A stretch of 64,000 nt of DNA from Nitrospira sp. (GTDB lineage: Bacteria; Nitrospirota; Nitrospiria; Nitrospirales; Nitrospiraceae): the NCBI GenBank assembly GCA_024998685.1, contig JACOEH010000005.1, forward strand, positions 1 through 64,000, read 5' to 3'. The notes under the pieces are model-generated. The model did not search any database. It worked only from the letters and a program-made list of their open reading frames with translations, and was not told the origin of the DNA. The position numbers and the translations under genes are program-made. Below, piece after piece: positions 1 to 64,000 of the stretch (its first letter is position 1; every line of letters starts with the position of its first letter).

Positions 1-1133
1 AGGCTCGCCGCGCCCTGCTGAAAACTTATCCTCGCGATCCTCAACGTTTCTTCCGTCTGTTTCAATAATCCCTTCTCAAACACCTCGATCCGGTCCTGTG
101 CGGCGTGGGCTTCCTCCACAGACTCGGTAATGGCTGCCACCAGTTCGTTTTGTATCCGCACATGTTCTGCTTCAGCGCGTTGCTTTGCCGACAAAGCCCC
201 CGTGATTTCTCCCTGCCGCCGATACCACAGCGGTATGGGGACACTCAATCGAGCCAAGTAGGCCGTCTCGGCCGCTTCCTGTTGAAAGAGGCCGGAGATG
301 GTGACAGAGGGGATCAGAGATTGGCGTTCCTGCACAACGCTGTGCTCCGCTCGTTCAATCTCTTTTTGGACGCGACGGACTGTCGGGTGCTGTGTTCTAG
401 CGCTTGCAGCCAAGCCATCCAGGTTCAGTTCTAGCGGAGGTGAGACAAAGTCGCCCCGAACATCGAAGTTCTTGCCGAGCACGCCGCCGGTCACCGCATT
501 CAGTCGAGAGCGTCCGACCACCAAGGCATGTTGTGCATGATTCAGATCATTGCTGACCTTTTGAACTTCCACGTTCGCCTTCAGGGCTTCAAATGGCCTC
601 GCCTGCCCAGCATCCACCCTTGCCTTGACGCCGCGCAAGAAGTCCTGCGCGATGGCAAGAGCCTCCGCTATGAGTTCTGCATTGCGCTGGGCAAGAAGAA
701 GTTGGTAGAAGGCAATCTTGACCTCAGCCCGAAGATTCAATCGAGTCGCATCGACAGCTGCTTGGGATCCGGCGAGCGCGGCCTCTGCCGCCCGCTGACG
801 GGCTTGACGCATGCCCGGCCACTCTACAGGTTGGCTTACTGTCACTCCGCGCTCGAAGAATGTGATATCCCGGAGAGCCTCTCGAGTTCTGCCCGGTCCC
901 ACCGTTCCGGTAATGGATGGATTGGGATAGGCCGCAGCAGTCGCTTGAAGCCCTTTCCCTTGATCGATGAGAGTGGCCGCTTCTTGTAAAGCTGGGTTGT
1001 GCTCCAAAGCCATATCAATCATTTCGTTCAATCGATAGGAACGACTGTCTTGAGCCAGGACCACTGTGCCGATGAGGAGAACCGGCAAGAGGACTCCGGC
1101 CAAAAGCAGAGTTCGAAGCAGCAGATGTACCAT
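1..1133 (-). CDS. czcC: CzcC-like outer membrane efflux protein (TolC family), partial
   Basis: Outer-membrane factor of a tripartite heavy-metal RND efflux pump (CzcCBA/CusCBA type). I translated it by hand as one uninterrupted minus-strand frame of about 377 codons from the ATG at 1133 to the window edge, so the C-terminus is missing. The start follows a strong AAGGAGG box. The N-terminus is a signal peptide (MVHLLLRTLLLAGVLL... ending near VLAQ). The body shows OEP-family features: LNEMIDMALEHNPALQ near the start, alanine-rich coiled coils, and an AEHVRIQNELVAAITESVEEA helix in the second repeat. The adaptor and RND pump genes (czcB, czcA) would be expected beyond the left edge. The small membrane proteins upstream on the same strand probably share its transcript. 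The family call is firm. The metal (Co/Zn/Cd or Cu/Ag) cannot be told from this part. Confidence 0.88.
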   Translation of the reverse strand, partial: MVHLLLRTLLLAGVLLPVLLIGTVVLAQDSRSYRLNEMIDMALEHNPALQEAATLIDQGKGLQATAAAYPNPSITGTVGPGRTREALRDITFFERGVTVSQPVEWPGMRQARQRAAEAALAGSQAAVDATRLNLRAEVKIAFYQLLLAQRNAELIAEALAIAQDFLRGVKARVDAGQARPFEALKANVEVQKVSNDLNHAQHALVVGRSRLNAVTGGVLGKNFDVRGDFVSPPLELNLDGLAASARTQHPTVRRVQKEIERAEHSVVQERQSLIPSVTISGLFQQEAAETAYLARLSVPIPLWYRRQGEITGALSAKQRAEAEHVRIQNELVAAITESVEEAHAAQDRIEVFEKGLLKQTEETLRIARISFQQGAAS

Positions 1134-1162
1134 GACAACTCCTCCTTACGTGTGAGGTCCAG

Positions 1163-1402
1163 TCACTTGCGCATCAACCAGCCAACAAGCGGCGGCACCC
1201 AACAGAGATTCACCACAATCGTCTCGACGGCCGTTGAAATTTGTGTGGTGAGACTGAATTCCAAGAGCCGTGCGATTAGCAGGCCAATGGGCACCACGAG
1301 AATAATGGCTGCACTGCTCAGCATGACGGGATGTCTCAGGTATTCACTCAGAGTTCTTCCCCATGCCCCTGTCTTTTTGCGAAGGGAGATGACGGCGACC
1401 AT
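1163..1402 (-). CDS. small two-helix membrane protein upstream of czcC
   Basis: Unrecognised 79-residue protein with two hydrophobic stretches (PVMLSSAAIILVVPIGLLI and an amphipathic TAVETIVVNLCWVPPLVGWL), ending in WLMRK. I place the start at the ATG at 1402 rather than the in-frame ATG at 1414, because a GGGAGG box lies just before the former. It ends about 30 bases before the czcC-like start on the same strand, so co-transcription with the efflux genes is likely. It may be an accessory membrane protein of metal efflux; no domain is recognised. Confidence 0.6.
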   Translation of the reverse strand: MVAVISLRKKTGAWGRTLSEYLRHPVMLSSAAIILVVPIGLLIARLLEFSLTTQISTAVETIVVNLCWVPPLVGWLMRK

Positions 1403-1546
1403 CGGTCCTCCCATTGATTTCTATGAAGGGGTTCTTCTCGTTGTAACAGCTGTAGCATGCGTCGAGAGCAAGCTTCAGCAAATCGACCATCATTGCCAAC
1501 ACCATTGGAGCAGCACCGTGGAAAGGTCTTGCATCGTCAAAATCCA

Positions 1547-1729
1547 TCAAGATTTGCCTCGATCGGGATCTCCTCGTATTAACAGTAAAGCTGCAATGCT
1601 GACGTAAACTACAACCCACTTGATGTTCTCGGTGTCCGCCGACACGAACTGCGATACCGGCTGATAACTAACAAGGAGGATCACCAACATCGCGACCCCC
1701 ACCCAATTCCACCAGCGCATTTCCATCAT
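1547..1729 (-). CDS. small membrane protein, paralogue A
   Basis: A 60-residue protein with two predicted membrane helices (WNWVGVAMLVILLVSYQP and NIKWVVVYVSIAALLLIRG) and a short charged tail. GGAAGGGAG lies upstream of the ATG. It closely resembles the protein at 1801-2007: both start M-M-x-M-R-W-x-N-W-x-G-x-A-M-L and end in LLIRGxP. The pair is a tandem duplication in the same orientation as czcC. Function unknown. Confidence 0.65.
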   Translation of the reverse strand: MMEMRWWNWVGVAMLVILLVSYQPVSQFVSADTENIKWVVVYVSIAALLLIRGDPDRGKS

Positions 1730-1800
1730 GAGATTACTCCCTTCCTCCTCACGCTCTAAGAGCGTCTATTCGCCTCATCGCAAAACCAGTTAACAGGCCA

Positions 1801-2007
1801 TCAGGGTTGGTCGTCGCCCGGACCTCCCCGTATCAACAATATGGCCGCAACAATGACGTAGGCGGCAACCGGAATAACCCACAGGATCTTGGTACTGTCA
1901 AACCCCGTCGTGTCGAACCCCAGGAACAGCCAGATCGGCTCATGAATCACGATAAAGATCGCCAACATTGCAAAACCCAGCCAGTTGGTCCAACGCATGC
2001 CCATCAT
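1801..2007 (-). CDS. small membrane protein, paralogue B
   Basis: A 68-residue protein related to its downstream neighbour (1547-1729), beginning MMGMRWTNWLGFAMLAIF and ending AAILLIRGGPGDDQP, with two membrane helices. The ATG at 2007 is preferred over an upstream ATG at 2112 because a GGAG box lies about ten bases before it and because the paralogue starts at the same motif. The sequence between the helices is a few residues longer than in paralogue A. Function unknown. Confidence 0.65.
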   Translation of the reverse strand: MMGMRWTNWLGFAMLAIFIVIHEPIWLFLGFDTTGFDSTKILWVIPVAAYVIVAAILLIRGGPGDDQP

Positions 2008-2180
2008 GATGAGATTGCTCCTTTCGTTCACCTCTGGACCTTGTATTGAGCCATCGTTCATGCGCGGCAGCGTGCCTGCTGCCGATAAGTCCATGATCGT
2101 ATAGTGCCCCAAACTTCATTGTCCGCATGGCAGACAATGCTAGCCTTGCTCGAACTATGTGCAACGATTCTGGTGATGCG

Positions 2181-2495
2181 TTAGATGCTGAGGGGAGGAT
2201 GGAAGAGAGACACGACGAAGGTCGGCACGTATAGCGTGTGACTTGAGCTTACATCATCTGTGTGAGGAGACAGGATCTCAGGAACCTCAAGGAATACCGA
2301 CTGGAATAAAAAATGGCAGGGACACCCATGATCCAACACGTTCCCCTCAGGAGACGGAGAATTGTCCACGATTTCAGCTTGTGCTGAGTGGATCGCAACT
2401 TGCCACTCACCAAGGCACGGTAGGCCTGTAAGTTGGACTCCAAGGAGGAGAACCAGCCCGATGAGCAGCAGGTTTGAGTATCTACATTCTAACAT
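2181..2495 (-). CDS. small exported Cys/His-containing protein
   Basis: A 104-residue product with a hydrophobic N-terminal segment (LLLIGLVLLLGVQLTGLP) typical of a signal peptide, and a mature part with an HGCPCH motif that could bind metal. Similar small exported Cys/His proteins often head czc/cus operons, and this one lies upstream of czcC on the same strand, which supports a metal-related role. No clear ribosome site precedes the ATG, so the exact start is uncertain. Confidence 0.45.
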   Translation of the reverse strand: MLECRYSNLLLIGLVLLLGVQLTGLPCLGEWQVAIHSAQAEIVDNSPSPEGNVLDHGCPCHFLFQSVFLEVPEILSPHTDDVSSSHTLYVPTFVVSLFHPPLSI

Positions 2496-2558
2496 TATTT
2501 TAAAAGAATAGCATAGACCCTATGCCCATCGCACATTTATTCAGCCAGTCTCCTATGC

Positions 2559-3185
2559 ATGGGATCGATAGCATTCGCAGCTCGCCGGCTGTTTATCAGC
2601 GTGCTGCCGCCGCTGTGCGGGCTAGGTGGCCAGATTGTCGATGTCAGCTTCCGCACTGTTGCCGAAAGCGTGTTCATGTATCTTGGCATTCCTTTTTTCG
2701 CCGGATTCCTGTCCCGTATGGTGTTGATGCGGCAGAAAGGCCGCGACTGGTATGAGCAGCAGTTCTTGCCGAAGATTGCTTCGCTCACCCTGATAGCATT
2801 GTTGTTTACCATCTTTGCGATGTTTTCCCTTAAAGGCGGCATGGTGATGGAATTGCCGCTTGATGTGCTACGAATCGCCATCCCGCTAGCCATTTATTTC
2901 GTGGTGATGTTCTTTATCAGCTTCCTGAGGGGCAAGGCTCTAGGGGCTGATCACGGAAGGACGACCGCGACCAGCTTTACTGCGGCCAGCAATAATTTCG
3001 AGCTGGCTATTGCCGTGGCCATTGCCGCTTTTGGACTCAGTTCTTCCGTCGCATTCGCCACCGCCATCGGCCCCCTAGGCGAAGTTCCGGTTCTTATCGC
3101 TCTGGTGAATGTCGCGTTTTGGCTGCGTGACAAATTATTCCTCAACTATCAAAACACGCCAGCTGCAGATTTAGCGAAAGCTTAA
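2559..3185 (+). pseudogene. 5'-truncated arsenite transporter, ACR3 family
   Basis: The product matches the C-terminal part of ACR3/ArsB-type arsenite efflux permeases: [19 protein letters not shown], a [13 protein letters not shown] loop, [22 protein letters not shown] (the conserved helix pair) and [23 protein letters not shown]3 proteins are about 340-350 residues with ten helices; only about 200 residues remain, and homology starts abruptly near 2595. The upstream DNA does not encode the missing helices in any frame, so I call it a deletion remnant. It borders the mer genes and probably marks an old recombination junction in a resistance region. Confidence 0.75.
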
Positions 3186-3222
3186 TCCTAGTACCGTACC
3201 GTTGCCCGCCACCATTTACCAC

Positions 3223-3435
3223 TTACGCGCTGTGCCGCTGCATCTGCACCGGGGGGCATTTTACCGAGCCATAAGAACAGAACACGCAGCAGTCTCCGTC
3301 TTTTCGCCGCAGCAACGCTTTACATTGCGGGCATTCGTAAACCTGCAAACATGCGTCTGTCGGCATTGTTTCTTCCACAGCGTTCTGGCACTGCGGGCAC
3401 GTCAGAACGGATTGATGAAGCAGTACGTCGGCCAT
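3223..3435 (-). CDS. GDCCVxC-domain small protein
   Basis: A 70-residue soluble protein with two CxxC pairs (C13/C16, C35/C38) and the signature GDCCVFCSYGSVKCPP at 47-62, the hallmark of the GDCCVxC domain family. Relatives are often encoded next to merT and are sometimes selenoproteins; here all positions are ordinary Cys codons. The start at 3435 is chosen over 3456 because AAAGGAG precedes it. It follows merT by 10 bases and is probably co-transcribed. A role in mercury or metal binding is inferred. Confidence 0.75.
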   Translation of the reverse strand: MADVLLHQSVLTCPQCQNAVEETMPTDACLQVYECPQCKALLRRKDGDCCVFCSYGSVKCPPVQMQRHSA

Positions 3436-3445
3436 ATCACTCCTT

Positions 3446-3784
3446 TCATGGTGCAACCCACGGCACCGATAGCAGAATGAGTACCAGCACCGTGATCACC
3501 CAAAACATGCTGCGCTGGCGTTTGACTGTGCGCGGTTCGGCGCAAGGTGTGCTGGGGACACAAGCTTGTGGGTTGAGATAGAGCTTCCGAAAGGATAGCC
3601 CTAAGAACAGCAGCGTTAAACCGATGAATACCGGGCGCAAGGGTTCCAACGCGGTCAAGGTGCTAATCCATGCCCCACTGATGCCAAGTGCCAGCAGGAC
3701 AAGTGGCGCGACACAGCACACAGACGCGCCAACCGCAGTCAGCACACTCGCAATGAGCGTTCCCTTTCCATTCCAGAAATTCAT
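3446..3784 (-). CDS. merT: mercuric ion transport protein MerT
   Basis: Inner-membrane Hg(II) importer of 112 residues. The first helix carries the vicinal cysteine pair C23/C24 in SVCCVAPLVLLALG, and the cytoplasmic loop carries a second pair, C75 and C81 (NPQACVPSTPC), as expected for MerT. Three hydrophobic segments are present. An AGGAG box precedes the start. It is divergent from merR, with the operator-promoter between them. In classical operons merT is followed by merP and merA; here it is followed by a GDCCVxC gene and then a truncated ACR3, so reduction of imported Hg(II) must be encoded elsewhere or is lost. Confidence 0.9.
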   Translation of the reverse strand: MNFWNGKGTLIASVLTAVGASVCCVAPLVLLALGISGAWISTLTALEPLRPVFIGLTLLFLGLSFRKLYLNPQACVPSTPCAEPRTVKRQRSMFWVITVLVLILLSVPWVAP

Positions 3785-3814
3785 AGCTTTTCTCCTGAGC
3801 CGCTTTGTTGATTC

Positions 3815-3846
3815 ATCCTAAACCCTGTACTAAGCTACGGAATCAA
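3815..3846 (-). promoter_or_regulatory. MerR-controlled merT promoter with over-long spacer
   Basis: Reading the minus strand, TTGATT (3846-3841) and TAGGAT (3820-3815) are separated by 20 bp (19 bp if TTAGGA is used). The spacer CCGTAGCTTAGTACAGGGTT holds an imperfect dyad. A 19-20 bp spacer with a central dyad is the hallmark of promoters that MerR-family activators twist into an active form. It lies between divergent merR and merT. Confidence 0.7.
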
Positions 3847-3858
3847 GCGGTAATTTCA

Positions 3859-4284
3859 ATGGCTCAGGAATTAACGATAGGAAAGGTGGCGAAGCTGGCG
3901 GAGGTCCACGTCGAGACGATCCGCTATTACCAGCGGCGGGGGCTTCTAGCGGAGCCGGACAAGCCTTACATGGGATACCGCCGCTATTCGGCGGACATCG
4001 TGAAGCGCATCCGCTTCATCAAGCGCGCTCAGGCTCTTGGGTTTACCCTGAATGAGGTCGCCGTCCTCATGAAATTGGAGGAGGCCCGCGCGTGTGGCAA
4101 GACCCGCGCGCTCGCCCTGGACAAGATAAACGCAATTGATCAGAAACTGACCGGACTCACGAGCATGCGCAAGGCGCTGGCTGCTCTCGTTCGACAATGC
4201 GAAGCCGGAGAGTCTTCAAATGGATGCCCCATTATTCGAGTTCTTGAACAGAGCGATTCTTCTCGTACTGCTCCTGCACGGTAG
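3859..4284 (+). CDS. merR: mercury-responsive regulator MerR
   Basis: A 141-residue MerR-family repressor/activator. Residues 4-73 form the winged helix-turn-helix (TIGKVAKLAEVHVETIRYYQ ... GYRRYS). The three Hg(II)-binding cysteines are at C79, C114 and C123, with the 35- and 9-residue spacing known from Tn501 MerR, which makes mercury specificity likely. The ATG at 3859 gives the canonical N-terminus; an in-frame ATG at 3805 would add an unsupported leader running across the operator. It is divergent from merT and should control the shared promoter. Confidence 0.9.
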   Translation: MAQELTIGKVAKLAEVHVETIRYYQRRGLLAEPDKPYMGYRRYSADIVKRIRFIKRAQALGFTLNEVAVLMKLEEARACGKTRALALDKINAIDQKLTGLTSMRKALAALVRQCEAGESSNGCPIIRVLEQSDSSRTAPAR

Positions 4285-5079
4285 AAGAGACTCCAGCCAA
4301 ATTTCCGCTGGTTGTAGGGGCTGATAGCGGACAAGTTCACATATCCTTACCCTGGAACCAGCTGATGCGAACACCGCTCACGCAGATGACGCGGTGAGAG
4401 ACCAACCAGATGCACAATCGTTCACAGACGCTCGCGAGGCATGAAACGAACAGAAGAAAGATGCGAGCCGTGAAGTTCCATCCCGTCGTCCCCATCTTCT
4501 GGGGATAACGTTGTGAACAAGATACCTCGTGTGCAAGCATCACAGCGAATCAACGGCCATTCAGCATCTTGCCTAATTGCTAGGCATCCGCTGCCTCACG
4601 AGCAGAACACTACTTGTTGTATGAGGGAGACGTACGTGTCACGTTCCACAACTTCTTGCCAGAACCGCTTCATCATTCACAGCAAGCTTCTCATAGTCAT
4701 CATGGCACACTAGGTTCGATCTGTAGGAGCACCTGACTCTCTTGGCATCCACGGCCTCTCCTGCGTCGCGAACCCTTCCTCTCGATCTCAGTCATCGTCG
4801 ATGAAGGGAGGGAGACTAGAGAGGATGTTCGTGCTGACTCGGTAGCTCGGAGAAAAAAAAGAGACCGATGCTTCAGCGCATCTAGTAATACGTAGCCTCA
4901 CGTATTATCCTGGTGAGGCGGGCAGCATGCCACGATGAGGAGCCTGTACTTATCATCCCTTAGCATTTGCAACGGAAGGGGTCATACGGACCTATGGCGC
5001 TTTCGGGTCAAGAGGATTATAACGCCGGGAACAACGACGTGATGACCACTCTAAACCATGACAGCGAGGACCAAGCGCC
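4285..5079. other. gene-poor spacer between mer region and T4SS block
   Basis: No convincing gene: the short frames on both strands lack ribosome sites and protein-like composition. A short hairpin-capable repeat, CCAGC...GCTGG, lies just after merR (about 4292-4311). A perfect 8-bp inverted repeat sits at 4886-4907. Confidence 0.5.
4886..4907. repeat. perfect inverted repeat, possible operator
   Basis: TAATACGT (4886-4893) and ACGTATTA (4900-4907) are perfect inverted arms around the 6-base spacer AGCCTC. It lies about 170 bases upstream of the small gene at 5080 and in front of the conjugation genes, a plausible regulator site. No regulator is assigned. Confidence 0.4.
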
Positions 5080-5406
5080 ATGCTGAGTGTGGGATCAGAG
5101 CGGAGTCGGCGGATCACGGAGCGGGTCAGAGACAAACAGATTATCTTGTGTGCCGGGCACGCCTTTCTGAGCCATCTCGCGAAGATCACTCCGGTGATGC
5201 GAGCGACGGTCTGGGTCTTGGGTCCCAAGCGGTATCACGTAAGCCTGCGCCTGAAAACCCATCCGCATGACTGGTATGTCGCGACCGCTAGAGCGACGGA
5301 CCGTCCGAGAACCTTCGTCCGACTCGATGTGGCCACACAGTATGCGCATCGGCTGTCCAAGACGTCCACCGTCGTGGTGGAGTTCAACGGTCTTCTCCGC
5401 AAGTAG
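5080..5406 (+). CDS. small hypothetical protein, related to 20793-21089
   Basis: A 108-residue unrecognised soluble protein. Its C-terminal half lines up with the small protein at the other end of the T4SS block: YHVSLRLKTH...WYVATARATDRPRTFVRL here against YVQVEFQYIR...WFWLTSKRSPSVPRCFKHL there. The shared pattern is Y-x-V, an aromatic W(F/Y), a Thr/Ser-x-(A/K)-R turn, and PRxFxxL followed by a helix and a final strand. Purine-rich GAGGA precedes the start at a suitable distance. Overlapping minus-strand frames look like shadows. Confidence 0.5.
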   Translation: MLSVGSERSRRITERVRDKQIILCAGHAFLSHLAKITPVMRATVWVLGPKRYHVSLRLKTHPHDWYVATARATDRPRTFVRLDVATQYAHRLSKTSTVVVEFNGLLRK

Positions 5407-5603
5407 CCCCATCCATTGCGTCCGTTCCCTCACCGCCACCCACACCTTGCGAGTTCCTGACCCGTCGCGAATTCCCGTTCTGGGATAGAACGGGAGAAGT
5501 ATTTTCCGTTCGACAAACTTACATATTTGTACATCGCGTGGTGATACGCATAATTCAATGGCTTGCGACGCGACACGGGAGGATCCCTTACTATATTTAT
5601 GGG

Positions 5604-5632
5604 TTGACAGCAGGAGAGTGACTCGGTACAAG
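5604..5632 (+). promoter_or_regulatory. putative promoter of the virB operon
   Basis: A perfect -35 TTGACA (5604-5609), a 17-bp spacer and TACAAG (5627-5632) lie about 100 bases upstream of the first virB gene, in an otherwise gene-free stretch (5407-5735). The only good sigma70-like match there; prediction only. Confidence 0.45.
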
Positions 5633-5735
5633 GCAAAACCACTAGCCATGCAAGTCGATTCAAGCACGTTCATGGCAATCGATGAGGAGCGTCGGTGAAG
5701 GCAACCGGGTGGTGTGACAGGAAGGATGACACGCG

Positions 5736-6251
5736 ATGTTAGATCTCGCCGCAGAGATTCAACGGTGCGCGGTCGAAGTGCATGAGCGAACCATGATGAA
5801 GATCGTGGCCGTGGAATCCGCTGGAAACCCGTACGCCATTGGCGTCGTGGGTGGCCACCTGGAACGGCAGCCTCGGTCGAAGCGCGAGGCAGTGGCCACC
5901 GTGCAGCAGCTGGAACGAGATGGATGGAACTATTCGGTGGGTCTTGCGCAAGTCAATAAACACAACTTTCGTCGCTTTGGATTGACCGCGCAGTCGGCGT
6001 TCGAGCCCTGCACGAACTTGAAAGCCGGAGCGGCCATTCTGAAAGCCTGTTATGAGGCGACGAAATCCGGGCGGGTGACCAAAGCCGAGCAGCAGCGCGC
6101 CATCCGGGACGCCCTGAGCTGCTACTACTCGGGCAGTTATACGCGCGGCTATCGTCTGGGGTATGTGCAGAAGGTGGTGGCCGCGCTGCCGGTCCTGCCG
6201 ATCGACAGAAAGGAGGGTGGAGGAGGCACGCCTGCCAAGTTCATACGGTAA
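5736..6251 (+). CDS. virB1: VirB1-like lytic transglycosylase
   Basis: Peptidoglycan-cleaving enzyme that opens the wall for the secretion channel. 171 residues with the SLT/lysozyme-like fold: catalytic Glu27 in KIVAVESAGNPYAIG, then WNYSVGLAQVNKHNFRRFG (the GLxQ motif) and a C-terminal ALSCYYSGSYTRG segment matching the family's YNSG...Y region. No clear signal peptide is seen, as in several VirB1 proteins. It is the first gene of the virB operon. Confidence 0.85.
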   Translation: MLDLAAEIQRCAVEVHERTMMKIVAVESAGNPYAIGVVGGHLERQPRSKREAVATVQQLERDGWNYSVGLAQVNKHNFRRFGLTAQSAFEPCTNLKAGAAILKACYEATKSGRVTKAEQQRAIRDALSCYYSGSYTRGYRLGYVQKVVAALPVLPIDRKEGGGGTPAKFIR

Positions 6252-6314
6252 ATACAAACTGTAGGTATTGTCACACATAGTGGAGTGTTCGTAGATCTCA
6301 AGGAGGAGACTGAC

Positions 6315-6659
6315 ATGCTCAGCCATCAAGAATGTTCGGGAAAGTCCGGAGGACGACCACAACGATTCGAAGAACCCTCGCGCGGTGTCGTGACCATCGC
6401 ATCCGTCTTGTTCACCATTGGGTTTCTGCTGGCGACGAGCCCGGCCTATGCGCAGATCACCAAGCTCAATTCCGTCGCATCGTCCATCCAAACGGCGTTA
6501 GTCAGCGTCGGTGTGAGCCTGTTTACCATCGCGCTGCTGTGGGTGGGCTACAAGATGGCCTTCGATGGCGCGCGATGGGCAGATGTCGCCAACATCGTGT
6601 ACGGGGCCATCCTGGCGGGTGGGGCGGCGGGTATCGCCTCGTTTTTAATGTCGGCGTAA
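6315..6659 (+). CDS. virB2: VirB2-like major pilin
   Basis: Precursor of the T4SS pilus subunit, 114 residues from the ATG at 6315, chosen over an ATG at 6285 because AAGGAGG lies directly upstream. A long leader peptide ends in SPAYA-Q (cleavage expected after residue 46), followed by two hydrophobic helices (ALVSVGVSLFTIALLWVGYKMAF and ANIVYGAILAGGAAGIASFLM), the usual TrbC/VirB2 layout. It is followed immediately by virB3. Confidence 0.85.
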   Translation: MLSHQECSGKSGGRPQRFEEPSRGVVTIASVLFTIGFLLATSPAYAQITKLNSVASSIQTALVSVGVSLFTIALLWVGYKMAFDGARWADVANIVYGAILAGGAAGIASFLMSA

Positions 6660-6668
6660 GGCAGCGCG

Positions 6669-6998
6669 GTGGATGGCTATCGTGATCCCATCTTCAAAGG
6701 CTGTACTCGCCCGGCGATGCTGGCCGGCGTGCCGTTGGTGCCGATGGTGCTGGTCATGATCGCAGCGTTCTTAACCGGGATGTGGAGCTTCTATTTCATC
6801 AGCGGCTATCTCGTGGTCGTCATCGCCCTGAGCACCACCGTCCTGATCATCAGCATGCGCGCCATGACGAAGCGCGATGATCAACGACTCCGTCAAGTGC
6901 TGCTGCAAGCGCGGATGCGACTCCGGCATCGCACGAGTCGGTCGCTGTGGGGCGCCATCTCCTATGGTCCCTTGCACTACAAGGTGAGACGGGGATGA
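6669..6998 (+). CDS. virB3: VirB3-like inner membrane protein
   Basis: A 109-residue protein with the VirB3/TrbD signature: a short N-terminus with IFKGCTRPAMLAGVPLVPM, two adjacent membrane helices (24-63), then a basic tail. VirB3 works with VirB4 at the inner membrane and is often encoded directly before it or fused to it, as the order here shows. Confidence 0.85.
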   Translation: MDGYRDPIFKGCTRPAMLAGVPLVPMVLVMIAAFLTGMWSFYFISGYLVVVIALSTTVLIISMRAMTKRDDQRLRQVLLQARMRLRHRTSRSLWGAISYGPLHYKVRRG

Positions 6999-7023
6999 GC
7001 CAGCAGGCCAGCGCGAGGATGCG

Positions 7024-9495
7024 GTGATGCAGCTGCCATCAATTGTCACGAAAGCCGCATCCGGCCATGTCTCAGGGAGCTCCTCCATCCCTTACGGCAC
7101 CATCCTCACCGACCATGTCGTGAAGCTCTCCGGTGGCGCAGGACTCCTGGGCACCTGGCGGCTCGATGGGATTCCATTCGAAACGGTTGATGAAGGCGAC
7201 ATCCTGGCCAGAAAGGAAGCGTTGCATAACTTCCTCCGCGCCCTCGGCGGCGGCTCCTTCGCGGTCTGGACGCATAAAATTCGTCGCGTGGTGCATGAGC
7301 GACTCCAGGGCATGGCCGACAATCCCTTTTGCCGTGAATTGTCGGAGCGGTACGACGCCACCTTCGCAACGCATCGGCAGATGGCGACGGAGTTGTATCT
7401 GTCCATTCTCTATCGGCCTCCGCAGCAGAAGGTCGTGAATCTCTTTGGCCGCGTCGGCACGGAGCAGCTCGCGGAGCTGCAACGGCAGGAGCAGGAAGGG
7501 CTCGTGGTCTTCGAGGATGTCGCGAAGCAATTGGAAGCAAGCCTCCGTCGGTATGAACCGGAACGGTTGGGCACCGTCGAGCAGCACGGCGTGGTGTACT
7601 CGCAGCACCTCAGTTTCCTCGCCTATCTGATCAATGGCGTCTGGGAACCCATTCCGTTACGCCGCTGCCCTCTGAACAGCTACCTCCTTTCATCGCGTCT
7701 CCATTTCTCCGATCGGACCGGCATGGTTGAGATCTGGCACCCGAACGGCACCAGAAAGTTTGCGGGCCTGCTCGATATTCAGGAGTACCCCAGTTTTTCG
7801 GAACCGGGCATGACGAACGGCATGCTCTATGGCGAGAGCGAGTATATCGAGACGCAATCCTTCTCCTTTCTCGGCAAGCGTGATGCGTTGAAGTATCTGG
7901 AGCGGCAGCGCAATCACTTGATCGCGGGGGAAGACGTGGCGACGCGGGAGATCGAACAACTCAGTCAGGCCGCGGAAGATCTGCAATCGGGCCTCATCGA
8001 TTTGGGCGAGTACCACTATTCGATCGCGCTCTTTGGCGCGTCGTTGGAGGAGGTCACGAAGGCGCGCGCGCTGGCGCGGGCGACCTTTCAGGACGGACCG
8101 GGCTTCAAGATGGCGGTCGTCGATGTCATTCCGGAATGCGCCTGGTTTGCCCAACTGCCCGGCAATTGGTGGGTGCGGCCGCGGGAAGCCACCCTCACGA
8201 CGCGCAACTTCGTGTGTCTCAGTCCCTTTCACAATTTCGCGCGTGGCAAACCGAAGGGCAATCCCTGGGGCGAGGCCTTGGCACTCTTTCAGACGCCCAG
8301 CGGCCAGCCTTACTACTTCAATTTTCATTCGTCTCCGACGGATCGCGATTCGCGGGACGAGAAGTATCCGGGCAACACCTTTATCTGTGGCGCCACCGGG
8401 TCCGGCAAGACCGCGTTGGAATTGTTTCTCCTGGCGCAGGCCATGAAGTATCACAAGTTTCGCGGCATCATGTTCGATAAAGACCGCGGCGCAGAAATCG
8501 GCATCCGGGCGATGGGCGGGAAGTACATCGCCCTCCGGCGTGGAGAACCAACCGGGTTCAATCCGTTTCAGGCGGCCATCACCGAAGGCAACATCCAATT
8601 TTGTGAACGGCTCGTGGCCCAGCTGGTGAAAAATCCAGGCGACCCGGAGCCGCGCCTCTCCGCCAAGGAATGGACCGATCTGAGCCATGCGGTGCGGACG
8701 GTGATGAGTCCGACGGTGCGCCCTGATGTCCGGGGGCTCACGACGGTCTCCCAGAATCTGCCGGCGACGGGCGCGAATAGTCTGAAGGCGCGCCTGCTCA
8801 AATGGACGTGGGGGCAGCCGTTGGGCTGGGTGTTCGACAATCCCAGCGACACGCACGAGTTCAGCCACCATGCCCTCTTTGGCTATGACTACACGGACTT
8901 TCTCGACGAGGCTGACCTCCGCATCCCCATCATCGCCTATCTCCTGCATCTGACCGAACAATTGATTACCGGCGATCCCTTCATCTTCTTCATGGAGGAA
9001 TTCTGGAAACCGCTGCGAGATCCCATGTTCACCGAGTTTTCGCTGAACAAGCTCAAAACGATTCGGAAACAATCGGGCCTCGGCGTGTTTGTCACCCAAT
9101 CTCCCTCCGACGTCGTGGGCCATGAGATCTCCAAGACGATTGTGGAACAGTGCGTGACGCAGATCTATCTCCCGAACCCGCGCGCTGATCACGATGATTA
9201 TGTCCAGGGCTTCAAGGTCACGGAATCGGAGTTTCGGATCATTCGCAATCTGGGCGAGGCGAGCCGGAAGTTTCTGGTGAAACAGGGGCATCAGTCGGCG
9301 ATTGTGTCGTTTGACTTGGCAGGCATGAGCGACCTGTTAAATGTCATCTCAGGTACCACCGAAAACGTCGCCTTGTTAGACCGCATCCGCGAGGAGGTGG
9401 GCGATGATCCGGCAGCCTGGCTGCCGGTTTTCCACGCGCGGATCGCGGCCCGCAAAGGGTTGATCGGCACCGTACATGAGGAGGTGACTCGATGA
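7024..9495 (+). CDS. virB4: VirB4 ATPase of the type IV secretion system
   Basis: Inner-membrane/cytoplasmic ATPase that powers pilus assembly and transfer. 823 residues, the usual VirB4/CagE length. The N-terminal CagE_TrbE_VirB domain spans about 170-390. Walker A is GATGSGKT at 456-463 and Walker B about 650-660 (FIFFMEEFWKPL), followed by the RKQSGLGVFVTQSPSDV segment shared with VirD4/HerA ATPases. GTG at 7024 or ATG at 7027 could start it. The stop overlaps the next gene (ATGA), indicating translational coupling. Confidence 0.93.
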   Translation: MMQLPSIVTKAASGHVSGSSSIPYGTILTDHVVKLSGGAGLLGTWRLDGIPFETVDEGDILARKEALHNFLRALGGGSFAVWTHKIRRVVHERLQGMADNPFCRELSERYDATFATHRQMATELYLSILYRPPQQKVVNLFGRVGTEQLAELQRQEQEGLVVFEDVAKQLEASLRRYEPERLGTVEQHGVVYSQHLSFLAYLINGVWEPIPLRRCPLNSYLLSSRLHFSDRTGMVEIWHPNGTRKFAGLLDIQEYPSFSEPGMTNGMLYGESEYIETQSFSFLGKRDALKYLERQRNHLIAGEDVATREIEQLSQAAEDLQSGLIDLGEYHYSIALFGASLEEVTKARALARATFQDGPGFKMAVVDVIPECAWFAQLPGNWWVRPREATLTTRNFVCLSPFHNFARGKPKGNPWGEALALFQTPSGQPYYFNFHSSPTDRDSRDEKYPGNTFICGATGSGKTALELFLLAQAMKYHKFRGIMFDKDRGAEIGIRAMGGKYIALRRGEPTGFNPFQAAITEGNIQFCERLVAQLVKNPGDPEPRLSAKEWTDLSHAVRTVMSPTVRPDVRGLTTVSQNLPATGANSLKARLLKWTWGQPLGWVFDNPSDTHEFSHHALFGYDYTDFLDEADLRIPIIAYLLHLTEQLITGDPFIFFMEEFWKPLRDPMFTEFSLNKLKTIRKQSGLGVFVTQSPSDVVGHEISKTIVEQCVTQIYLPNPRADHDDYVQGFKVTESEFRIIRNLGEASRKFLVKQGHQSAIVSFDLAGMSDLLNVISGTTENVALLDRIREEVGDDPAAWLPVFHARIAARKGLIGTVHEEVTR

Positions 9496-9845
9496 AGTCC
9501 ATGCACGCGCTGTTGTCCATTCCATTCATACAACGAAGTCTGTTCCTGGTCCCGGTCGTGGGAATCCTGACGCTCACGACGGCACAGACCGGCTTGACGA
9601 AAGAGCCGCATGATCCGGTCCATGACGTGCAGTGGTACAAAACGCACGAAGCCGATCGGAAAAGCACGCTGGCGAAGTGTCACAACAACCCTGGTCAGTT
9701 GGCTCTCACACCGAATTGTATCAATGCAGAAAAAGCAGCAAGAGAGCTGACGGCTTCGGCTCCTTCCACCCCACCACCTCCACTCCCAGAGCAGTCGTTA
9801 GCAGACATGCGCAAGGAAGCGTTGAACGAGAAGCCGAAGAAATAA
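9492..9845 (+). CDS. EexN-like entry-exclusion lipoprotein-type protein
   Basis: A 117-residue exported protein with an N-terminal hydrophobic segment. The central motif VQWYKTHEADRKSTLAKCHN followed by NPGQLALTPNCINAEKAA is characteristic of the EexN family (WY-x-x-H-x-x-x-R...CxNNPGxL...PNCxNA), small proteins encoded inside virB operons that reduce redundant transfer between cells with the same element. The tail is proline-rich and charged. There is no textbook lipobox cysteine. It overlaps virB4 by four bases. Confidence 0.7.
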   Translation: MKSMHALLSIPFIQRSLFLVPVVGILTLTTAQTGLTKEPHDPVHDVQWYKTHEADRKSTLAKCHNNPGQLALTPNCINAEKAARELTASAPSTPPPPLPEQSLADMRKEALNEKPKK

Positions 9846-9868
9846 CGTGAGGTCGTCGCGACATTCCT

Positions 9869-10912
9869 ATGGGCACATGGCTAGAAAACGCAGTCGATAG
9901 AATGCTGATGAATTATGTCGTCACATTTAGTGACGAAGTCATTGCGGTGTTTACACCTGTCGTCCTGACCGTGTTGGGCATTTATGTCTTTTGGACCGGT
10001 TATCAAGTCATGAGTGGGCTCGCGGAGGATTCCTTGGGGGCGGTATTCCGACGCTGGTTGCGGTACGCCATCATTTCTGGAATCGCGTTAAACGGACCGG
10101 TCTACCGGTCCATCGTCCAAAACGGCCTCGAAGGCATTCAAGGCGCGTTCGGCGGTGCCCTTGGTATGGGCCCATCGGTCGGAACAGCGGTAGACGGAAT
10201 GTTGGCCCCATTAGTCACGCTGACCAATACGGTGTGGAGCACAGCAATGACTGGGCTATTGTGGCCAGCCTTCAATCTTCTAATTGCGGGATTCTTCTTC
10301 GCGGTGGCCGGTGCGCTCATGGCCACGATCTCGCTGAGCCTCGCCCTCATTGCGAAGATTATCCTGTCCGTTCTCCTCGCAATCGGTCCCGTCTTTATTT
10401 TCTGTGCGTTATTCCCGACGACCCAGCGGTATGCAGAAAATTGGGTCATGACTGCATTTGGAGCCGTGTTCACCAACGTCATGCTGGTCTCAATCATAAC
10501 CTTGCTGACGAAAATGATTCACGATGTGGGTCAGCATGTGCTCGCAAACTATAGTGCTGGAAACACAGTCTCCGACTCGATTGGTGTCCTCTTAGTGTCC
10601 GCCAGTTGTGCCTACATCTTGATGCATGCCCAGTCAGTGGCTTCAGGACTGGCCGGAGGACTTGCCATCGGAAATCTCGGGAACGAGGTCGGACGACCTT
10701 TGGCCGGCGGCATGGGAAAGGCGCTGTGGGGAAGCACCGTCCTCGGCGCGGACGTGGCGAGAAGCCTCGCGGCTGGCTGGTCGCGATTCTTTCCGACCGC
10801 CAATCACATGTCCCAAGGTGCACGGGCTCCGGTCACCTCGCTCCCCGCGCCTGGATCAGCGCCCACTCCGCTGTATCAACGCGGACTCATCGAACGACTG
10901 CGAAACGGATGA
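9869..10912 (+). CDS. virB6: VirB6/TrbL-like polytopic channel protein
   Basis: Inner-membrane channel component of the T4SS. 347 residues with at least five or six hydrophobic helices between about 20 and 270, including the conserved GPVFIFCALFPTTQRYAENWV region. The C-terminal 70 residues are hydrophilic and Pro/Gly/Ala-rich. The ribosome site is weak. It lies between eexN and virB5, so the B6-B5 order is reversed relative to the Agrobacterium operon. Confidence 0.85.
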   Translation: MGTWLENAVDRMLMNYVVTFSDEVIAVFTPVVLTVLGIYVFWTGYQVMSGLAEDSLGAVFRRWLRYAIISGIALNGPVYRSIVQNGLEGIQGAFGGALGMGPSVGTAVDGMLAPLVTLTNTVWSTAMTGLLWPAFNLLIAGFFFAVAGALMATISLSLALIAKIILSVLLAIGPVFIFCALFPTTQRYAENWVMTAFGAVFTNVMLVSIITLLTKMIHDVGQHVLANYSAGNTVSDSIGVLLVSASCAYILMHAQSVASGLAGGLAIGNLGNEVGRPLAGGMGKALWGSTVLGADVARSLAAGWSRFFPTANHMSQGARAPVTSLPAPGSAPTPLYQRGLIERLRNG

Positions 10913-10929
10913 CGTCAACGGAGGAAGCG

Positions 10930-11655
10930 ATGAAGAAATGGAAACAAATCATATTGGCGTCCATGCTGGCTGGGATGATGGTACTCGGAGGCAGTCTGTC
11001 GACTCGTGCCTCCGGGATCCCGGTGGTCGATGTGGCGAACCTGGCGCAGTCGGTCTTACAGGTCCTGGCGTGGATGCAGCAGATCCAGGACATGAGCTGG
11101 CAGTTACAGCGTCAACAGCAACAGCTGAAGGCGATCACCGGCTCTCGCAATATGGGGAGTTTGCTCCACAACCTTGGACTGATGGGCATCGTGCCATACG
11201 ACGCCAGCCTGGTGTACGAAGCGATCCGCATGGGCGGCATCAATGGGTTGTCCCAGGCCGCACGAGTCTTACGGAATAATCGCCTGCTGTACAACTGCGC
11301 GAACAAGACGGGTGATGCTTGGCGGATTTGCCACAACATTCTGAACCAATCGCCGCAGAACCTCGCCAACATCGACGGGGCGTATCACTTGTTGCTGAAG
11401 CGCGCCCAGCAGATCCGTGATCTCACGACCGCGATCAACAGTTCCGAGGATGAGAAAGCCAGTCTGGATCTCATCGCGCGGATCGGCACGGAACAGGCCG
11501 CCGTGGGCAATCAGACCAATCAATTGTTGACGCTCAAGATGATGGCCGAGGAAAACAAGGAGGCAGCAAGACAGGAGCATATGGAGTACATCTTGAACAT
11601 GACCTCGCCAGAACGGCCCAGTTCGTTCGCCACGATGCCGCCATGGACACCGTAG
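10930..11655 (+). CDS. virB5: VirB5-like minor pilin / pilus-tip protein
   Basis: Exported pilus-tip component, 241 residues. The ATG at 10930 follows ACGGAGGAAG and gives a clean signal peptide (KKWKQIILASMLAGMMVLGGS...TRASG). The mature part begins IPVVDVANLAQSVLQVLAWM and runs into a glutamine-rich coiled coil and the TGSRNMGSLL motif typical of VirB5. A longer in-frame reading from upstream is not supported. The 3' end overlaps virB8. Confidence 0.85.
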   Translation: MKKWKQIILASMLAGMMVLGGSLSTRASGIPVVDVANLAQSVLQVLAWMQQIQDMSWQLQRQQQQLKAITGSRNMGSLLHNLGLMGIVPYDASLVYEAIRMGGINGLSQAARVLRNNRLLYNCANKTGDAWRICHNILNQSPQNLANIDGAYHLLLKRAQQIRDLTTAINSSEDEKASLDLIARIGTEQAAVGNQTNQLLTLKMMAEENKEAARQEHMEYILNMTSPERPSSFATMPPWTP

Positions 11656-12431
11656 GACGAAGCGAGCAGCGCATGATCCCTGAGAGACCCGATCACACCG
11701 TCGTGCGAGCGGGTGATCAAGCCCAGTATTTTTCCGATGGACTAAGCTGGGAACGGAGCGAAAGTATCCGGGCCGCGCAATCGGAGCGCCGGGCCTGGTG
11801 GGTCGCCGCGGGAGCCTGTGTCGTTGCTATCTGTGCTGTCGTGGGACTCTCGCTGCTGGCGCCACTTAAGCAGACCGTGCCGTACGTGTACGCCGTCGAT
11901 AAAGCCACCGGCAATATCGAGTTAATGAGTGTCGGCGACGAACGAGTGGTGCAGGACTATCGCACCATCCTCGATAAACATTGGGCGCAAAAGTACGTCG
12001 TCGCGCGGGAGTCCTACTATTGGAAGCTCCTGCAGCTCGATTACGACACGGTCTTGATGATGAGCAACGACGTGGTGGGCCGCGAGTATGCCAAGCTCTA
12101 TGACGGACCGAATGCCCGAGACCGGAAGCTTGGGCCGAACATCGACATGCGGGTGAAAGTATTGAGTATTACCCTTGCCCACGACGAACACGGCTCCAAG
12201 GCCACGGTGCGGTTTGAAAAGTCCTCCAAACGCCTCGAGGCCGAATTGCCGGACCCGCCGCAATTCTACGTCGCCACGTTGAGCTACGAGTATCAGCCCT
12301 CCATGAAAGGCAAGGAACAAGAGCTTCTGCTGAATCCCTTGGGCTACAAAGTCACGGCCTGGCGGGTTGACCAAGAGATCTCCACCGCCACTGCAACACC
12401 GACGGCTGGGTCACCGGAGCTAACACCATGA
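11643..12431 (+). CDS. virB8: VirB8 inner-membrane core protein
   Basis: Bitopic scaffold protein of the T4SS, 262 residues: a cytoplasmic N-terminus, one helix at about 50-74 (WWVAAGACVVAICAVVGLSLLAPL), then the NTF2-like periplasmic domain with TVPYVYAVDKATGNIELM, YYWKLLQLDYDTVLMMS and the conserved late LNPLGYKVTAWRVDQE strand. The start at 11643 overlaps virB5 by 13 bases; a second ATG at 11673 is possible. Confidence 0.9.
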   Translation: MDTVGRSEQRMIPERPDHTVVRAGDQAQYFSDGLSWERSESIRAAQSERRAWWVAAGACVVAICAVVGLSLLAPLKQTVPYVYAVDKATGNIELMSVGDERVVQDYRTILDKHWAQKYVVARESYYWKLLQLDYDTVLMMSNDVVGREYAKLYDGPNARDRKLGPNIDMRVKVLSITLAHDEHGSKATVRFEKSSKRLEAELPDPPQFYVATLSYEYQPSMKGKEQELLLNPLGYKVTAWRVDQEISTATATPTAGSPELTP

Positions 12432-13357
12432 TGAACGAGCAAGATCCACGGGTGTGGCTCATGGGTGGACTGATCACAGCCACGGTGCTGGCCTCGGCGG
12501 TGAGTTGGTCGGCGGAGATTCCACGACCGGGTGCCTTCGACGAACGGGTGCGCTACATCAATTACAACCCCGATCAAGTCGTCACGCTACATGTCCGGCG
12601 CGGCGCCGTGACGCGAGTCGTCTTGGGCGAGGACGAAAAGATCGTGGTCGCCGCGGCCGGATTCATCGGCGACTGCGCCAAGGCCGAAGGGGAATGGTGT
12701 ATCCGGGCGGAGGTCGGCACGAATCAAGTCTGGATTAAACCCAAAGATCACGCCACCCATAATAATGTGGAAATTCGCACCGACAAGCGAGACTACAGCT
12801 TGGAGCTCAAAGTACTGCCGGACAATCGGCTCGGACGCTGGCGAAAACCTCCGGAAGGCAAGGGGCTGGAACGAGAACCGATGTATCGGGTCATCTTCCG
12901 CCATGCGCGCATGGAGCATGTGAATACGGACACCATCGTCGGATTGGCAACCAACACAGATCGGCGCAAGCTAGAGACGATCGAACAAGAGCTGATCCAA
13001 GAGCGGGTGGCCGAGGCCCTGCCCGAACTTCGCAATGTGCGTTACTCCATGGAAGTGCTTTCCGGCGGGGAAGAGATCGCGCCGTCCCTCGTGTTCGACG
13101 ACGGCCGGTTCACCTATTTCCGGTTCCCCCCGAATCACGAAATCCCCTCGATCTTTTACCTCTCGCCACGCGGCGAAGAAACCCGCATCAACTTTCATAT
13201 GCAAGACGATCTTGCGGTCGTGCAACGGACCGGTCGTCGCTTCGTATTGCGCCTCGGCGCGGCGGTGGTGGGGATTTGGAACGAGGCCTTCGATGAGACC
13301 GGCGTGGCGTCAAGAGATGGCGTGACCGTGTCTGGCCTAAGGCGCGTGGTGCGATAG
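12428..13357 (+). CDS. virB9: VirB9 outer-membrane core complex protein
   Basis: Periplasmic/outer-membrane component, 309 residues, with a signal peptide (ITATVLASAVSWSAEIPRPG) and then the family opening DERVRYINYNPDQVVTLHVR. The C-terminal beta domain contains APSLVFDDGRFTYFRFPPNHEIPSIF, a strongly conserved VirB9/TrbG/CagX segment. It is coupled to virB8 by a four-base overlap. It forms the core channel with VirB10 and a VirB7-like lipoprotein. Confidence 0.92.
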   Translation: MMNEQDPRVWLMGGLITATVLASAVSWSAEIPRPGAFDERVRYINYNPDQVVTLHVRRGAVTRVVLGEDEKIVVAAAGFIGDCAKAEGEWCIRAEVGTNQVWIKPKDHATHNNVEIRTDKRDYSLELKVLPDNRLGRWRKPPEGKGLEREPMYRVIFRHARMEHVNTDTIVGLATNTDRRKLETIEQELIQERVAEALPELRNVRYSMEVLSGGEEIAPSLVFDDGRFTYFRFPPNHEIPSIFYLSPRGEETRINFHMQDDLAVVQRTGRRFVLRLGAAVVGIWNEAFDETGVASRDGVTVSGLRRVVR

Positions 13358-13361
13358 GACG

Positions 13362-14810
13362 ATGGCGGCACGGAATCAATCAACGAGTCAGCCTGACGGA
13401 TCGAGCGACCGGTCCCAGCAAGCCGCGGCCCCGGCGATGGATATCGTGTCGGTGAATGAGACCGGTCCCGGCAGCAACCAGGTGGTCAAAGTCGTGGTGG
13501 CGGTAGTCGTGGCCTCTGTGCTCATCGTCGGGTCGATGATGGATGTGAAACAGTGGCAGGCACACAAGCAAGCGGCACAGGCCAAAGACGAGCAGAGCGA
13601 GAAGACGGTGAACAAGCCTGCGCAAGTTGCGCAACGGCGGACGTTCGATACCGATGCCCTGGCGCTCCACGCAGACGTGGACATGAAGGGAGCACGTGGG
13701 CGTGGGCGCCCGGTGGTCCCGGAACTGGAACCGCTGCCTGGAGAGGACGCGAGACCGATCCCCCTGTCGGGTGTGCCGGCAGCCTCATCGAATGGGTCAG
13801 CGAATGGGACAGCCCCGATAAGCCGCTTCGGTGGCGATCTCATCTTGACCTCGGCCGTCAGCCCCACCGGACCCAAGACCCAGCATGACGAGCTCACGCC
13901 CCAAAACGAAGCGCTCGCGATGCTCCGGCAGCTCGTCAACCACCGCATGAATGACGGACCGATGGTGCCATCTTCCGTGGGCGTCGCGGGCGAAGGACCG
14001 TCAGCGAGTGGCCAACCTGAAAGCCATGCGACCGGATCGGCTGATTCGAGTGTGCCTGGATCGAGCGGGAACGTTGGACCAGGCAACGGGACGATCTATG
14101 GAGTGCGGCCAGGCGGGATAGGCAACACCTTTGCGCGCACGGCCACCGCAAATAGCGTCCAAGGAGAGTCGTTGGGCAGTCAGCTCACGCCCTCGGCCAC
14201 GCCAAAAGCGCAGGCCACCCTGTTGGGCGATCGGAGTTTGATCTTGCCGAAAGGCCGCACCATCGATTGTTCGCTCACCGTGCGGGTGGTCAGTGGCGTC
14301 CCGGGACTCGCGACCTGCACGCTCAACAGCGATGTCTACAGCGACAATGGGCGGGTCGTGCTCTTGGAGCGCGGGTCCGAAGCGGTGGGGGAATATGCGG
14401 CGACCATGGCGCATGGGCAACAACGTCTCTTCGTCCTCTGGAATCGCGTCAAAACGCCGACCGGCGTGGTGGTGGAAGTCAACGCCCCGACCGCCGATGA
14501 GCTCGGCGCGGCCGGCTTGCCGGGGTACATCGATCGCCACTGGTTCGAGCGGCTGGGCGCCGCCTTCATGCTCTCCATCGTTCAGGATGCGATCGGGTTC
14601 GCTACGGCCACGCAAGCCGGAGGGAGCGGGGCACAGCAACTCGGGATTTACCAGAATTCTGCCGCGACCGGCAATCGCATGGCCGAACGCATCCTCGAGT
14701 CCACGATCAACATCAAACCGACGCTCTATAAGAACCAAGGGGATCGCGCGATGATCTTCGTGGCGCGGGATCTGGATTTCAGTGGAGTCTATGCCCTCCA
14801 TGCTGACTAA
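13362..14810 (+). CDS. virB10: VirB10 channel-spanning protein
   Basis: 482 residues: a cytoplasmic N-terminus, one helix at about 44-62 (VVVAVVVASVLIVGSMMDV), a long low-complexity periplasmic linker rich in Pro/Gly/Ser/Thr (about 70-285), then the TrbI/VirB10 C-terminal beta barrel. The barrel includes LLGDRSLILPKGRTIDCSL, a VPGLATCTLNSDVYSDNGR loop and the two-helix antenna region around AAFMLSIVQDAIGF. It links inner- and outer-membrane parts of the channel. Confidence 0.92.
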   Translation: MAARNQSTSQPDGSSDRSQQAAAPAMDIVSVNETGPGSNQVVKVVVAVVVASVLIVGSMMDVKQWQAHKQAAQAKDEQSEKTVNKPAQVAQRRTFDTDALALHADVDMKGARGRGRPVVPELEPLPGEDARPIPLSGVPAASSNGSANGTAPISRFGGDLILTSAVSPTGPKTQHDELTPQNEALAMLRQLVNHRMNDGPMVPSSVGVAGEGPSASGQPESHATGSADSSVPGSSGNVGPGNGTIYGVRPGGIGNTFARTATANSVQGESLGSQLTPSATPKAQATLLGDRSLILPKGRTIDCSLTVRVVSGVPGLATCTLNSDVYSDNGRVVLLERGSEAVGEYAATMAHGQQRLFVLWNRVKTPTGVVVEVNAPTADELGAAGLPGYIDRHWFERLGAAFMLSIVQDAIGFATATQAGGSGAQQLGIYQNSAATGNRMAERILESTINIKPTLYKNQGDRAMIFVARDLDFSGVYALHAD

Positions 14811-15903
14811 CGACGTGGTGCAGCGCGACACGATGGTGCGAGAGCTGTTGCGTCCGCTGCTGCACTATCTGTCCGAACCCGGCACCACGGAGATCGTCAT
14901 CAACCGCCCGACTGAAGTCTTCTGCGAAGTGGGGGCTGTCTGGACCAGGCACGACGAACCAACTTTAACGTGGAGTCGACTCCACGCGCTGGCCCGCGCA
15001 GTCGCCACCTATACGGACCAAGATATCGGCCCGGAGAAGCCCATCCTCTCCGCCACGCTGCCGGATGGCGAGCGTGTGCAGATCATGGTCCCCCCGGTCT
15101 GTGAGATCGGGAGAATTTCCTTCTCGATCAGGAGACCCAGCGACACGATTCGCACCTTCGAGCAGTATGAACGAGAGGGCGCCTTCACGCGCTTCTGTTG
15201 GGCGCGGCCGGAGGATCTCGAGAGCCGTGGCAGGGATCTGGATCAAAAGGACCAAGAGTTAGTGGGACTGTTAGAGCAGAAGCAGCTGGCCCAGTTCATT
15301 CGACGGGCCGTCGCCCTCAAGAACAATCTCGCCGTGGTCGGCGATACCGGCTCGGGCAAGACCACGCTGATGAAGACGATCTGTCAGTGCATCCCCACGC
15401 GGGAACGCCTCGTCACGATCGAGGATGTCCGCGAACTCGTGCTCCCGAACCATCCCAATCGCGTACATCTGCTGTACTCGAAGGGCGGGCAAGGTGTGGC
15501 CCCCGTTACGCCGTCCTCCCTGATCGCCGCGACCATGCGGATGAAACCGGATCGGGTACTGCTCGCCGAGTTACGCGGAAGTGAAGCGTTTGATTTTCTC
15601 AAGCTCCTCACGACCGGTCACAGCGGATCGATTACCTCCTACCACGCCGAGTCCTGCGCGTTGGCGGCGGAACGATATGTGTTCATGTGCAAGGAGCATG
15701 ATCAGGCGGCGATGTACGATGCGCCGACATTGAAACGGCTCGTCTCGCTCACGATCGATGTCATCATCCATGTTGTCGCGGCGATCGTGCCGGGTATCGA
15801 CGGCCGACCGCCTCGGAAAGAATGGTTCGTGTCGGAAGTCCACTACGATCCGATTGCGAAACTCGTGGCGCGGTTCGGTAAGGCCACACTGGTGCGAGCA
15901 TGA
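14782..15903 (+). CDS. virB11: VirB11 secretion ATPase
   Basis: Hexameric traffic ATPase, up to 373 residues. An N-terminal domain (TEIVINRPTEVFCEVGAVW) is followed by a RecA-like domain with Walker A GDTGSGKT at about 188-195, the Asp box TIEDVRELVLPNHPN, Walker B around LLAELRGSEAFDFLK and the His box TTGHSGSITSYHAES. It overlaps the end of virB10; ATGs at 14782, 14791 and 14800 are all possible starts and nothing decides strongly between them. Confidence 0.92.
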   Translation: MESMPSMLTNDVVQRDTMVRELLRPLLHYLSEPGTTEIVINRPTEVFCEVGAVWTRHDEPTLTWSRLHALARAVATYTDQDIGPEKPILSATLPDGERVQIMVPPVCEIGRISFSIRRPSDTIRTFEQYEREGAFTRFCWARPEDLESRGRDLDQKDQELVGLLEQKQLAQFIRRAVALKNNLAVVGDTGSGKTTLMKTICQCIPTRERLVTIEDVRELVLPNHPNRVHLLYSKGGQGVAPVTPSSLIAATMRMKPDRVLLAELRGSEAFDFLKLLTTGHSGSITSYHAESCALAAERYVFMCKEHDQAAMYDAPTLKRLVSLTIDVIIHVVAAIVPGIDGRPPRKEWFVSEVHYDPIAKLVARFGKATLVRA

Positions 15904-15910
15904 GGAGGGG

Positions 15911-18010
15911 ATGACGAGAAGAGGGTGGGCTATGGGCATTCTGATCTTGCTCTACATTCCTGTCGGGCTGGTGGTCGCCGACTATCTGGCGGGCGCGCTC
16001 TTCTATGTGGCGAACAAGACCATGCCGGTCGAGCTCTCCCTCTGGACTTGGCCGGATGCCTGGGACGCGTATCGTGACGACCCGATGCAGCGGCCCCGCT
16101 TGCAGGTGGGAGCCCTGGTCGGATTGGGCTTGGTCATCATCGGGCCTGGACTCGTTTGGCTCGCCCACTGCACGAGACGTCCCTCGTTGCACGGCGACGC
16201 GCGGTTTGCGTCGCGGTCGGAAATTCGCGAGGCCGGGCTCTTCGGCACGGACGGGATCGTCGTCGGCAAAGACGGACGCCGGTTCCTGCTCTATCCCGGG
16301 CAGGAATTCGTGTTGGTGGCCGCGCCGACCCGCTCCGGCAAAGGCGTGAGCCTCGTCATTCCGAATCTGCTGAACTTTCACGGCTCGGTGGTCGTGCTCG
16401 ACGTCAAGATGGAAAACTTCGCCTACACCTCACGGTTCCGGGCCGCGCATGGACAAGCAGTGTTCCTGTTCAATCCCTTTGCCGAGGACTTCCGAACGCA
16501 TCGGTGGAATCCGTTGGACGGGGTGAGTCGCTCGCCCCTGACCCGCATCGGGGATATTCAGGCCATTGCGCAGGTGTTGTATCCCACCGAACACGTGAAA
16601 GAGGCCTTTTGGAGTGAATCTGCACGCAATCTCTTCTTGGGCCTCACCCTCTATCTGCTCGAAACCCCGACGTTGCCCTGTACGTTGGGCGAACTATTGC
16701 GGCAAGCCTCCGGCAACGGCGCCCCGATGAAAGAGTATCTGAGCGGGATCATCGCGCAACGCGCCACCGGCGAGCAGGCCTTGAGCCAGGAATGTCGCGA
16801 GGCGTTACAGCGCTTTTACCACAACTCCGAGAATACCCTGGCGAGCATCCTGGCCACCTTCGTGGCACCCCTCACCATTTTCAGTAACCCCATCGTGGAT
16901 GCGGCCACCTCCGCGACCGACATTTGGGTGGACGACGTGCGGCGCCGACGGATGTCGATCTATGTCGGCATCCCACCGAATCGGTTGAGCGAGGCGTCGC
17001 TCCTCGTCAATTTGTTCTTCTCGCAGTTGATCCAGAAAAACACCCAGGAGCTTCCGGCGCGCAACCCCTTGCTGCAATACCCCTGTTTGCTCCTACTCGA
17101 TGAGTTCGCGGCCTTGGGCCGGGTGGACATCATCGCGAAGAGCGTCGGTTTTCTCGCCGGCTACAACCTCCGACTCATGCCGATCGTGCAAAGCCTGTCG
17201 CAGCTGCAGGGGGTCTACGGGGACCGCGACGCGCGCACGCTTGTGACCAATCACGGCTGCCAGGTGGTGTTTGCGCCACAAGAACAGGCGGACGCCGAGG
17301 AGTATTCGAAAATGCTCGGTACCTATACGGCGAAGGTGCGGTCCACCGGCCAGAGCCATCCGCGTGGCTTCAGCAGGGGACAGCAGGCCTCGCGGAGCAC
17401 CCACGAATCTGAACAGGCGCGGCCTCTCTTGTTACCGCAAGAGCTCCGGCAGCTAGGCGAAGACCAGGCGATCATCCAGATCCGAGCATGCAAGCCGATC
17501 CTCTGCCGAAAGGCTCGGTTCTATGACGATGAAACCTTTCTGAGTCGTCTCCGTGGCGTCAGTCCCTCTCTGGCTGACTGCGGAAATCGTATCCCATCGC
17601 AAGCGGAACTGGAACAGGCCGCGCTCGTCCTGGGAGAATTGTCGATCGAGGTGCCGCGTCTCGATGTGGATCTCCATCGCGCGCGCGTAGAACAGCGGAG
17701 GCGACCGCTCCAGGCCGGCGAACCGATCGATGTGGCGAAATTGGCGGTTGATCTGTCGACGTTACCACCCGTGACAACCGACCAGCCGCCAGACCCTGAG
17801 TACGTGCAGCGATTCGTGGATGCCTATTTCGACCAATTGGAATGGGTCTCCAAAGAACCGGCACCGAACGGTTCAGGAGCCGTCGAGTCTGATGAGCAGG
17901 AGCGGGAGGAAGGCGGAGCCGCACGAACAGCCGGTGTGATGGGGGAGCCGGTGAAGACGCAGGTGGGCAGGGCGACAACGGTGGATCTCTCGGTGCTCGA
18001 TATGGACTGA
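15911..18010 (+). CDS. virD4: VirD4/TraG coupling protein
   Basis: Inner-membrane ATPase that delivers the substrate to the T4SS channel. 699 residues from the ATG at 15911, just after GAGGAGGGG; longer readings run inside virB11 and are not supported. Two N-terminal helices (about 8-34 and 66-90) precede the ATPase domain: Walker A APTRSGKGVS near 138 and Walker B PCLLLLDEFAALGRV near 393, plus the LATFVAPLTIFSNPIVDAA all-alpha region. The C-terminal 100 residues are charged and variable. It implies conjugative transfer. Confidence 0.92.
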   Translation: MTRRGWAMGILILLYIPVGLVVADYLAGALFYVANKTMPVELSLWTWPDAWDAYRDDPMQRPRLQVGALVGLGLVIIGPGLVWLAHCTRRPSLHGDARFASRSEIREAGLFGTDGIVVGKDGRRFLLYPGQEFVLVAAPTRSGKGVSLVIPNLLNFHGSVVVLDVKMENFAYTSRFRAAHGQAVFLFNPFAEDFRTHRWNPLDGVSRSPLTRIGDIQAIAQVLYPTEHVKEAFWSESARNLFLGLTLYLLETPTLPCTLGELLRQASGNGAPMKEYLSGIIAQRATGEQALSQECREALQRFYHNSENTLASILATFVAPLTIFSNPIVDAATSATDIWVDDVRRRRMSIYVGIPPNRLSEASLLVNLFFSQLIQKNTQELPARNPLLQYPCLLLLDEFAALGRVDIIAKSVGFLAGYNLRLMPIVQSLSQLQGVYGDRDARTLVTNHGCQVVFAPQEQADAEEYSKMLGTYTAKVRSTGQSHPRGFSRGQQASRSTHESEQARPLLLPQELRQLGEDQAIIQIRACKPILCRKARFYDDETFLSRLRGVSPSLADCGNRIPSQAELEQAALVLGELSIEVPRLDVDLHRARVEQRRRPLQAGEPIDVAKLAVDLSTLPPVTTDQPPDPEYVQRFVDAYFDQLEWVSKEPAPNGSGAVESDEQEREEGGAARTAGVMGEPVKTQVGRATTVDLSVLDMD

Positions 18011-18031
18011 CGGCGGGGAAGGAGCGGCAGG

Positions 18032-19144
18032 ATGCAGAAAGACGGATGTCGTTGGGCAAGACGACTACTCGCAGCGGTGATGGTGCTCGTCCTGATGGGG
18101 CTGGACCTGGGTTGTGCGCCAAAGCCGGTGGTGCCCTCCGGGTGGCGGCGTGTCACCATCAATTCCGACGAGGCGATCGCAAACTATCATGAGCACGTGA
18201 CCCGCACGATGGAGGAGCGGCAGGGCCGCACCTTGTGGCAACGGCAGTTGGATCTGCTCAATCAACAGGTGTCGGAACTACGCGGGGTCGTGACCTACCT
18301 CCAGCTGAAGCAACAGGATGACGATCGGATGCGAACAGGCCCCTCTCAAGACGCGACGGAACGCATCTCATCTCGCAAGATACGTCCGAGTGGCTCCACC
18401 CCTCAGGACCCGCCGGTCACTGATGACCGAGCAGCACCTCCGTCTGAGAGGAACGGCCGCAATCTGGAATCCCGTCGAGTAAAGCCGGAACGCCGCACGG
18501 ACGAGTGTGTCGGCGCTACAACCCACAGCGAGGAGGGCTCTGCCCGTCTCTGGAACGACGCCTTTCAACGTCTGAGCGGACTCAGCCAGAGCGCGACGTG
18601 CGGGGAGGGAAACAAGGCTGGCACCAGGCTCGTTCGCGTGAAGCCCCTCTCTGGTCCCTTGATCACGCAGGAGGCGCCACGGCACCGCACCCGCACCGAG
18701 GCCGAACGGATTCTCAATGAGGCACGACCGGCGATGGTGGCGTGGGTGAACGCGCGGGAGAAGCTCGAGGTGCGGAATCATGTGGTCATTTTTCGCTCCA
18801 GACCGGCCCAAGGCGTGACGGCATTTACGCCTAGTCGGCTATCTCAGGAGTATCTCAAGAAAGCGGCGGCCCAGAGTCCTTTCGTGGAGGTCCGCTCCTA
18901 TTCGGATGGCTCGGAAGGCGACCAGCCCGTCGAAGACGTGACGCGGACGCGCGCCGAAGTCGTGCGGTCCTACCTCACCACCTTGGGCATGCCCGCGACG
19001 AACATCGATCTGAAAGTGTTTCCCCTGGTGGCGCAGGACTCCACGGGGCAAGCTATCCCAGTGAAGACTCGACGAGTGGAAATCGAATTCATCCTGCGTG
19101 ACCCCGCGCAAGTCTATCCCGCTTGGGATACACGACGCGGGTAG
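18032..19144 (+). CDS. OmpA-like lipoprotein in the T4SS operon
   Basis: A 370-residue lipoprotein: the signal peptide ends in a lipobox (MGLDLGC, Cys28), then comes a long polar linker. The C-terminal 150 residues have OmpA/MotB-like peptidoglycan-binding features: FTPSRLSQEYLKKAAAQSP, RTRAEVVRSYLTTLGMPATN and TRRVEIEFIL. It follows virD4 by about 20 bases. As no small VirB7 is seen, this protein may take the lipoprotein position of the outer-membrane core while anchoring it to the wall, as OmpA-domain proteins do in some IncI/Dot-type systems. That role is inference. Confidence 0.7.
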   Translation: MQKDGCRWARRLLAAVMVLVLMGLDLGCAPKPVVPSGWRRVTINSDEAIANYHEHVTRTMEERQGRTLWQRQLDLLNQQVSELRGVVTYLQLKQQDDDRMRTGPSQDATERISSRKIRPSGSTPQDPPVTDDRAAPPSERNGRNLESRRVKPERRTDECVGATTHSEEGSARLWNDAFQRLSGLSQSATCGEGNKAGTRLVRVKPLSGPLITQEAPRHRTRTEAERILNEARPAMVAWVNAREKLEVRNHVVIFRSRPAQGVTAFTPSRLSQEYLKKAAAQSPFVEVRSYSDGSEGDQPVEDVTRTRAEVVRSYLTTLGMPATNIDLKVFPLVAQDSTGQAIPVKTRRVEIEFILRDPAQVYPAWDTRRG

Positions 19145-19159
19145 GAAAGGAGTGAGGCC

Positions 19160-20254
19160 ATGAACGAAATCACGGCGGGAACTGCGGTGTTTGCGGAACG
19201 AGAATCGGCATCGAGCCCGAAGGAGCAGGAGACCACGCGCCGGCGGAAACCACAGCGAGCAGCGGAACCACTCAGGCAACCGGACGACGTCGGAGCAGCC
19301 CTGCGGAAACGGTTCGTCATTGCCGGAGCAAAATACTACTACCGTGATCGAGAGGAGACGATCGCGTTTGAGGATCGCGGCACGCGCCTCACTACCGAGT
19401 GGCAGGATCCGAATGTGATCCACGGCATGATGCTGCGGGCGAGAGAAAAGGGCTGGTCCAGTCTCCATATCAAGGGCACTGAAGCCTTCAAAGCCGAGGC
19501 CTGGTTGCAAGCGAAGCTCGCAGGATTCGAGGTCGCGGGCTACCAGCCGCGGGCCTTGGATGAAGCCAAGCTCGCGGACCGTCTCAAAGACATTCTGCGT
19601 CCGTCCAGTGGTGATCGCGAAGGGAATCAGCCCCACAGGAATGTGATCGAAAAGCAGGCGTCACACCAGCGCCGTGAACGCCCCTTCACGGAGAAGCAAC
19701 AGGTGGCCCTGAAAACCTTGGAAGCCATTCTGCTGGAGCGAGGCGAGAGTCCGCCGATGCGAGACGCGGTGCTGGCCGAAGCGAAAGCGCGACTGCGTGG
19801 GGATCGGATCATCGTGGGCCAAGTGCGAGAACATGGGATCGCGCATTTCGAGCACAACCCCGACAAGGAGAAGAGCTATTACGTGAAACTCGACACGGCG
19901 CAGGGGGTGAAGGAGGTGTGGGGCACCGACCTGGCGCGGGCGCTTGAAAACAGCGACATCACGACGGGGGATCGCGTGGCGCTCGTCCAGAAACGGAAAG
20001 AGCCGGTGGTCGTGCAGGTCGCCGTCCGCGATCAGCAGGGTCAGGTGACAGAGACCACCCCGCGGACCGTGTCGCGGAATGTCTGGGACGTGGTGAACTT
20101 CGACCGGTTGGGTGAGCGGGAACGACACGAGACCGTCCGCACTGTGGACAAGGATCCGATCGTGCCCGTCTATGATCGAGCGGCTGCACGTCAGCAGCCA
20201 GATCCGGTACTAGCGGCAACGAAGCATCGGGAACGCGAGCGCGACGGGCGATGA
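19160..20254 (+). CDS. LPD7-domain protein of conjugative elements
   Basis: 364 residues. Residues about 45-135 match the LPD7 domain found in relaxase and large polyvalent proteins: a KRFVIAGAKYYYRDREETIAF strand pair, DPNVIHGMMLRAREKGWSSL, and EAWLQAKLAGFEVAGYQP. A second region (185-330: EHGIAHFEHNPDKEKSYYVK, WGTDLARAL, GDRVALVQKRKEP) resembles the part that follows LPD7 in relaxases and primases. No HUH, MobA or MOB relaxase motif is present, so this is either a relaxase partner or the tail of a relaxase that has lost its catalytic half. A good AAAGGAG box precedes it. Confidence 0.65.
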   Translation: MNEITAGTAVFAERESASSPKEQETTRRRKPQRAAEPLRQPDDVGAALRKRFVIAGAKYYYRDREETIAFEDRGTRLTTEWQDPNVIHGMMLRAREKGWSSLHIKGTEAFKAEAWLQAKLAGFEVAGYQPRALDEAKLADRLKDILRPSSGDREGNQPHRNVIEKQASHQRRERPFTEKQQVALKTLEAILLERGESPPMRDAVLAEAKARLRGDRIIVGQVREHGIAHFEHNPDKEKSYYVKLDTAQGVKEVWGTDLARALENSDITTGDRVALVQKRKEPVVVQVAVRDQQGQVTETTPRTVSRNVWDVVNFDRLGERERHETVRTVDKDPIVPVYDRAAARQQPDPVLAATKHRERERDGR

Positions 20255-20291
20255 AGCGGGAAGAGGTAGTGACGCAAGGAGGGAAGCAGTC

Positions 20292-20708
20292 ATGACGAAG
20301 ACGCGAGCAGTTTGCATCACGGCCGTCTCCGCTCTGCTATTCATGTTGAGCGGCGAGACAGTCCCTGCACAGATGCAAGACGCAGAACTGCAGGCAGAAC
20401 TGACGGCCAGTCAGACTCAGGTACAAACGATGCCTCAGCTCTCCGGCATTGATTCACGAGCGCTCGACGCCGCGATCTCTGGCAAGGGGATCACACAAGT
20501 CGTGTCGCCTCAGGCCGCAGCCCGGGCGCCAAAACCATCAAGCCCGTCGATCTTGACGGGCATGACGCGCACGGCCTGTGAAGCCGTCCTTTGTCTTGGC
20601 GCGATTGGGGAGGCGCCCGGCGAATGTGCCGCAGCCCTTGCCGAATATCATGCGATGCAGATGTTTGGCATGGGCAATGCCTTGTTGATGATGTGTCCGA
20701 CGCAGTAG
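20292..20708 (+). CDS. TrbM/KikA-like conjugal transfer protein
   Basis: A 138-residue exported protein with a signal peptide ending near TVPAQ. The C-terminal 45 residues carry the TrbM/KikA signature LTGMTRTACEAVLCLGAIGE followed by APGECAAALAEYHAM, with three or four cysteines likely to form disulfides. It closes the rightward T4SS operon, with AAGGAGGGAAG before the start. Its role in transfer is known only genetically in other systems. Confidence 0.75.
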   Translation: MTKTRAVCITAVSALLFMLSGETVPAQMQDAELQAELTASQTQVQTMPQLSGIDSRALDAAISGKGITQVVSPQAAARAPKPSSPSILTGMTRTACEAVLCLGAIGEAPGECAAALAEYHAMQMFGMGNALLMMCPTQ

Positions 20709-20792
20709 GCGTCTCAACGAGCGCTGTGACAAATGGATGACGAGTGCTGCTGAGCCGGGCCGTCCACTACAGAAGAGAAAGGAACGTAAACG

Positions 20793-21089
20793 ATGACCGT
20801 ACGTGTCGAGGATTGCGTCACCGAGCGAGAGGTCAAGATAGCCGTGTCGAAACAGACGGTGGGGGATGTTATCGTCACGGAAACGCGAGAGGGGTTTTAT
20901 GTGCAGGTAGAATTCCAGTACATCCGACCGCGCTGGTTTTGGTTGACCTCCAAGCGATCCCCATCGGTCCCACGATGCTTTAAGCATCTGGGACGGTTGA
21001 ACGACCATCTTCGGACATTGGCGCCCTCCGCTGCCGTGCGCATTCAGCGCGAACGGATGGGGGAGGAGCGCGTCGCCAACTCGGCATGA
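20793..21089 (+). CDS. small hypothetical protein, related to 5080-5406
   Basis: A 98-residue unrecognised protein preceded by AAAGGA. Its central and C-terminal parts share a pattern with the 5080 gene product (see that entry). Its 3' end and following DNA (21047-21103) recur as a decayed copy at 33602-33659. With the 5080 gene it brackets the T4SS block, suggesting a role tied to the conjugative element, perhaps DNA binding or control. Confidence 0.55.
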   Translation: MTVRVEDCVTEREVKIAVSKQTVGDVIVTETREGFYVQVEFQYIRPRWFWLTSKRSPSVPRCFKHLGRLNDHLRTLAPSAAVRIQRERMGEERVANSA

Positions 21090-21175
21090 AGTCAGCACGA
21101 CTCATGAACGTTTCCATCATGCACAGAGCCATGTCCCGAGCTGGAACATGCCCGGTGATCCGATCGCGGGACACA

Positions 21176-21592
21176 CTAGGCGAGTATGTCGCGCTGCGCG
21201 GTCGGCTCGAAGAATCCTTGCTCGTGCAGAGTGGCAAACCAGGTCTGAGCCAAGTCTGCTACGTCCAGTTTGGGATGAGGAAACTCATGGGTGCGGCTGC
21301 CAGCACCATGGGACTCGCAGACCTCCAAGCCTAGGTAGTCGTTTCTGAATGAGATGGGCTCGGCCGCCGTGCCGTCAGGCAGATCATACAGGAGGAATAC
21401 CATGTCGGGATCACGCATCAGGTCGCCATTCTGCTCGCGATAGTGACAGAGCGACACCAGCCGTGTTCCGTCCTCGCTCATCCCGATTTTCTCAATCGAC
21501 AGCGGCAGATAACCAGACACCGTAATGCGAACGGCGTTTGAGCCGCCGAGCAGCTGCGTGAGGTACTTCGCAAACTCTTCATAGATCTTCAT
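21176..21592 (-). CDS. DUF6908-type plasmid/ICE-associated protein
   Basis: A 138-residue acidic cytoplasmic protein. The ATG at 21592 is chosen because GAAAGGA lies at the right distance; a longer reading crosses a GC-rich hairpin. The layout (GYLPLSIEKI, LVSLCHYREQNGDLMRDPDMV, then an amide-rich C-terminus) matches the DUF6908 family, common on plasmids and integrative elements. The family assignment is from memory. It is transcribed towards the T4SS operon. Function unknown. Confidence 0.6.
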   Translation of the reverse strand: MKIYEEFAKYLTQLLGGSNAVRITVSGYLPLSIEKIGMSEDGTRLVSLCHYREQNGDLMRDPDMVFLLYDLPDGTAAEPISFRNDYLGLEVCESHGAGSRTHEFPHPKLDVADLAQTWFATLHEQGFFEPTAQRDILA

Positions 21593-21612
21593 TGTTTTTT
21601 TCCTTTCGTGAA

Positions 21613-21644
21613 GGAAACCTCCGGCGCGGAGGCCGGAGGCTTCC
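21613..21644 (-). promoter_or_regulatory. strong GC-rich hairpin ahead of the DUF6908-like gene
   Basis: GGAAACCTCCGG (21613-21624) pairs with CCGGAGGCTTCC (21633-21644) around an 8-base loop, a 12-bp stem with one G-T pair in the minus-strand RNA. It lies between two minus-strand genes, about 20 bases upstream of the downstream gene's start codon and near its ribosome site. There is no T-run, so it is more likely an mRNA stability or translation element than a terminator. Confidence 0.5.
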
Positions 21645-21654
21645 GATGGATTCG

Positions 21655-21891
21655 TTACTGCTCCGACTGCTCGCCGATCCAGGTCTTGGCCTGCGTCACG
21701 AGAGCCACGAGGGCCTCGAGATCGGCGAGGCCGAAGGACGCCGAATCCTTCCACTCTCCGTGGGCGTCCTTGTAGGACCGCGCGAAGGTCGTGTTGTAAA
21801 ACTCGCCCTTCTCGCCGGCGTTTCTCCAGATAGTAGCCTTGATCGCGCCGCAGCGAAGCGTGGTGACCGGTTTGTTTGATTGAGTTGCCAT
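21655..21891 (-). CDS. small plasmid/ICE-associated protein
   Basis: A 78-residue protein of a widespread element-associated type: KPVTTLRCGAIKATIWRN, then EFYNTTFARSYKDAHGEWKD and SFGLADLEALVALVTQAK. It reads like a single-strand-binding or OB/beta-sandwich accessory protein, but no function is established. The start at 21891 follows AAAAGGAG. It forms a small operon with the DUF6908-like gene downstream. Confidence 0.6.
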   Translation of the reverse strand: MATQSNKPVTTLRCGAIKATIWRNAGEKGEFYNTTFARSYKDAHGEWKDSASFGLADLEALVALVTQAKTWIGEQSEQ

Positions 21892-22322
21892 GTGATTGCT
21901 CCTTTTGTGTGAGTTGATGTGTTGGCCTCTCACCGGGAGGAGGAGGTCACCCATCAACGGAAAAGGAGCAGGGAAGGACACCGCTACCCGGCGGGCCAGA
22001 GGGCGCGAGGCGGAGGAATGACCGTGGAAAGAAGCCGGTCGAGAGAGCGGCGCACGGGCGTGATCGACGCAGCCCGCCGGTGGAAAGCCCGGGGCGGGGA
22101 CCGGACATACACTGGCAACGGACATCGCGTCAGCACGCGTGCGGCGGGAGAAGATCGGCTATCGAGTATGTGTAAAACGCCAGGCACCGAAGGCATCCGT
22201 AAATGATGCTGTAGAAGGCATGTTCCTATGTATCAAGACGGCAGATATTAAAGATCTCAGCGCTTCGGCATGAGCTGTGACGGGATGGAAATAGCAGGAA
22301 GACGGTCTATATGCTGGTACAA
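21892..22322. other. GC-rich leader and transition zone
   Basis: No supported gene. The first 300 bases are very GC-rich and form the upstream region of the small minus-strand gene. From about 22200 the sequence turns AT-richer, marking the passage from the conjugation block to cargo made of gene fragments. Confidence 0.4.
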
Positions 22323-22580
22323 ATGATCGCAAGTTTCAAGCACTGTGGGCTGAAGAGGTATTTCGAGGAAATGACTCCTGAAGGCTACCGCCGGACATAG
22401 TAGACCGGATCAGAGCGATTCTGGCACGGCTTCATCAGCGGAAGTGATCGAAGATATGAAATTCGCTCAGCGGACGACCGGAAAGGGGAGTGGAGTGTGA
22501 CGGTAAGGGCAAATTGGCGAATCACCTTTCGGTTTGAGGACGGGTATGCGCTGGACGTGGATTTAGTGGACTACTATTGA
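22323..22580 (+). pseudogene. broken HigB-like toxin (RelE/HigB family)
   Basis: Pieces of a HigB killer protein in different frames. The first frame gives IASFKHCGLKRYFEEMTPEGY and then stops. The end gives GEWSVTVRANWRITFRFEDG followed by YALDVDLVDYY and a stop, the typical HigB C-terminus. At least two frameshifts separate them. It is followed 12 bases later by a broken higA, the usual higBA order. Confidence 0.75.
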
Positions 22581-22592
22581 AAGGAGGAGGAT

Positions 22593-22901
22593 ATGAAGGC
22601 TTTAAAAATGAAAAATCCGCCGCATCCCGGCTTTCTGGTGCGAGTGGACTGTCTGGAGCCGCATGGGTTGACGGTGACAGAGGGGGCGAAGGTTTTGGGT
22701 GTATCGCGGTCAGCCTTAAGCCATCTGGTGAATGAGAACGCCGATCTGTCATGAGACATGGCCATTCGACTGGCGAAGGCCTTTGGCAGCACGGCGGAAG
22801 GTTGGATGCGATTGCAGTTTCAGCATGATGCCGCTCAGGTCCAAGAGCGAGCCAAGAAAATCAAGGTGAGAACCTTCGTTGGGGATGGAATATGCGCGTA
22901 A
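22593..22901 (+). pseudogene. HigA-like antitoxin with in-frame stop
   Basis: An HTH antitoxin gene (KNPPHPGFLVR, then LTVTEGAKVLGVSRSALSHL) interrupted by TGA at 22752-22754, where the family has a proline or similar residue in ADLS-x-DMAIRLAKAFG. Beyond the stop the same frame continues (MAIRLAKAFGSTAEGWMRLQ) to a TAA at 22899. A GGAGGAGG ribosome site is intact. With the broken toxin next to it, the whole module is dead. Confidence 0.8.
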
Positions 22902-22926
22902 GCAACGATTCTAAAAGCGCGTATTC

Positions 22927-23052
22927 ATGAGCGCTAAGAATGAGGCGTTTGCACGTGTCTTTATCGATGCCCAGCTGAAAGAGCAGGGCTGGGACGTGAA
23001 GGAAATCAATAACTTAGATTTTGTTCGGATAGTCGTTCATTATTTTCTCTAA
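22927..23052 (+). pseudogene. N-terminal stub of a restriction-type DEAD-box protein
   Basis: A 41-codon frame beginning SAKNEAFARVFIDAQLKEQG and continuing WDVKEINNLDFVR. The first 25 residues resemble the N-terminus of type I restriction (HsdR-like) DEAD-box endonucleases (...RxxIDxxLKxxGW). The rest of the gene is absent; the TacAT operator starts within 20 bases. Confidence 0.45.
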
Positions 23053-23060
23053 AGAAGCAG

Positions 23061-23089
23061 TTGACATGTACGGCAATTAGCCGTACGCT
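23061..23089 (+). promoter_or_regulatory. tacAT promoter with palindromic operator in the spacer
   Basis: A perfect -35 TTGACA (23061-23066), 17-bp spacer and TACGCT (23084-23089). The spacer is occupied by the perfect palindrome GTACGGC-aatta-GCCGTAC (23068-23086). It lies 22 bases upstream of the antitoxin gene. This is the expected layout of an autoregulated toxin-antitoxin operon. Confidence 0.65.
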
Positions 23090-23110
23090 TAGATGCAGGG
23101 AGGGCGAGAA

Positions 23111-23428
23111 ATGACAACAGCATATGATGCAGTGGAGTCTTCTTCTGGTAGGACAGCCAGATTGGAAGCACGCATAACAGAACAACAGAAAGCCATTTTT
23201 CTAAGAGCGGCCAAATTAACCGGGCGTTCTTTGACGGATTTCGTAGTTGCCTCTGCTCAAGAAAACGCAACGCGAACATTACGCGATCATGATGCAATGG
23301 TCCTGAGCGACCGTGACCGTAAAGTATTCGTGGCGGCGCTGTTAAGTTCGCCTGAGCCGACTACGCGCTTAAGAAAAGCGGCGCAGCGCTATAAAGAACG
23401 TCAGCAGCGCGGCGTCAATGCCCGCTGA
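23111..23428 (+). CDS. TacA-type antitoxin (DUF1778)
   Basis: A 105-residue ribbon-helix-helix antitoxin of the DUF1778/TacA family: TARLEARITEQQKAIFLRAA, then KLTGRSLTDFVVASAQENA and a basic C-terminal arm that wraps the toxin. The ATG at 23111 follows AGGGAGGGCGAG. It overlaps the toxin gene by 11 bases and should repress its own promoter through the palindrome just upstream. Confidence 0.88.
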   Translation: MTTAYDAVESSSGRTARLEARITEQQKAIFLRAAKLTGRSLTDFVVASAQENATRTLRDHDAMVLSDRDRKVFVAALLSSPEPTTRLRKAAQRYKERQQRGVNAR

Positions 23429-23951
23429 AAATAATTTATCCCTGTGGATCGTTGAGCCAATAGGAAAACACCACAACCGTGCTGATTTTTCGTGTGGCCA
23501 TGAAACGCTTGATCACTATCTAAAGCAACAAGCCACTCAGGATGCACGGCGCAGGGTCGCCGCACCCTTTATTCTCACCAGAGAGAGCGATCACAAGATA
23601 ATCGGCGGGTATTACACGCTATCGGCTTCCGGCATTTACCTCGAAGATTTGCCGGACGAGATTGTGAAAAAACTCCCACCCTATCCGATGGTGCCAGTCA
23701 CTCTACTGGGACGTTTGGCCGTCGATCAGCGTTACAGAGGGCAGGGAATAGGGGAGTTCCTGCTCATGGATGCGTTGCAGCGGGCCTTTATGCAGTCCTC
23801 GCAGATTGCCGCTATGGCTGTCGTGGTTGACGCGATTGACGACAAAGCCATCGATTTCTACCGGCATTTCGGGTTTATAGATTTTCCGGACAAGCCAGGG
23901 AAGCTCTTCCTGCCCATGAAGACAATCGGTTCCCTTTTTACGAGTACATAA
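23418..23951 (+). CDS. TacT-type GNAT acetyltransferase toxin
   Basis: A 177-residue GNAT toxin; family members acetylate aminoacyl-tRNA and block translation. Conserved features: FSCGHETLDHYLKQQATQDA, IIGGYYTLSASGIYLEDLP, the acetyl-CoA loop LGRLAVDQRYRGQGIGEFLL and the late YRHFGF motif with the catalytic-region tyrosine. It appears intact and pairs with the preceding antitoxin. Confidence 0.88.
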   Translation: MPAENNLSLWIVEPIGKHHNRADFSCGHETLDHYLKQQATQDARRRVAAPFILTRESDHKIIGGYYTLSASGIYLEDLPDEIVKKLPPYPMVPVTLLGRLAVDQRYRGQGIGEFLLMDALQRAFMQSSQIAAMAVVVDAIDDKAIDFYRHFGFIDFPDKPGKLFLPMKTIGSLFTST

Positions 23952-23964
23952 ACTGGATCACCCC

Positions 23965-24630
23965 ATGAAACCAGAGTTCTTCGTATTTATAGATGAACGA
24001 TCCGAATCAGCAAGCAACCATAAGCGGATTATTGTGAGCTCAGTAGTTATCGAAGAAGATAACTGGAATGCTCACGGTTCAAGAGTTGGTTGCAGCCATC
24101 CCTATGAACATCTGTGCACGCTTTCAGAATTACTTGGTGAAGTAGATGGTTTTGGGGTGGTCACGTATGCAGACATTAAATACCTCGCCCGTCGGAATCA
24201 TTTTTCTGGTGATATTGGCCGGGTAGCACGGGACAACACTATTTGGTCGACCACCGTTTTGTCTGCCATATTCGCGGCAATGCGCCACCTGGAGAAGATT
24301 TCCCCATCAGGAATAATCAACGTATACTACGATCCGCAATCTCTTACAAAGAAACACTCCTTGGCCTTTAAAAAGCTAATACTGCAGTCGCCAGAAATAG
24401 CAAACGCCAAAATGGGAAGCGATTTTTCAATCAGAAATATCAGTTCAATTTCAAAGGCAGAACCTCCGGACTCAACAAATGCACTTCAGGAAGGAGTAGT
24501 GGTAGCTCACCATCTATGCAGTAACGCGACACAGATATTTTCTGGCAAGAATATGCCACGAATCTTTTGCGAGAACGCGAGCAACACCGTGCAAAATCAT
24601 CTTACTTTATGTGATGCCTTATCCCGTTAA
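23965..24630 (+). CDS. hypothetical protein, possibly DUF3800-like
   Basis: A 221-residue unrecognised protein. It opens MKPEFFVFIDERSES, which recalls the 'hydrophobic strand plus DE' opening of DUF3800 nuclease-like proteins. Later it has INVYYDPQSLTKKHSLAFKK and a C-terminal NALQEGVVVAHHL segment. It starts 14 bases after tacT on the same strand and precedes the broken gene at 24673. Family assignment is weak. Confidence 0.5.
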   Translation: MKPEFFVFIDERSESASNHKRIIVSSVVIEEDNWNAHGSRVGCSHPYEHLCTLSELLGEVDGFGVVTYADIKYLARRNHFSGDIGRVARDNTIWSTTVLSAIFAAMRHLEKISPSGIINVYYDPQSLTKKHSLAFKKLILQSPEIANAKMGSDFSIRNISSISKAEPPDSTNALQEGVVVAHHLCSNATQIFSGKNMPRIFCENASNTVQNHLTLCDALSR

Positions 24631-24672
24631 ACTGGTCACACGGTATGAAAACAATTTGCGCAGGGTGAAGCG

Positions 24673-25979
24673 ATGACTAACACCAAAAGTAGCCCCAATG
24701 ATGGTAGTTCTTTGCTGTTCCCCACGCGGCAATAAAGGCGTTGCTTGATGCTCGCGCCGACGCCGTTACCATTGGAGCCTATCTAAAACTAGCCGCTCAC
24801 ACTGAAGGTACAGGGCAATTCAGCTCTGCTAGTGTAACCGCTATACAAAACGCTGTTGGCGGCGGCAAAGACCGCTTTAACCGCAAGCGTGCTGCGGACG
24901 CCATTGCAAACCTCTGCACCATTCGAGCACCAATTCAGGCTGCTGAAACAACTCCGGCCGTTACTCCTACACCAACTATTCCGGTGCTGAAGGGAAAGAG
25001 GAAACAACGTTCCATCCCCACAACGGATTCGACGCCGGCACTTCCAACGCAGCCGCTCGTCTACACACGGGAGGCATGGCTAGAAGAGCGGGGTGGGGAG
25101 TTACCCGACGGTCCGATTGAACGAGGAAGAATCCGACATGTGTTACCGACTTTCGGGGAACCACTCGATAAACGAGTCTAGTTTGGAAGCGGCCTAGTAT
25201 TCGGAGATGGTGAAGATGGGATTTTTGCCAATCCGCTACAACAGCTCAAGAACCGTGGAAATGTGGCTGCTCGGCTGTTACTAGCCTTGTATGCTGGCCA
25301 AGACCTCGACCGCTGGTATGGAATCCCGCCTCATGGGTTCTCGTGGAACTCCTACAAGCTACAAGAGACGATATACGGACAATACCGCGTCCTGCGCGGT
25401 GAAAGTAATTCAATAGTAGGAGATCATGATCTGTTTGACCGCGTTGATAGTGGCAGAACGAATAATGATGCCTGCTTTACCGCTATCAAGGCTTTACTAT
25501 CGGCTGGCTTTGTCTACGAAATGGTTGCTCTCCTGAATCGCAACCCTATTCCCGCTAAATTCAGCAACGGAAATCCATACGGCAACATTCCTAATGACGC
25601 CGAAATTCTGTGTGATCTGGGAAGCCCAAGCCAGTTCGAGCCAGTCCAACCAGAAATTGAACAAGGGCTTGGGGTGGATTATCTGGACACGGTGAAAGCC
25701 TTACATTGGGAAGAGCACCCATACGATTATCTGGCCATTGTTCCAACCGGTAGCCAGGCCATGATCGCCGGCCTATATCGCCTCCGGTTCCGCGTCACGA
25801 ATCATGATAATGCTTTTATTGAAGTCGCCGAACGGACGCGTCTTGATGCAAACGCGACCGCGCTCAAAATGCTGAACTATATCCGTAAAACGAGGAATCT
25901 AGAACGTATAACTCGTACCCTTCAATCTTCTTCAATCCCTCTTCAATCTCCTTCAATGATCTTCAATAGCCCTCAATGA
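24673..25979 (+). pseudogene. unknown gene broken by a frameshift and an in-frame amber stop
   Basis: One gene in three pieces. It starts at 24673 (MTNTKSSPNDGSSLLFPT), loses frame near 24727 (a single missing base restores FPT-PAIKALLDARADAV), then reads to TAG at 25179-25181. The same frame continues without a break (FGSGLVFGDGEDGIF...) to 25979. The full product would be about 430 residues with a Pro/Thr-rich linker in the middle and a C-terminal domain with ARLLLALYAGQDLDRWYGI and YDYLAIVPTGSQAMIAG. I do not recognise the family. The 3' end contains a phased hexamer array. A sequencing error could explain the frameshift but not easily both lesions. Confidence 0.65.
25921..25977. repeat. 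six helically phased TTCAAT hexamers
   Basis: TTCAAT begins at 25921, 25931, 25942, 25952 and 25962, and a one-mismatch CTCAAT begins at 25972: spacings 10, 11, 10, 10, 10, about one DNA turn. The units between are variable but C/T-rich. It overlaps the last codons of the broken gene and faces the ImmA gene end. All copies lie on one face of the helix, as in iterons or arrays for cooperative binding proteins. Confidence 0.65.
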
Positions 25980-26159
25980 CAAGGCATGGGGAAGAGATTC
26001 CAAAGAGAAACCCCGTACCTTTCTGCAAGAGACGGTTCGTGAAGATGGTCAAGAAGAGAGTCGGAATTGTCGGTAGGGGCGAAAAAGGAAGAAGGTGAGC
26101 GGTAAAAAATCGGTAGAGGTCGCTATGGCACTGACTGGCGTAACTCGACTGTCGTTATA

Positions 26160-27035
26160 CTAATGACGGAAACGGGGGGTCCAGGATTCGATTAAATCTT
26201 CCTCCTCTTTTTCTACTTCCTCGTCAGGCAGCTCGATGTCGGAAAGGACAGTGAGTGTTTTGCCATAGCTGCCGAGCCCGACCACATCTTCTGTCACTTC
26301 AATATTCCGGTCGCAACTAAACCATTCCTGGAGATTGGCCGTGCCTTGGGTTCGTGCACCACGTTGAACTTTGTTTGAGTCCAGGTTCAGTTGGAACGTC
26401 GCTGAAGTGCGCGGAACTGGTTGTCCTTTCTTAAGCCAGGTGATGCCTTCGATTTCTTTAAAGGCGTCTGACATACAGCAATAATCGATTTTGTTGGCGG
26501 TGCTGACAACAATGGCCATCGGGTCGCCGGTACAGTCGATCACGCGGATGGCTGTTGCGAGTAGCGATGTGTTGCATGCATCGGCGAGTGATTCGATGGC
26601 AGCTAAGCCTGTGCCGGTGCGACGAAGTATGGGAAGAAAAAGGTGGCTAGGCATAAGGAAGCCGGCAGCAAAATGATCTGCTTCTACTTCATAACTATTG
26701 GAGGATGTAAACCCGGCATGTGATTCATGCACATTGCTTTTGCCTAGCACTGCATCGATATGTCCTGGAAGAAAGTAGTGGCCGAGTTCATGGCTGATGC
26801 TAAATCTTTGAAACGGGATGTTGTCGATATGTGTGGCGTAGCCGATGGCAAAGAAGTTCCCGACACGGATGAGCATTCCAGAAACGCCGGCACTGGAGGA
26901 AGGTTTTGGACGGATTTCGATTTTGCGGCCGCTGGCTATTGCAAAAGGGTCGATGGGCAAAGCATTGATCCCCAAGTCTCCAATGAGTTTTTCGGCAGCG
27001 CGTGTTGCAAAATGAAAGTCTTCGTCCTTCGGCAT
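26160..27035 (-). CDS. ImmA/IrrE-family metallopeptidase
   Basis: A 291-residue predicted cytoplasmic zinc protease of the COG2856 type. The active site is HELGH in ISHELGHYFLPGH, followed by NSYEVEADHFAAGFLMP, which gives the third metal ligand (Glu/Asp about 40 residues later). The C-terminal 100 residues are acidic. It starts on the base after the XRE stop (TAGATG), so the two genes are tightly coupled. Known ImmA-type proteins cleave the partner repressor to induce a mobile element or stress response. The likely target here is the adjacent XRE protein. Confidence 0.88.
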   Translation of the reverse strand: MPKDEDFHFATRAAEKLIGDLGINALPIDPFAIASGRKIEIRPKPSSSAGVSGMLIRVGNFFAIGYATHIDNIPFQRFSISHELGHYFLPGHIDAVLGKSNVHESHAGFTSSNSYEVEADHFAAGFLMPSHLFLPILRRTGTGLAAIESLADACNTSLLATAIRVIDCTGDPMAIVVSTANKIDYCCMSDAFKEIEGITWLKKGQPVPRTSATFQLNLDSNKVQRGARTQGTANLQEWFSCDRNIEVTEDVVGLGSYGKTLTVLSDIELPDEEVEKEEEDLIESWTPRFRH

Positions 27036-27377
27036 CTATTTCCCCTGCGACTTCTTTGCAAGCAGCTCGATGAGGTCATCGGCAAATTTGCGGTCGTCGC
27101 CGTGGAGCGCGTTGTAGTGCCGATGAAGCCTGTCAGCATCGGCCAGAGCGGTGAAGTCATCGACGCGACCGAGCAGGTAGTCGGTTGTGACATCGAGCGT
27201 GTCCGCGAGAAGACGCAAATTATCGAAGGATGGTTTCCGAGCACCGGTTTCAAAATGAGAAATCGCCGAAGGCTGAAGATCAGCGCGTTTGGCAAGCTCG
27301 CCTTGACTGAATCCTCGGTACTCTCTTGCACTGCGGAGACGGTCCGGAAACATTTCTGATGGGCTTGATTGTGGCAT
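27036..27377 (-). CDS. XRE-family transcriptional regulator
   Basis: A 113-residue DNA-binding protein with a helix-turn-helix at about 10-65 (RLRSAREYRGFSQGELAKRA, QPSAISHFETGARKPSFDNL) and a short alpha-helical tail. No ribosome site precedes the ATG at 27377, but a TATACT-like -10 box lies eight bases before it on the minus strand, so a leaderless message is possible. It is coupled to the ImmA gene and divergent from the ubiquitin-like operon, whose promoter overlaps its start. Confidence 0.88.
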   Translation of the reverse strand: MPQSSPSEMFPDRLRSAREYRGFSQGELAKRADLQPSAISHFETGARKPSFDNLRLLADTLDVTTDYLLGRVDDFTALADADRLHRHYNALHGDDRKFADDLIELLAKKSQGK

Positions 27378-27393
27378 GACGATTTAGTATAAT
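27365..27393 (+). promoter_or_regulatory. promoter of the ubiquitin-like operon, overlapping the XRE start
   Basis: TTGATT (27365-27370), 17-bp spacer, perfect TATAAT (27388-27393), pointing to the operon that starts at 27506. It overlaps the first codons and -10 region of the divergent XRE gene, so the XRE protein could control both directions. The leader to 27506 is about 105 bases. Confidence 0.6.
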
Positions 27394-27505
27394 TAAAGTT
27401 GACGGTTAGTGCATGGCCCAGCGAGGGCTTTTTATTTGGGTTTACGGTTGACGAATTCGTCTCATTGTAGATGACCATTTCACTATAAGCAAGGAGGAAG
27501 ATCAT

Positions 27506-27760
27506 ATGAAAGAAGATCACGAGAAGCAGTTCACCATTATCGTAAACGGCCGCGCCAAGGTTGTGACCGAAAGGAAACTGACCTATGCCCAGATCGTCGC
27601 ACTGGCTTTCGATAATCCACCGACAGGTGAGAACGTTGCCTTCACGATTACCTATAGGAAGGGTGAAGGGAACAAGCCGGAAGGGACGCTAGTGGAGGGC
27701 GAAACGGTCAAGATCAAGGAGGGCATGATCTTCAATGTCACAGCTACTAATAAATCGTAG
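27506..27760 (+). CDS. ubiquitin-like protein (multiubiquitin domain), single domain
   Basis: An 84-residue beta-grasp protein of the bacterial multiubiquitin family: KQFTIIVNGRAKVVTERKLT (first hairpin), YAQIVALAFDNPP (helix), NVAFTITYRKGEGNKPEGTL (strands) and the ending VKIKEGMIFNVTATNKS. Only one domain is present, whereas many relatives carry tandem copies. The C-terminus is not a Gly-Gly tail; it ends in Asn-Lys-Ser, so a trimming step or a different attachment chemistry would be needed if it is conjugated. A strong AAGGAGG site precedes it and it overlaps the E1-like gene. Confidence 0.85.
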   Translation: MKEDHEKQFTIIVNGRAKVVTERKLTYAQIVALAFDNPPTGENVAFTITYRKGEGNKPEGTLVEGETVKIKEGMIFNVTATNKS

Positions 27761-28913
27761 TCCTGATTTAAAACGGATTCGAGATGAGGGATATGATGTT
27801 CGGGTGAAAAGCGGGCATTTGGTGGTTGGAAACATTCCATATGTGAATGCCGCGAGAGAGATCAAGCGTGGCACGCTAGTTTCGAAACTGAATCTTGCAG
27901 GGGACGTGACGACGAGACCAGATACGCATGTGGCCTATTTTGCGGGTGAGTATCCTTGCAACAGAGATGGGTCAGAATTGGGGAAAATACGTCACGCCAG
28001 CGGACCACAGCAGCTCGCGGAAGGCCTTGTGGTGCAGCATTCTTTCTCGGCGAAGCCGTTAAGCGGCGGCTACCGCGATTATTATGACCAAATAACGACA
28101 TATGCGGCCATACTGTCAGGTCCTGCTGAAGCAATTGATCCGACCGTAACAGCCAAAGGCTTTCCGGTCGTTCAGGCAGAGGCAGATGAATGTGTCTTCA
28201 ACTATATCGATACAGCCTCAAGCCGAGCCGGTATCAGCATGGTTATGATGAAGCTGGAGATTCCAAAGATTGCGATCGTCGGCTTAGGGGGGACAGGTTC
28301 ATACGTATTGGACTTGGTTGCGAAAACCCCGGTTAGAGAGATCCATCTGTTTGATGGAGACAAGTTTTTGCAGCATAACGCATTCAGATCACCGGGAGCG
28401 GCATCTATCGAAGAGTTGCAGGAATCGCCAAAGAAGGTAATCTATTACAGGAATCGGTACATGAAGATGCGGCGCGGTATAGTAGCGCACGAATACCACA
28501 TCGACGCTACAACGGTTGAGCAACTCCGTGGCATGGATTTCGTATTCTTGTGCATTGATGGTGGAGCTGTGAAACGGCTCATCATCAAGAAATGTGAAGA
28601 ATTCGGTATTGGTTTTATAGATGTTGGCATGGGAGTTGAGCTTGTCGATGGCAGCCTCATAGGAATTCTGCGGGTCACCACGAGTACGGTTAAACAGCGC
28701 GACCATGTTGAAAAACGGGTGTCTTCTTTAGAGGGTGACGGCAATGACGACTATTCCAGGAATATACAGATCCCAGATCTAAACGCTTTGAACGCCACAT
28801 TAGCCGTTATTAAATGGAAAAAGCTGATGGGATTTTATCTCGATCTTGAGAACGAGCACCATAGCACCTATACAATCGATGGCAATACTGTGACGAATGA
28901 CGATCGACCATGA
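27735..28913 (+). CDS. DUF6791-ThiF fusion, E1-like activating enzyme
   Basis: 392 residues. Residues 1-165 form the DUF6791-type domain (LLINRSPDLKRIRDEGYDV; AYFAGEYPCNRDGSELGKIRH; YDQITTYAAILSGPAEAIDP). From about 178 comes a ThiF/E1 adenylation domain with the nucleotide loop IVGLGGTGSYVLDLV (around 182-190), HLFDGDKFLQHNAFR and FVFLCIDGG. Such proteins activate the C-terminus of a ubiquitin-like protein by adenylation. The gene overlaps the ubiquitin-like gene by 26 bases and DUF6527 by 4 bases. No separate E2 gene is present nearby; the DUF6791 half might supply that role (inference). Confidence 0.85.
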   Translation: MSQLLINRSPDLKRIRDEGYDVRVKSGHLVVGNIPYVNAAREIKRGTLVSKLNLAGDVTTRPDTHVAYFAGEYPCNRDGSELGKIRHASGPQQLAEGLVVQHSFSAKPLSGGYRDYYDQITTYAAILSGPAEAIDPTVTAKGFPVVQAEADECVFNYIDTASSRAGISMVMMKLEIPKIAIVGLGGTGSYVLDLVAKTPVREIHLFDGDKFLQHNAFRSPGAASIEELQESPKKVIYYRNRYMKMRRGIVAHEYHIDATTVEQLRGMDFVFLCIDGGAVKRLIIKKCEEFGIGFIDVGMGVELVDGSLIGILRVTTSTVKQRDHVEKRVSSLEGDGNDDYSRNIQIPDLNALNATLAVIKWKKLMGFYLDLENEHHSTYTIDGNTVTNDDRP

Positions 28914-29323
28914 AGCGAAGGACCGTACTGAAGCATGAATTTGTGGAGCACATCCCCAATAAACTGGAAGACGGGACGCTCTACGTGTGTAAGATATTCG
29001 GCACGGCGGCACACAAGTGTTGCTGTGGATGCGGCAAGGAAGTTATCACCCCAATCGGTCCTACAGATTGGCGGTTAAATTTCGAGGGAACGACAGTTTC
29101 TCTCCACCCGTCGATTGGAAACTGGAGCTTCGAGTGTCGGTCACACTACTGGATAAAGCGAAACAGGGTGATTTGGGTTTCTCAGTGGTCGAAAAGAGAG
29201 ATCGAAGCAGGCAGGTCCTATGAAAGAGCGGAGAAGGAGCAGTATTTCCAAACGGGGAAGGTTCCAACGGTGCCGTCGGATAGTCTCTGGAATAAGCTGA
29301 TGAAGTGGTTGTTTAACCAATAA
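28910..29323 (+). CDS. DUF6527 family protein of ubiquitin-like operons
   Basis: A 137-residue protein with a probable zinc site: H35, C37-C38-C39 and C41 in AAHKCCCGCGKEV, and C76/H79 in WSFECRSHYWI. Other family features are TPIGPTDWRLNFEGTTVSLH and RNRVIWVSQWS. DUF6527 proteins recur with multiubiquitin and ThiF genes in bacteria and have been suggested to process or transfer the ubiquitin-like protein, but the activity is not established. It is coupled to the E1-like gene by an ATGA overlap. Confidence 0.82.
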   Translation: MKRRTVLKHEFVEHIPNKLEDGTLYVCKIFGTAAHKCCCGCGKEVITPIGPTDWRLNFEGTTVSLHPSIGNWSFECRSHYWIKRNRVIWVSQWSKREIEAGRSYERAEKEQYFQTGKVPTVPSDSLWNKLMKWLFNQ

Positions 29324-29332
29324 GGAGGGCTT

Positions 29333-29569
29333 ATGTCGAAAAAGCGAGATATCCATGTAGTGCCGCATGATGACGGTTGGGCTACAAGAAAGGAAGGTGC
29401 CGAACGTGTAAGTTCCACCCACAGAACGCAGAATGCTGCCATTAATAGAGCAATAGGAGCAGCTAAGAAGGATGGTCTGGAGGTGGTCATTCACAGAAAG
29501 GATGGGTCAATCAGGGATAGCGATAGCTATGGTAACGATCCGAATCCGCCCAAGGACAGGAAGCACTAG
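29333..29569 (+). CDS. DUF2188-like small protein
   Basis: A 78-residue protein matching DUF2188: DIHVVPHDDGWATRKEGAER, then a helix AAINRAIGAAKKDGLEVVIH and RKDGSIRDSDSYGNDP. Members are stand-alone strand-strand-helix-strand proteins of unknown role, frequent in accessory islands. It starts 9 bases after DUF6527 with an AAGGAGG site, so it closes the ubiquitin-like operon. Confidence 0.75.
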   Translation: MSKKRDIHVVPHDDGWATRKEGAERVSSTHRTQNAAINRAIGAAKKDGLEVVIHRKDGSIRDSDSYGNDPNPPKDRKH

Positions 29570-29601
29570 ATCATCTTCAAATAACGTTTCTCAAAGAACA
29601 A

Positions 29602-29627
29602 ACCCGCAAGGCCAAAGCCATGCGGGT
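29602..29627. terminator. hairpin after the ubiquitin-like operon, terminator-like
   Basis: ACCCGCA (29602-29608) pairs with TGCGGGT (29621-29627), with an inner GGC/GCC pair in the loop. It lies 33 bases after the last gene of the operon. A T-rich tail is present only on the leftward side (TTGTTCTTT in the minus-strand RNA), so it best terminates transcription coming from the right. Confidence 0.45.
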
Positions 29628-29682
29628 ATGGCTAGTCAATACTCGCCCGACAGCATGATGACGTTGTTGCAGAAGTACAGTT

Positions 29683-30027
29683 TCACTTCCGGCAATGGGA
29701 AATCTGTATAGGTACAGATTGATCATACACAATGTGACCATTTCCATCGTCACAGGTGAGCAGGGCAGAGGAGTCGGAATTCACTTTGAGCGTCCAGACC
29801 TGGAACTCTTCCTGCAGCCACCGCGTTGACATGCGCTTGCGAAATTGCGATAGCAGCCAGTAGGCCCCCCTTGTTATGCCAGATATTGCGCCCCTTCCGT
29901 GTACAGCACTTTCCGGTTCAGGGAGTGCCGATACCCCGCCGATGGGGTATGTGAGGAGGCCAGGAACACGAAAATCCGTAGTCACTATGAGCTCGTAGAA
30001 GGTAGGCGCTTCGCACTGATATCGCAC
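29683..30027 (-). pseudogene. unknown protein remnant (no good start)
   Basis: Protein-like frame of about 114 residues (FYELIVTTDFRVPGLLTYPI; ITRGAYWLLSQFRKRM; VWTLKVNSDSSALLTCDDG) that I do not recognise. The frame stays open upstream to a TAG near 30104 with protein-like sequence (QAAASWGHFVFPKGYTSKT) but without a convincing start or ribosome site, so it looks like the C-terminal part of a truncated gene. The remainder of 29570-30212 holds only the hairpin at 29602-29627. Confidence 0.4.
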
Positions 30028-30212
30028 ATGCTGGGTTTTAGAAGTATAGCCCTTCGGAAAGACGAAATGCCCCCACGATGCAGCAGCTTGCAGCGCGGAA
30101 AGCTGCTCCTAAAGCGTTGGACTGTGGTATGCGGACAGCAGCCTGTAGATTCGGCAGTGCATGAGGGTAGGCCTAAACATAATCTGGCATCGGATAGAAG
30201 AGGGAGAAGGGC

Positions 30213-31607
30213 GTGATTCGACCGGTCGAAGTTCGACGAATCGACGAGAAGCTCTTCAACGCATTGGCAGCTCATTCGAGAAGCCCAGCCGCCGCCTATA
30301 TTAGCGAGGAGCTTGCCTGGTTCGCCAACGAAGACGAGACGGTTCTCGGCGTGCTTCTGCATGACCTCATAGACAACGATTACGTGGGAATTGTGCTCGC
30401 TCGAGATGAGGCTGGCCGATTTCGTGCCTTTGATCTAGAGGTGTCAATCGCCACCGCCGACGCAGCCGAGACTTGGATCGTGCGAGTGATTAAGTGGCAT
30501 ACTGGAATGGGTCTTCGCGTCTATCCACAGGGGAAACCGAACAAGACCCTCGACCTTTTCAGTTCAGTATTGCCCGCCGACAAACTCCATCCTGATTTCG
30601 TCCGCCTCTCGAACGATGCCTCTTTGATACCCGCTCGGACGATGATCCAGGAAATGATGCCCCACTTCTCTGACGTGGATGGGAACTTCGTAGAGCAGTT
30701 TCAGTCTTCAGGCTTCGATTCGCGCCTATGGGAACTCTACCTCTTCGCCTACATCAACGAGGAGCAACTATTCCTAGACCGAGATCATGCCGCTCCTGAC
30801 TTCTTGGTAACCAAGTACGGGAAGTCCGTCGCAATTGAGGCGGTCATCGTCGGCCGGCAAGATGACAATCCCCCGCGGTACTTCAAAACGCGCCGCGCTC
30901 CACAGACGCTGGCCGAAGTTCTAGAGGCTCAGGAACACAGAATCCCCGTCCGCTTTGGCAGTCCACTCTACTCAAAGCTGAGCAAGCGCTACTGGGAACT
31001 TCCACACGTTCAGGGCAAGTCCCTTGTTTTCGCAATCGCAGATTTCCATGACGATCAATCGATGCTGTGGACGTCTACTGCGCTGATGAACTACCTCTAC
31101 GGCGTTCGCCATGACTTCCACTATGACGATGCCGGTCAGCTGGTGATCTCTCCACTAAAGATTGAGACCCACAGAGTCGGAAGCAAAGAAATCCCCTCTG
31201 GCTACTTCTTCCAGCCCGATGCGGAACACGTCAGTGCAGTGCTCTTTTCCGCCACCGGAACGATCTCGAAGTTCAATCGCCTTGGGCGTCAAGCAGGTTT
31301 TGCTGCGGCGGATCATCTGATGGTGCGGGTTGGGACGTATCATGATCACGATCCGAACGCGGCGATGCCCAAGCGATTTCGCTACATCGTTGACGAAACC
31401 TGCAATGAGACGTGGGCAGAAGGCCTTTCGATGTTTCACAATCCTAACGCGGCCCATCCTGTTCCCGAAGAGCTATTTCCAACTATCGCACAGCATCACT
31501 TTCGAGATGGCCAGATCGTGAGCAGCATTCCTGCGTTTCATCCGTATAACTCACTTACACTCAACATCCGATTCACCAAGGATGGGAGATCCAAGGAACG
31601 CGCGTAA
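30213..31607 (+). CDS. putative PD-(D/E)XK-like nuclease, hypothetical
   Basis: A 464-residue cytoplasmic protein without a confident family match. The middle section has WELYLFAYINEEQLFLDRDH followed by APDFLVTKYGKSVAIEAVIV, which fits the restriction-enzyme fold pattern (acidic residue, PD, 10-15 residues, hydrophobic-E-x); the lysine of the canonical motif is not obvious. Conserved-looking blocks follow (LSKRYWELPHVQGKSLVFAI ... ISKFNRLGRQAGF). Proteins of this layout are common in defence islands. It sits alone between the ubiquitin-like operon and a RecB-like nuclease. Confidence 0.5.
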   Translation: MIRPVEVRRIDEKLFNALAAHSRSPAAAYISEELAWFANEDETVLGVLLHDLIDNDYVGIVLARDEAGRFRAFDLEVSIATADAAETWIVRVIKWHTGMGLRVYPQGKPNKTLDLFSSVLPADKLHPDFVRLSNDASLIPARTMIQEMMPHFSDVDGNFVEQFQSSGFDSRLWELYLFAYINEEQLFLDRDHAAPDFLVTKYGKSVAIEAVIVGRQDDNPPRYFKTRRAPQTLAEVLEAQEHRIPVRFGSPLYSKLSKRYWELPHVQGKSLVFAIADFHDDQSMLWTSTALMNYLYGVRHDFHYDDAGQLVISPLKIETHRVGSKEIPSGYFFQPDAEHVSAVLFSATGTISKFNRLGRQAGFAAADHLMVRVGTYHDHDPNAAMPKRFRYIVDETCNETWAEGLSMFHNPNAAHPVPEELFPTIAQHHFRDGQIVSSIPAFHPYNSLTLNIRFTKDGRSKERA

Positions 31608-31945
31608 CTGAACGTTAATCGTGCTGGGCAGAGTCATATTGAAACGGTTGAAAGAATCATTGTCTTTAGAGAATGGCCTGCTCCCATAACGTTCGCCAAT
31701 GATTTTTGCGACTCGAGTTTAAAGTTAGAGGTTCTGAAGATTAAAAAGTTATGCGATGTTAAACATGATAAAAGCCATTACCATGTTTAAGCATTTCAGC
31801 GGACAGAGAGTACAAACATGTGTGGCGGGCTCTGCCTCGATCTAAAATTCTAGCACTTCGCCCCGATTTTCACTTCCTACCTCTTGACAAGACCTCAGTT
31901 CCTCCCGTAATCGACTGAACTAATTTTCCGAGGATTGCCCTCTCC
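31608..31945. other. intergenic region with a weak promoter candidate
   Basis: No gene found; AT-rich in the middle. TTGACA (31884-31889) with an 18-bp spacer and TAATCG (31908-31913) is a weak sigma70-like candidate for the RecB-like nuclease gene. Confidence 0.35.
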
Positions 31946-33394
31946 ATGCGCATCACCGCTCAGGCCCTCTACAACATCACCAAGTGTGCGCATCGCGTGT
32001 ACCTCGATGCGAATGGTGATCCCAAGGACCGAAGCGAGGTCGGCTCCTTTGTCAAACTACTCTGGGAGCTAGGCCTTCAAACTGAGCGTGAGTACATTGG
32101 TACCCTCGGTGAGGTTGCCGTCTCAGATCTCAGCCAGTGTGGCATTGAAGAGGCATGGGTGGAGACGCACCGACTGATGCAGGAAGGGGCAGACTTGATC
32201 TATCAAGGGTGTCTCGTGGACGGGTCATTCCTGGGACGACCTGATCTACTGCTCAAACGAACGGATCTCTCTTCTCGGTTTGGCCCGTATGGCTACGAAC
32301 CAATTGACATCAAAGCAGGGAAGGGCTGGGAAGAACGGGATGGAAAACGGACACATTTCAAAGAGCACTACGCATTCCAGATTCTCTTTTACCGCGTGTT
32401 GTTAGAGCGTATCCAGGGAGTGTCTCTTCCTCTTGGGCGTATTGTAAATGTCGAGAAACAGCTCGAAGAATTCCCGGTCGCCGACTTCGAACAAGACTTT
32501 CAGGAAGCGCTAGCCGAGGCGCAGCGCTTGATCTCCGGACAAGAAACTTCCGAACCGGTACTTGGGAGCAACTGCCAACTCTGCCAGTGGCATCGACGCT
32601 GCGAACGTTGGGTCACCGAGCAGGCTGATCCCACCGGGCTGTTTTTCGTGGGGAAAGTCAAGTTTCGACTCAAGGAGGTCGGGCTCAAGACAATCCGCGA
32701 CATCGCGGCCATGGATGTGAATGAATATCTGAAACCGCCCAAGAAGATTCCACGTACTGGGAAAGAATCGCTGCTTCGAATGAAAGAGCGTGCTCGCGTC
32801 CGGTTGGCCGGGAAACCAGAGATTCGACCGGGCTTTACCTTCCCTGTACGGATTCGCGAGGTGTATTTCGACATCGAAGACGATCCGACGCGCGGTGTGA
32901 CTTATCTGTTTGGGCTTTTGATCAAGGAACAGGGGAGGGCCTCTGTCTTTCAGTATTTCCTCGCCAAGCAGCCAGATGATGAAGAAGCGACCGTGCGAGC
33001 CTTTTGGGAGTTCCTGCTCACGGCCGGTGAGGACGTGTACTACGTCTACTCGCATAAAGAACGGAGCACCCTCAAACAGCTCATGGAACGATATGGATTG
33101 GATCCAGCTGTGCTGGAGACCTACAAAGGGAAGGAGTATGACCTTTACAGTGATCTCATCGTGACCTACTCCGACTGGCCAACCTATTCCTATGGGATCA
33201 AACAGATTGCCAAGCAGATTGGCTTCACGTGGCGCGATCCAGATCCGTCCGGAGCCAATTCAATCGCCTGGTACAATCAATACCTCGCGAACCCGACGGA
33301 TGAAGCTCCTCTGCGACGGATTCTGGCCTACAATGAGGATGACTGCCTTGCGATGGCCGCAGTGAAGGACTATTTCGAACAGGCCCTCAGCTAG
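31946..33394 (+). CDS. TM0106-family RecB-like nuclease with RNase H-like domain
   Basis: A 482-residue two-part nuclease. Residues 1-230 are a RecB-like PD-(D/E)XK domain (LVDGSFLGRPDLLLKR ... YEPIDIKAGKGWEERDGK, with HYAFQILFYRVLLE) followed by a cysteine cluster (CQLCQWHRRCERW) typical of an Fe-S site. Residues about 300-480 form a DnaQ/RNase H-like 3'-5' exonuclease fold (VYFDIEDDPTRGVTYLFGLL, YSHKERSTLKQL, ILAYNEDDCLAMAAV). This matches the TM0106 family. It may take part in DNA repair or defence. Confidence 0.82.
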   Translation: MRITAQALYNITKCAHRVYLDANGDPKDRSEVGSFVKLLWELGLQTEREYIGTLGEVAVSDLSQCGIEEAWVETHRLMQEGADLIYQGCLVDGSFLGRPDLLLKRTDLSSRFGPYGYEPIDIKAGKGWEERDGKRTHFKEHYAFQILFYRVLLERIQGVSLPLGRIVNVEKQLEEFPVADFEQDFQEALAEAQRLISGQETSEPVLGSNCQLCQWHRRCERWVTEQADPTGLFFVGKVKFRLKEVGLKTIRDIAAMDVNEYLKPPKKIPRTGKESLLRMKERARVRLAGKPEIRPGFTFPVRIREVYFDIEDDPTRGVTYLFGLLIKEQGRASVFQYFLAKQPDDEEATVRAFWEFLLTAGEDVYYVYSHKERSTLKQLMERYGLDPAVLETYKGKEYDLYSDLIVTYSDWPTYSYGIKQIAKQIGFTWRDPDPSGANSIAWYNQYLANPTDEAPLRRILAYNEDDCLAMAAVKDYFEQALS

Positions 33395-34140
33395 TTCGCG
33401 TAACTATCGTCCTACGGAACGTGAGGGTTCTCTAGAAGGCGAGCGTGGCGTGTAACGGATCAACCTTCTCACTCAATTGCGAGGTGTCAGCGAATGCGTC
33501 CCAGACACACCCCGTAAGTTCCCTGATCCGCTCTTCTTTTTCGCACGCTCGTGTTCGTGGATCACAAAGATGCGTGCTCTGGTGGCCGCATCGGACACGC
33601 GGCGCGAACGGATGGGTGGGGAGCGCGTGGCCAACTCCGCCTGAACGTCAGCACGACTCTCGAGCACTACTCTGCACAGGCAATGTCTCTGCCCTAGACA
33701 TGGCCGATGCTCTACCGCGAGAACGCTAAGTTAAGTACGTCACACTGCGCGCTTGAGGGAAGCTGATACCGTCTATATGTGTTGTGAAACACTCGATCGA
33801 GGATGTTATTGGAATTTTAGAAGTGTGTGACGTGGGAGCTCGGTTTCATATGAAAGAACGAAGAAGTTCTTAATTCACAATTAGTTCCATTTATCTCTAC
33901 TATTTATGCAAAGAAAAGCTTCTACTGTCCATTAAGCAGATGAATTTTAGTGGGAACCTTTAACCATCGCTGCACACATAACCTATGGATAATACACAAA
34001 CTTATATTGATTCACATTCTCCATGAGGCTACTTCATCATTTAAATGGCTTGCATTTTCCATGAGAAAAATCCTACTGTGCTTTCCCTTGCGGGTAGTAC
34101 CCGCTCCAGAACATATACCTATACCTAAGCCAGGAATCGT
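33395..34140. other. gene-free junction with decayed duplicate
   Basis: No supported gene. The first half is GC-rich and contains a degenerate copy of the DNA after the 20793 gene (see 33602-33659). The second half is AT-rich, leading into the TerB operon whose ribosome site (CCAGGAATCGT) lies at the end. Confidence 0.5.
33602..33659 (+). repeat. decayed direct copy of 21047-21103
   Basis: The 58-base stretch beginning GCGCGAACGGATGGG aligns to 21047-21103 with a handful of substitutions and one indel (roughly 50 of 57 bases identical by eye), covering the end of the 20793 gene with its stop and the following GTCAGCACGACTC. Weaker similarity extends to about 33760, matching the 3' end of the DUF6908-like gene. 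Confidence 0.7.
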
Positions 34141-36738
34141 ATGGATCTTCTGGTCGCTATTGCAATCGGTCTAACCGTTTGGCGACTGGTCAAGTATTTC
34201 AAGTCAAGAGACGAGTTTCACTCTTCAAGTCCTAACGATTCCTCTCATTTCCGATCACCTAAAAGCGCTTCTACTGATCGCGGTACTCTCCCATTTAACC
34301 ACAAGATGGCAAGGTATGATCGTCGGCTTTGGGTCAGATATCGAGATGCCGAAGGCCGTGTAACCGATCGGACGATAGAAATTTACCACTGCGATCCCCA
34401 TTATGTTTTTGCATGGTGCCATCTTCGCAAAGAGCCTCGAACCTTTCGAGTTGAGAACATTCTCCAATGGGAAATGCTGAACGAATCCTTCCAACGCGAC
34501 GCCACCATTGACCGATATATCAGTGAACAACTGATGCCCAAAAATTGGTCTGTCACGATCCCATGGGAAGATTGGCAGCAAACTCTACGTCCCCGAGGAC
34601 GCCTCACTGTCAGCGTTCAGCCAATTAGAAGGGAAACCACCAAAGACGAATCATCCTATTGGATCTCCCCCGGAAGAGAAATACGTGTGAACGGGTACAA
34701 GATTGCAAAAGGTGGAATTTATGTCGGTAGCGGTCTCGGAGCAGCCAGCGGATTTTCTAGAGTGGAACCTGCGCTCATTGACCCTGAAGTACCGGTTGAT
34801 CGTGCCAATGCGGACGATGCAGGCAGGAATATGCCCTTTTGGCCATCTTATCTCGAGATGACTCCGGCCACACGCGCGGGTTACTTGGGATGGCTGGTGA
34901 ATGATTGCCAAAACCCCGAAGTTCATGTCGGGTTTCCATTATTGTTTTTATATGGCTTAGAACGACGATTGCTTGGGACAAAGGATCCCTTTTGCCACGA
35001 TAAGAGTGAACTCAGCTTTTTCAAGCAGGAAGGCAATAGTCTTTTACGTCAGTTTGGGAAGATTGATTCATTTCAGCGATATGGAGGATCGTTTCTCGAT
35101 CTGGTTGACGCTTGCGTTTTCGGGACAGATTCATCAAAGACTTCACCTCCAACGGAAAGATCCTCTGATTTTCTGCCATTAACGATTCAAGTCGCGATCG
35201 CACGGTTTATCCATTCTGGATTGCCCATACCTGCCGAGTGGGCATTATCATTGGTTCTGTGTCACCCTGAAACACGCCTCCGCATGCCCGCCAAACGTTG
35301 CAGGCATGAACTTCAAGAATTGTTTCATCTTCGTTACACGAGTGAATTCCAGGAGGGGATAAAACTCCGTCCGGCAAAAGGACTACTCAAACTTCAATAT
35401 CGACCTGCTAGTTCTTCTTTTGGGCAAGAAATCACTATTCAGACCTCATTGCCAAATGTGTCTGCGCTAAGAACGATTCCCTCAAAGCTTCTTGACTTAG
35501 TGGAACGGTGTACCGACGAACTCGATGCCTATAGTCGGTACGTTGGGAACAAGGATGCGGGGGAATCCGATCTAGCCAGCATCGCCCTCCTGCCCATTGA
35601 TTTAGTGAGACAGCATCAAGGGCGAGTGAGTCTGGATTTCAAAGACTGGCTTGAGAAGTCCTTAGGAACTAGAGATTTAGTTCTCCTCTCAGGAAACGAT
35701 TTGTTCGCCAGATGGAAGAAAAACGAGCGCCTCTCGAAAATCGACTATGTCCAGCTAGCCCAGTTACTTGAAAAGTGGGACTACGGGATCGAACCCGATG
35801 TCCGCTTTGGAGGACCCACTCTCAAAGTCAATGGGATGGTGGTGCTCTTCCGACGAGGATCAGGTGCGGCTTCGACACCGTCCCCAGAGTATGCATTGGC
35901 CACGCTGTTGTTAGATCTTGGTGTCACAGTTGTGATGGCGGATGGTGTTCTCTCGGACGAGGAAGAGCGTCGGTTAGAGCATCAACTAGAGAGTGCATTG
36001 GGAATGGACCAGTCCGAACGACGAAGACTAAAAGCTCATCTGCGATGGTTAACAAGCGAAGAGAGAAGCTTATCTGGGCTGAGCAAACGGCTTGAACCAT
36101 TACAGACTGCAGAAAAAGCTCGGTTAGCCCAGTGCATGATCAGTTTGGCAGGCTCCGATGGCTATATCAAAATCGAGGAAATAGAAGCGCTAGCAAGAAT
36201 TTATTCCTTGCTCGGTTTCCCCGAATCACTCCTCCACGCTGATCTGCATTCTCTCAGTCTTCAAGGAGCGACGACACCAGAAGAAAATCTGGTAACGGTA
36301 CGCCCTGTTGAGCCGGCGAACGCCGAATACCGCATTCCACGGGACCAAGCGAAGAAGAGCAAAGATGGAGTTCAGCTTGATATGCAAAAGGTGAATGCCA
36401 AGCTCATCGAGTCGGCAACGGTATCGGCGATGCTGGCGACCATATTTGTAGACCACGATGAGGTCAGTCGAACTATTCCGTCCAAAACAATAGGGATCGG
36501 CATCCTCAGTGCTGTTCACTCCCAATTTTTGATCTTTCTCAGTGAGAAGGAGGCATGGGAGAGAGCAGAAATCGATGAGCTAGCCTCAAAGCTCAACATA
36601 TTGCCTGATGGGGCCCTGGAGCTGATCAACGAGGCTTCGTTTGATGCTGCAGGTGAGCCATTGTGGGAAGGAGAAGATCCGATACGGATTAACATCTCGA
36701 TAGCAAAGGAGATGATGTCATGCCAGACATCAAGATAA
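34141..36738 (+). CDS. TerB-N/TerB/TerB-C domain protein
   Basis: An 865-residue protein. A short N-terminal hydrophobic helix is followed by a WYL-like segment (about 55-115: RRLWVRYRDAEGRVTDRTIEI, HLRKEPRTFRVENILQWE). TerB-N starts near 170 (NGYKIAKGGIYVG ... GYLGWLVNDCQNP). A TerB-like helical domain lies at about 585-690 (YALATLLLDLGVTVVMADGVL, with LSDEEERRLEHQL) and TerB-C at about 750-860. The TerB modules are tied to tellurite/phage stress systems and bind metal through acidic helices. It overlaps the downstream ATPase gene and heads a tight operon with helicase genes. Codon use is AT-richer than the T4SS block, suggesting separate transfer. Confidence 0.85.
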   Translation: MDLLVAIAIGLTVWRLVKYFKSRDEFHSSSPNDSSHFRSPKSASTDRGTLPFNHKMARYDRRLWVRYRDAEGRVTDRTIEIYHCDPHYVFAWCHLRKEPRTFRVENILQWEMLNESFQRDATIDRYISEQLMPKNWSVTIPWEDWQQTLRPRGRLTVSVQPIRRETTKDESSYWISPGREIRVNGYKIAKGGIYVGSGLGAASGFSRVEPALIDPEVPVDRANADDAGRNMPFWPSYLEMTPATRAGYLGWLVNDCQNPEVHVGFPLLFLYGLERRLLGTKDPFCHDKSELSFFKQEGNSLLRQFGKIDSFQRYGGSFLDLVDACVFGTDSSKTSPPTERSSDFLPLTIQVAIARFIHSGLPIPAEWALSLVLCHPETRLRMPAKRCRHELQELFHLRYTSEFQEGIKLRPAKGLLKLQYRPASSSFGQEITIQTSLPNVSALRTIPSKLLDLVERCTDELDAYSRYVGNKDAGESDLASIALLPIDLVRQHQGRVSLDFKDWLEKSLGTRDLVLLSGNDLFARWKKNERLSKIDYVQLAQLLEKWDYGIEPDVRFGGPTLKVNGMVVLFRRGSGAASTPSPEYALATLLLDLGVTVVMADGVLSDEEERRLEHQLESALGMDQSERRRLKAHLRWLTSEERSLSGLSKRLEPLQTAEKARLAQCMISLAGSDGYIKIEEIEALARIYSLLGFPESLLHADLHSLSLQGATTPEENLVTVRPVEPANAEYRIPRDQAKKSKDGVQLDMQKVNAKLIESATVSAMLATIFVDHDEVSRTIPSKTIGIGILSAVHSQFLIFLSEKEAWERAEIDELASKLNILPDGALELINEASFDAAGEPLWEGEDPIRINISIAKEMMSCQTSR

Positions 36739-38048
36739 AACCGAAGGAGCGGGACACGGTGATCCAGTGTCTTCGTACAGGAGTGGTCCCTCGCTTGGGC
36801 CAACATCACATTCAGGTAGGTCGGGCTAGAGAAGTCGAAGCACTTGTGAAGGATATTGACCGAATTGCTGATGGTGGCTCAACGGTACGCTTTGTGATCG
36901 GTGAGTATGGCTCTGGGAAGACGTTCTTTCTCAACCTCATACGGTCTATAGCTCTTGAGCGGAAGCTGGTCACCATCCATGCGGATCTCACGGTGGATCG
37001 CCGATTGCAAGCGACAGGGGGCCAGGCGCGCTCTTTATACGCCGAACTCATGCGGAATATGGCAACACGATCAAAACCAGATGGAAGCGCACTTCCGAGT
37101 GTGGTTGAGCGTTTTGTCACCTCAGCGCTTCAGGAGGCTGAGCGGGAGCAGACCAAGCCGGAGTTGGTGATACGCCAACGAATGACTCACCTCGCTGAAC
37201 TAGTCGGTGGGTATGACTTTGCGGAAGTGATCGCGCAGTATTGGCGAGGTCATGATACAAGCAATGAAACTCTCAAGTCAGATGCACTTCGCTGGTTACG
37301 TGGCGAGTTCGCCACAAAAACGGATGCCCGGAATGCCCTGGGGGTCCGGACCATTGTCACCGATGCGAATGTCTATGATCAGCTAAAGCTGCTGAGTGTG
37401 TTTGTAAAGCTCTCTGGATTCAGCGGATTGCTCGTCTGTCTTGATGAAATGGTCAACTTGTACAAGATGACGCATACCCAATCTCGCAATGCCAATTACG
37501 AACAGATATTACGGATCGTGAATGACGGTCTGCAAGGAACAGCCGCAGGAGTCGGATTCATCTTTGGAGGAACCCCCGAATTCTTGGGTGATACCCGACG
37601 CGGCCTCTATAGTTATGCCGCTCTTCAAAGTCGATTGGCAGAAAATCAGTTTCTCAAGCAAGGGTTAGTTGATTACTCCGCTCCTGTCTTGAGATTGGCA
37701 AACCTCTCTCAGGAAGAATTGTATGTTCTGTTATCGAAGCTCCGGCATGTGTATGCGAATGGAGATGAACGGGCTTATTTGGTGCCGGACGAAGCCTTGA
37801 CCGCATTCATGTCCCATTGCTCACAAAAGATAGGAGATGCCTATTTTCGAACTCCGAGGAGCACCATAAAGGCGTTCTTAGACATGCTCGCTGTCCTAGA
37901 ACAAAATTCACGACTCTCTTGGAAGGAGTTTATCGATTCGGTGGAACTTCCTGAAGAGGCCAACCCGGATCTTGCTCCTATAGAAGACGACGAGACTGAG
38001 TCGACCTCAAACGGAAAGAGTGACGCGCTTGCCGATTTCAAGCTCTGA
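36720..38048 (+). CDS. BrxD-like ATP-binding protein (DUF2791)
   Basis: A 442-residue P-loop ATPase similar to BrxD of type 2 BREX systems: VVPRLGQHHIQVGRAREVEA, Walker A GEYGSGKTFFLN at about 61-68, TIHADLTVDRRL, Walker B LLVCLDEMVNLYK near 236-240, sensor-like FIFGGTPEFLGDTRRGLYSY and a conserved RLAENQF segment. It overlaps the TerB gene upstream (19 bases) and the helicase gene downstream (29 bases). No BREX methyltransferase (PglX), PglZ or BrxL-type gene is in the window, so this is not a standard BREX locus. Confidence 0.85.
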   Translation: MPDIKIKPKERDTVIQCLRTGVVPRLGQHHIQVGRAREVEALVKDIDRIADGGSTVRFVIGEYGSGKTFFLNLIRSIALERKLVTIHADLTVDRRLQATGGQARSLYAELMRNMATRSKPDGSALPSVVERFVTSALQEAEREQTKPELVIRQRMTHLAELVGGYDFAEVIAQYWRGHDTSNETLKSDALRWLRGEFATKTDARNALGVRTIVTDANVYDQLKLLSVFVKLSGFSGLLVCLDEMVNLYKMTHTQSRNANYEQILRIVNDGLQGTAAGVGFIFGGTPEFLGDTRRGLYSYAALQSRLAENQFLKQGLVDYSAPVLRLANLSQEELYVLLSKLRHVYANGDERAYLVPDEALTAFMSHCSQKIGDAYFRTPRSTIKAFLDMLAVLEQNSRLSWKEFIDSVELPEEANPDLAPIEDDETESTSNGKSDALADFKL

Positions 38049-40233
38049 AGACAGAACGTCACAGGCCTTCTCGGCTTTGCACCCTGACGTTCAGCGCTGG
38101 GTATATGACAATGGCTGGGAAACGCTCCGAGAGATACAGGAGCGCGCAGTTGCACCGATCCTGTCTGGAAACCAAGACGTTATCCTGGCTGCCCCTACTG
38201 CATCCGGTAAGACCGAGGCTGCATTTCTCCCTATCTGCTCGACCATTGCAAACAGCAGACAACCTAGTATCGAAACCCTTTACGTTAGCCCGCTCAAAGC
38301 ACTCATTAATGATCAATTTACGCGGCTCGATGGGCTCTGTGAACGTCTCGGCCTTGAGGTGTGCCGATGGCACGGCGATGCGAGCGAGCCCCTTAAAAGG
38401 AAATTGCTCTCTAAGCCAGCCGGCATCCTTCTGATCACTCCAGAGTCACTTGAGGCGATGTTTGTCTTGCGAGGACCGGCAATTCCTAAGCTCTTTCTTC
38501 ATCTGCGTTATATCGTCATAGACGAGTTGCATTCGTTTATCGGCAACGAGCGTGGGAGGCAGCTACAAAGCCAGCTTCACCGATTGGACCTAGCCCTTCG
38601 TCGCAAGGTTCCCCGTATTGCACTGAGCGCTACGCTAGGGGACATGCAGAAAGCAGCGGACTTCCTGAGGCCACGGAATGGCAGGGACGTGGTGATCGTC
38701 CAATCGAAAGATAGCGGCCAAGCAATTCGTCTTCAGGTTCGTGGCTATCTCAAGAGTCGTCCACCTCTAGAGCCGAAGGAACCTCTCGAACAGCAGGAAT
38801 CTGGTGATGAACGGGCTATTGCGGAACACTTACTGTCTGTTCTTAGAGGTAGCAATAACCTCATTTTTTGCAATGCTCGCAGATCGGTAGAACTGTTCGG
38901 GGATTTGTTGCGCCGGCTATGTCAAGAGCAAAACGTTCCAAATGAATTCTTCCCCCATCATGGAAATCTTTCGAAAGAGCTTCGAGAGGACCTTGAGAAA
39001 CGGCTCAAGGCTGGCAATCTTCCAGTGACAGCCGTGGCTACGACAACCCTTGAGCTCGGCATTGATATTGGCGCCGTTAAAAGCATTGCTCAGATCGGAC
39101 CGCCTTTTTCGGTCTCCAGTATGCGCCAGCGACTTGGTCGGTCTGGAAGAAGGGGGGAGCCAGCTATCTTGCGCTGTTATATACAAGAACCTGAAATTGA
39201 CAAGAATACGCCCCTTCTCGATACGTTGCGGCTCGGTCTTTTCCAGACCGCTGCAATGGTCAATTTGTTAATCCGGAAGTGGTATGAGCCCCCTTCCGAT
39301 CGGGCGTTACATCTGTCTACGCTTATTCAGCAGATCCTCTCTCTGATTGCTCAACATGGCGGTGTAAGAGCGAAGGAGATCCATAGTGCGTTATGTGCTT
39401 CCGGCCCCTTCGCGGGAATCAATGATGTGATGTGCGCCGAACTACTCCGTTCACTCGCCCAACATGACCTTATTGCTCAGTCTCATGACTCAACGCTTGG
39501 CTTGGGTTTAAATGGGGAACGGCTGGTGAATCACTACGATTTCTATACTGCTTTTAAAACACCGGAGGAATACAGACTTTCAGACGGCTCAAAAGACCTC
39601 GGAACCTTACCCCTTGAGCAATCTGTAACCCCAAAACAGTTTCTCATTTTCTCGGGACGCAGATGGGAAGTGTTGAGTGTTGACGATTCAAAAAAACTTA
39701 TCCTGGTTCGCCAAGCCGGAGCCGGACGTGTTCCGATGTTTGGCGGAACTCCAGGACGAATACATGGGGAAATACGAAGTGAGATGCTCGCCTTATACAT
39801 GTCGGACGACATACCGACGTTTCTAGATCCCGTTGCTGTCGGACTTCTAAAGGAAGGTCGTGAAAACCTCCATCGGTTAGGCTTGCATCATTCTCGCACT
39901 GTAGGGGATGGTGGCAATACGCTTTTATTTCTATGGTCTGACGACCTAGTCGTGAACACCGTAGCAGTGCTTCTCGCCCTCAAAAACATCCAGACGTATG
40001 TTTCAGCCGGGGTCGTAACACTTCACAACATTTCACCTTACGGCGCGGAAGAAGCGTTACGGAGTCTTAAGGAAGATCGATCTATGGATGCGGCGACCCT
40101 CGCGAAATGTGTGAGTAACAAAATCTTGGAAAAACACGATCATTATCTGTCCGATGAGCTTCTAGAGAGGGAATTCGCGTCACGCGCATTGGATCTGGAG
40201 GCTGCGTACAGTGCGCTCAGTCATCAACTATGA
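38020..40233 (+). CDS. BrxHI/Lhr-like DEAD/DEAH helicase
   Basis: A 737-residue superfamily 2 helicase: Q-motif region GWETLREIQERAVAPILSG, motif I APTASGKTEAAF near 57-68, motif II DELH near 168, motif III ALSATLGDMQ, motif IV-like NLIFCNARRSVELFG, motif V TTTLELGIDIGAV and motif VI QRLGRSGRRG. Layout and length match the Lhr-type helicases that partner BrxD. It overlaps the BrxD-like gene and is coupled by ATGA to the TonB-like gene. It is expected to unwind DNA using the TerB/BrxD partners. Confidence 0.88.
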   Translation: MTRLPISSSEDRTSQAFSALHPDVQRWVYDNGWETLREIQERAVAPILSGNQDVILAAPTASGKTEAAFLPICSTIANSRQPSIETLYVSPLKALINDQFTRLDGLCERLGLEVCRWHGDASEPLKRKLLSKPAGILLITPESLEAMFVLRGPAIPKLFLHLRYIVIDELHSFIGNERGRQLQSQLHRLDLALRRKVPRIALSATLGDMQKAADFLRPRNGRDVVIVQSKDSGQAIRLQVRGYLKSRPPLEPKEPLEQQESGDERAIAEHLLSVLRGSNNLIFCNARRSVELFGDLLRRLCQEQNVPNEFFPHHGNLSKELREDLEKRLKAGNLPVTAVATTTLELGIDIGAVKSIAQIGPPFSVSSMRQRLGRSGRRGEPAILRCYIQEPEIDKNTPLLDTLRLGLFQTAAMVNLLIRKWYEPPSDRALHLSTLIQQILSLIAQHGGVRAKEIHSALCASGPFAGINDVMCAELLRSLAQHDLIAQSHDSTLGLGLNGERLVNHYDFYTAFKTPEEYRLSDGSKDLGTLPLEQSVTPKQFLIFSGRRWEVLSVDDSKKLILVRQAGAGRVPMFGGTPGRIHGEIRSEMLALYMSDDIPTFLDPVAVGLLKEGRENLHRLGLHHSRTVGDGGNTLLFLWSDDLVVNTVAVLLALKNIQTYVSAGVVTLHNISPYGAEEALRSLKEDRSMDAATLAKCVSNKILEKHDHYLSDELLEREFASRALDLEAAYSALSHQL

Positions 40234-41027
40234 ATACTACTACGACGCGGCGCAAAACGTACCCATTGCTAGAACTTCTCATTTGGCTTCTATGCATTTG
40301 GGCTCCTGTGGTTTACGTCTATCGCAGTGATGGTCAACCACAAGTTAATACATTTTCAAATTCATCTATTAGAAAAGCCTCGCCATCACAAAAGACTTCT
40401 CCCCAAAGCTCTCCTCCAATTCACACCGTTGAGTCGGAGCTCCAAATAGATCAGAAGGGGGGCAAAGATAGAACAGGGCAGGCTAGTCAAAGTAAACCAA
40501 AGACGAAAGCGGGTACAGTTTCTGTCAGAAATGGGATTTCTGAAGCTAAGTCAAACATTGATTCCAGGGACCTTGAGGAAGGATCGAAAGAGGATGCGAC
40601 TAATGAACCTGAGGCCGACACTCTCACCCACGAAAGTGCAACGACAGAGACTCAACAGGAGAATGATGAAGGTGTAAGTGAATCTGCAGGCGATCAGCTG
40701 CAGATAATCGCCTCTTTGCCGAGATTACCGTACAGTCCTCCGAAAAGTCCCTACCTTGCAATGGCCCAAAGAAGAATAAGCCGTGAATGGTATGCCCCGA
40801 CCACCAATCGCCCACTCGAAACAATAGTCAGATTTCGAATTGAAAAGTCAGGGAACCTATCTCACGTTGAGATTGAGCGATCCTCAGGGAACGAATACTT
40901 CGATCTCGCAGCGAAGCGCGCCGTAATGTCCTCTGACCCACTACCTCCTTTTTATCCTGAACTGGATGATGAGTACCTGAATACACACTTGCGCTTTACA
41001 AGTGAGTCATTAGAAGCCCATAGGTAG
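40230..41027 (+). CDS. TonB-C-like membrane-anchored protein in a defence operon
   Basis: 265 residues: one N-terminal helix at about 12-30 (LLELLIWLLCIWAPVVYVY), a long polar linker rich in Ser/Lys/Glu, and a C-terminal TonB/TolA-like domain at about 170-260 (YLAMAQRRISREWYAPTTNR, TIVRFRIEKSGNLSHVEIER, SSGNEYFDLAAKRAVMSSDP). It lacks the (EP)n(KP)n spacer of true TonB. The four-base overlap with the helicase indicates co-translation, which is unexpected for an envelope protein. No ExbB/ExbD is nearby. Confidence 0.75.
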   Translation: MNTTTTRRKTYPLLELLIWLLCIWAPVVYVYRSDGQPQVNTFSNSSIRKASPSQKTSPQSSPPIHTVESELQIDQKGGKDRTGQASQSKPKTKAGTVSVRNGISEAKSNIDSRDLEEGSKEDATNEPEADTLTHESATTETQQENDEGVSESAGDQLQIIASLPRLPYSPPKSPYLAMAQRRISREWYAPTTNRPLETIVRFRIEKSGNLSHVEIERSSGNEYFDLAAKRAVMSSDPLPPFYPELDDEYLNTHLRFTSESLEAHR

Positions 41028-41145
41028 GAAACAATGAACTTTGCCTAGCATCTTGCTTTAACGTCATGCATTGCAAATGGGTCAATCTAAGGCTATGGCA
41101 TCTGCGAGTTCCTACTGCCGCTGTTACAAAAATGAATCGCAGTCA

Positions 41146-41352
41146 TTTTTATTCCCTGGATTGTTTGAGCAGGAGGAATTAACGGGTTACCTGAAGGACA
41201 AGCTGTCGGCGGACAAGCGCGTTTAGGAGTACATTGTTCATGATTCATCCAGTATTGAGCGCAAGTTTTAGGAAACGTTGGCCGACATGAGCTGGGAAGC
41301 ACTTGTCAAACAATTTAGGAAGCAAAAGCGCACAGCAAGAGGTGCTGTCTGA
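41146..41352 (+). pseudogene. relic of a type III restriction (Res)-like protein
   Basis: One frame reads LFPGLFEQEELTGYLKDKLS, two codons later RV-stop-EYIVHDSSSIERKF-stop-ETLADMSWEALVKQF, ending at 41352. The text resembles a region of type III restriction helicase/endonuclease subunits (...EYLxxxxSxYExxVYDSxxERxFAExL). Two in-frame stops and missing flanks make it a fragment. It accounts for most of the gap 41028-41351. Confidence 0.45.
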
Positions 41353-42626
41353 TGACATCTTTCCGCTTCATTCATACCGCAGACATTCACCTGGATAGTC
41401 CATTGAGGGGGCTCGCAGGTTATGAGGGACCTGCTGTTGAGCGGATTCGAACAGCGACCCGCCAAGCATTCGACAATCTCATCAGCGAGGCAATAGACCA
41501 AGGAGTCGGTTTTGTCGTGATCGCCGGCGACCTTTATGACGGCGATTGGCGTGATTATCAGACAGGGCTATTTTTTGCCAGACAAATGGGCCGTCTCGCA
41601 AAAGCAGAGATTCCTGCTTTCGTGCTCCATGGCAACCACGATGCGGAAAGCCAAATCACGAAGCGCCTCACTCTTCCCGCAAGCGTGAATGTTTTCTCCT
41701 CACGAAAACCTGAGACATTTACATTTGAAGAACTTGGGGTAGCGATTCACGGCCAGAGCTTCCGTCAACGCGACATTACCGATAACCTGGTACCCGCCTA
41801 CCCGGAGCCGGTTGTCAACGCGTTCAACATCGGCGTGCTGCACACCGGCATGGGCGGCATGGGTGGCCATGCTAACTATGCACCCTGCACGGTGGCTGAT
41901 CTCGTCACCAAGGGATATGATTATTGGGCACTTGGTCACGTTCATCAGGGAGAGGTTCTCCATCAGAACCCCCATGTGGTTTTCCCCGGAAATCTCCAGG
42001 GCCGGCATATCCGCGAAACAGGCCCTAAGGGCGCATACCTCGTCTCCGTGGAGGATCGTGAAATCGTCGAATTGGAGTCGCTTCACACTGATGTCGTTCG
42101 CTGGGCACATCTCCAGGTCAGTGTCGATGGCTGTGAACGTAATGCTGAAGCACTGGAATGCGTGCGGGAGGCTGTCGAGCAGGCGATCGACGCCGGTGCC
42201 GAAGGCAGACTGCTCGCTTGCCGCATTGAGCTTACCGGTCGTACCAAAATCCATGATCATCTCCTGATATGCACCGAACATCTTCTTGCCGAGGCACGAG
42301 CCACAGCACTTGGATTCGGTGACGATTCGGCATGGATTGAACGCGTTGTCATAGCAACTGAACCACTGCTTGATCCGGCAATGGTCGCCGAACGTGAGGA
42401 TGCACTGGGAGAACTGCACCGCATGTTGGGGGAAGCCGCTTCCGATCCCGAATTGCTCAGTAAACTAGAGGCGGATTTCAGGGAACTCATCGGCAAGCTC
42501 CCATCCGATTTACGCCACGACGCTGAAGATGCTGCCTTGAAAGCAGCGGTTCAGGCCGATTATTCCGCTCTTATCATGCATGTCCGGGGCTATCTTAATG
42601 CACGCCTTACCGCGCAGGAGAATTGA
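41352..42626 (+). CDS. YhaO/SbcD-like DNA exonuclease subunit
   Basis: A 424-residue metallophosphoesterase with the five-motif dimanganese site: HTADIHLDSP (D10, H12), VIAGDLYDGDW, FVLHGNHDAES, VLHTGMGG and ALGHVHQGEV. The C-terminal 170 residues are helical and fit the YhaO layout rather than Mre11. It is coupled to the YhaN-like ATPase (start 42629, stop 42626). Together they should form an SbcCD/Rad50-Mre11-type complex that cuts DNA ends or hairpins. Confidence 0.88.
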   Translation: MTSFRFIHTADIHLDSPLRGLAGYEGPAVERIRTATRQAFDNLISEAIDQGVGFVVIAGDLYDGDWRDYQTGLFFARQMGRLAKAEIPAFVLHGNHDAESQITKRLTLPASVNVFSSRKPETFTFEELGVAIHGQSFRQRDITDNLVPAYPEPVVNAFNIGVLHTGMGGMGGHANYAPCTVADLVTKGYDYWALGHVHQGEVLHQNPHVVFPGNLQGRHIRETGPKGAYLVSVEDREIVELESLHTDVVRWAHLQVSVDGCERNAEALECVREAVEQAIDAGAEGRLLACRIELTGRTKIHDHLLICTEHLLAEARATALGFGDDSAWIERVVIATEPLLDPAMVAEREDALGELHRMLGEAASDPELLSKLEADFRELIGKLPSDLRHDAEDAALKAAVQADYSALIMHVRGYLNARLTAQEN

Positions 42627-42628
42627 GC

Positions 42629-45600
42629 ATGCGGATTCAGCGACTCGATTTGCTGCGTTATGGCCGATTCACTGATACGCATCTCGCACTTCCGAACAGC
42701 GATTCCGACTTTCACATCGTGTTCGGCCCGAATGAGGCTGGCAAATCGACCGCGCTGTCCGCCATAGAAGACTTGTTGTTCGGAATAGCCAGCAACTCGC
42801 CCTACAACTTCCTGCACGATTACGGAAGCATGAGAATAGGTGCTGTCCTGGAAAACCTTGGGAAGACTTTGGAGGTTCGGCGCCGCAAAGGAAACAAGGA
42901 TACGCTACTGACAGCAAATGAAGTACCAGTCACGGGGAGTACCGGCGCACTGGCGCCGTTTCTTGCCGGAGCCGATCAGTCTTTCTTCACGCGCATGTTC
43001 AGCCTCGATCATGAGCGCCTTCAGAAAGGTGGTCGCGAAATACTTGAGGCACAGAACGAAGTGGGCCAGATGCTGTTCGCTGCCGGGGCCGGACTCTCGG
43101 GGCTGCGTGACCGGCTGAGAGCTCTCAGCGAGGAAGCTGACGGCCTCTGGGCTTCCCGGCGGGCATCGCACAGGAAGTACTACCAAGCGTTGGAACGTCT
43201 TGCCGATGCCGAAAAGGCGCTTCGCGACCACACGATCACTGCCACCAAGTGGCAGGAGGTGAAACGTACATATGATGATGCGCAGGATGCCTGTGCCGAC
43301 CTTGAGAAGCAGCATGAAGATATTTCCCGCGAGCAGCGGAAGCTAAGCAGGATCCGCCGTGTTTACCGGGATATCAGGACACTTACGGAACTTGATGAAG
43401 AGATTAGGACCTTGGGCGAGGTCATACCACTGCCAGAAGACGCGGCTTCGACTCTTGACACGGCAGAACGTGAATACGTAGGTGCGAGCACACGGATTGC
43501 AGCTCTTAATGAACACCTCGTAACTGAACAGAATCAGCGAGAGGCGCTCCAATGCAGTGAGGACCTGCTGATCCGAGAGGATGACATCCAGCAATTTCAT
43601 ACACGCCGAATTGAAGTGCAAAAGGAGAAAATGGATTTGCCTAATCGCCTCGCCGAGCTCGCAAACGCAGAGGCACATTTGCAGCGGCTTGCTGAAGAAC
43701 TGGAATGGACATCTGACGACATAGGATCGCTAGTAAATCGGATTCCGCCCCGCACAAAGGCTACCATCCTTCGCACGCTCCTCAGCTCCCGCGGAGAGAG
43801 ATTGTCAGCCACTGCAAATGCAAGGGTCGCGCTTGAGGAATTGGAAGGTCAAATCTCTGATGTGGAACAAGAACTTGAGCGCATGGGCACGCCCGTCGAT
43901 GTGTCGAAACTCGCTGCCGTGCTCAAAGCTACGCGCGAGAGCGGTGATATTGCCTCACGTCTAAAAACCGCAGAAGGCGAGATCCGGGAGGCGAAAGCCG
44001 CTGTCGAACGCAACCTCAAGTCTCTCAAGCCACCGATTAACGACCCGAAAACGCTGGCGTCAACGACGGTGCCCACGCGCGACACGATACAAAATCATCG
44101 CGATAAGCGGCGCGACGCCGACCAGCGGATGCAAGCTTGTCGAGAACGAATTCGAACGACCGAGCAGGAGCTGGCAAGACATCGCAAGGCTCATGAACGG
44201 CTGGCCCATGATGAAGATGCAGTAGCCACCAAGGACCTTATCGACGCGCGGGAATTGCGCAATTCCGGTTGGTCATTAATCCGGCTGCGCTTCGTCGAAG
44301 GTATTTCTGTTCCAGATGAGGACATCCGGGCATTTGCAGGTAGCGAAGCCAATCTGCCCCACGCCTATGAAACCGCTGTGACGACAGCCGATACTTTGGC
44401 AGATCGTCGCTTTGCCAATGCTCAGGCCGCGGCTCAGATTACTGTGACTGCACGTCAGATTGCCGAGCTGCAGGAATTGTTGGAGGAGTTGCGCAAGGAA
44501 GAAGGTGTGCTTTTCGAAGAATTGGGTGTGTTGGAATCTGACTGGAAAGCAGAATGGGCGGTAGGTTCTTCGTTCGAACCGCTCAGCGCTGATTTGATGC
44601 TGGAGTGGCTAACTTCGCGCAATGCAATACTTGAGGCTATCGTACGCAGAGAAGCGGCCGAACGACAACTAGAGGCTTTTCGCGAAGAGGAGTCCCAAGC
44701 CAAGGCACGCATTCTTGTTGAATTGAAAGTAGTAACGGGTAAATCGATCGCCCTCGACGACCAGCCGCTACGAATCGTCATGGAAGCTGCGACGGCTGTT
44801 CAAAACCAGCACGAAAAGGACGCCGCCAACAGGCGGCAATCGGAGGAACGGCTTCGCAAGATGAAAGTCGATGCTGTCCGAAAAGCGACGGCAATGAAAG
44901 CGGCCGAAGCGGCGTGGGCTGACTGGCAGACTGAGTGGGCTGCAGCGCTTAAACTCCTCGGCCTTGCTGCTGGCACACAGGCTGAGAGTGCTACCTCCCA
45001 GCTCGATGCCATTGATCAAATGCGGGAGATCGCGGTTAAAATTCATGAACTGCGGGACGAACGTATTAAGAAGATAGAAAGAGATATCGAGGTCTTCACA
45101 CAGGATGTTGCTGCCCTCGTTACCGTCATAGCAACGGATCTTGTAAAGCTCAGCCCCGAGGATGCGGTTCTTGAACTGGAGCGCCGACTTGATGGCGCGA
45201 AACGAATCCGCGAGCTACAAAAGAATAAGGATGAAGCCATACTGGCGCTGAAGAAGAAGATTGATGAATGCGCAGCTTCAAGCCGCGAAGCGCGCGACAC
45301 GATTGCATACCTTCAAAAAATTGCCTCTGCGAAAGATATGGATCAACTGAAGGGCGCGATCCACAACTCCGACAGGTTGCGGAAACTTGGAAATGAGCGG
45401 TCGAGGGTCGTGGGCGCCATCGTGAAGGAAGGCGACGGTCTGTCGTTTGATGAGTTGAAAACGGAATGTGAAGCCGTGGATATCGATGAGGTGAGCACCC
45501 GTGAGCAGATCCTGGAGCAAAATCTGAAGGAATTACGCGGGCGGCTTACCGAGGCCGCAGAACGCCGAACCCAAACGAGAAGCGCGTTCGAGGCCATCGG

Positions 45601-46177
45601 CGGCGATGACCGTGCCGCAGAAGCTGCGGCGGCCAGACAGGCGGCCCTTGCCGAGATGCGAGATGTAGCTGAGCACTACATTCGCGTTCGCTCTGCCGCC
45701 ACAGTGCTCCAGTGGGCCATTGAGCGCTATCGACGCGAGAAACAGGCCCCTCTGCTCAAACGGGCCAGCCAAGTTTTCGCCACACTTACCGGTGGATCTT
45801 TCAGCGATCTTCAAGTTGAGTTCGATGAACAGGACCGCGCCCAACTGGCAGGTCTTCGCCCCAACGGCGGGTTAGTCAGGGTTGGCGGAATGAGCACGGG
45901 TACAGCCGACCAACTGTATTTGGCGCTACGTGTGGCCTCAGTCGAGGATTATCTCGACCGAGCGGACGCCCTTCCGTTTATTGCCGACGACCTGTTCATC
46001 AATTTTGATGACGCCCGCGCAGCCGCAGGGTTTAAAGTTCTTGGCCAATTGGCCCGTAAAACGCAGATTCTGTTCTTCACTCATCACCGTCATCTGGTAG
46101 AGATTGCACAGGCCACCCTTGGGCAATCAGTATCGGTCGTCTCACTGTTAGAACAGCCGGTTGTCTCGGGCGGATAA
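42629..46177 (+). CDS. YhaN/SbcC-like AAA ATPase (Rad50-type)
   Basis: A 1182-residue SMC-like protein: Walker A FGPNEAGKST at about 33-41, very long coiled coils (about 170-950), then the ABC signature region RVGGMSTGTADQLYLALRVA, Walker B DALPFIADDLFINFDD and the switch His in FFTHHRHLVE. The ATG at 42629 is favoured over TTG at 42623 because AGGAG lies nine bases before it. Domain order and length match YhaN. It works with the SbcD-like nuclease just upstream. No Cys hook motif (CxxC) of classical Rad50 is seen at mid-coil. Confidence 0.88.
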   Translation: MRIQRLDLLRYGRFTDTHLALPNSDSDFHIVFGPNEAGKSTALSAIEDLLFGIASNSPYNFLHDYGSMRIGAVLENLGKTLEVRRRKGNKDTLLTANEVPVTGSTGALAPFLAGADQSFFTRMFSLDHERLQKGGREILEAQNEVGQMLFAAGAGLSGLRDRLRALSEEADGLWASRRASHRKYYQALERLADAEKALRDHTITATKWQEVKRTYDDAQDACADLEKQHEDISREQRKLSRIRRVYRDIRTLTELDEEIRTLGEVIPLPEDAASTLDTAEREYVGASTRIAALNEHLVTEQNQREALQCSEDLLIREDDIQQFHTRRIEVQKEKMDLPNRLAELANAEAHLQRLAEELEWTSDDIGSLVNRIPPRTKATILRTLLSSRGERLSATANARVALEELEGQISDVEQELERMGTPVDVSKLAAVLKATRESGDIASRLKTAEGEIREAKAAVERNLKSLKPPINDPKTLASTTVPTRDTIQNHRDKRRDADQRMQACRERIRTTEQELARHRKAHERLAHDEDAVATKDLIDARELRNSGWSLIRLRFVEGISVPDEDIRAFAGSEANLPHAYETAVTTADTLADRRFANAQAAAQITVTARQIAELQELLEELRKEEGVLFEELGVLESDWKAEWAVGSSFEPLSADLMLEWLTSRNAILEAIVRREAAERQLEAFREEESQAKARILVELKVVTGKSIALDDQPLRIVMEAATAVQNQHEKDAANRRQSEERLRKMKVDAVRKATAMKAAEAAWADWQTEWAAALKLLGLAAGTQAESATSQLDAIDQMREIAVKIHELRDERIKKIERDIEVFTQDVAALVTVIATDLVKLSPEDAVLELERRLDGAKRIRELQKNKDEAILALKKKIDECAASSREARDTIAYLQKIASAKDMDQLKGAIHNSDRLRKLGNERSRVVGAIVKEGDGLSFDELKTECEAVDIDEVSTREQILEQNLKELRGRLTEAAERRTQTRSAFEAIGGDDRAAEAAAARQAALAEMRDVAEHYIRVRSAATVLQWAIERYRREKQAPLLKRASQVFATLTGGSFSDLQVEFDEQDRAQLAGLRPNGGLVRVGGMSTGTADQLYLALRVASVEDYLDRADALPFIADDLFINFDDARAAAGFKVLGQLARKTQILFFTHHRHLVEIAQATLGQSVSVVSLLEQPVVSGG

Positions 46178-46230
46178 ATCTGGCTCCTCCATAGACCTTT
46201 AATGAACTGATCCTAAATTTTATATCCACA

Positions 46231-46347
46231 GTGCATGAGGATCTCGACAAAGAGAAGAAGGCCATTACCAAGCAATGGACCAAACGAGTAGAGCAGATCG
46301 ATCGGGTCATGCAGGCGCCAGCAGCCATGTACGGAGATCTGCAGTGA
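46231..46347 (+). pseudogene. C-terminal relic of a DUF2130-like protein
   Basis: The frame reads HEDLDKEKKAITKQWTKRVE followed by QIDRVMQAPAAMYGDLQ and a stop, matching the C-terminus of DUF2130 proteins (...EKEKRAMxxxWxKREKQIxRVxxxTxGMYGDLQGI). Further matching codons occur after the stop to about 46390. Only about 40 codons remain. Confidence 0.5.
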
Positions 46348-46760
46348 ATTACCGGAAAGACGATGCTGAAATCGAAGGACTGTAGCTGGTAGCGCTGGAG
46401 CCTACTGCCCTAATCCTAAAAATGTATCCTCAACGGACACACAAGATCAGAATGGCTGCAGCTCTTATTGCAATTGCTTCCATGAGGCAAGGTTCCCTTT
46501 ACTCACCATCTGCCATAGATAGCGAATCAAGCATTCATCTAGACCGGCTCTGCATTCCGCTCCCCACTGCAACTCGATCTCGGCGTCTCATTCTGGTTCC
46601 GATTCGCTGATTGTGACAAACGCGGCCCTCGTGATCACGAAGACGACTCCCTAACTAGCGTCCGCGAGGATTAGTGAGCACACATCGCCAGTTACTCAGA
46701 TGAACTTAGTGCGGAGAAGATAGTCGGTAAAAACGACCACGATTTGTTAACTTAGAAGCA
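46348..46760. other. no gene seen
   Basis: After the DUF2130-like relic the sequence has only short, unsupported frames on both strands. Presumably decayed DNA between the YhaO/YhaN pair and the truncated gene at 46761. Confidence 0.4.
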
Positions 46761-47111
46761 CTAAACTGTCAGCCACTTGGCGTATGCTCTTACATCAATC
46801 ATCGGAACTGTTGCACTGGTCTGAAGACGTGCAATTAGTTCCAATAGAAATGCCGTCGCTGGCTTTCCTTGTTGAATCGTGGCGTAACAATGGCGGGAAT
46901 CATCATAGCGCCAGATGCCATGCGCTGCGATGCAGCCTAAATCTAGGCGCCGGTTCCCGCTGCCAAGGTTAAGCACCTCCATCATGGACTTCCCGATCGG
47001 CGGTTTCCAATCGCTCTCAAACGTTAGTAGTCCACCAATGATATGAGGCAATGGTTTCGGTGGATAGACACCCCCAGCATGAGGGATGGGCAGACTCGGA
47101 AGTCCTGTCAA
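46761..47111 (-). pseudogene. unknown gene truncated by an IS256-family element
   Basis: A 116-codon protein-like frame (IIGGLLTFESDWKPPIGKSM, NRRLDLGCIAAHGIWRYDD, ATAFLLELIARLQTSATVPM, IDVRAYAKWLTV) with a natural stop. It is open to the very edge of the IS left inverted repeat at 47112, where only a TTG could serve as start. The 5' part is not found beyond the right IS end, so a deletion accompanied or followed the insertion. I recall C-terminal regions like this in hypothetical proteins of mobile islands but cannot name the family. Confidence 0.55.
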
Positions 47112-48452
47112 TAGGTGTGTAAATAGAATCAGGCGGCGACCTCCGTTTGCACCTGCTTACCATCCGCAAATCGGACTCCTCGATAGACCAGCGGCATAAG
47201 CTCCGGATGTTTCACGCGACGGAAGACTTGTTCTGCCACCAAGAGCATCTTCCAGATTACCGCCGTCGCGTTCTTGACCAGCTTGAAGCGCTTCGCTGCA
47301 TCTGTCCGCAAGCGGGCCGCAGCAAACGGCGATTCGACGGGATTCGACGTCCGCAGATGTTGCCAGTGCGGCTGCGGGAATCGGTAGAAGGCCACCAGCC
47401 GCTCCCAATCCGCCATGAGACACTTGGCCGCGTCGGCATCGCCGTGCTGTCCGCACCAGGCCACAAACTGGTCGCGCCGTCGCTCCGCCTCCCGGCGTGT
47501 CGGCGCTGCCGGAATCTGTCGGAGCAGCGCCGTGCCCGCGACTTGTTGCCGTTTCGGGAGCTTATCGAGCACATTGATGATCTTGTGATTCCAACAGCGT
47601 TGCTCCTCGGCTTCAGGATAGACGTGACGCAACGCCTTCCAGATCCCCAGATGCCCATCGCCGACCACGAGCTGTGGCGGCCGCAACCCGCGTTCCCGCA
47701 GATCGCGAAGCACCGCGCCCCAACTCTCAGTCGATTCCCGATACCCCGGCGTGACGGCTAGCACCACCTTCCGCCCATCGCTCAACGCCGCCAGGACCAC
47801 GAGCAGTGCGGCCTTCTCCTTCTCCAACCCGGCCTTCACATAGATCCCGTCGACCCAGCAATACACGACTTCCAGGTCATCCACGCGTCGGGTTTGCCAG
47901 AGGGCTAAGTCTTCCTGCCATTTCTCCTTGAGCCTCGCCACGGTCGAGCCCGACAGCGGCGCTCCCTCCCCGAACAGCCCCCGCAGCGCCAGCTCAAAGT
48001 CCCCCAGGGCCAACCCATGAAGATAGAGCTCCGGGACGACCGCCTCGATCGTCGTGCTCTTGCGCTTGAACAACGGTAACACCTACTGACAAACCGGGCT
48101 TCCGTGTCCCGCACCCGCGGCCGTTGTACCATGATCGTGCCACAGCTCAGGGTCAAGCGACGGGCTTCCCATAGCCATTCCGATAGCCGCGCGCATCGAG
48201 CGGAGACCGACGCTGCGATTTCTGACGCCCCAAGAACTCACTGACTTCCTGCTCCAGCACCTGCTGGATAAAGCCTTGCACGTGGCCACGGACCCAGGTT
48301 TCCAAGTTCTCCCACCTCACACTTGACGCCTCACGAGCCGTTGTGCTCTGCTTCTCCATGGCGGTGTCGTCCTCCTCTCTGGCTGAGCATCTCAGCCGGT
48401 TGGGTTTGGTCACCCGCGAGGATACACCGCCTTCATCTCATTTACACACCTA
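47112..48452. mobile_element. IS256-family insertion sequence (decayed)
   Basis: A 1341-bp element bounded by inverted repeats TAGGTGTGTAAAT (47112-47124) and ATTTACACACCTA (48440-48452), perfect over 13 bases. It contains one leftward transposase gene of the IS256/Mutator type, inactivated by two frameshifts. No clear target-site duplication flanks it (CCTGTCAA on the left, CTGCTTAT on the right), consistent with later deletion next to it. Confidence 0.8.
47129..48413 (-). pseudogene. IS256-family transposase broken by two frameshifts
   Basis: The N-terminal part (48413-48153) includes RWENLETWVRGHVQGFIQQV, QEVSEFLGRQKSQRR and GYRNGYGKP and ends at a frameshift. A short middle segment in a second frame gives LTLSCGTIMVQRPRVRD. 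The catalytic part in a third frame (48082-47129) has the Mutator DDE features: VVYCWVDGIYVKAGLEKEKA (first Asp), QLVVGDGHLGIWKAL with the C-x2-H-like EEQRCWNHKIINVLDKLP, and RTSNPVESPFAAARLRT (catalytic Glu). Joining the frames gives the usual length of about 400 residues. One missing base at about 48160 and one at about 48083 explain the breaks. Confidence 0.82.
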
Positions 48453-48828
48453 CTGCTTATACCTCCTAACGATTGCCATCAGGCGCTACGAAGATTAGGT
48501 TCACCTACTGATGAACGTCTAGCATGCGTTCGATACCCGGATTAGTACAATTGATGATACGGCGACGGTCGAACACAGCCTGGGAATGCATGACGACTCA
48601 CGTATACTCGGGGTCAGTATGCGCAATGGCCGTGCGGTATTGGACAGCTAGACTGAAGAAATAGTGCTGCGTGGACCCCATTAGCTAGCCAGCACTTTTG
48701 GCAGGCCGTACGCGAACTTGTACTTCGACCTGCAACCTGAGGCGGTTGAAAATCATGATCAGCCAATGAGCAGTGGAGCGTCCGAGATCGGTACGGCGAA
48801 TGCGAGAGAAATCGGCCGCCGCGACGAC
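48453..48828. other. decayed DNA between IS and integrase
   Basis: No intact gene. Plus-strand pieces such as DERLACVRYP, SLGMHDDSRILG and LYFDLQPEAVENHDQP in shifting frames suggest remnants of small genes, none identifiable. Confidence 0.35.
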
Positions 48829-49467
48829 TCAGATTCGTATCTTCTTGGCGAGCGAGAGCGCCCTCCGCTGATCCATGCCGAGATAGTGGGCGGTACTCCC
48901 AATGTTCTTATGACCGAGCAGATGCTGGCAGGCAGCCAGATCCTTGGTGGCTTGATAGATCGCCGCTGACTTTGATCGCCGCATTGAATGGGTGCTGTAG
49001 CGTTTCCAATTCAAATCCGCGTACGAGACCCAGCGCTTCACCAGATTGGCATACTGCTCGCGCGTCAGATACACCCCGGTCTTCCGATTCCCGATACTCG
49101 TCCACAGGTACGCCCCTGGTCCTTTACGTGAGGCCGCAATCCACGCGGCCAGCGAGTCGCGGGTCTCCCGCGAAAGTGCGACCACATGACTCCGACCGGT
49201 CTTCCGCTGCCGGATCGGAAACTCCTCGACGACCCGCCCGCGATGATCGGTGACTTGCCGAACGCGCAACGGCAACAGATCCGAGGCCCGCAACATCGTA
49301 TCGAGGGCCGTATTGAAGAGAGCCAGATCCCGCATCTTCTGTTCGGCGGTCAGCTTGGCACGAATCAAAGCGGCCTGGGCGGCGGTGAGCGGGGACATTT
49401 GACCCACCGCGACTCGTTTATTCCATGGCGGGCGGGGAGGGCGCTTCACGAAGGGTTTCGCGGGCAT
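48829..49467 (-). CDS. short tyrosine recombinase (phage-type integrase)
   Basis: A 212-residue site-specific recombinase with a full catalytic set: R60 (TMLRASDLLPLRV), K89 (RQRKTGRSH), H160xxR163 (YSTHSMRRSKSAA), H186 (LLGHKNIGS) and nucleophile Y195 (TAHYLGM). The N-terminal core-binding domain is very short (about 40 residues) compared with typical 350-400-residue ICE integrases. It sits at the right end of the mobile region, reading inward, with an imperfect inverted repeat about 35 bases upstream of its start. It probably moves this island or a gene cassette. Confidence 0.87.
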   Translation of the reverse strand: MPAKPFVKRPPRPPWNKRVAVGQMSPLTAAQAALIRAKLTAEQKMRDLALFNTALDTMLRASDLLPLRVRQVTDHRGRVVEEFPIRQRKTGRSHVVALSRETRDSLAAWIAASRKGPGAYLWTSIGNRKTGVYLTREQYANLVKRWVSYADLNWKRYSTHSMRRSKSAAIYQATKDLAACQHLLGHKNIGSTAHYLGMDQRRALSLAKKIRI

Positions 49468-49502
49468 GACCTGGAGAATAGCATGAGGGCGCTCTTCTGT
49501 CT

Positions 49503-49531
49503 AATTTCTGCTTTTCATAAAAGCACAAATT
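49503..49531. repeat. 13-bp inverted repeat beside the integrase, possible attachment site
   Basis: AATTTCTGCTTTT (49503-49515) and AAAAGCACAAATT (49519-49531) are inverted arms with 12 of 13 matches around CAT. It is the layout of a tyrosine-recombinase core site (two arms, short crossover) and lies directly upstream of the integrase gene. The right arm also contains the stop codon of the frame to its right. Confidence 0.5.
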
Positions 49532-49853
49532 AAAGCGGATCACCCGCTGCTGCGCGGTTGGTCTGGAGCCGACGCGCGTCAGAAAACGGCACGACAAGAA
49601 ATCCCGGTTGCCGGGTCAGTTCCTCGGTCAACAGTCGTTGAGCTGTCACTTCGACTTTGTCGATGAGCTGTTGTAAGAGCTGAGGCGCCACCTCGGGAGG
49701 CGGACTTTCTTTGAAGGTGGCCAAATCCGATGGTGATGTCACTGGAGCGTCCAAGGTCACCGGCCCCACCAAGACCGTGAGCGGCGGATTGGGCGGCGAA
49801 GCCTACCGGATCGCCGCGCTTGACATCTTGGGTCAAATTGCGAAGCGTCGAAC
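49530..49853 (-). pseudogene. frameshifted unknown gene at the element's right edge
   Basis: Leftward frame segments LTQDVKRGDPVGFAAQSAAH and, after a one-base shift near 49770, PVTLDAPVTSPSDLATFKES continuing PPPEVAPQLLQQLIDKVEVT, TRQPGFLVVPFSDARRLQTN and AAGDPL-stop. Protein-like but unrecognised. Its stop lies inside the right arm of the inverted repeat, as if the element had joined at the 3' end of this gene. From 49854 to 50129 I see no gene. Confidence 0.4.
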
Positions 49854-50129
49854 GGCCAAAGCCGCGTAGAGGTTCGTGAGCAGATGTATGAACTTATAAC
49901 TGAAAAGCCATACCGAGCTTGCCCTCGATGAGGCTGAAACGCGGCAGCCCCGAATCGAAAGGTCGCTCAGCATGCCTTCGCCTGAGACGATGTTCGCCGA
50001 GCGGAACGAGCTCCGAAATGGAACGGGAATCGGCTATCCTTCCGTTGTTCCATGCCTGCAACCGTAGCTTAGTGTATTGCTGACATGTATAGACTGATTG
50101 AACGCAATTTCACCACTGTTTTGTAATTT

Positions 50130-52277
50130 CTATGCTGCCCGTTTCCGCCGTTTTCGAGAGACTACCCGTGAAAGCAGCTGCGTAAATTCTTCTGCCGACA
50201 TTGGTCGCCCAAAGTAATGTCCCTGGACTTCATCACACCCCTGCCCGCGCAGAAGCGTCAACTGTTCGTCAGTTTCCACTCCCTCAGCCAGTACGGACAG
50301 ATTCATACTGTGCGCCAAGGAGATGATCGCGCGAGTAATGGAGGCATTGGCCGAGTTGCTCGTCACGTCTCGAGTGAATGATTGGTCGATCTTGAGCATG
50401 TTCAACGGAAACCGTTGCAGATGGCTCAACGAGGAATAGCCGGTTCCAAAATCATCGATCGACAGCCGAACACCCATGGCCCTGAGTTCCAGCAGCATGG
50501 TGATGGACGTCTCCACATCCCGCATGGTGATCGATTCCGTCAACTCCAATTCGAGAGATTCCGGATTGAGCTGGGTTTCCCCCAACGCCTTCGCAACGGC
50601 ATTCGTCAACGAGGCTCCATGGAAGAATAAATTGGAGACATTCACGGACATTCGAATTGGAGTGTACCCGGCATCTTGCCAGGCTTTGTTTTGTCGGCAG
50701 GCCATGAGCAACACTTCGTCATCCACTTTTTGAATCATTCCCGTTTCTATTGCAACAGGGAGAAACACAGCAGGCAGCAGCATTCCCCGCTGAGGATGAC
50801 GCCACCGGACCAGCGCTTCTGCACCCACGATCCGGTTGGTCCGGATGTCCACTTGCGGCTGGTAATACACAATCAACTCATGGCATTCCAGCGCCTTCCG
50901 CAGGTCATTTTCCATCGCGAGTCGCTCCGTGGCCATTGCATTCATGGCCGCTGAATAGAACTGCGCGTTGTTCCGGCCCTGTTCTTTGGCGTGATACATC
51001 GCAACGTCCGAACTCTTCAGGAGGAGATCCACCGAATCCCCATCGGTGGGGAAGATCGCGATCCCCACACTGACGGTTACGGAAATCTCATGCCCATCGA
51101 TTAAGAAGGACCTCGCCAAGGCTTCCAATATACGGCGGGCCACCGTCCCGGCATCCTGAGCAGCCCGGATGTTCGTCAACAATACAGTAAATTCATCGCC
51201 ACCCAAGCGGGCGAGTTCATGCGTCTCATCCTTTTCCACCGACCGGCCGACAGAATCGCTGTGCCTAATCGAGTCCGACAAACGGTCCGCTACCTGTTTC
51301 AAGAGTAAGTCCCCGACAGTATGGCCCAACGTGTCGTTGATGACTTTGAATCGGTCCAAGTCGAGAAACAGCACCGCGAGCGTCGACTGGTAGCGGCGCG
51401 CATGGGCAAGCGCTTGCGTGACACGATCCTTGAATAACACACGGTTGGGCAGCCCGGTTAGGCTATCGTAATACGCCAGCCGGTGGATTTCCCGCTCCGA
51501 GCGTTTTCGTTCACTGATGTCCTGCGCCGTCCCCACAATTGTGGGGGCTTTCAGCTGATCATCGAATACGGCCTCGGCCTGCAGATTCACGGTAAACTCA
51601 TGCCCGTTCGGCAGCACGATTCGATGGTCCATATCACAGGGCTTTCGTTCCCTGAGGATCAACGTCAGCGCCTGGTCGACGCGCTCGCGGTCTTCCTGAT
51701 GAACAGCATGAAGAAACGCCTCCTTGGTCCCCCCGAAGTCTTGTTGTCGAATTCCCATCAACCGACAGAGTTCCGGCGATGCCGTAAAGTGATCAGTGAA
51801 GGGATGCCACTCCCAATCGCCGATCTTGGCGATCCGCTGCGCCAGACTGAGTCTCGTTTCGCTACGCAGGAGCGCGTTCAACGTGACGCTCCCCCGCAAC
51901 ATGTACCGGACTCGATGTCCCAAGATCGTCGCATTCATCGGTTTGGTGATGAAATCGGTGGCACCGCACTCATACGCGCGGGCGATCGAGTCAGCATCGT
52001 CCAAGGCCGTCATAATCAGAATCGGCACACGGCTCCCTTCCACCGACTCACGCAGTTTTGCGCAAGTGGCAAACCCATCCATCACGGGCATCACCACGTC
52101 CATGATGATAAGATCCGGACGCCGACATACAAACTGCTCTAAGGCTCGCGTACCGTTCGACGCCTCACACACATCGAACCTCGCCTGTTCGAGGGCCTCG
52201 CGTACGAACATTCTGACCAATTCCTCATCGTCGACCACAAGGACTAATGAGGAAGTCTTCTCGTCTTCCCTTTGCAT
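50130..52277 (-). CDS. response regulator with PAS, GGDEF and EAL domains
   Basis: A 715-residue c-di-GMP turnover protein. The receiver domain (10-125) has phosphoacceptor D60 in LIIMDVVMPVMDGF. A PAS/PAC sensor follows (about 145-265, ending DISERKRSEREIHRLAYYDS). The GGDEF domain (about 275-440) has an intact RLGGDEFTVLL and the EAL domain (455-705) has GAEALVRW and the IDDFGTGYSS loop. Both catalytic signatures look intact, so it may synthesise and degrade c-di-GMP. It is the last gene of the leftward operon and the likely phosphorylation target of the hybrid kinase encoded just upstream. Confidence 0.92.
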   Translation of the reverse strand: MQREDEKTSSLVLVVDDEELVRMFVREALEQARFDVCEASNGTRALEQFVCRRPDLIIMDVVMPVMDGFATCAKLRESVEGSRVPILIMTALDDADSIARAYECGATDFITKPMNATILGHRVRYMLRGSVTLNALLRSETRLSLAQRIAKIGDWEWHPFTDHFTASPELCRLMGIRQQDFGGTKEAFLHAVHQEDRERVDQALTLILRERKPCDMDHRIVLPNGHEFTVNLQAEAVFDDQLKAPTIVGTAQDISERKRSEREIHRLAYYDSLTGLPNRVLFKDRVTQALAHARRYQSTLAVLFLDLDRFKVINDTLGHTVGDLLLKQVADRLSDSIRHSDSVGRSVEKDETHELARLGGDEFTVLLTNIRAAQDAGTVARRILEALARSFLIDGHEISVTVSVGIAIFPTDGDSVDLLLKSSDVAMYHAKEQGRNNAQFYSAAMNAMATERLAMENDLRKALECHELIVYYQPQVDIRTNRIVGAEALVRWRHPQRGMLLPAVFLPVAIETGMIQKVDDEVLLMACRQNKAWQDAGYTPIRMSVNVSNLFFHGASLTNAVAKALGETQLNPESLELELTESITMRDVETSITMLLELRAMGVRLSIDDFGTGYSSLSHLQRFPLNMLKIDQSFTRDVTSNSANASITRAIISLAHSMNLSVLAEGVETDEQLTLLRGQGCDEVQGHYFGRPMSAEEFTQLLSRVVSRKRRKRAA

Positions 52278-52323
52278 ATCGGTAAAAGTTGGTTTCCTTA
52301 CTGCCCCAGAGATTTACAATGAC

Positions 52324-55200
52324 TTAGGCGGCTTCTTTTGCCAACAAGCCTTCGATCGATCGCTTCGCTCGAAGATATTCCTTTTCGACGTCGGCGAAAG
52401 CAGCCGGTGCCAACGACAAGTCCCCCGAACAAGCTATGGTCTCGAGCTTTTTGATTTGCTCGGCCAATGTTCTCGCACCGAACATCCCGCTGCTTGATTT
52501 GAGGGAATGTGCAGTTTGGAATAACTCAGCGGCGTTCTGCGCAGCGATGTGCTTCCTCATAGCCTCGATAGATTGCCTCGAAGCATCTAGGTATCGAGAC
52601 AATAGGTCAACATAGATATCTGGTCTGCCGGGGCGGCGAAGGGCGCGTATGCCTTGCAAAGTTCCTTCGTCCAGGCAATCGGTAGACTCGCTCACGGCGG
52701 CAACAACCGATGCGGCCTGACCAATGCTGTCAGGCGTGTTCGAAGAAGATGATCTACTCTGCGACACCCACCGTCGCACCACAGTAATGAGTTGGTGTTG
52801 TCTGAATGGCTTGCTCAAATAATCATCCATGTCTTGAGCTAAACAGCGCTCCCGATCTCCAGCAATCGCATGGGCGGTTAAGGCGACGATCGGCACTCGT
52901 GGGAGCCCGAGATCTTTTTCCCGGATACGGATTGCAGCCGTAGCAGCAAATCCATCCATCTCAGGCATCTGACAATCCATAAACACCAAATCGAACGTGC
53001 GGTTCATCATTGCTTCAACGGCTTCACGCCCGTTGCACGCGGTATGAGCATGATACCCTTCGACCGCAAGCATCTCCGCCGTGACTTCTCGATTCACCGG
53101 ATTGTCCTCTGCCACTAAGACAGACACATCTTTCCGGGGTTCCTGATGGGTCCTTTCAACAGGCATGGGCTCGGGCAAAGCCGAACTCCCTTTCCCTGTC
53201 ATGGCGAGGGCAATGAGACGATTGTAGAGGTGGGATTGATGCACGGGCTTGGTAATCGAACCATCAAGCTCCCCGGCAACATCCGAGGCAAGCCATCGTT
53301 CGTCTTGCCCCATTGAGGTCAGCATGATGATTTTTATCCTCGCCAGCCGACTGTCAGCTCGTATGGCTCTGGCCAATTCAAACCCAGCCATTTCTGGCAT
53401 TTGCCCGTCGATAAGGGCCAGATCGTACAGTGCCTGTGGGCCCGACACATTACGAATGATTTCTAACGCTTCTTTGCCAGATGATACAGTCATGTGAGCA
53501 ATACCCCATCCATTCAGGTATTGGCCAAGAATGTGGCGGCTGGTCGCATTGTCGTCGACCACGAGCACGCGCATCCGGCGGAATGCGTCACAGGCCTCCC
53601 AGCGTTTCGATTCGCCCTTGAGCGACCGAGAGAACGGTACCTTTAACCAAAACGTCGAACCAGCTCCCAAGGAGCTTTCGACACCGATTGTTCCGTTCAT
53701 CAGACGCACCAGCTGCTTAACGATGGTTAAGCCCAGCCCCGTCCCACCGAACTTCCTCGTGGTTGATCCATCCGCTTGCGAGAACGCCTCGAAGATCTTT
53801 TCTTGCACGGAAGGGGCGATTCCTAATCCCGTATCCTTTACCGCTAGGCGGAGCGTGACCAGATCGGCCTTCTCTTCGACGTGAGATACCGACAGCACAA
53901 TTTCTCCTTGTTCTGTAAACTTGACGGCATTCCCCACGAGATTCACGAGGATTTGGCGCAGTCGTGTGACATCTCCTCTCAAATGCCTCGGCACCCCGTC
54001 GAGAATATTGGAAACTAACTCGACCTGTTTCGACTGCACTCGGTGCGCAAAGAGATCCATCACCTCCCCAATCAACTCCTTCAAATCGAAGTCGCTGTTC
54101 TCTAATTGCAATTTACCTGCTTCAATCTTGGAAAAGTCCAGGATATCATTCACCACGTCGAGTAGGGTGATACCTGATTTATCCACAATCTCGACAAACC
54201 GCCGCTGTTTATCCGTCAACTCGGTATGAAGCAATACCTGTGTCATTCCCAGAACTCCGTTCAGTGGAGTTCGAATCTCATGACTCATGTTGGCTAAAAA
54301 TTCTGTCTTCGCCTGACTTGCCGCCTGGGCTTTCTGAGCCAACTCCACCGCCTCATGCGTTTTCTCTTCAAGCTCTTTCGTCCGCTCTTCGACCTTCGTT
54401 TCCAGGGTACGCTGGTATTGCTGAACCTCCTCCTGAGAGGAGGCCAGCCGCTCGACCATCTTATTAAAGGATTCCGCCAACGTCCCGATTTCATCCCTGC
54501 TTGTCACCACCACAGATTGCCGAAAGTCTCCCCCGGCAATCCGTCCTGTTGCTTCGACAAGGTCTTGAACGGGATGAATAAACCGACGGATCAGAAGCAA
54601 GGTCACCATGACACCGACCAATACGACGGCAAATGTTAGGGAGCCGATCCAGAGCAGATACCCGTAGAGTTCTGCGCTCAATCGCTCTTCGCTGAGCCCA
54701 AGCCTCAGATGTCCGATCACTTTTTCTGAAGGATGGGAGTGAAGCTCATCGGCAAATAGGTTGGAATTTGCTCGCGACTCAATCGCGACATGAATATCAA
54801 CATGCCGTCGCCCGCTCTGGTGATCAAGGACCTCTGAGAACGTAGCGCCCGTTGAAAGCGGACCAGACTGAACCGCATTTTCCATCGCATCGTTCGAAAC
54901 CCGATCCTTGGCCTCCTGAATCAATGGATTGTTGTTGGCGTTGTGGATCACCACATACGCGAAATCCGGATCCATCCGCGCACTATTTACAATTACTTTG
55001 AGCGTCTCGACATTCTCTGTATAGACTCCGTATTCGCTGGCCTGCGCCAATATGCCGGCGGTAATCATGCCACGGTGGACTAATTCATCCCGAGTGCTCG
55101 TCACCTCACGATACAGCGCCAGAGAACCGATACTGATCGCAGTCATCAACATAACCGCGATCGTGAGGAGATTGAATTTGGTGGTCAGGCTCGTCTTCAT
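52324..55200 (-). CDS. hybrid sensor histidine kinase
   Basis: 958 residues from the ATG at 55200, which lies 11 bases after the upstream stop; a longer reading overlaps the previous gene. Two membrane helices (about 10-28 and 185-205) enclose a periplasmic sensor domain. Then come HAMP, a coiled coil, HisKA with the phosphorylated His near 306 ([19 protein letters not shown]), HATPase ([16 protein letters not shown]), two receiver domains ([11 protein letters not shown]... and [12 protein letters not shown]...) and a C-terminal HPt domain ([15 protein letters not shown]). It is a BarA-type phosphorelay kinase, probably listening to the substrate-binding protein encoded before it. Confidence 0.92.
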
Positions 55201-55210
55201 CGAGAAGCTG

Positions 55211-56164
55211 TCACTGGAACACCTGGCTTGCTCTATCAATGACCTGTTGAGGTAACTCAATGTTCATCGACCGAGCGGTTTTCAAATTAACCGAGAAGAG
55301 CACCTTCCTTGGGGGATCCACCTGAATCGACCGAGGATTCGTCTTGTTCAGAATTTTGACGGCGATTTCCGCACATTGGTTTCCGATGTCGCCATAATCC
55401 CGTTCTAGGGCATACAAGGAGCCGGCCTTGACCCATGGAGCCGACAATCCGGCAAATGGAATCTTGTTCCGAAACGAAAACAGTAAGATAGGCTCGGCCG
55501 TCTGTGACGATACTACTACTTGATCTGTGATACCCCAAAGAACATCCACATTATTCGCCAAACTCTCCAGCGCGTCCGGAATGCCACGAGGTGTCTCAAC
55601 AGGCCTCGGTACGAGCTTGATGCCGAGTTTTTTGGCTAGGTTCTGCGCCTGGTCGATTTTCTCCTGGTTCTCTTGCGGACTGTACAGCACTCCGACGGTC
55701 GCAAGTTCAGGGAGTATCCGTCGCATTACTTCAAATTGGCTTTCCAGGGAAAACTCAAGACCAACCCCGGTCAGATTGCCCTTCTTCCTCAACTTCTCCA
55801 GGTGTGCCGTGAGACTGGCGATCATCGGCACCTTTTCATGTTCAGCAAGGACCGCCTGCGTCGCCAATGATCCCACCGTCAAGAACATCGTCGGGGGCTC
55901 GTTCTTGAAGGGTCGGAGCACGTTCGCAGCATTCTCACTGTTACCCTTCAAATTATGGATTTCGATCTCAGCCTGAACTCCGGCACCAGCCAGAGAGACA
56001 CGAAATCCCTGCACCATATCGGTATAGGGAGACGACTCTTGACTGAGGACAATGACTACCTTGGGCGAGGCCGCCACGACCGGCACCGGCTGATGGCTGA
56101 TCCAGAGGAGCGATCCAGTCGCAAGCCAGCAGCTCATCGCCGTTGCTGTTCGGGGAAATAGCAC
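55211..56164 (-). CDS. ABC-type substrate-binding protein (PF04392 type)
   Basis: A 317-residue periplasmic binding protein with a signal peptide ([19 protein letters not shown]) and a type 1 periplasmic fold: [55 protein letters not shown] and [20 protein letters not shown], ending with a [11 protein letters not shown] helix. No ABC permease or ATPase accompanies it. In this setting it probably presents a ligand to the neighbouring kinase rather than to a transporter. Confidence 0.85.
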
Positions 56165-56180
56165 CGGAGCCGAGTCCCTT

Positions 56181-58241
56181 TCAGAAGCGATATTTCAACT
56201 TCAGCCAATAGGTTCGGCCGTCCTGCAAGATCGTATCTTGGACAAGTTGACCAGACGCAGGATCACTGTAGTGATAGTCAAATATGTTATTGACTTGGGC
56301 GGAGAATTCCCAGCCCGGCAGCACTTGTTGGGTAAAGAACGTCACATTCGTCAGGAACACACTCTTTGCACTGTTCCCGGCAAGTGTGAGACGACTGCTC
56401 ATATAGAGAGTTTGCAGACTGGCAAACACCTTGTCGCGAAACAACGGAATGATGAGATTGCCCTTCACCAGATGCTGCGGAGAATTCGTGAGTAACCGGT
56501 CGCTTGCACTATCTCTCGCTTCTTGGAGCGCATAGCTGACCCGCCCATCCAACCCGTTCGGCCATCTTCCTTCCACCGTCAGCCCAAGGCCCTTTGCATT
56601 GATCTTGCTTCCATTCCGATAGACCAATAGATTGTCGCTCGGGTCAAGGACCTGCTCGATCAACCTGTCAATCTCGTAATAGTAGGCACTGGCAGACCCT
56701 CGAATGTGATGGCCAAGATACTGCTCCAGCACCAATTCGTAGGTATTGATGATTTCTGGTTTGAGGTCCGGGTTGGGTTTGCTGGCATTGGACACGATAT
56801 TGAACTGTTGAAATGGATTGGGGGCACGAAAGGCTCGTCCATAGAGCAGTTTGGCTGTCGTATCTCGCCAGGTATAGATCAACCCAGTCCGAGGATTGAC
56901 CGTTCCCCCGAACGTCGAATAGTGGTCATAGCGAACACCGGCGTTGAGGATTAGGCGGTCGGTGATTGAAAACTCGTCCTGGAAGTACATGGCCCCAATA
57001 TTGGAGTTGCGATTATCGTTCAGGTAGGTCCCTGGAGGGGAAGGACCTGTATTCGACTGATCCATACGAAACTGACTTCTGAATTCGCTCCCCAGCGTGA
57101 CCTTATGCTTCTCAAACAACCGCTGCACCAATGTCAGCTCTCCCCCGGCTTGCTCAGTCGCTACCGCATAATCCTGAGCGGGCGGCAGGGGAACAGGATT
57201 CAGCAAATAATCATCGCGAAAGTAGTAGTTGTCATAATACAGCCGCCCTTTTACCGTGAGCTGATTCGCAAATATATGTTGATATTTGAGATCCACATAG
57301 CTACGGCGATCGACTGCGGCATCTCGTGCATTGTTAAATATGGTGCCAAATGCTGCCGTCGGGATGCCCTTTTTGCGTGCCACATACCCCCCCTGCAGGA
57401 TGAATTCTCCATACGAGACCTTGGCAAAGAAGTTGTCGAAGGTATCCTGATCCATATGGTGGGCGATGCCGTTGTTTGTGGCAGGTGTATTAAACTCTGG
57501 ATAAAACAAATTCTCCTGCCCCACACTGTAGAAATAGGATCCTGAGGCGATGAATTCCAGCCCATTGGATAGTTTTTGCCCATAGGTCAGCCGACCCTTA
57601 TTGGAGGTAAAGCTGGAGTGTTCCCATGACCCTTCCCCCCCCCTGATGTCACGGCCTCGCTTGGTGATCACGTTAATCACCCCGAAAAATGCGTTGGTTC
57701 CATACAAGGAGGAACTCGGGCCGCGGACGACTTCGACGCGTTCAATGAGGTCGACATCGATCGGGGAATCCGTCCCGATCGGTGCCTGATCGAACATTGC
57801 ATCGTTCAATCGGTGTCCATCAACCAGCAACAGGAACCGACTGTTAAAATCGGCAGGGCGGTTGAAGCCACGAATGCCAAGATAGTCATAGAGTCTGTCA
57901 CTGGTGATGAAGAAACCGGGAACGCTCTGGAGGACTTGGGCGAACGTGCGATAGCCGTATTTTCGGACCTGATCTCCAGTAATGATGGTGACAAAAGCCG
58001 GCGCTTCTGTAATCTTCTGTTCGTATTTCGCCGCGCTGTACACGATGGGAGTCTGTCCCAGTAACATCGCCTCTTCACCGGATATCTGGGCAGGCTCACC
58101 TGTGGGAGTTGGTTCGCTTTTGGGGATGACACCTTCCAACTCCGTCTGCGCAATTCCCACCACCGGACTCAGAAGGATCAGCGCAATACCGGTCCAGATT
58201 GAGTAGATCTTGCCCAACTGGCGTCTATGCCAGATCTTCAT
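56181..58241 (-). CDS. TonB-dependent outer membrane receptor
   Basis: 686 residues: signal peptide (about 1-31, ending VVGIAQ), TonB-box region, plug domain (APAFVTIITGDQVRKYGYRT ... GIRGFNRPADFNSRFLLLVDG, IERVEVVRGPSSSLYGTNAF) and a 22-strand barrel ending in the aromatic YWLKLKYRF. The class resembles siderophore/vitamin-type receptors of the CirA/BtuB group. It leads the leftward operon. The substrate is unknown; the putative binding protein downstream may take the same ligand in the periplasm. Confidence 0.9.
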   Translation of the reverse strand: MKIWHRRQLGKIYSIWTGIALILLSPVVGIAQTELEGVIPKSEPTPTGEPAQISGEEAMLLGQTPIVYSAAKYEQKITEAPAFVTIITGDQVRKYGYRTFAQVLQSVPGFFITSDRLYDYLGIRGFNRPADFNSRFLLLVDGHRLNDAMFDQAPIGTDSPIDVDLIERVEVVRGPSSSLYGTNAFFGVINVITKRGRDIRGGEGSWEHSSFTSNKGRLTYGQKLSNGLEFIASGSYFYSVGQENLFYPEFNTPATNNGIAHHMDQDTFDNFFAKVSYGEFILQGGYVARKKGIPTAAFGTIFNNARDAAVDRRSYVDLKYQHIFANQLTVKGRLYYDNYYFRDDYLLNPVPLPPAQDYAVATEQAGGELTLVQRLFEKHKVTLGSEFRSQFRMDQSNTGPSPPGTYLNDNRNSNIGAMYFQDEFSITDRLILNAGVRYDHYSTFGGTVNPRTGLIYTWRDTTAKLLYGRAFRAPNPFQQFNIVSNASKPNPDLKPEIINTYELVLEQYLGHHIRGSASAYYYEIDRLIEQVLDPSDNLLVYRNGSKINAKGLGLTVEGRWPNGLDGRVSYALQEARDSASDRLLTNSPQHLVKGNLIIPLFRDKVFASLQTLYMSSRLTLAGNSAKSVFLTNVTFFTQQVLPGWEFSAQVNNIFDYHYSDPASGQLVQDTILQDGRTYWLKLKYRF

Positions 58242-58502
58242 GGCTTCGTCACCTTTGCTTAGAAGGCAAAACGATCAGTGCCGCGCGTTTTATGCACGCC
58301 TGAAGCGACGATATCAGTATTTTTTTATTGGTAAAGAAATTGGAGGGAATCAGCTATGTGTCTTTATACGTGTCTTTAATTGGACAGAGGAATGGCTAGT
58401 TGATAGGATAGCTAACATTGTGTGCAACGCAACGGCAGTCGGTCTAGGGAGATCAAACCAATTATGGACGACAGCTATTCGAACAGGGACCAGCAGTAAT
58501 TG
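58242..58502. other. divergent promoter region
   Basis: A 260-base gap between the divergent receptor operon (leftward) and the ligase/aminotransferase cluster (rightward). An A/T-rich stretch lies at 58320-58345. No clear -35/-10 pair or regulator site could be identified by eye. Confidence 0.4.
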
Positions 58503-60176
58503 ATGCAGCCCCTCATAGAGATCGCTGAACAACATGTGCTGACGAAACGGCCAATCTGGCGATTTCCGTCAGAAGGCTTAGAGCTCAACTTGGAGGAGCT
58601 GTACAGGCTCTCTCTCCAATACGCACAAAAGTTGGCCGCTCTGGGAATTGGCCATCAAGACAAGGTGGGGCTCGTTTTAGACAACTCCTCAGACTATGTG
58701 GCGCTCATCATTGCGCTGCTCAAACTCAACGCCATTATCGTTCCGCTTCGCCCTAAATGGAATAAGCATACGAAGTGTGACACGTATCTGACCAGGTGTG
58801 ACGATGTCTGCGACTTCAAGCTAGTGCTTTATGAAGATACCGCTCTCGCCAGCGTATTTGAGAGCTGGACAGAAACAACGAGCAAGCCGGCACTCTCCCT
58901 CACTGCCTTCAAATTGAGCCCCGAACTTCCAGACTCCTGTCAACGCCCCAGGACACACCGTCACGATATCGCCGTACTCCAGTTTTCTTCTGGAAGCACA
59001 GGACAACCGAAGGCCGTGATCGTTACACATGGCATGGTAATGGCGCAGCTGGTAAATCTTGTGGAGAATCACACCCGCTCGCGCCGCGGAACTCCCATCG
59101 CGTCCTCCGCATCATGGATGCCCATCCATCACGACATGGGTTTATTTATCGGCGTCTTAAAACCGTTATTCGTCGGGTGTGAGAATTTGCTCGCTCCACC
59201 GAGTTACTACATGCGGAACCCAGGGCGTTGGTTCTCACATTTGTCTACGCACCGCGTCGACTTCACGTTCACCACCAATTCCGCGCTCGCCACGACGCTG
59301 AACTTAATCGCTCGGAAGCTTCAGGGAACTGATATCTCATTGGATGCGCTCCACATCTATATTGTCGCCGAAAAAGTGAGCCCGCTGATGGTACGTCGTT
59401 GCTACGAAATTCTTCCCCAACTGCGCATGCCAACGGATCAGCTGCATGTCGGGTATGGCATGGCTGAAAATGCTTTGGGATGTTCATGCACAAGAACACC
59501 CACCATCAGCATCATACGGTGTCTGATCGACGACCATGGGCACGTCGTCCCCATCGCATCGGATGATTCACGTTCTAATGCAATCGAATTAGTGTCGATT
59601 GGAACGCCTGACAGTCTACATGAGATCACAGTGCGCGACGAGAATGACCGAATCCTACCTGAACTGCACCTGGGCGAAATCAACATTGCAGGGCCCTGTG
59701 TCTCGCCTGGATATCTCAACAATGACGAGGCGACTCGACACGCATTCATCGGTGGGCGATTCCGAAGCGGTGATCTTGGGTTTTTTTACGCGGGTGAACT
59801 CTATTTTTATGGGCGCCGTGACGACATGATTTCCGTAGGCGGACGCAATATTGTGCCAGATGATATCGAAGGGCTGGCAGAGGAATTGCCCTTCATTCGC
59901 CCGACGACAACTTGCTTGATTGGCATAGAAAATGCCTCACAAGGGACAACGGAGCTAGTCCTGTTGGTTGAGATGAGTCCGTTGACTGGGGCAGAGACTT
60001 TAAAAGATTACGCCATGACGGTGCAGCGGCATATCTATTCAGAACTCGTGGTACTGCTCACACATGTGCTCTTTTGCCCCAAAGGAACCATTGAAAAAAC
60101 GTCCAGCGGCAAGAAGCGACGCAAAATCATTCGAACGCGCTTGATGAATAAGCACATAGAAACGATAGGGACTTGA
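58503..60176 (+). CDS. fatty-acyl-AMP ligase-like enzyme (ANL superfamily)
   Basis: A 557-residue adenylate-forming enzyme. Motifs: A3 LQFSSGSTGQPKAVIVTHG near 160-177, the WMPIHHDMGL segment typical of FAAL/FadD32-type ligases, A5 VGYGMAENALG, the RSGDLGFF...GRRDDMISVGGRNIVPDDIE hinge, and a late KTSSGKKRRKIIR lysine. The FAAL-type features suggest activation of a long-chain acid as acyl-AMP and loading on a carrier protein rather than CoA. No carrier-protein gene is in view. It ends immediately before the aminotransferase fusion gene. TTG at 58500 is an alternative start. Confidence 0.83.
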   Translation: MQPLIEIAEQHVLTKRPIWRFPSEGLELNLEELYRLSLQYAQKLAALGIGHQDKVGLVLDNSSDYVALIIALLKLNAIIVPLRPKWNKHTKCDTYLTRCDDVCDFKLVLYEDTALASVFESWTETTSKPALSLTAFKLSPELPDSCQRPRTHRHDIAVLQFSSGSTGQPKAVIVTHGMVMAQLVNLVENHTRSRRGTPIASSASWMPIHHDMGLFIGVLKPLFVGCENLLAPPSYYMRNPGRWFSHLSTHRVDFTFTTNSALATTLNLIARKLQGTDISLDALHIYIVAEKVSPLMVRRCYEILPQLRMPTDQLHVGYGMAENALGCSCTRTPTISIIRCLIDDHGHVVPIASDDSRSNAIELVSIGTPDSLHEITVRDENDRILPELHLGEINIAGPCVSPGYLNNDEATRHAFIGGRFRSGDLGFFYAGELYFYGRRDDMISVGGRNIVPDDIEGLAEELPFIRPTTTCLIGIENASQGTTELVLLVEMSPLTGAETLKDYAMTVQRHIYSELVVLLTHVLFCPKGTIEKTSSGKKRRKIIRTRLMNKHIETIGT

Positions 60177-63167
60177 ATGAGTACCGAATACCCCTACGAC
60201 GAGTACTGCAAACCCAAACTTGCCGACTTGTTAACTGCGATCAAACTGGATGTCGAATTCACTTCGGCTCAGGGGAATTATCTTTCGACCAAGGATGGGC
60301 GTCGAGTACTCGATTTCATCGGGGGATTCGGCGCCACGATTCTCGGACATAACCAATCTGAGCTGGTCGAGGAAACCATTACTGCACTCCGACAAGGTAT
60401 TCCTGTGCACGCTCAAAGCTCCCTTCGAGGTGAAAGTGCTCGCTTAGCTGCCCTCCTGAATCAGTGCACTCCTCCTGGGCATGAGTATTTTGTCCATTTT
60501 ACCAATAGCGGTGGGGAAAGCGTTGAGGCTGCAATCAAGCACGCCTACAAGGTCCACTTCGACAAGGTACGACGGGAGTACGAACGGATTTCACGAGTCC
60601 TCAATGAGTTCTACCATTCACTCGATCGAAGCGGTCTCGACGTGGATTTACCCAACAAAAGTAAAGACCTGACCGACTTTCGAGAGAATCTCGAGGAACA
60701 TAACCTGGCGCAATTTGAAGCATTCCAAAACAATCCAGTCATGGTCGCCCTCAAAGGATCATTTCATGGAAAAACCAGTTCAGCTCTGAAAGTTACCTTC
60801 AACAAGTCCTATCGCGAAGCATACGAGGGACTCTCCGCCATTCGAACGGCATTCATCAGTCCGGATCAGCCCGAGCGGTTGGAAGAGTTGGTAGCTGAAC
60901 ACATCAGTGTCTTCTACTATCCCGTGTTAACAGGCAGGCAAGTCTCTCTGCGCCCAATCAAGATGACCCGAGTCATTGCGTTCATTTTTGAAATCCTCCA
61001 AGGAGAAGGGGGCATGCGGCCGGTCCCTGTCTGCACACTGCAATACCTAGCTGAGGTTCGTCAACGCGTCAAGGTGCCGTTTATCTTAGACGAAATCCAG
61101 ACTGGGTGTGGCCGTCTGGGATCCGTCTACGCCTATACCCAAACTCCGCTCGCACACCATGCCCCCGAATATATCGTCGTGAGTAAGGCATTGGGGGGAG
61201 GATTGGTCAAAATCGGCGCTGCACTGATTCGAAAAGATATCTACGATCAGGATTTCGGTATTCTCCACACCTCCACGTTTGCGGAAGACGAGTTGTCATC
61301 CCGGGTTGCCATCAAGACGCTGCAGCTCCTGACTCGTAACGACGGAGAATTGCTTCGCCAAGTCCAAGATAAGGGTGCGTACCTTCTCCGAGAGTTACGC
61401 TCCTTGCAAACACGCTATCCAAATATTGTCAAAGATGTACGCGGCGCTGGGCTCATGATTGGCGTCGAATTTACCCCCCTGGACGGTCATTCGCCATTTT
61501 TTCGCTCCAGCGGGAAACAAGGCGTTCTGTCACTCCTCATTGCAAGCTATTTACTCGAATATCACAACATCAGATTGCTGGCCCCGCTGTCAACCATGCT
61601 GAAAGGCAATCCGGGAAAACAACGCCTTTCTATTCTTCGCATTCAGCCTTCGCTCACCATCACCATCGAAGAAATCACACTCCTTGTGAATGCGCTGGCC
61701 GAAGTGTTGGAAATTATCGCGCGAAACAATGAGTATTGCCTGACTGCCCATTTAGCAGGCACTCACGTACCAGAGACGATCCGCCGTTCACCGGAACATA
61801 TGGAGGTGAGATGGCCTATCGTCACAGAACATCACCATATCGATGCAAGAGCCGGCTTCGTTATTCACCCCACCACCGTGGACAATTTGATGGAGTACTA
61901 CTTTCCTTCGTTCAACCGCTATCCCTCAATCAAAGAGGGCCTGATCACATGGTGGAATCGCATCGCACGCTTCCTGGAACCGATTCATGTCCGTAGCACC
62001 GTAGTTTCATCGAATGACTTTGTCGTGGAAAATAACCTGGTCTTCGTCCCTTATCTGCCGGATTACATGGTCAGTACAACAACACTACACTTGGTGCAAG
62101 AAATACGCGACAAAGTCCAAGATGCCGTCACGCTGGCAAAAGAATTGGGCGATGACAATATTCCCGTTTCGATGGTCGGACTTGGAGCTTATACATCGAT
62201 CGTGACTCGCAATGCCGAACTCGTCAATGATTATGAAGTTCCGGTGACCACAGGTAATGCCTATACGACGGCGCTGACAATCTGCGGGGTCCTCCATGCC
62301 GCCAAGTTGCGTGGCATTGATTTGCGCCATGCAACGGTGGCCGTCGTGGGGGCTTCGGGAAACATTGGAAGCGTGGTGTCCGAAATTCTGGCCGCATGTG
62401 TCGGACGGTTAAAACTCGTGGGGAGGCCCGGTAAGGACCATCGGCTGCGGTTGAAATTCGTGCGAGAATTATGTTGGCGGAAGCTCTTACGGGTCTTGAG
62501 ACAGGATACCAAAGAGCTGGACGGCCCTACCTACACGCCCGCAGGCGATCTCCTGACCCAAGTGGCCAACGTAATCGAGAAATATCGAGACCAATTTGCC
62601 CAACAGAGCCCGGCACTCTTCCGGGTGCCGGATAACGCACCCATTCCGAAAGACACCGGTTCTCAGTTCGAAAGAGTCCTCGAAGGACTCCACCTTTCAT
62701 CAAAGGAATATCCACCGATTGAGATAGCAATTGGACTCGAATCGTTATCGGACTGTGATGTCGTCGTGGTTGCAACGAATTCTCCCGATTCGAACCTCAT
62801 TCTTCCGGATATGGTCAAACCAGGGGCGTTGGTATGTTGTTCCTCTGTCCCGTCCAACCTGAGCATTCGCTTCGAAGAGGATTTGAATCGCAATCTCGCC
62901 TTCGACGGTGGCTTGGCTCAATTGCCAGAAGGCTCTCGCATCGACTTTGTCGGTATGCCGGGAGGGCGGCTGACTTATGGCTGTCTAGCGGAGACGCTCT
63001 TGCTGGGATTTGATGGAAGAAATCACTCCTTTAGTAAAGGAGCAATCACGAGCGAGCAAGTCTATGAAATTCTCAATATGGCTAAGACGTACGGCTTTTC
63101 CTTGGGCGACATCAAGCTGAACAACCGCATACTAGGCACAGGATTGTCCCCTTCAGGACGTCTGTGA
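60177..63167 (+). CDS. class III aminotransferase fused to acyl-ACP-reductase-like domain
   Basis: A 996-residue two-enzyme fusion. Residues 1-510 are a PLP-dependent class III aminotransferase: FTNSGGESVEAAIKHA, KGSFHGKTSSALKVTF, FEILQGEGGMRPVP, FILDEIQTGCGRLG and the PLP lysine K337 in VVSKALGGG. Residues about 570-990 resemble cyanobacterial long-chain acyl-ACP reductase: GLGAYTSIVTRNAELVNDYE, VPVTTGNAYTTALTICGVLH, the NADPH loop VAVVGASGNIGSVVSEIL (about 721-735) and FDGGLAQLPEGSRIDFVGM. The cysteine that carries the acyl group is not at the exact S. elongatus position; a CC pair (GALVCCSSVP) lies a few residues later. Reduction to an aldehyde followed by amination is the natural reading. 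Confidence 0.83.
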   Translation: MSTEYPYDEYCKPKLADLLTAIKLDVEFTSAQGNYLSTKDGRRVLDFIGGFGATILGHNQSELVEETITALRQGIPVHAQSSLRGESARLAALLNQCTPPGHEYFVHFTNSGGESVEAAIKHAYKVHFDKVRREYERISRVLNEFYHSLDRSGLDVDLPNKSKDLTDFRENLEEHNLAQFEAFQNNPVMVALKGSFHGKTSSALKVTFNKSYREAYEGLSAIRTAFISPDQPERLEELVAEHISVFYYPVLTGRQVSLRPIKMTRVIAFIFEILQGEGGMRPVPVCTLQYLAEVRQRVKVPFILDEIQTGCGRLGSVYAYTQTPLAHHAPEYIVVSKALGGGLVKIGAALIRKDIYDQDFGILHTSTFAEDELSSRVAIKTLQLLTRNDGELLRQVQDKGAYLLRELRSLQTRYPNIVKDVRGAGLMIGVEFTPLDGHSPFFRSSGKQGVLSLLIASYLLEYHNIRLLAPLSTMLKGNPGKQRLSILRIQPSLTITIEEITLLVNALAEVLEIIARNNEYCLTAHLAGTHVPETIRRSPEHMEVRWPIVTEHHHIDARAGFVIHPTTVDNLMEYYFPSFNRYPSIKEGLITWWNRIARFLEPIHVRSTVVSSNDFVVENNLVFVPYLPDYMVSTTTLHLVQEIRDKVQDAVTLAKELGDDNIPVSMVGLGAYTSIVTRNAELVNDYEVPVTTGNAYTTALTICGVLHAAKLRGIDLRHATVAVVGASGNIGSVVSEILAACVGRLKLVGRPGKDHRLRLKFVRELCWRKLLRVLRQDTKELDGPTYTPAGDLLTQVANVIEKYRDQFAQQSPALFRVPDNAPIPKDTGSQFERVLEGLHLSSKEYPPIEIAIGLESLSDCDVVVVATNSPDSNLILPDMVKPGALVCCSSVPSNLSIRFEEDLNRNLAFDGGLAQLPEGSRIDFVGMPGGRLTYGCLAETLLLGFDGRNHSFSKGAITSEQVYEILNMAKTYGFSLGDIKLNNRILGTGLSPSGRL

Positions 63168-63177
63168 GGATTCACCC

Positions 63178-64000
63178 ATGCTCACCGAGATAGCCCAAAA
63201 GCCGATCGGTCCATTCAAAGACCACCATTCCATACGGAGCATAGCCGATATCGTCGATAGCCACCTCAGCGCATACCGCAACCGCCCCGCAATCCGTTAC
63301 AATACGGGTACGACGTACGTAACAGTCTGTTTTGACGCCTATCTTGGACATCTCAACGCCACAATTCGTGCCATCAAGGCGCGCGGCCTTGAACAAAAAG
63401 TCTTCGCATCATTTTGCAACAATCGCTTAGAATGGGATGTTACCGCCCTGGCAGTTTTCTACACCGCAAACATTCTGTTTCCCCTCGACACAAAGTTGAA
63501 CGATGCGGAACTTAAACATGTCCTATCGATAAATCCGCCCGACTACGTCCTCGTCAGTCTGGCGCAAGTCAAGCGACTTCGTTCCGTATTGGACGAGTTA
63601 TCGATTACTCCTCATGTATTCGTGGCGGATTTATGCTCGATATTTGAAGATGAGCATGTACCGCCCGTTGAGTTGCGACAGGGGGAGCTAAGCTTTAAAC
63701 ACGTTCTGGCTACTGTCGATTCCTCCATTGAAATTGTCGCAAGCCCCCAGCTTAAGATTACGGATACCATTCTCGGCCACTATCCAACATCCGGGACAAC
63801 CACTCTTCCGAAAATCGTTCAGATCACACACGGCAACATTGTGGCTCAAATCAATGAAACGGTCGACCTCATCAATTTAAGGAACAACGAAGATCTATTG
63901 AGTATGAACTCCTATGCACACATCGTCATGCTGACAGAGTTTCTGGTGACCAAAATGCGTGGATTCACCGTTACGTATTTTACGCGGGAACCCGATGAGG
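63178..64000 (+). CDS. second AMP-forming acyl ligase (ANL superfamily), partial
   Basis: 274 codons translated by hand from the ATG at 63178, open to the right edge. The N-terminal domain of an acyl-CoA synthetase/NRPS-type adenylation enzyme: RNRPAIRYNTGTTYVTVCFD, FYTANILFPLDTKLNDAELK (A2-like) and A3 HYPTSGTTTLPKIVQITHGN at about 199-220. It starts 11 bases after the aminotransferase fusion and is clearly co-transcribed. It could activate a second acid or amino acid to be joined to the product of the upstream enzymes. Confidence 0.8.
   Translation, partial: MLTEIAQKPIGPFKDHHSIRSIADIVDSHLSAYRNRPAIRYNTGTTYVTVCFDAYLGHLNATIRAIKARGLEQKVFASFCNNRLEWDVTALAVFYTANILFPLDTKLNDAELKHVLSINPPDYVLVSLAQVKRLRSVLDELSITPHVFVADLCSIFEDEHVPPVELRQGELSFKHVLATVDSSIEIVASPQLKITDTILGHYPTSGTTTLPKIVQITHGNIVAQINETVDLINLRNNEDLLSMNSYAHIVMLTEFLVTKMRGFTVTYFTREPDE

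Follow-up and report, generated by a model that had tools for sequence, protein, structure and literature searches.

A predicted fatty acid-to-fatty amine cassette built around an aminotransferase/acyl-ACP reductase fusion in Nitrospira

Comparison with enzymes of known antibiotic pathways has indicated that a cassette of four genes in a Nitrospira genome very probably converts a fatty acid to a fatty amine, a judgement that covers the acid-to-amine steps and leaves aside the role of the second ligase. The cassette specifies, in this order, a fatty acyl-AMP ligase (FAAL), a fusion of a class III aminotransferase with an acyl-ACP reductase-like domain, a second adenylating enzyme (ANL2), and an acyl carrier protein (ACP). 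The fusion type is already known; what appears to be undescribed is the four-gene cassette with its constant second ligase, of which a search of the open-access literature found no description. A conversion of acid to amine that is otherwise familiar from a small number of antibiotic pathways would thereby extend to a nitrite-oxidising nitrifier and take the form of a four-gene unit that is common to distant bacteria and in which the second ligase is constant. As a short operon, the cassette is directly testable for enzymatic fatty-amine production, and nitrite oxidisers, a group of environmental importance, may through it prove to contain a new lipid that serves in membranes or as a signal.

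Organization of the cassette

The window, which is the whole 64,000-nucleotide stretch of DNA that was analysed, comprises positions 1-64000 of a 134-kb contig belonging to a 4.8-Mb Nitrospira genome. The genus assignment draws on the 18-base Ntspa662 probe site of Nitrospira (PMC5256632, PMC3359442), which is present in 10 of 59 congeners searched, among them the second cassette carrier (G044), whereas the reversed control sequence gave no hit; the assembly itself yielded no 16S rRNA gene. The coordinates, order, and plus-strand location of its three final open reading frames, first given in a reading made from the letters of the DNA (the sequence-only reading), were all confirmed (Table 1). 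The three genes are tightly packed: the FAAL stop is at 60176 and the fusion starts at 60177, while a 10-base gap lies between the fusion and ANL2. (The FAAL start is an ATG at 58503, with an in-frame TTG at 58500.) ANL2 is 614 aa at full length and ends at contig position 65022, outside the window; a carrier-protein gene, which the sequence-only reading had suggested looking for past 64 kb, is indeed present at the end of the operon. Promoter and terminator scans gave nothing above shuffled sequence.

Table 1. Features of the Nitrospira cassette (window numbering, which equals contig numbering)
Feature	Position	Strand	Description or basis
FAAL (gene 1)	58503..60176	+	Stand-alone fatty acyl-AMP ligase, 557-558 aa
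Aminotransferase/acyl-ACP (thioester) reductase fusion (gene 2)	60177..63167	+	996 aa, predicted TamH/KecF type
Class III PLP aminotransferase domain, N-terminal (about aa 1-515)	60177..61721	+	Pfam and PDB matches
K337 codon, PLP-binding lysine (VSK337ALGG)	61185..61187	+	21-homologue alignment
Acyl-ACP reductase-like domain, C-terminal (about aa 552-996)	61830..63164	+	TIGR04058, PigE model, 6jzq/6jzu
GxxGxxG nucleotide-binding loop (G725 A S G728 N I G731)	62349..62369	+	Homologue alignment
C936 codon, predicted catalytic cysteine of the reductase domain	62982..62984	+	Alignment with the S. elongatus enzyme
ANL2 (gene 3, second adenylating enzyme)	63178..64000 in window	+	First 274 of 614 aa
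ACP	65047-65358, outside window		103 aa, stand-alone

The product of gene 1 matches the AMP-binding family (Pfam, E 1.6e-50), and fatty acyl-AMP ligases are among its best NCBIfam and PDB matches. It matches the FAAL structures 3kxw, 3pbk, and 4r0m in an alignment that spans their post-A5 insertion, and the C-terminal lysine (TSSGK) is retained. By its AMP-binding fold, its FAAL-specific insertion (aligned with 3kxw), and its C-terminal catalytic lysine, gene 1 is thus a predicted FAAL, in keeping with the acyl-AMP ligase that had been called from the sequence. The earlier call of another adenylating enzyme after the fusion also stands, since the full 614-aa ANL2 protein matches AMP-binding at E 1.1e-32 (Pfam); its alignment is that of an acyl-CoA-ligase-type enzyme in which the FAAL insertion is absent. 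(An AlphaFold2 model of ANL2 built from six sequences has a pLDDT of 52.7 and is too poor for use.) The ACP has a PP-binding match (E 6.9e-9) and an LDSMG motif.

The aminotransferase/reductase fusion

The N-terminal half of the fusion is a class III aminotransferase. Aminotran_3 matches across aa 26-470 (Pfam, E 2.6e-57), and the aminotransferase CrmG of caerulomycin (PDB 5dds) matches across aa 10-510 (E 2.3e-57). An AlphaFold2 model of the fusion is confident (pLDDT 83.5, pTM 0.80) and has two domains, of which the N-terminal one has CrmG as its closest fold (Foldseek, TMt 0.88). The PLP-binding lysine that had been proposed from the sequence, K337, is invariant across 21 homologous fusions, which together with the family match upholds that assignment.

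The C-terminal 445 aa match the long-chain acyl-ACP reductase model TIGR04058 at 4e-18 and the PigE model at 3e-26. When used alone in phmmer, this half matches the acyl-ACP reductase structures 6jzq/6jzu at 5.6e-13, and no PDB entries other than acyl-ACP reductase and PigE match it at 1e-6 or better. A profile of 15 such reductase domains finds 6jzq at 3.8e-44 and PigE (4ppm) at 2.6e-51. The possibility that this half is closer to some other dehydrogenase family, raised in the sequence-only reading as one that would overturn it, finds no support in these searches, as the next unrelated family comes in only at about 1e-6. Within the domain, columns 725 and 728 of the nucleotide-binding loop are invariant among fusion homologues and column 731 is nearly so. 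An NADPH loop had been placed at about residues 721-735; the position holds, with the GxxGxxG at 725-731 falling inside it, and the cofactor may be NADPH or NADH.

In the phmmer alignment, the catalytic cysteine of the acyl-ACP reductase from S. elongatus (Synechococcus), C294, falls opposite C936, which is nearly invariant among fusion homologues. C887, a candidate catalytic cysteine taken from the PtTamH paper's own C887 numbering, was rejected, because the alignment with the cyanobacterial reductase points to C936. C887-C888 of the Nitrospira fusion instead form a motif of the cassette clade, VCCxSVPSN, where most other fusions have VCD. In the cassette fusions this site (aa 883-894, window about 62823-62858) has two adjacent cysteines, within the sequence VCCxS[VI]PSN in those fusions that were read, and most other fusions have VCD[IV]ARP there (in the G936 fusion the pair C883-C884 alone was checked). 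A fusion homologue of Embleya scabrispora (L038 8674-11703) has a reductase half without cysteines equivalent to C936 and C887, and this half may therefore be inactive.

Distribution and selection

Two Nitrospira genomes and four from the Gammaproteobacteria have the cassette in fixed gene order; the latter four are Kangiella taiwanensis, G495, which belongs to the same taxonomic order as Kangiella, and G936 and G945, which belong to the same class. The six corresponding fusions group in a single clade with support of 100/100, separate from all other sampled fusions. Between Nitrospira and K. taiwanensis the identities are 47% for FAAL, 58% for the fusion, 58% for ANL2, and 30% for the ACP. 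For ANL2, the Nitrospira protein is 57-59% identical to the four gammaproteobacterial orthologues, which occupy the same place in the cassette, and the Kangiella protein is 64-66% identical to those of G936/G945. Across the clade ANL2 is at least as well conserved as the fusion and better conserved than FAAL, and for this reason it is regarded as an integral part of the cassette.

The cassette proteins of the second Nitrospira genome (G044) are 92-96% identical. Between these two copies the cassette is under purifying selection, with dN/dS values (Nei-Gojobori, from this one genome pair) of 0.11 for FAAL, 0.18 for the fusion, 0.19 for ANL2, and 0.37 for the ACP. The cassette is nonetheless rare within the genus, as the fusion is found in 1 other genome among 99 relatives searched, and in a phylum sample of 296 genomes the present Nitrospira genome alone has the cassette. 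This patchy distribution makes it likely that Nitrospira obtained the cassette horizontally.

In all four gammaproteobacterial copies the cassette is followed by genes for a LolA-like protein and for an MMPL transporter. Interspersed with these, or beyond them, the two Kangiella-type loci have genes for a desaturase-type (desaturase/AlkB-like) membrane enzyme, a ferredoxin reductase, and a FabH-like protein. A search of the whole Nitrospira genome found no LolA-like gene; consequently, export by Nitrospira, if there is any, would differ from that of the gammaproteobacterial clusters.

Comparison with known systems

The sequence-only reading knew of no standard pathway with this exact fusion. 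This turns out to be wrong, since TamH and KecF share its domain order (PMC9594044, PMC6498172). The closest tested enzyme is PtTamH, from the pathway for tambjamine YP1 in Pseudoalteromonas tunicata, which has the same order of an N-terminal class III aminotransferase and a C-terminal acyl-ACP-reductase-like domain. Together, PtTamA and PtTamH convert a C12 acid to a C12 amine with ATP, NADH, and L-Glu; PtTamH uses NADH and does not accept acyl-CoA (PMC9594044). TamH has 941 aa and its PLP lysine is K340, compared with 996 aa and K337 in the Nitrospira fusion, and both have an adenylating enzyme and an ACP as partners (PMC9594044). However, TamA is a ligase fused to its ACP, whereas the Nitrospira cassette has separate ligase and ACP genes (PMC9594044). 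In addition, the Nitrospira-type cassette always has a second ligase, and no bipyrrole genes were seen nearby. In KecF of koreenceine (Pseudomonas koreensis) the two domains and their order, N-terminal aminotransferase and C-terminal reductase, are again the same, and the activities are predicted; its proposed substrate is polyketide-extended and its product cyclises (PMC6498172), whereas no gene for a ketosynthase was noted next to the Nitrospira cassette. (The kinship of the Nitrospira fusion to PtTamH and KecF is judged from the order of the domains, from the families they have in common, and from residues as described in the papers.)

More distant relatives supply one or both halves. PigE of prodigiosin (Serratia, PDB 4ppm) has the same two activities in one protein, with evidence for both, and matches both halves of the fusion by profile, but its reductase comes first, the reverse of the Nitrospira order (PMC8341465). 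CrmG, the nearest solved structure to the aminotransferase half at about 29% identity, is without a reductase domain, unlike the fusion. The cyanobacterial long-chain acyl-ACP reductase (PDB 6jzu, TIGR04058) has the family, nucleotide loop, and catalytic cysteine seen in the fusion, but it is a stand-alone enzyme that feeds an alkane-forming oxygenase. Since the PLP lysine, a GxxGxxG domain, and a C294-equivalent cysteine are all found in the Nitrospira protein, it is predicted to be a fusion of the TamH/KecF type, and the cassette would be an uncharacterised variant of the TamA/TamH pathway.

Proposed pathway and the role of ANL2

In the proposed pathway, FAAL would adenylate a free fatty acid and load it onto the operon's stand-alone ACP. 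The C-terminal domain of the fusion would then take the acyl chain onto C936 and reduce it to the aldehyde with NAD(P)H, and the N-terminal domain, with PLP on K337, would transaminate the aldehyde to a primary fatty amine; the amino donor is probably glutamate. We infer the FAAL loading, the C936 reduction, and the K337-PLP transamination from homology to the PtTamA/PtTamH cascade. The idea that a carrier-bound acyl chain passes through the aldehyde to the amine on one polypeptide, already put forward in the sequence-only reading, is well supported by this homology, by the residues that are kept, and by the adjoining FAAL and ACP genes, and it has a precedent in the activity of PtTamA plus PtTamH (PMC9594044).

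What ANL2 does and what the cassette finally makes are matters of guesswork. Because ANL2 is not required in the TamA/TamH scheme, the Nitrospira pathway probably has at least one further step, in which this acyl-CoA-synthetase-like enzyme would take either the amine or another acid as its substrate; the preferred guess is that ANL2 supplies an activated acid with which the amine is N-acylated. The addition of a further acid by the second ligase, which the sequence-only reading had suggested, is a possibility.

A different and less probable reading, with the evidence of the flanks against it, is that the aldehyde or amine is a building block that goes at once into a larger product, with ANL2 loading or joining a second block. 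All characterised relatives of the fusion do feed a larger natural product (PMC9594044, PMC6498172, PMC8341465), and ANL2 is kept in every copy of the cassette. However, the lists of open reading frames that flank the Nitrospira copy, between window position 30 kb and contig position 90 kb, show no PKS, NRPS, or bipyrrole (MBC) genes (the last as read by eye and in part by Pfam), and the Kangiella neighbours comprise the desaturase/AlkB-like enzyme, the ferredoxin reductase, exporter genes, and a single FabH-like gene.

Residues at the ANL2 active site bear on a further alternative, namely that the Nitrospira ANL2 is accessory or inactive (for instance, a paralogue that binds the carrier or has a regulatory function) and that free fatty amine is what the operon makes. 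In both Nitrospira copies the A10 (adenylation) lysine is an asparagine (TPTHN vs TPTHK) and the A8 lysines are lost, whereas a lysine is still present at A10 in the four gammaproteobacterial copies. Nevertheless, the dN/dS of ANL2 resembles that of the fusion, which argues that ANL2 is still constrained, and a lysine two residues further on could substitute; this alternative is considered unlikely.

If ANL2 does activate an acid for N-acylation, as preferred here, the cassette might specify an undescribed class of N-alkyl amide lipid, made from the amine and the ANL2-activated acid, that in the Gammaproteobacteria would be carried to the outer membrane by the LolA-like and MMPL proteins and whose genes Nitrospira would have gained horizontally. 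In this complete form the proposal is speculative and rather improbable.

Finally, it is very improbable that the product is a fatty aldehyde (or an alcohol or alkane precursor) and that the reductase alone matters next to a vestigial aminotransferase half: although the reductase is related to that of the alkane pathway, the PLP lysine is invariant in the 21 homologues, the entire fusion is under purifying selection, and TamH transaminates in vitro (PMC9594044).

Genomic surroundings

The gene 3' of the ACP is a response-regulator/histidine kinase, and the opposite strand 5' of the cassette encodes a TonB receptor, an ABC-type binding protein, and a sensor kinase. The response-regulator/sensor-kinase genes on the two flanks (window 50130-55260, minus strand; L002 11433-12656, plus strand) have receiver domains that look alike, and these genes might regulate the cassette or sense its product.

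The remaining flanking open reading frames include mobile-element-like genes. A transposase-like frame and tyrosine-integrase-like fragments are located at window 47129-48082 and 48829-49467 (both minus strand) and at L002 16648-17121, and the integrase-like fragments are alike on either side of the cassette. Further upstream, at window 7024-18010, the translations of the open reading frames reveal a run that resembles type IV secretion or conjugation genes (VirB4-, B6-, B8-, B9-, B10-, B11-, and VirD4-like). Judged from these translations, an integrative element may be situated close to the amine cassette. That the contig is misbinned, or that the operon is decaying mobile-element cargo, is highly doubtful: the conjugation-type and integrase/transposase-like frames elsewhere on the contig and the rarity of the fusion among relatives would fit such an origin, but homologues of the adjoining sensor kinase elsewhere in the genus are 69-97% identical to it, a second genome of the genus has the cassette, the reading frames are intact, and dN/dS is well under 1. 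Elsewhere in the window, at 26160-28913, a metalloprotease-like frame is situated opposite a ThiF/E1-like frame, and the two could belong to a defence island.
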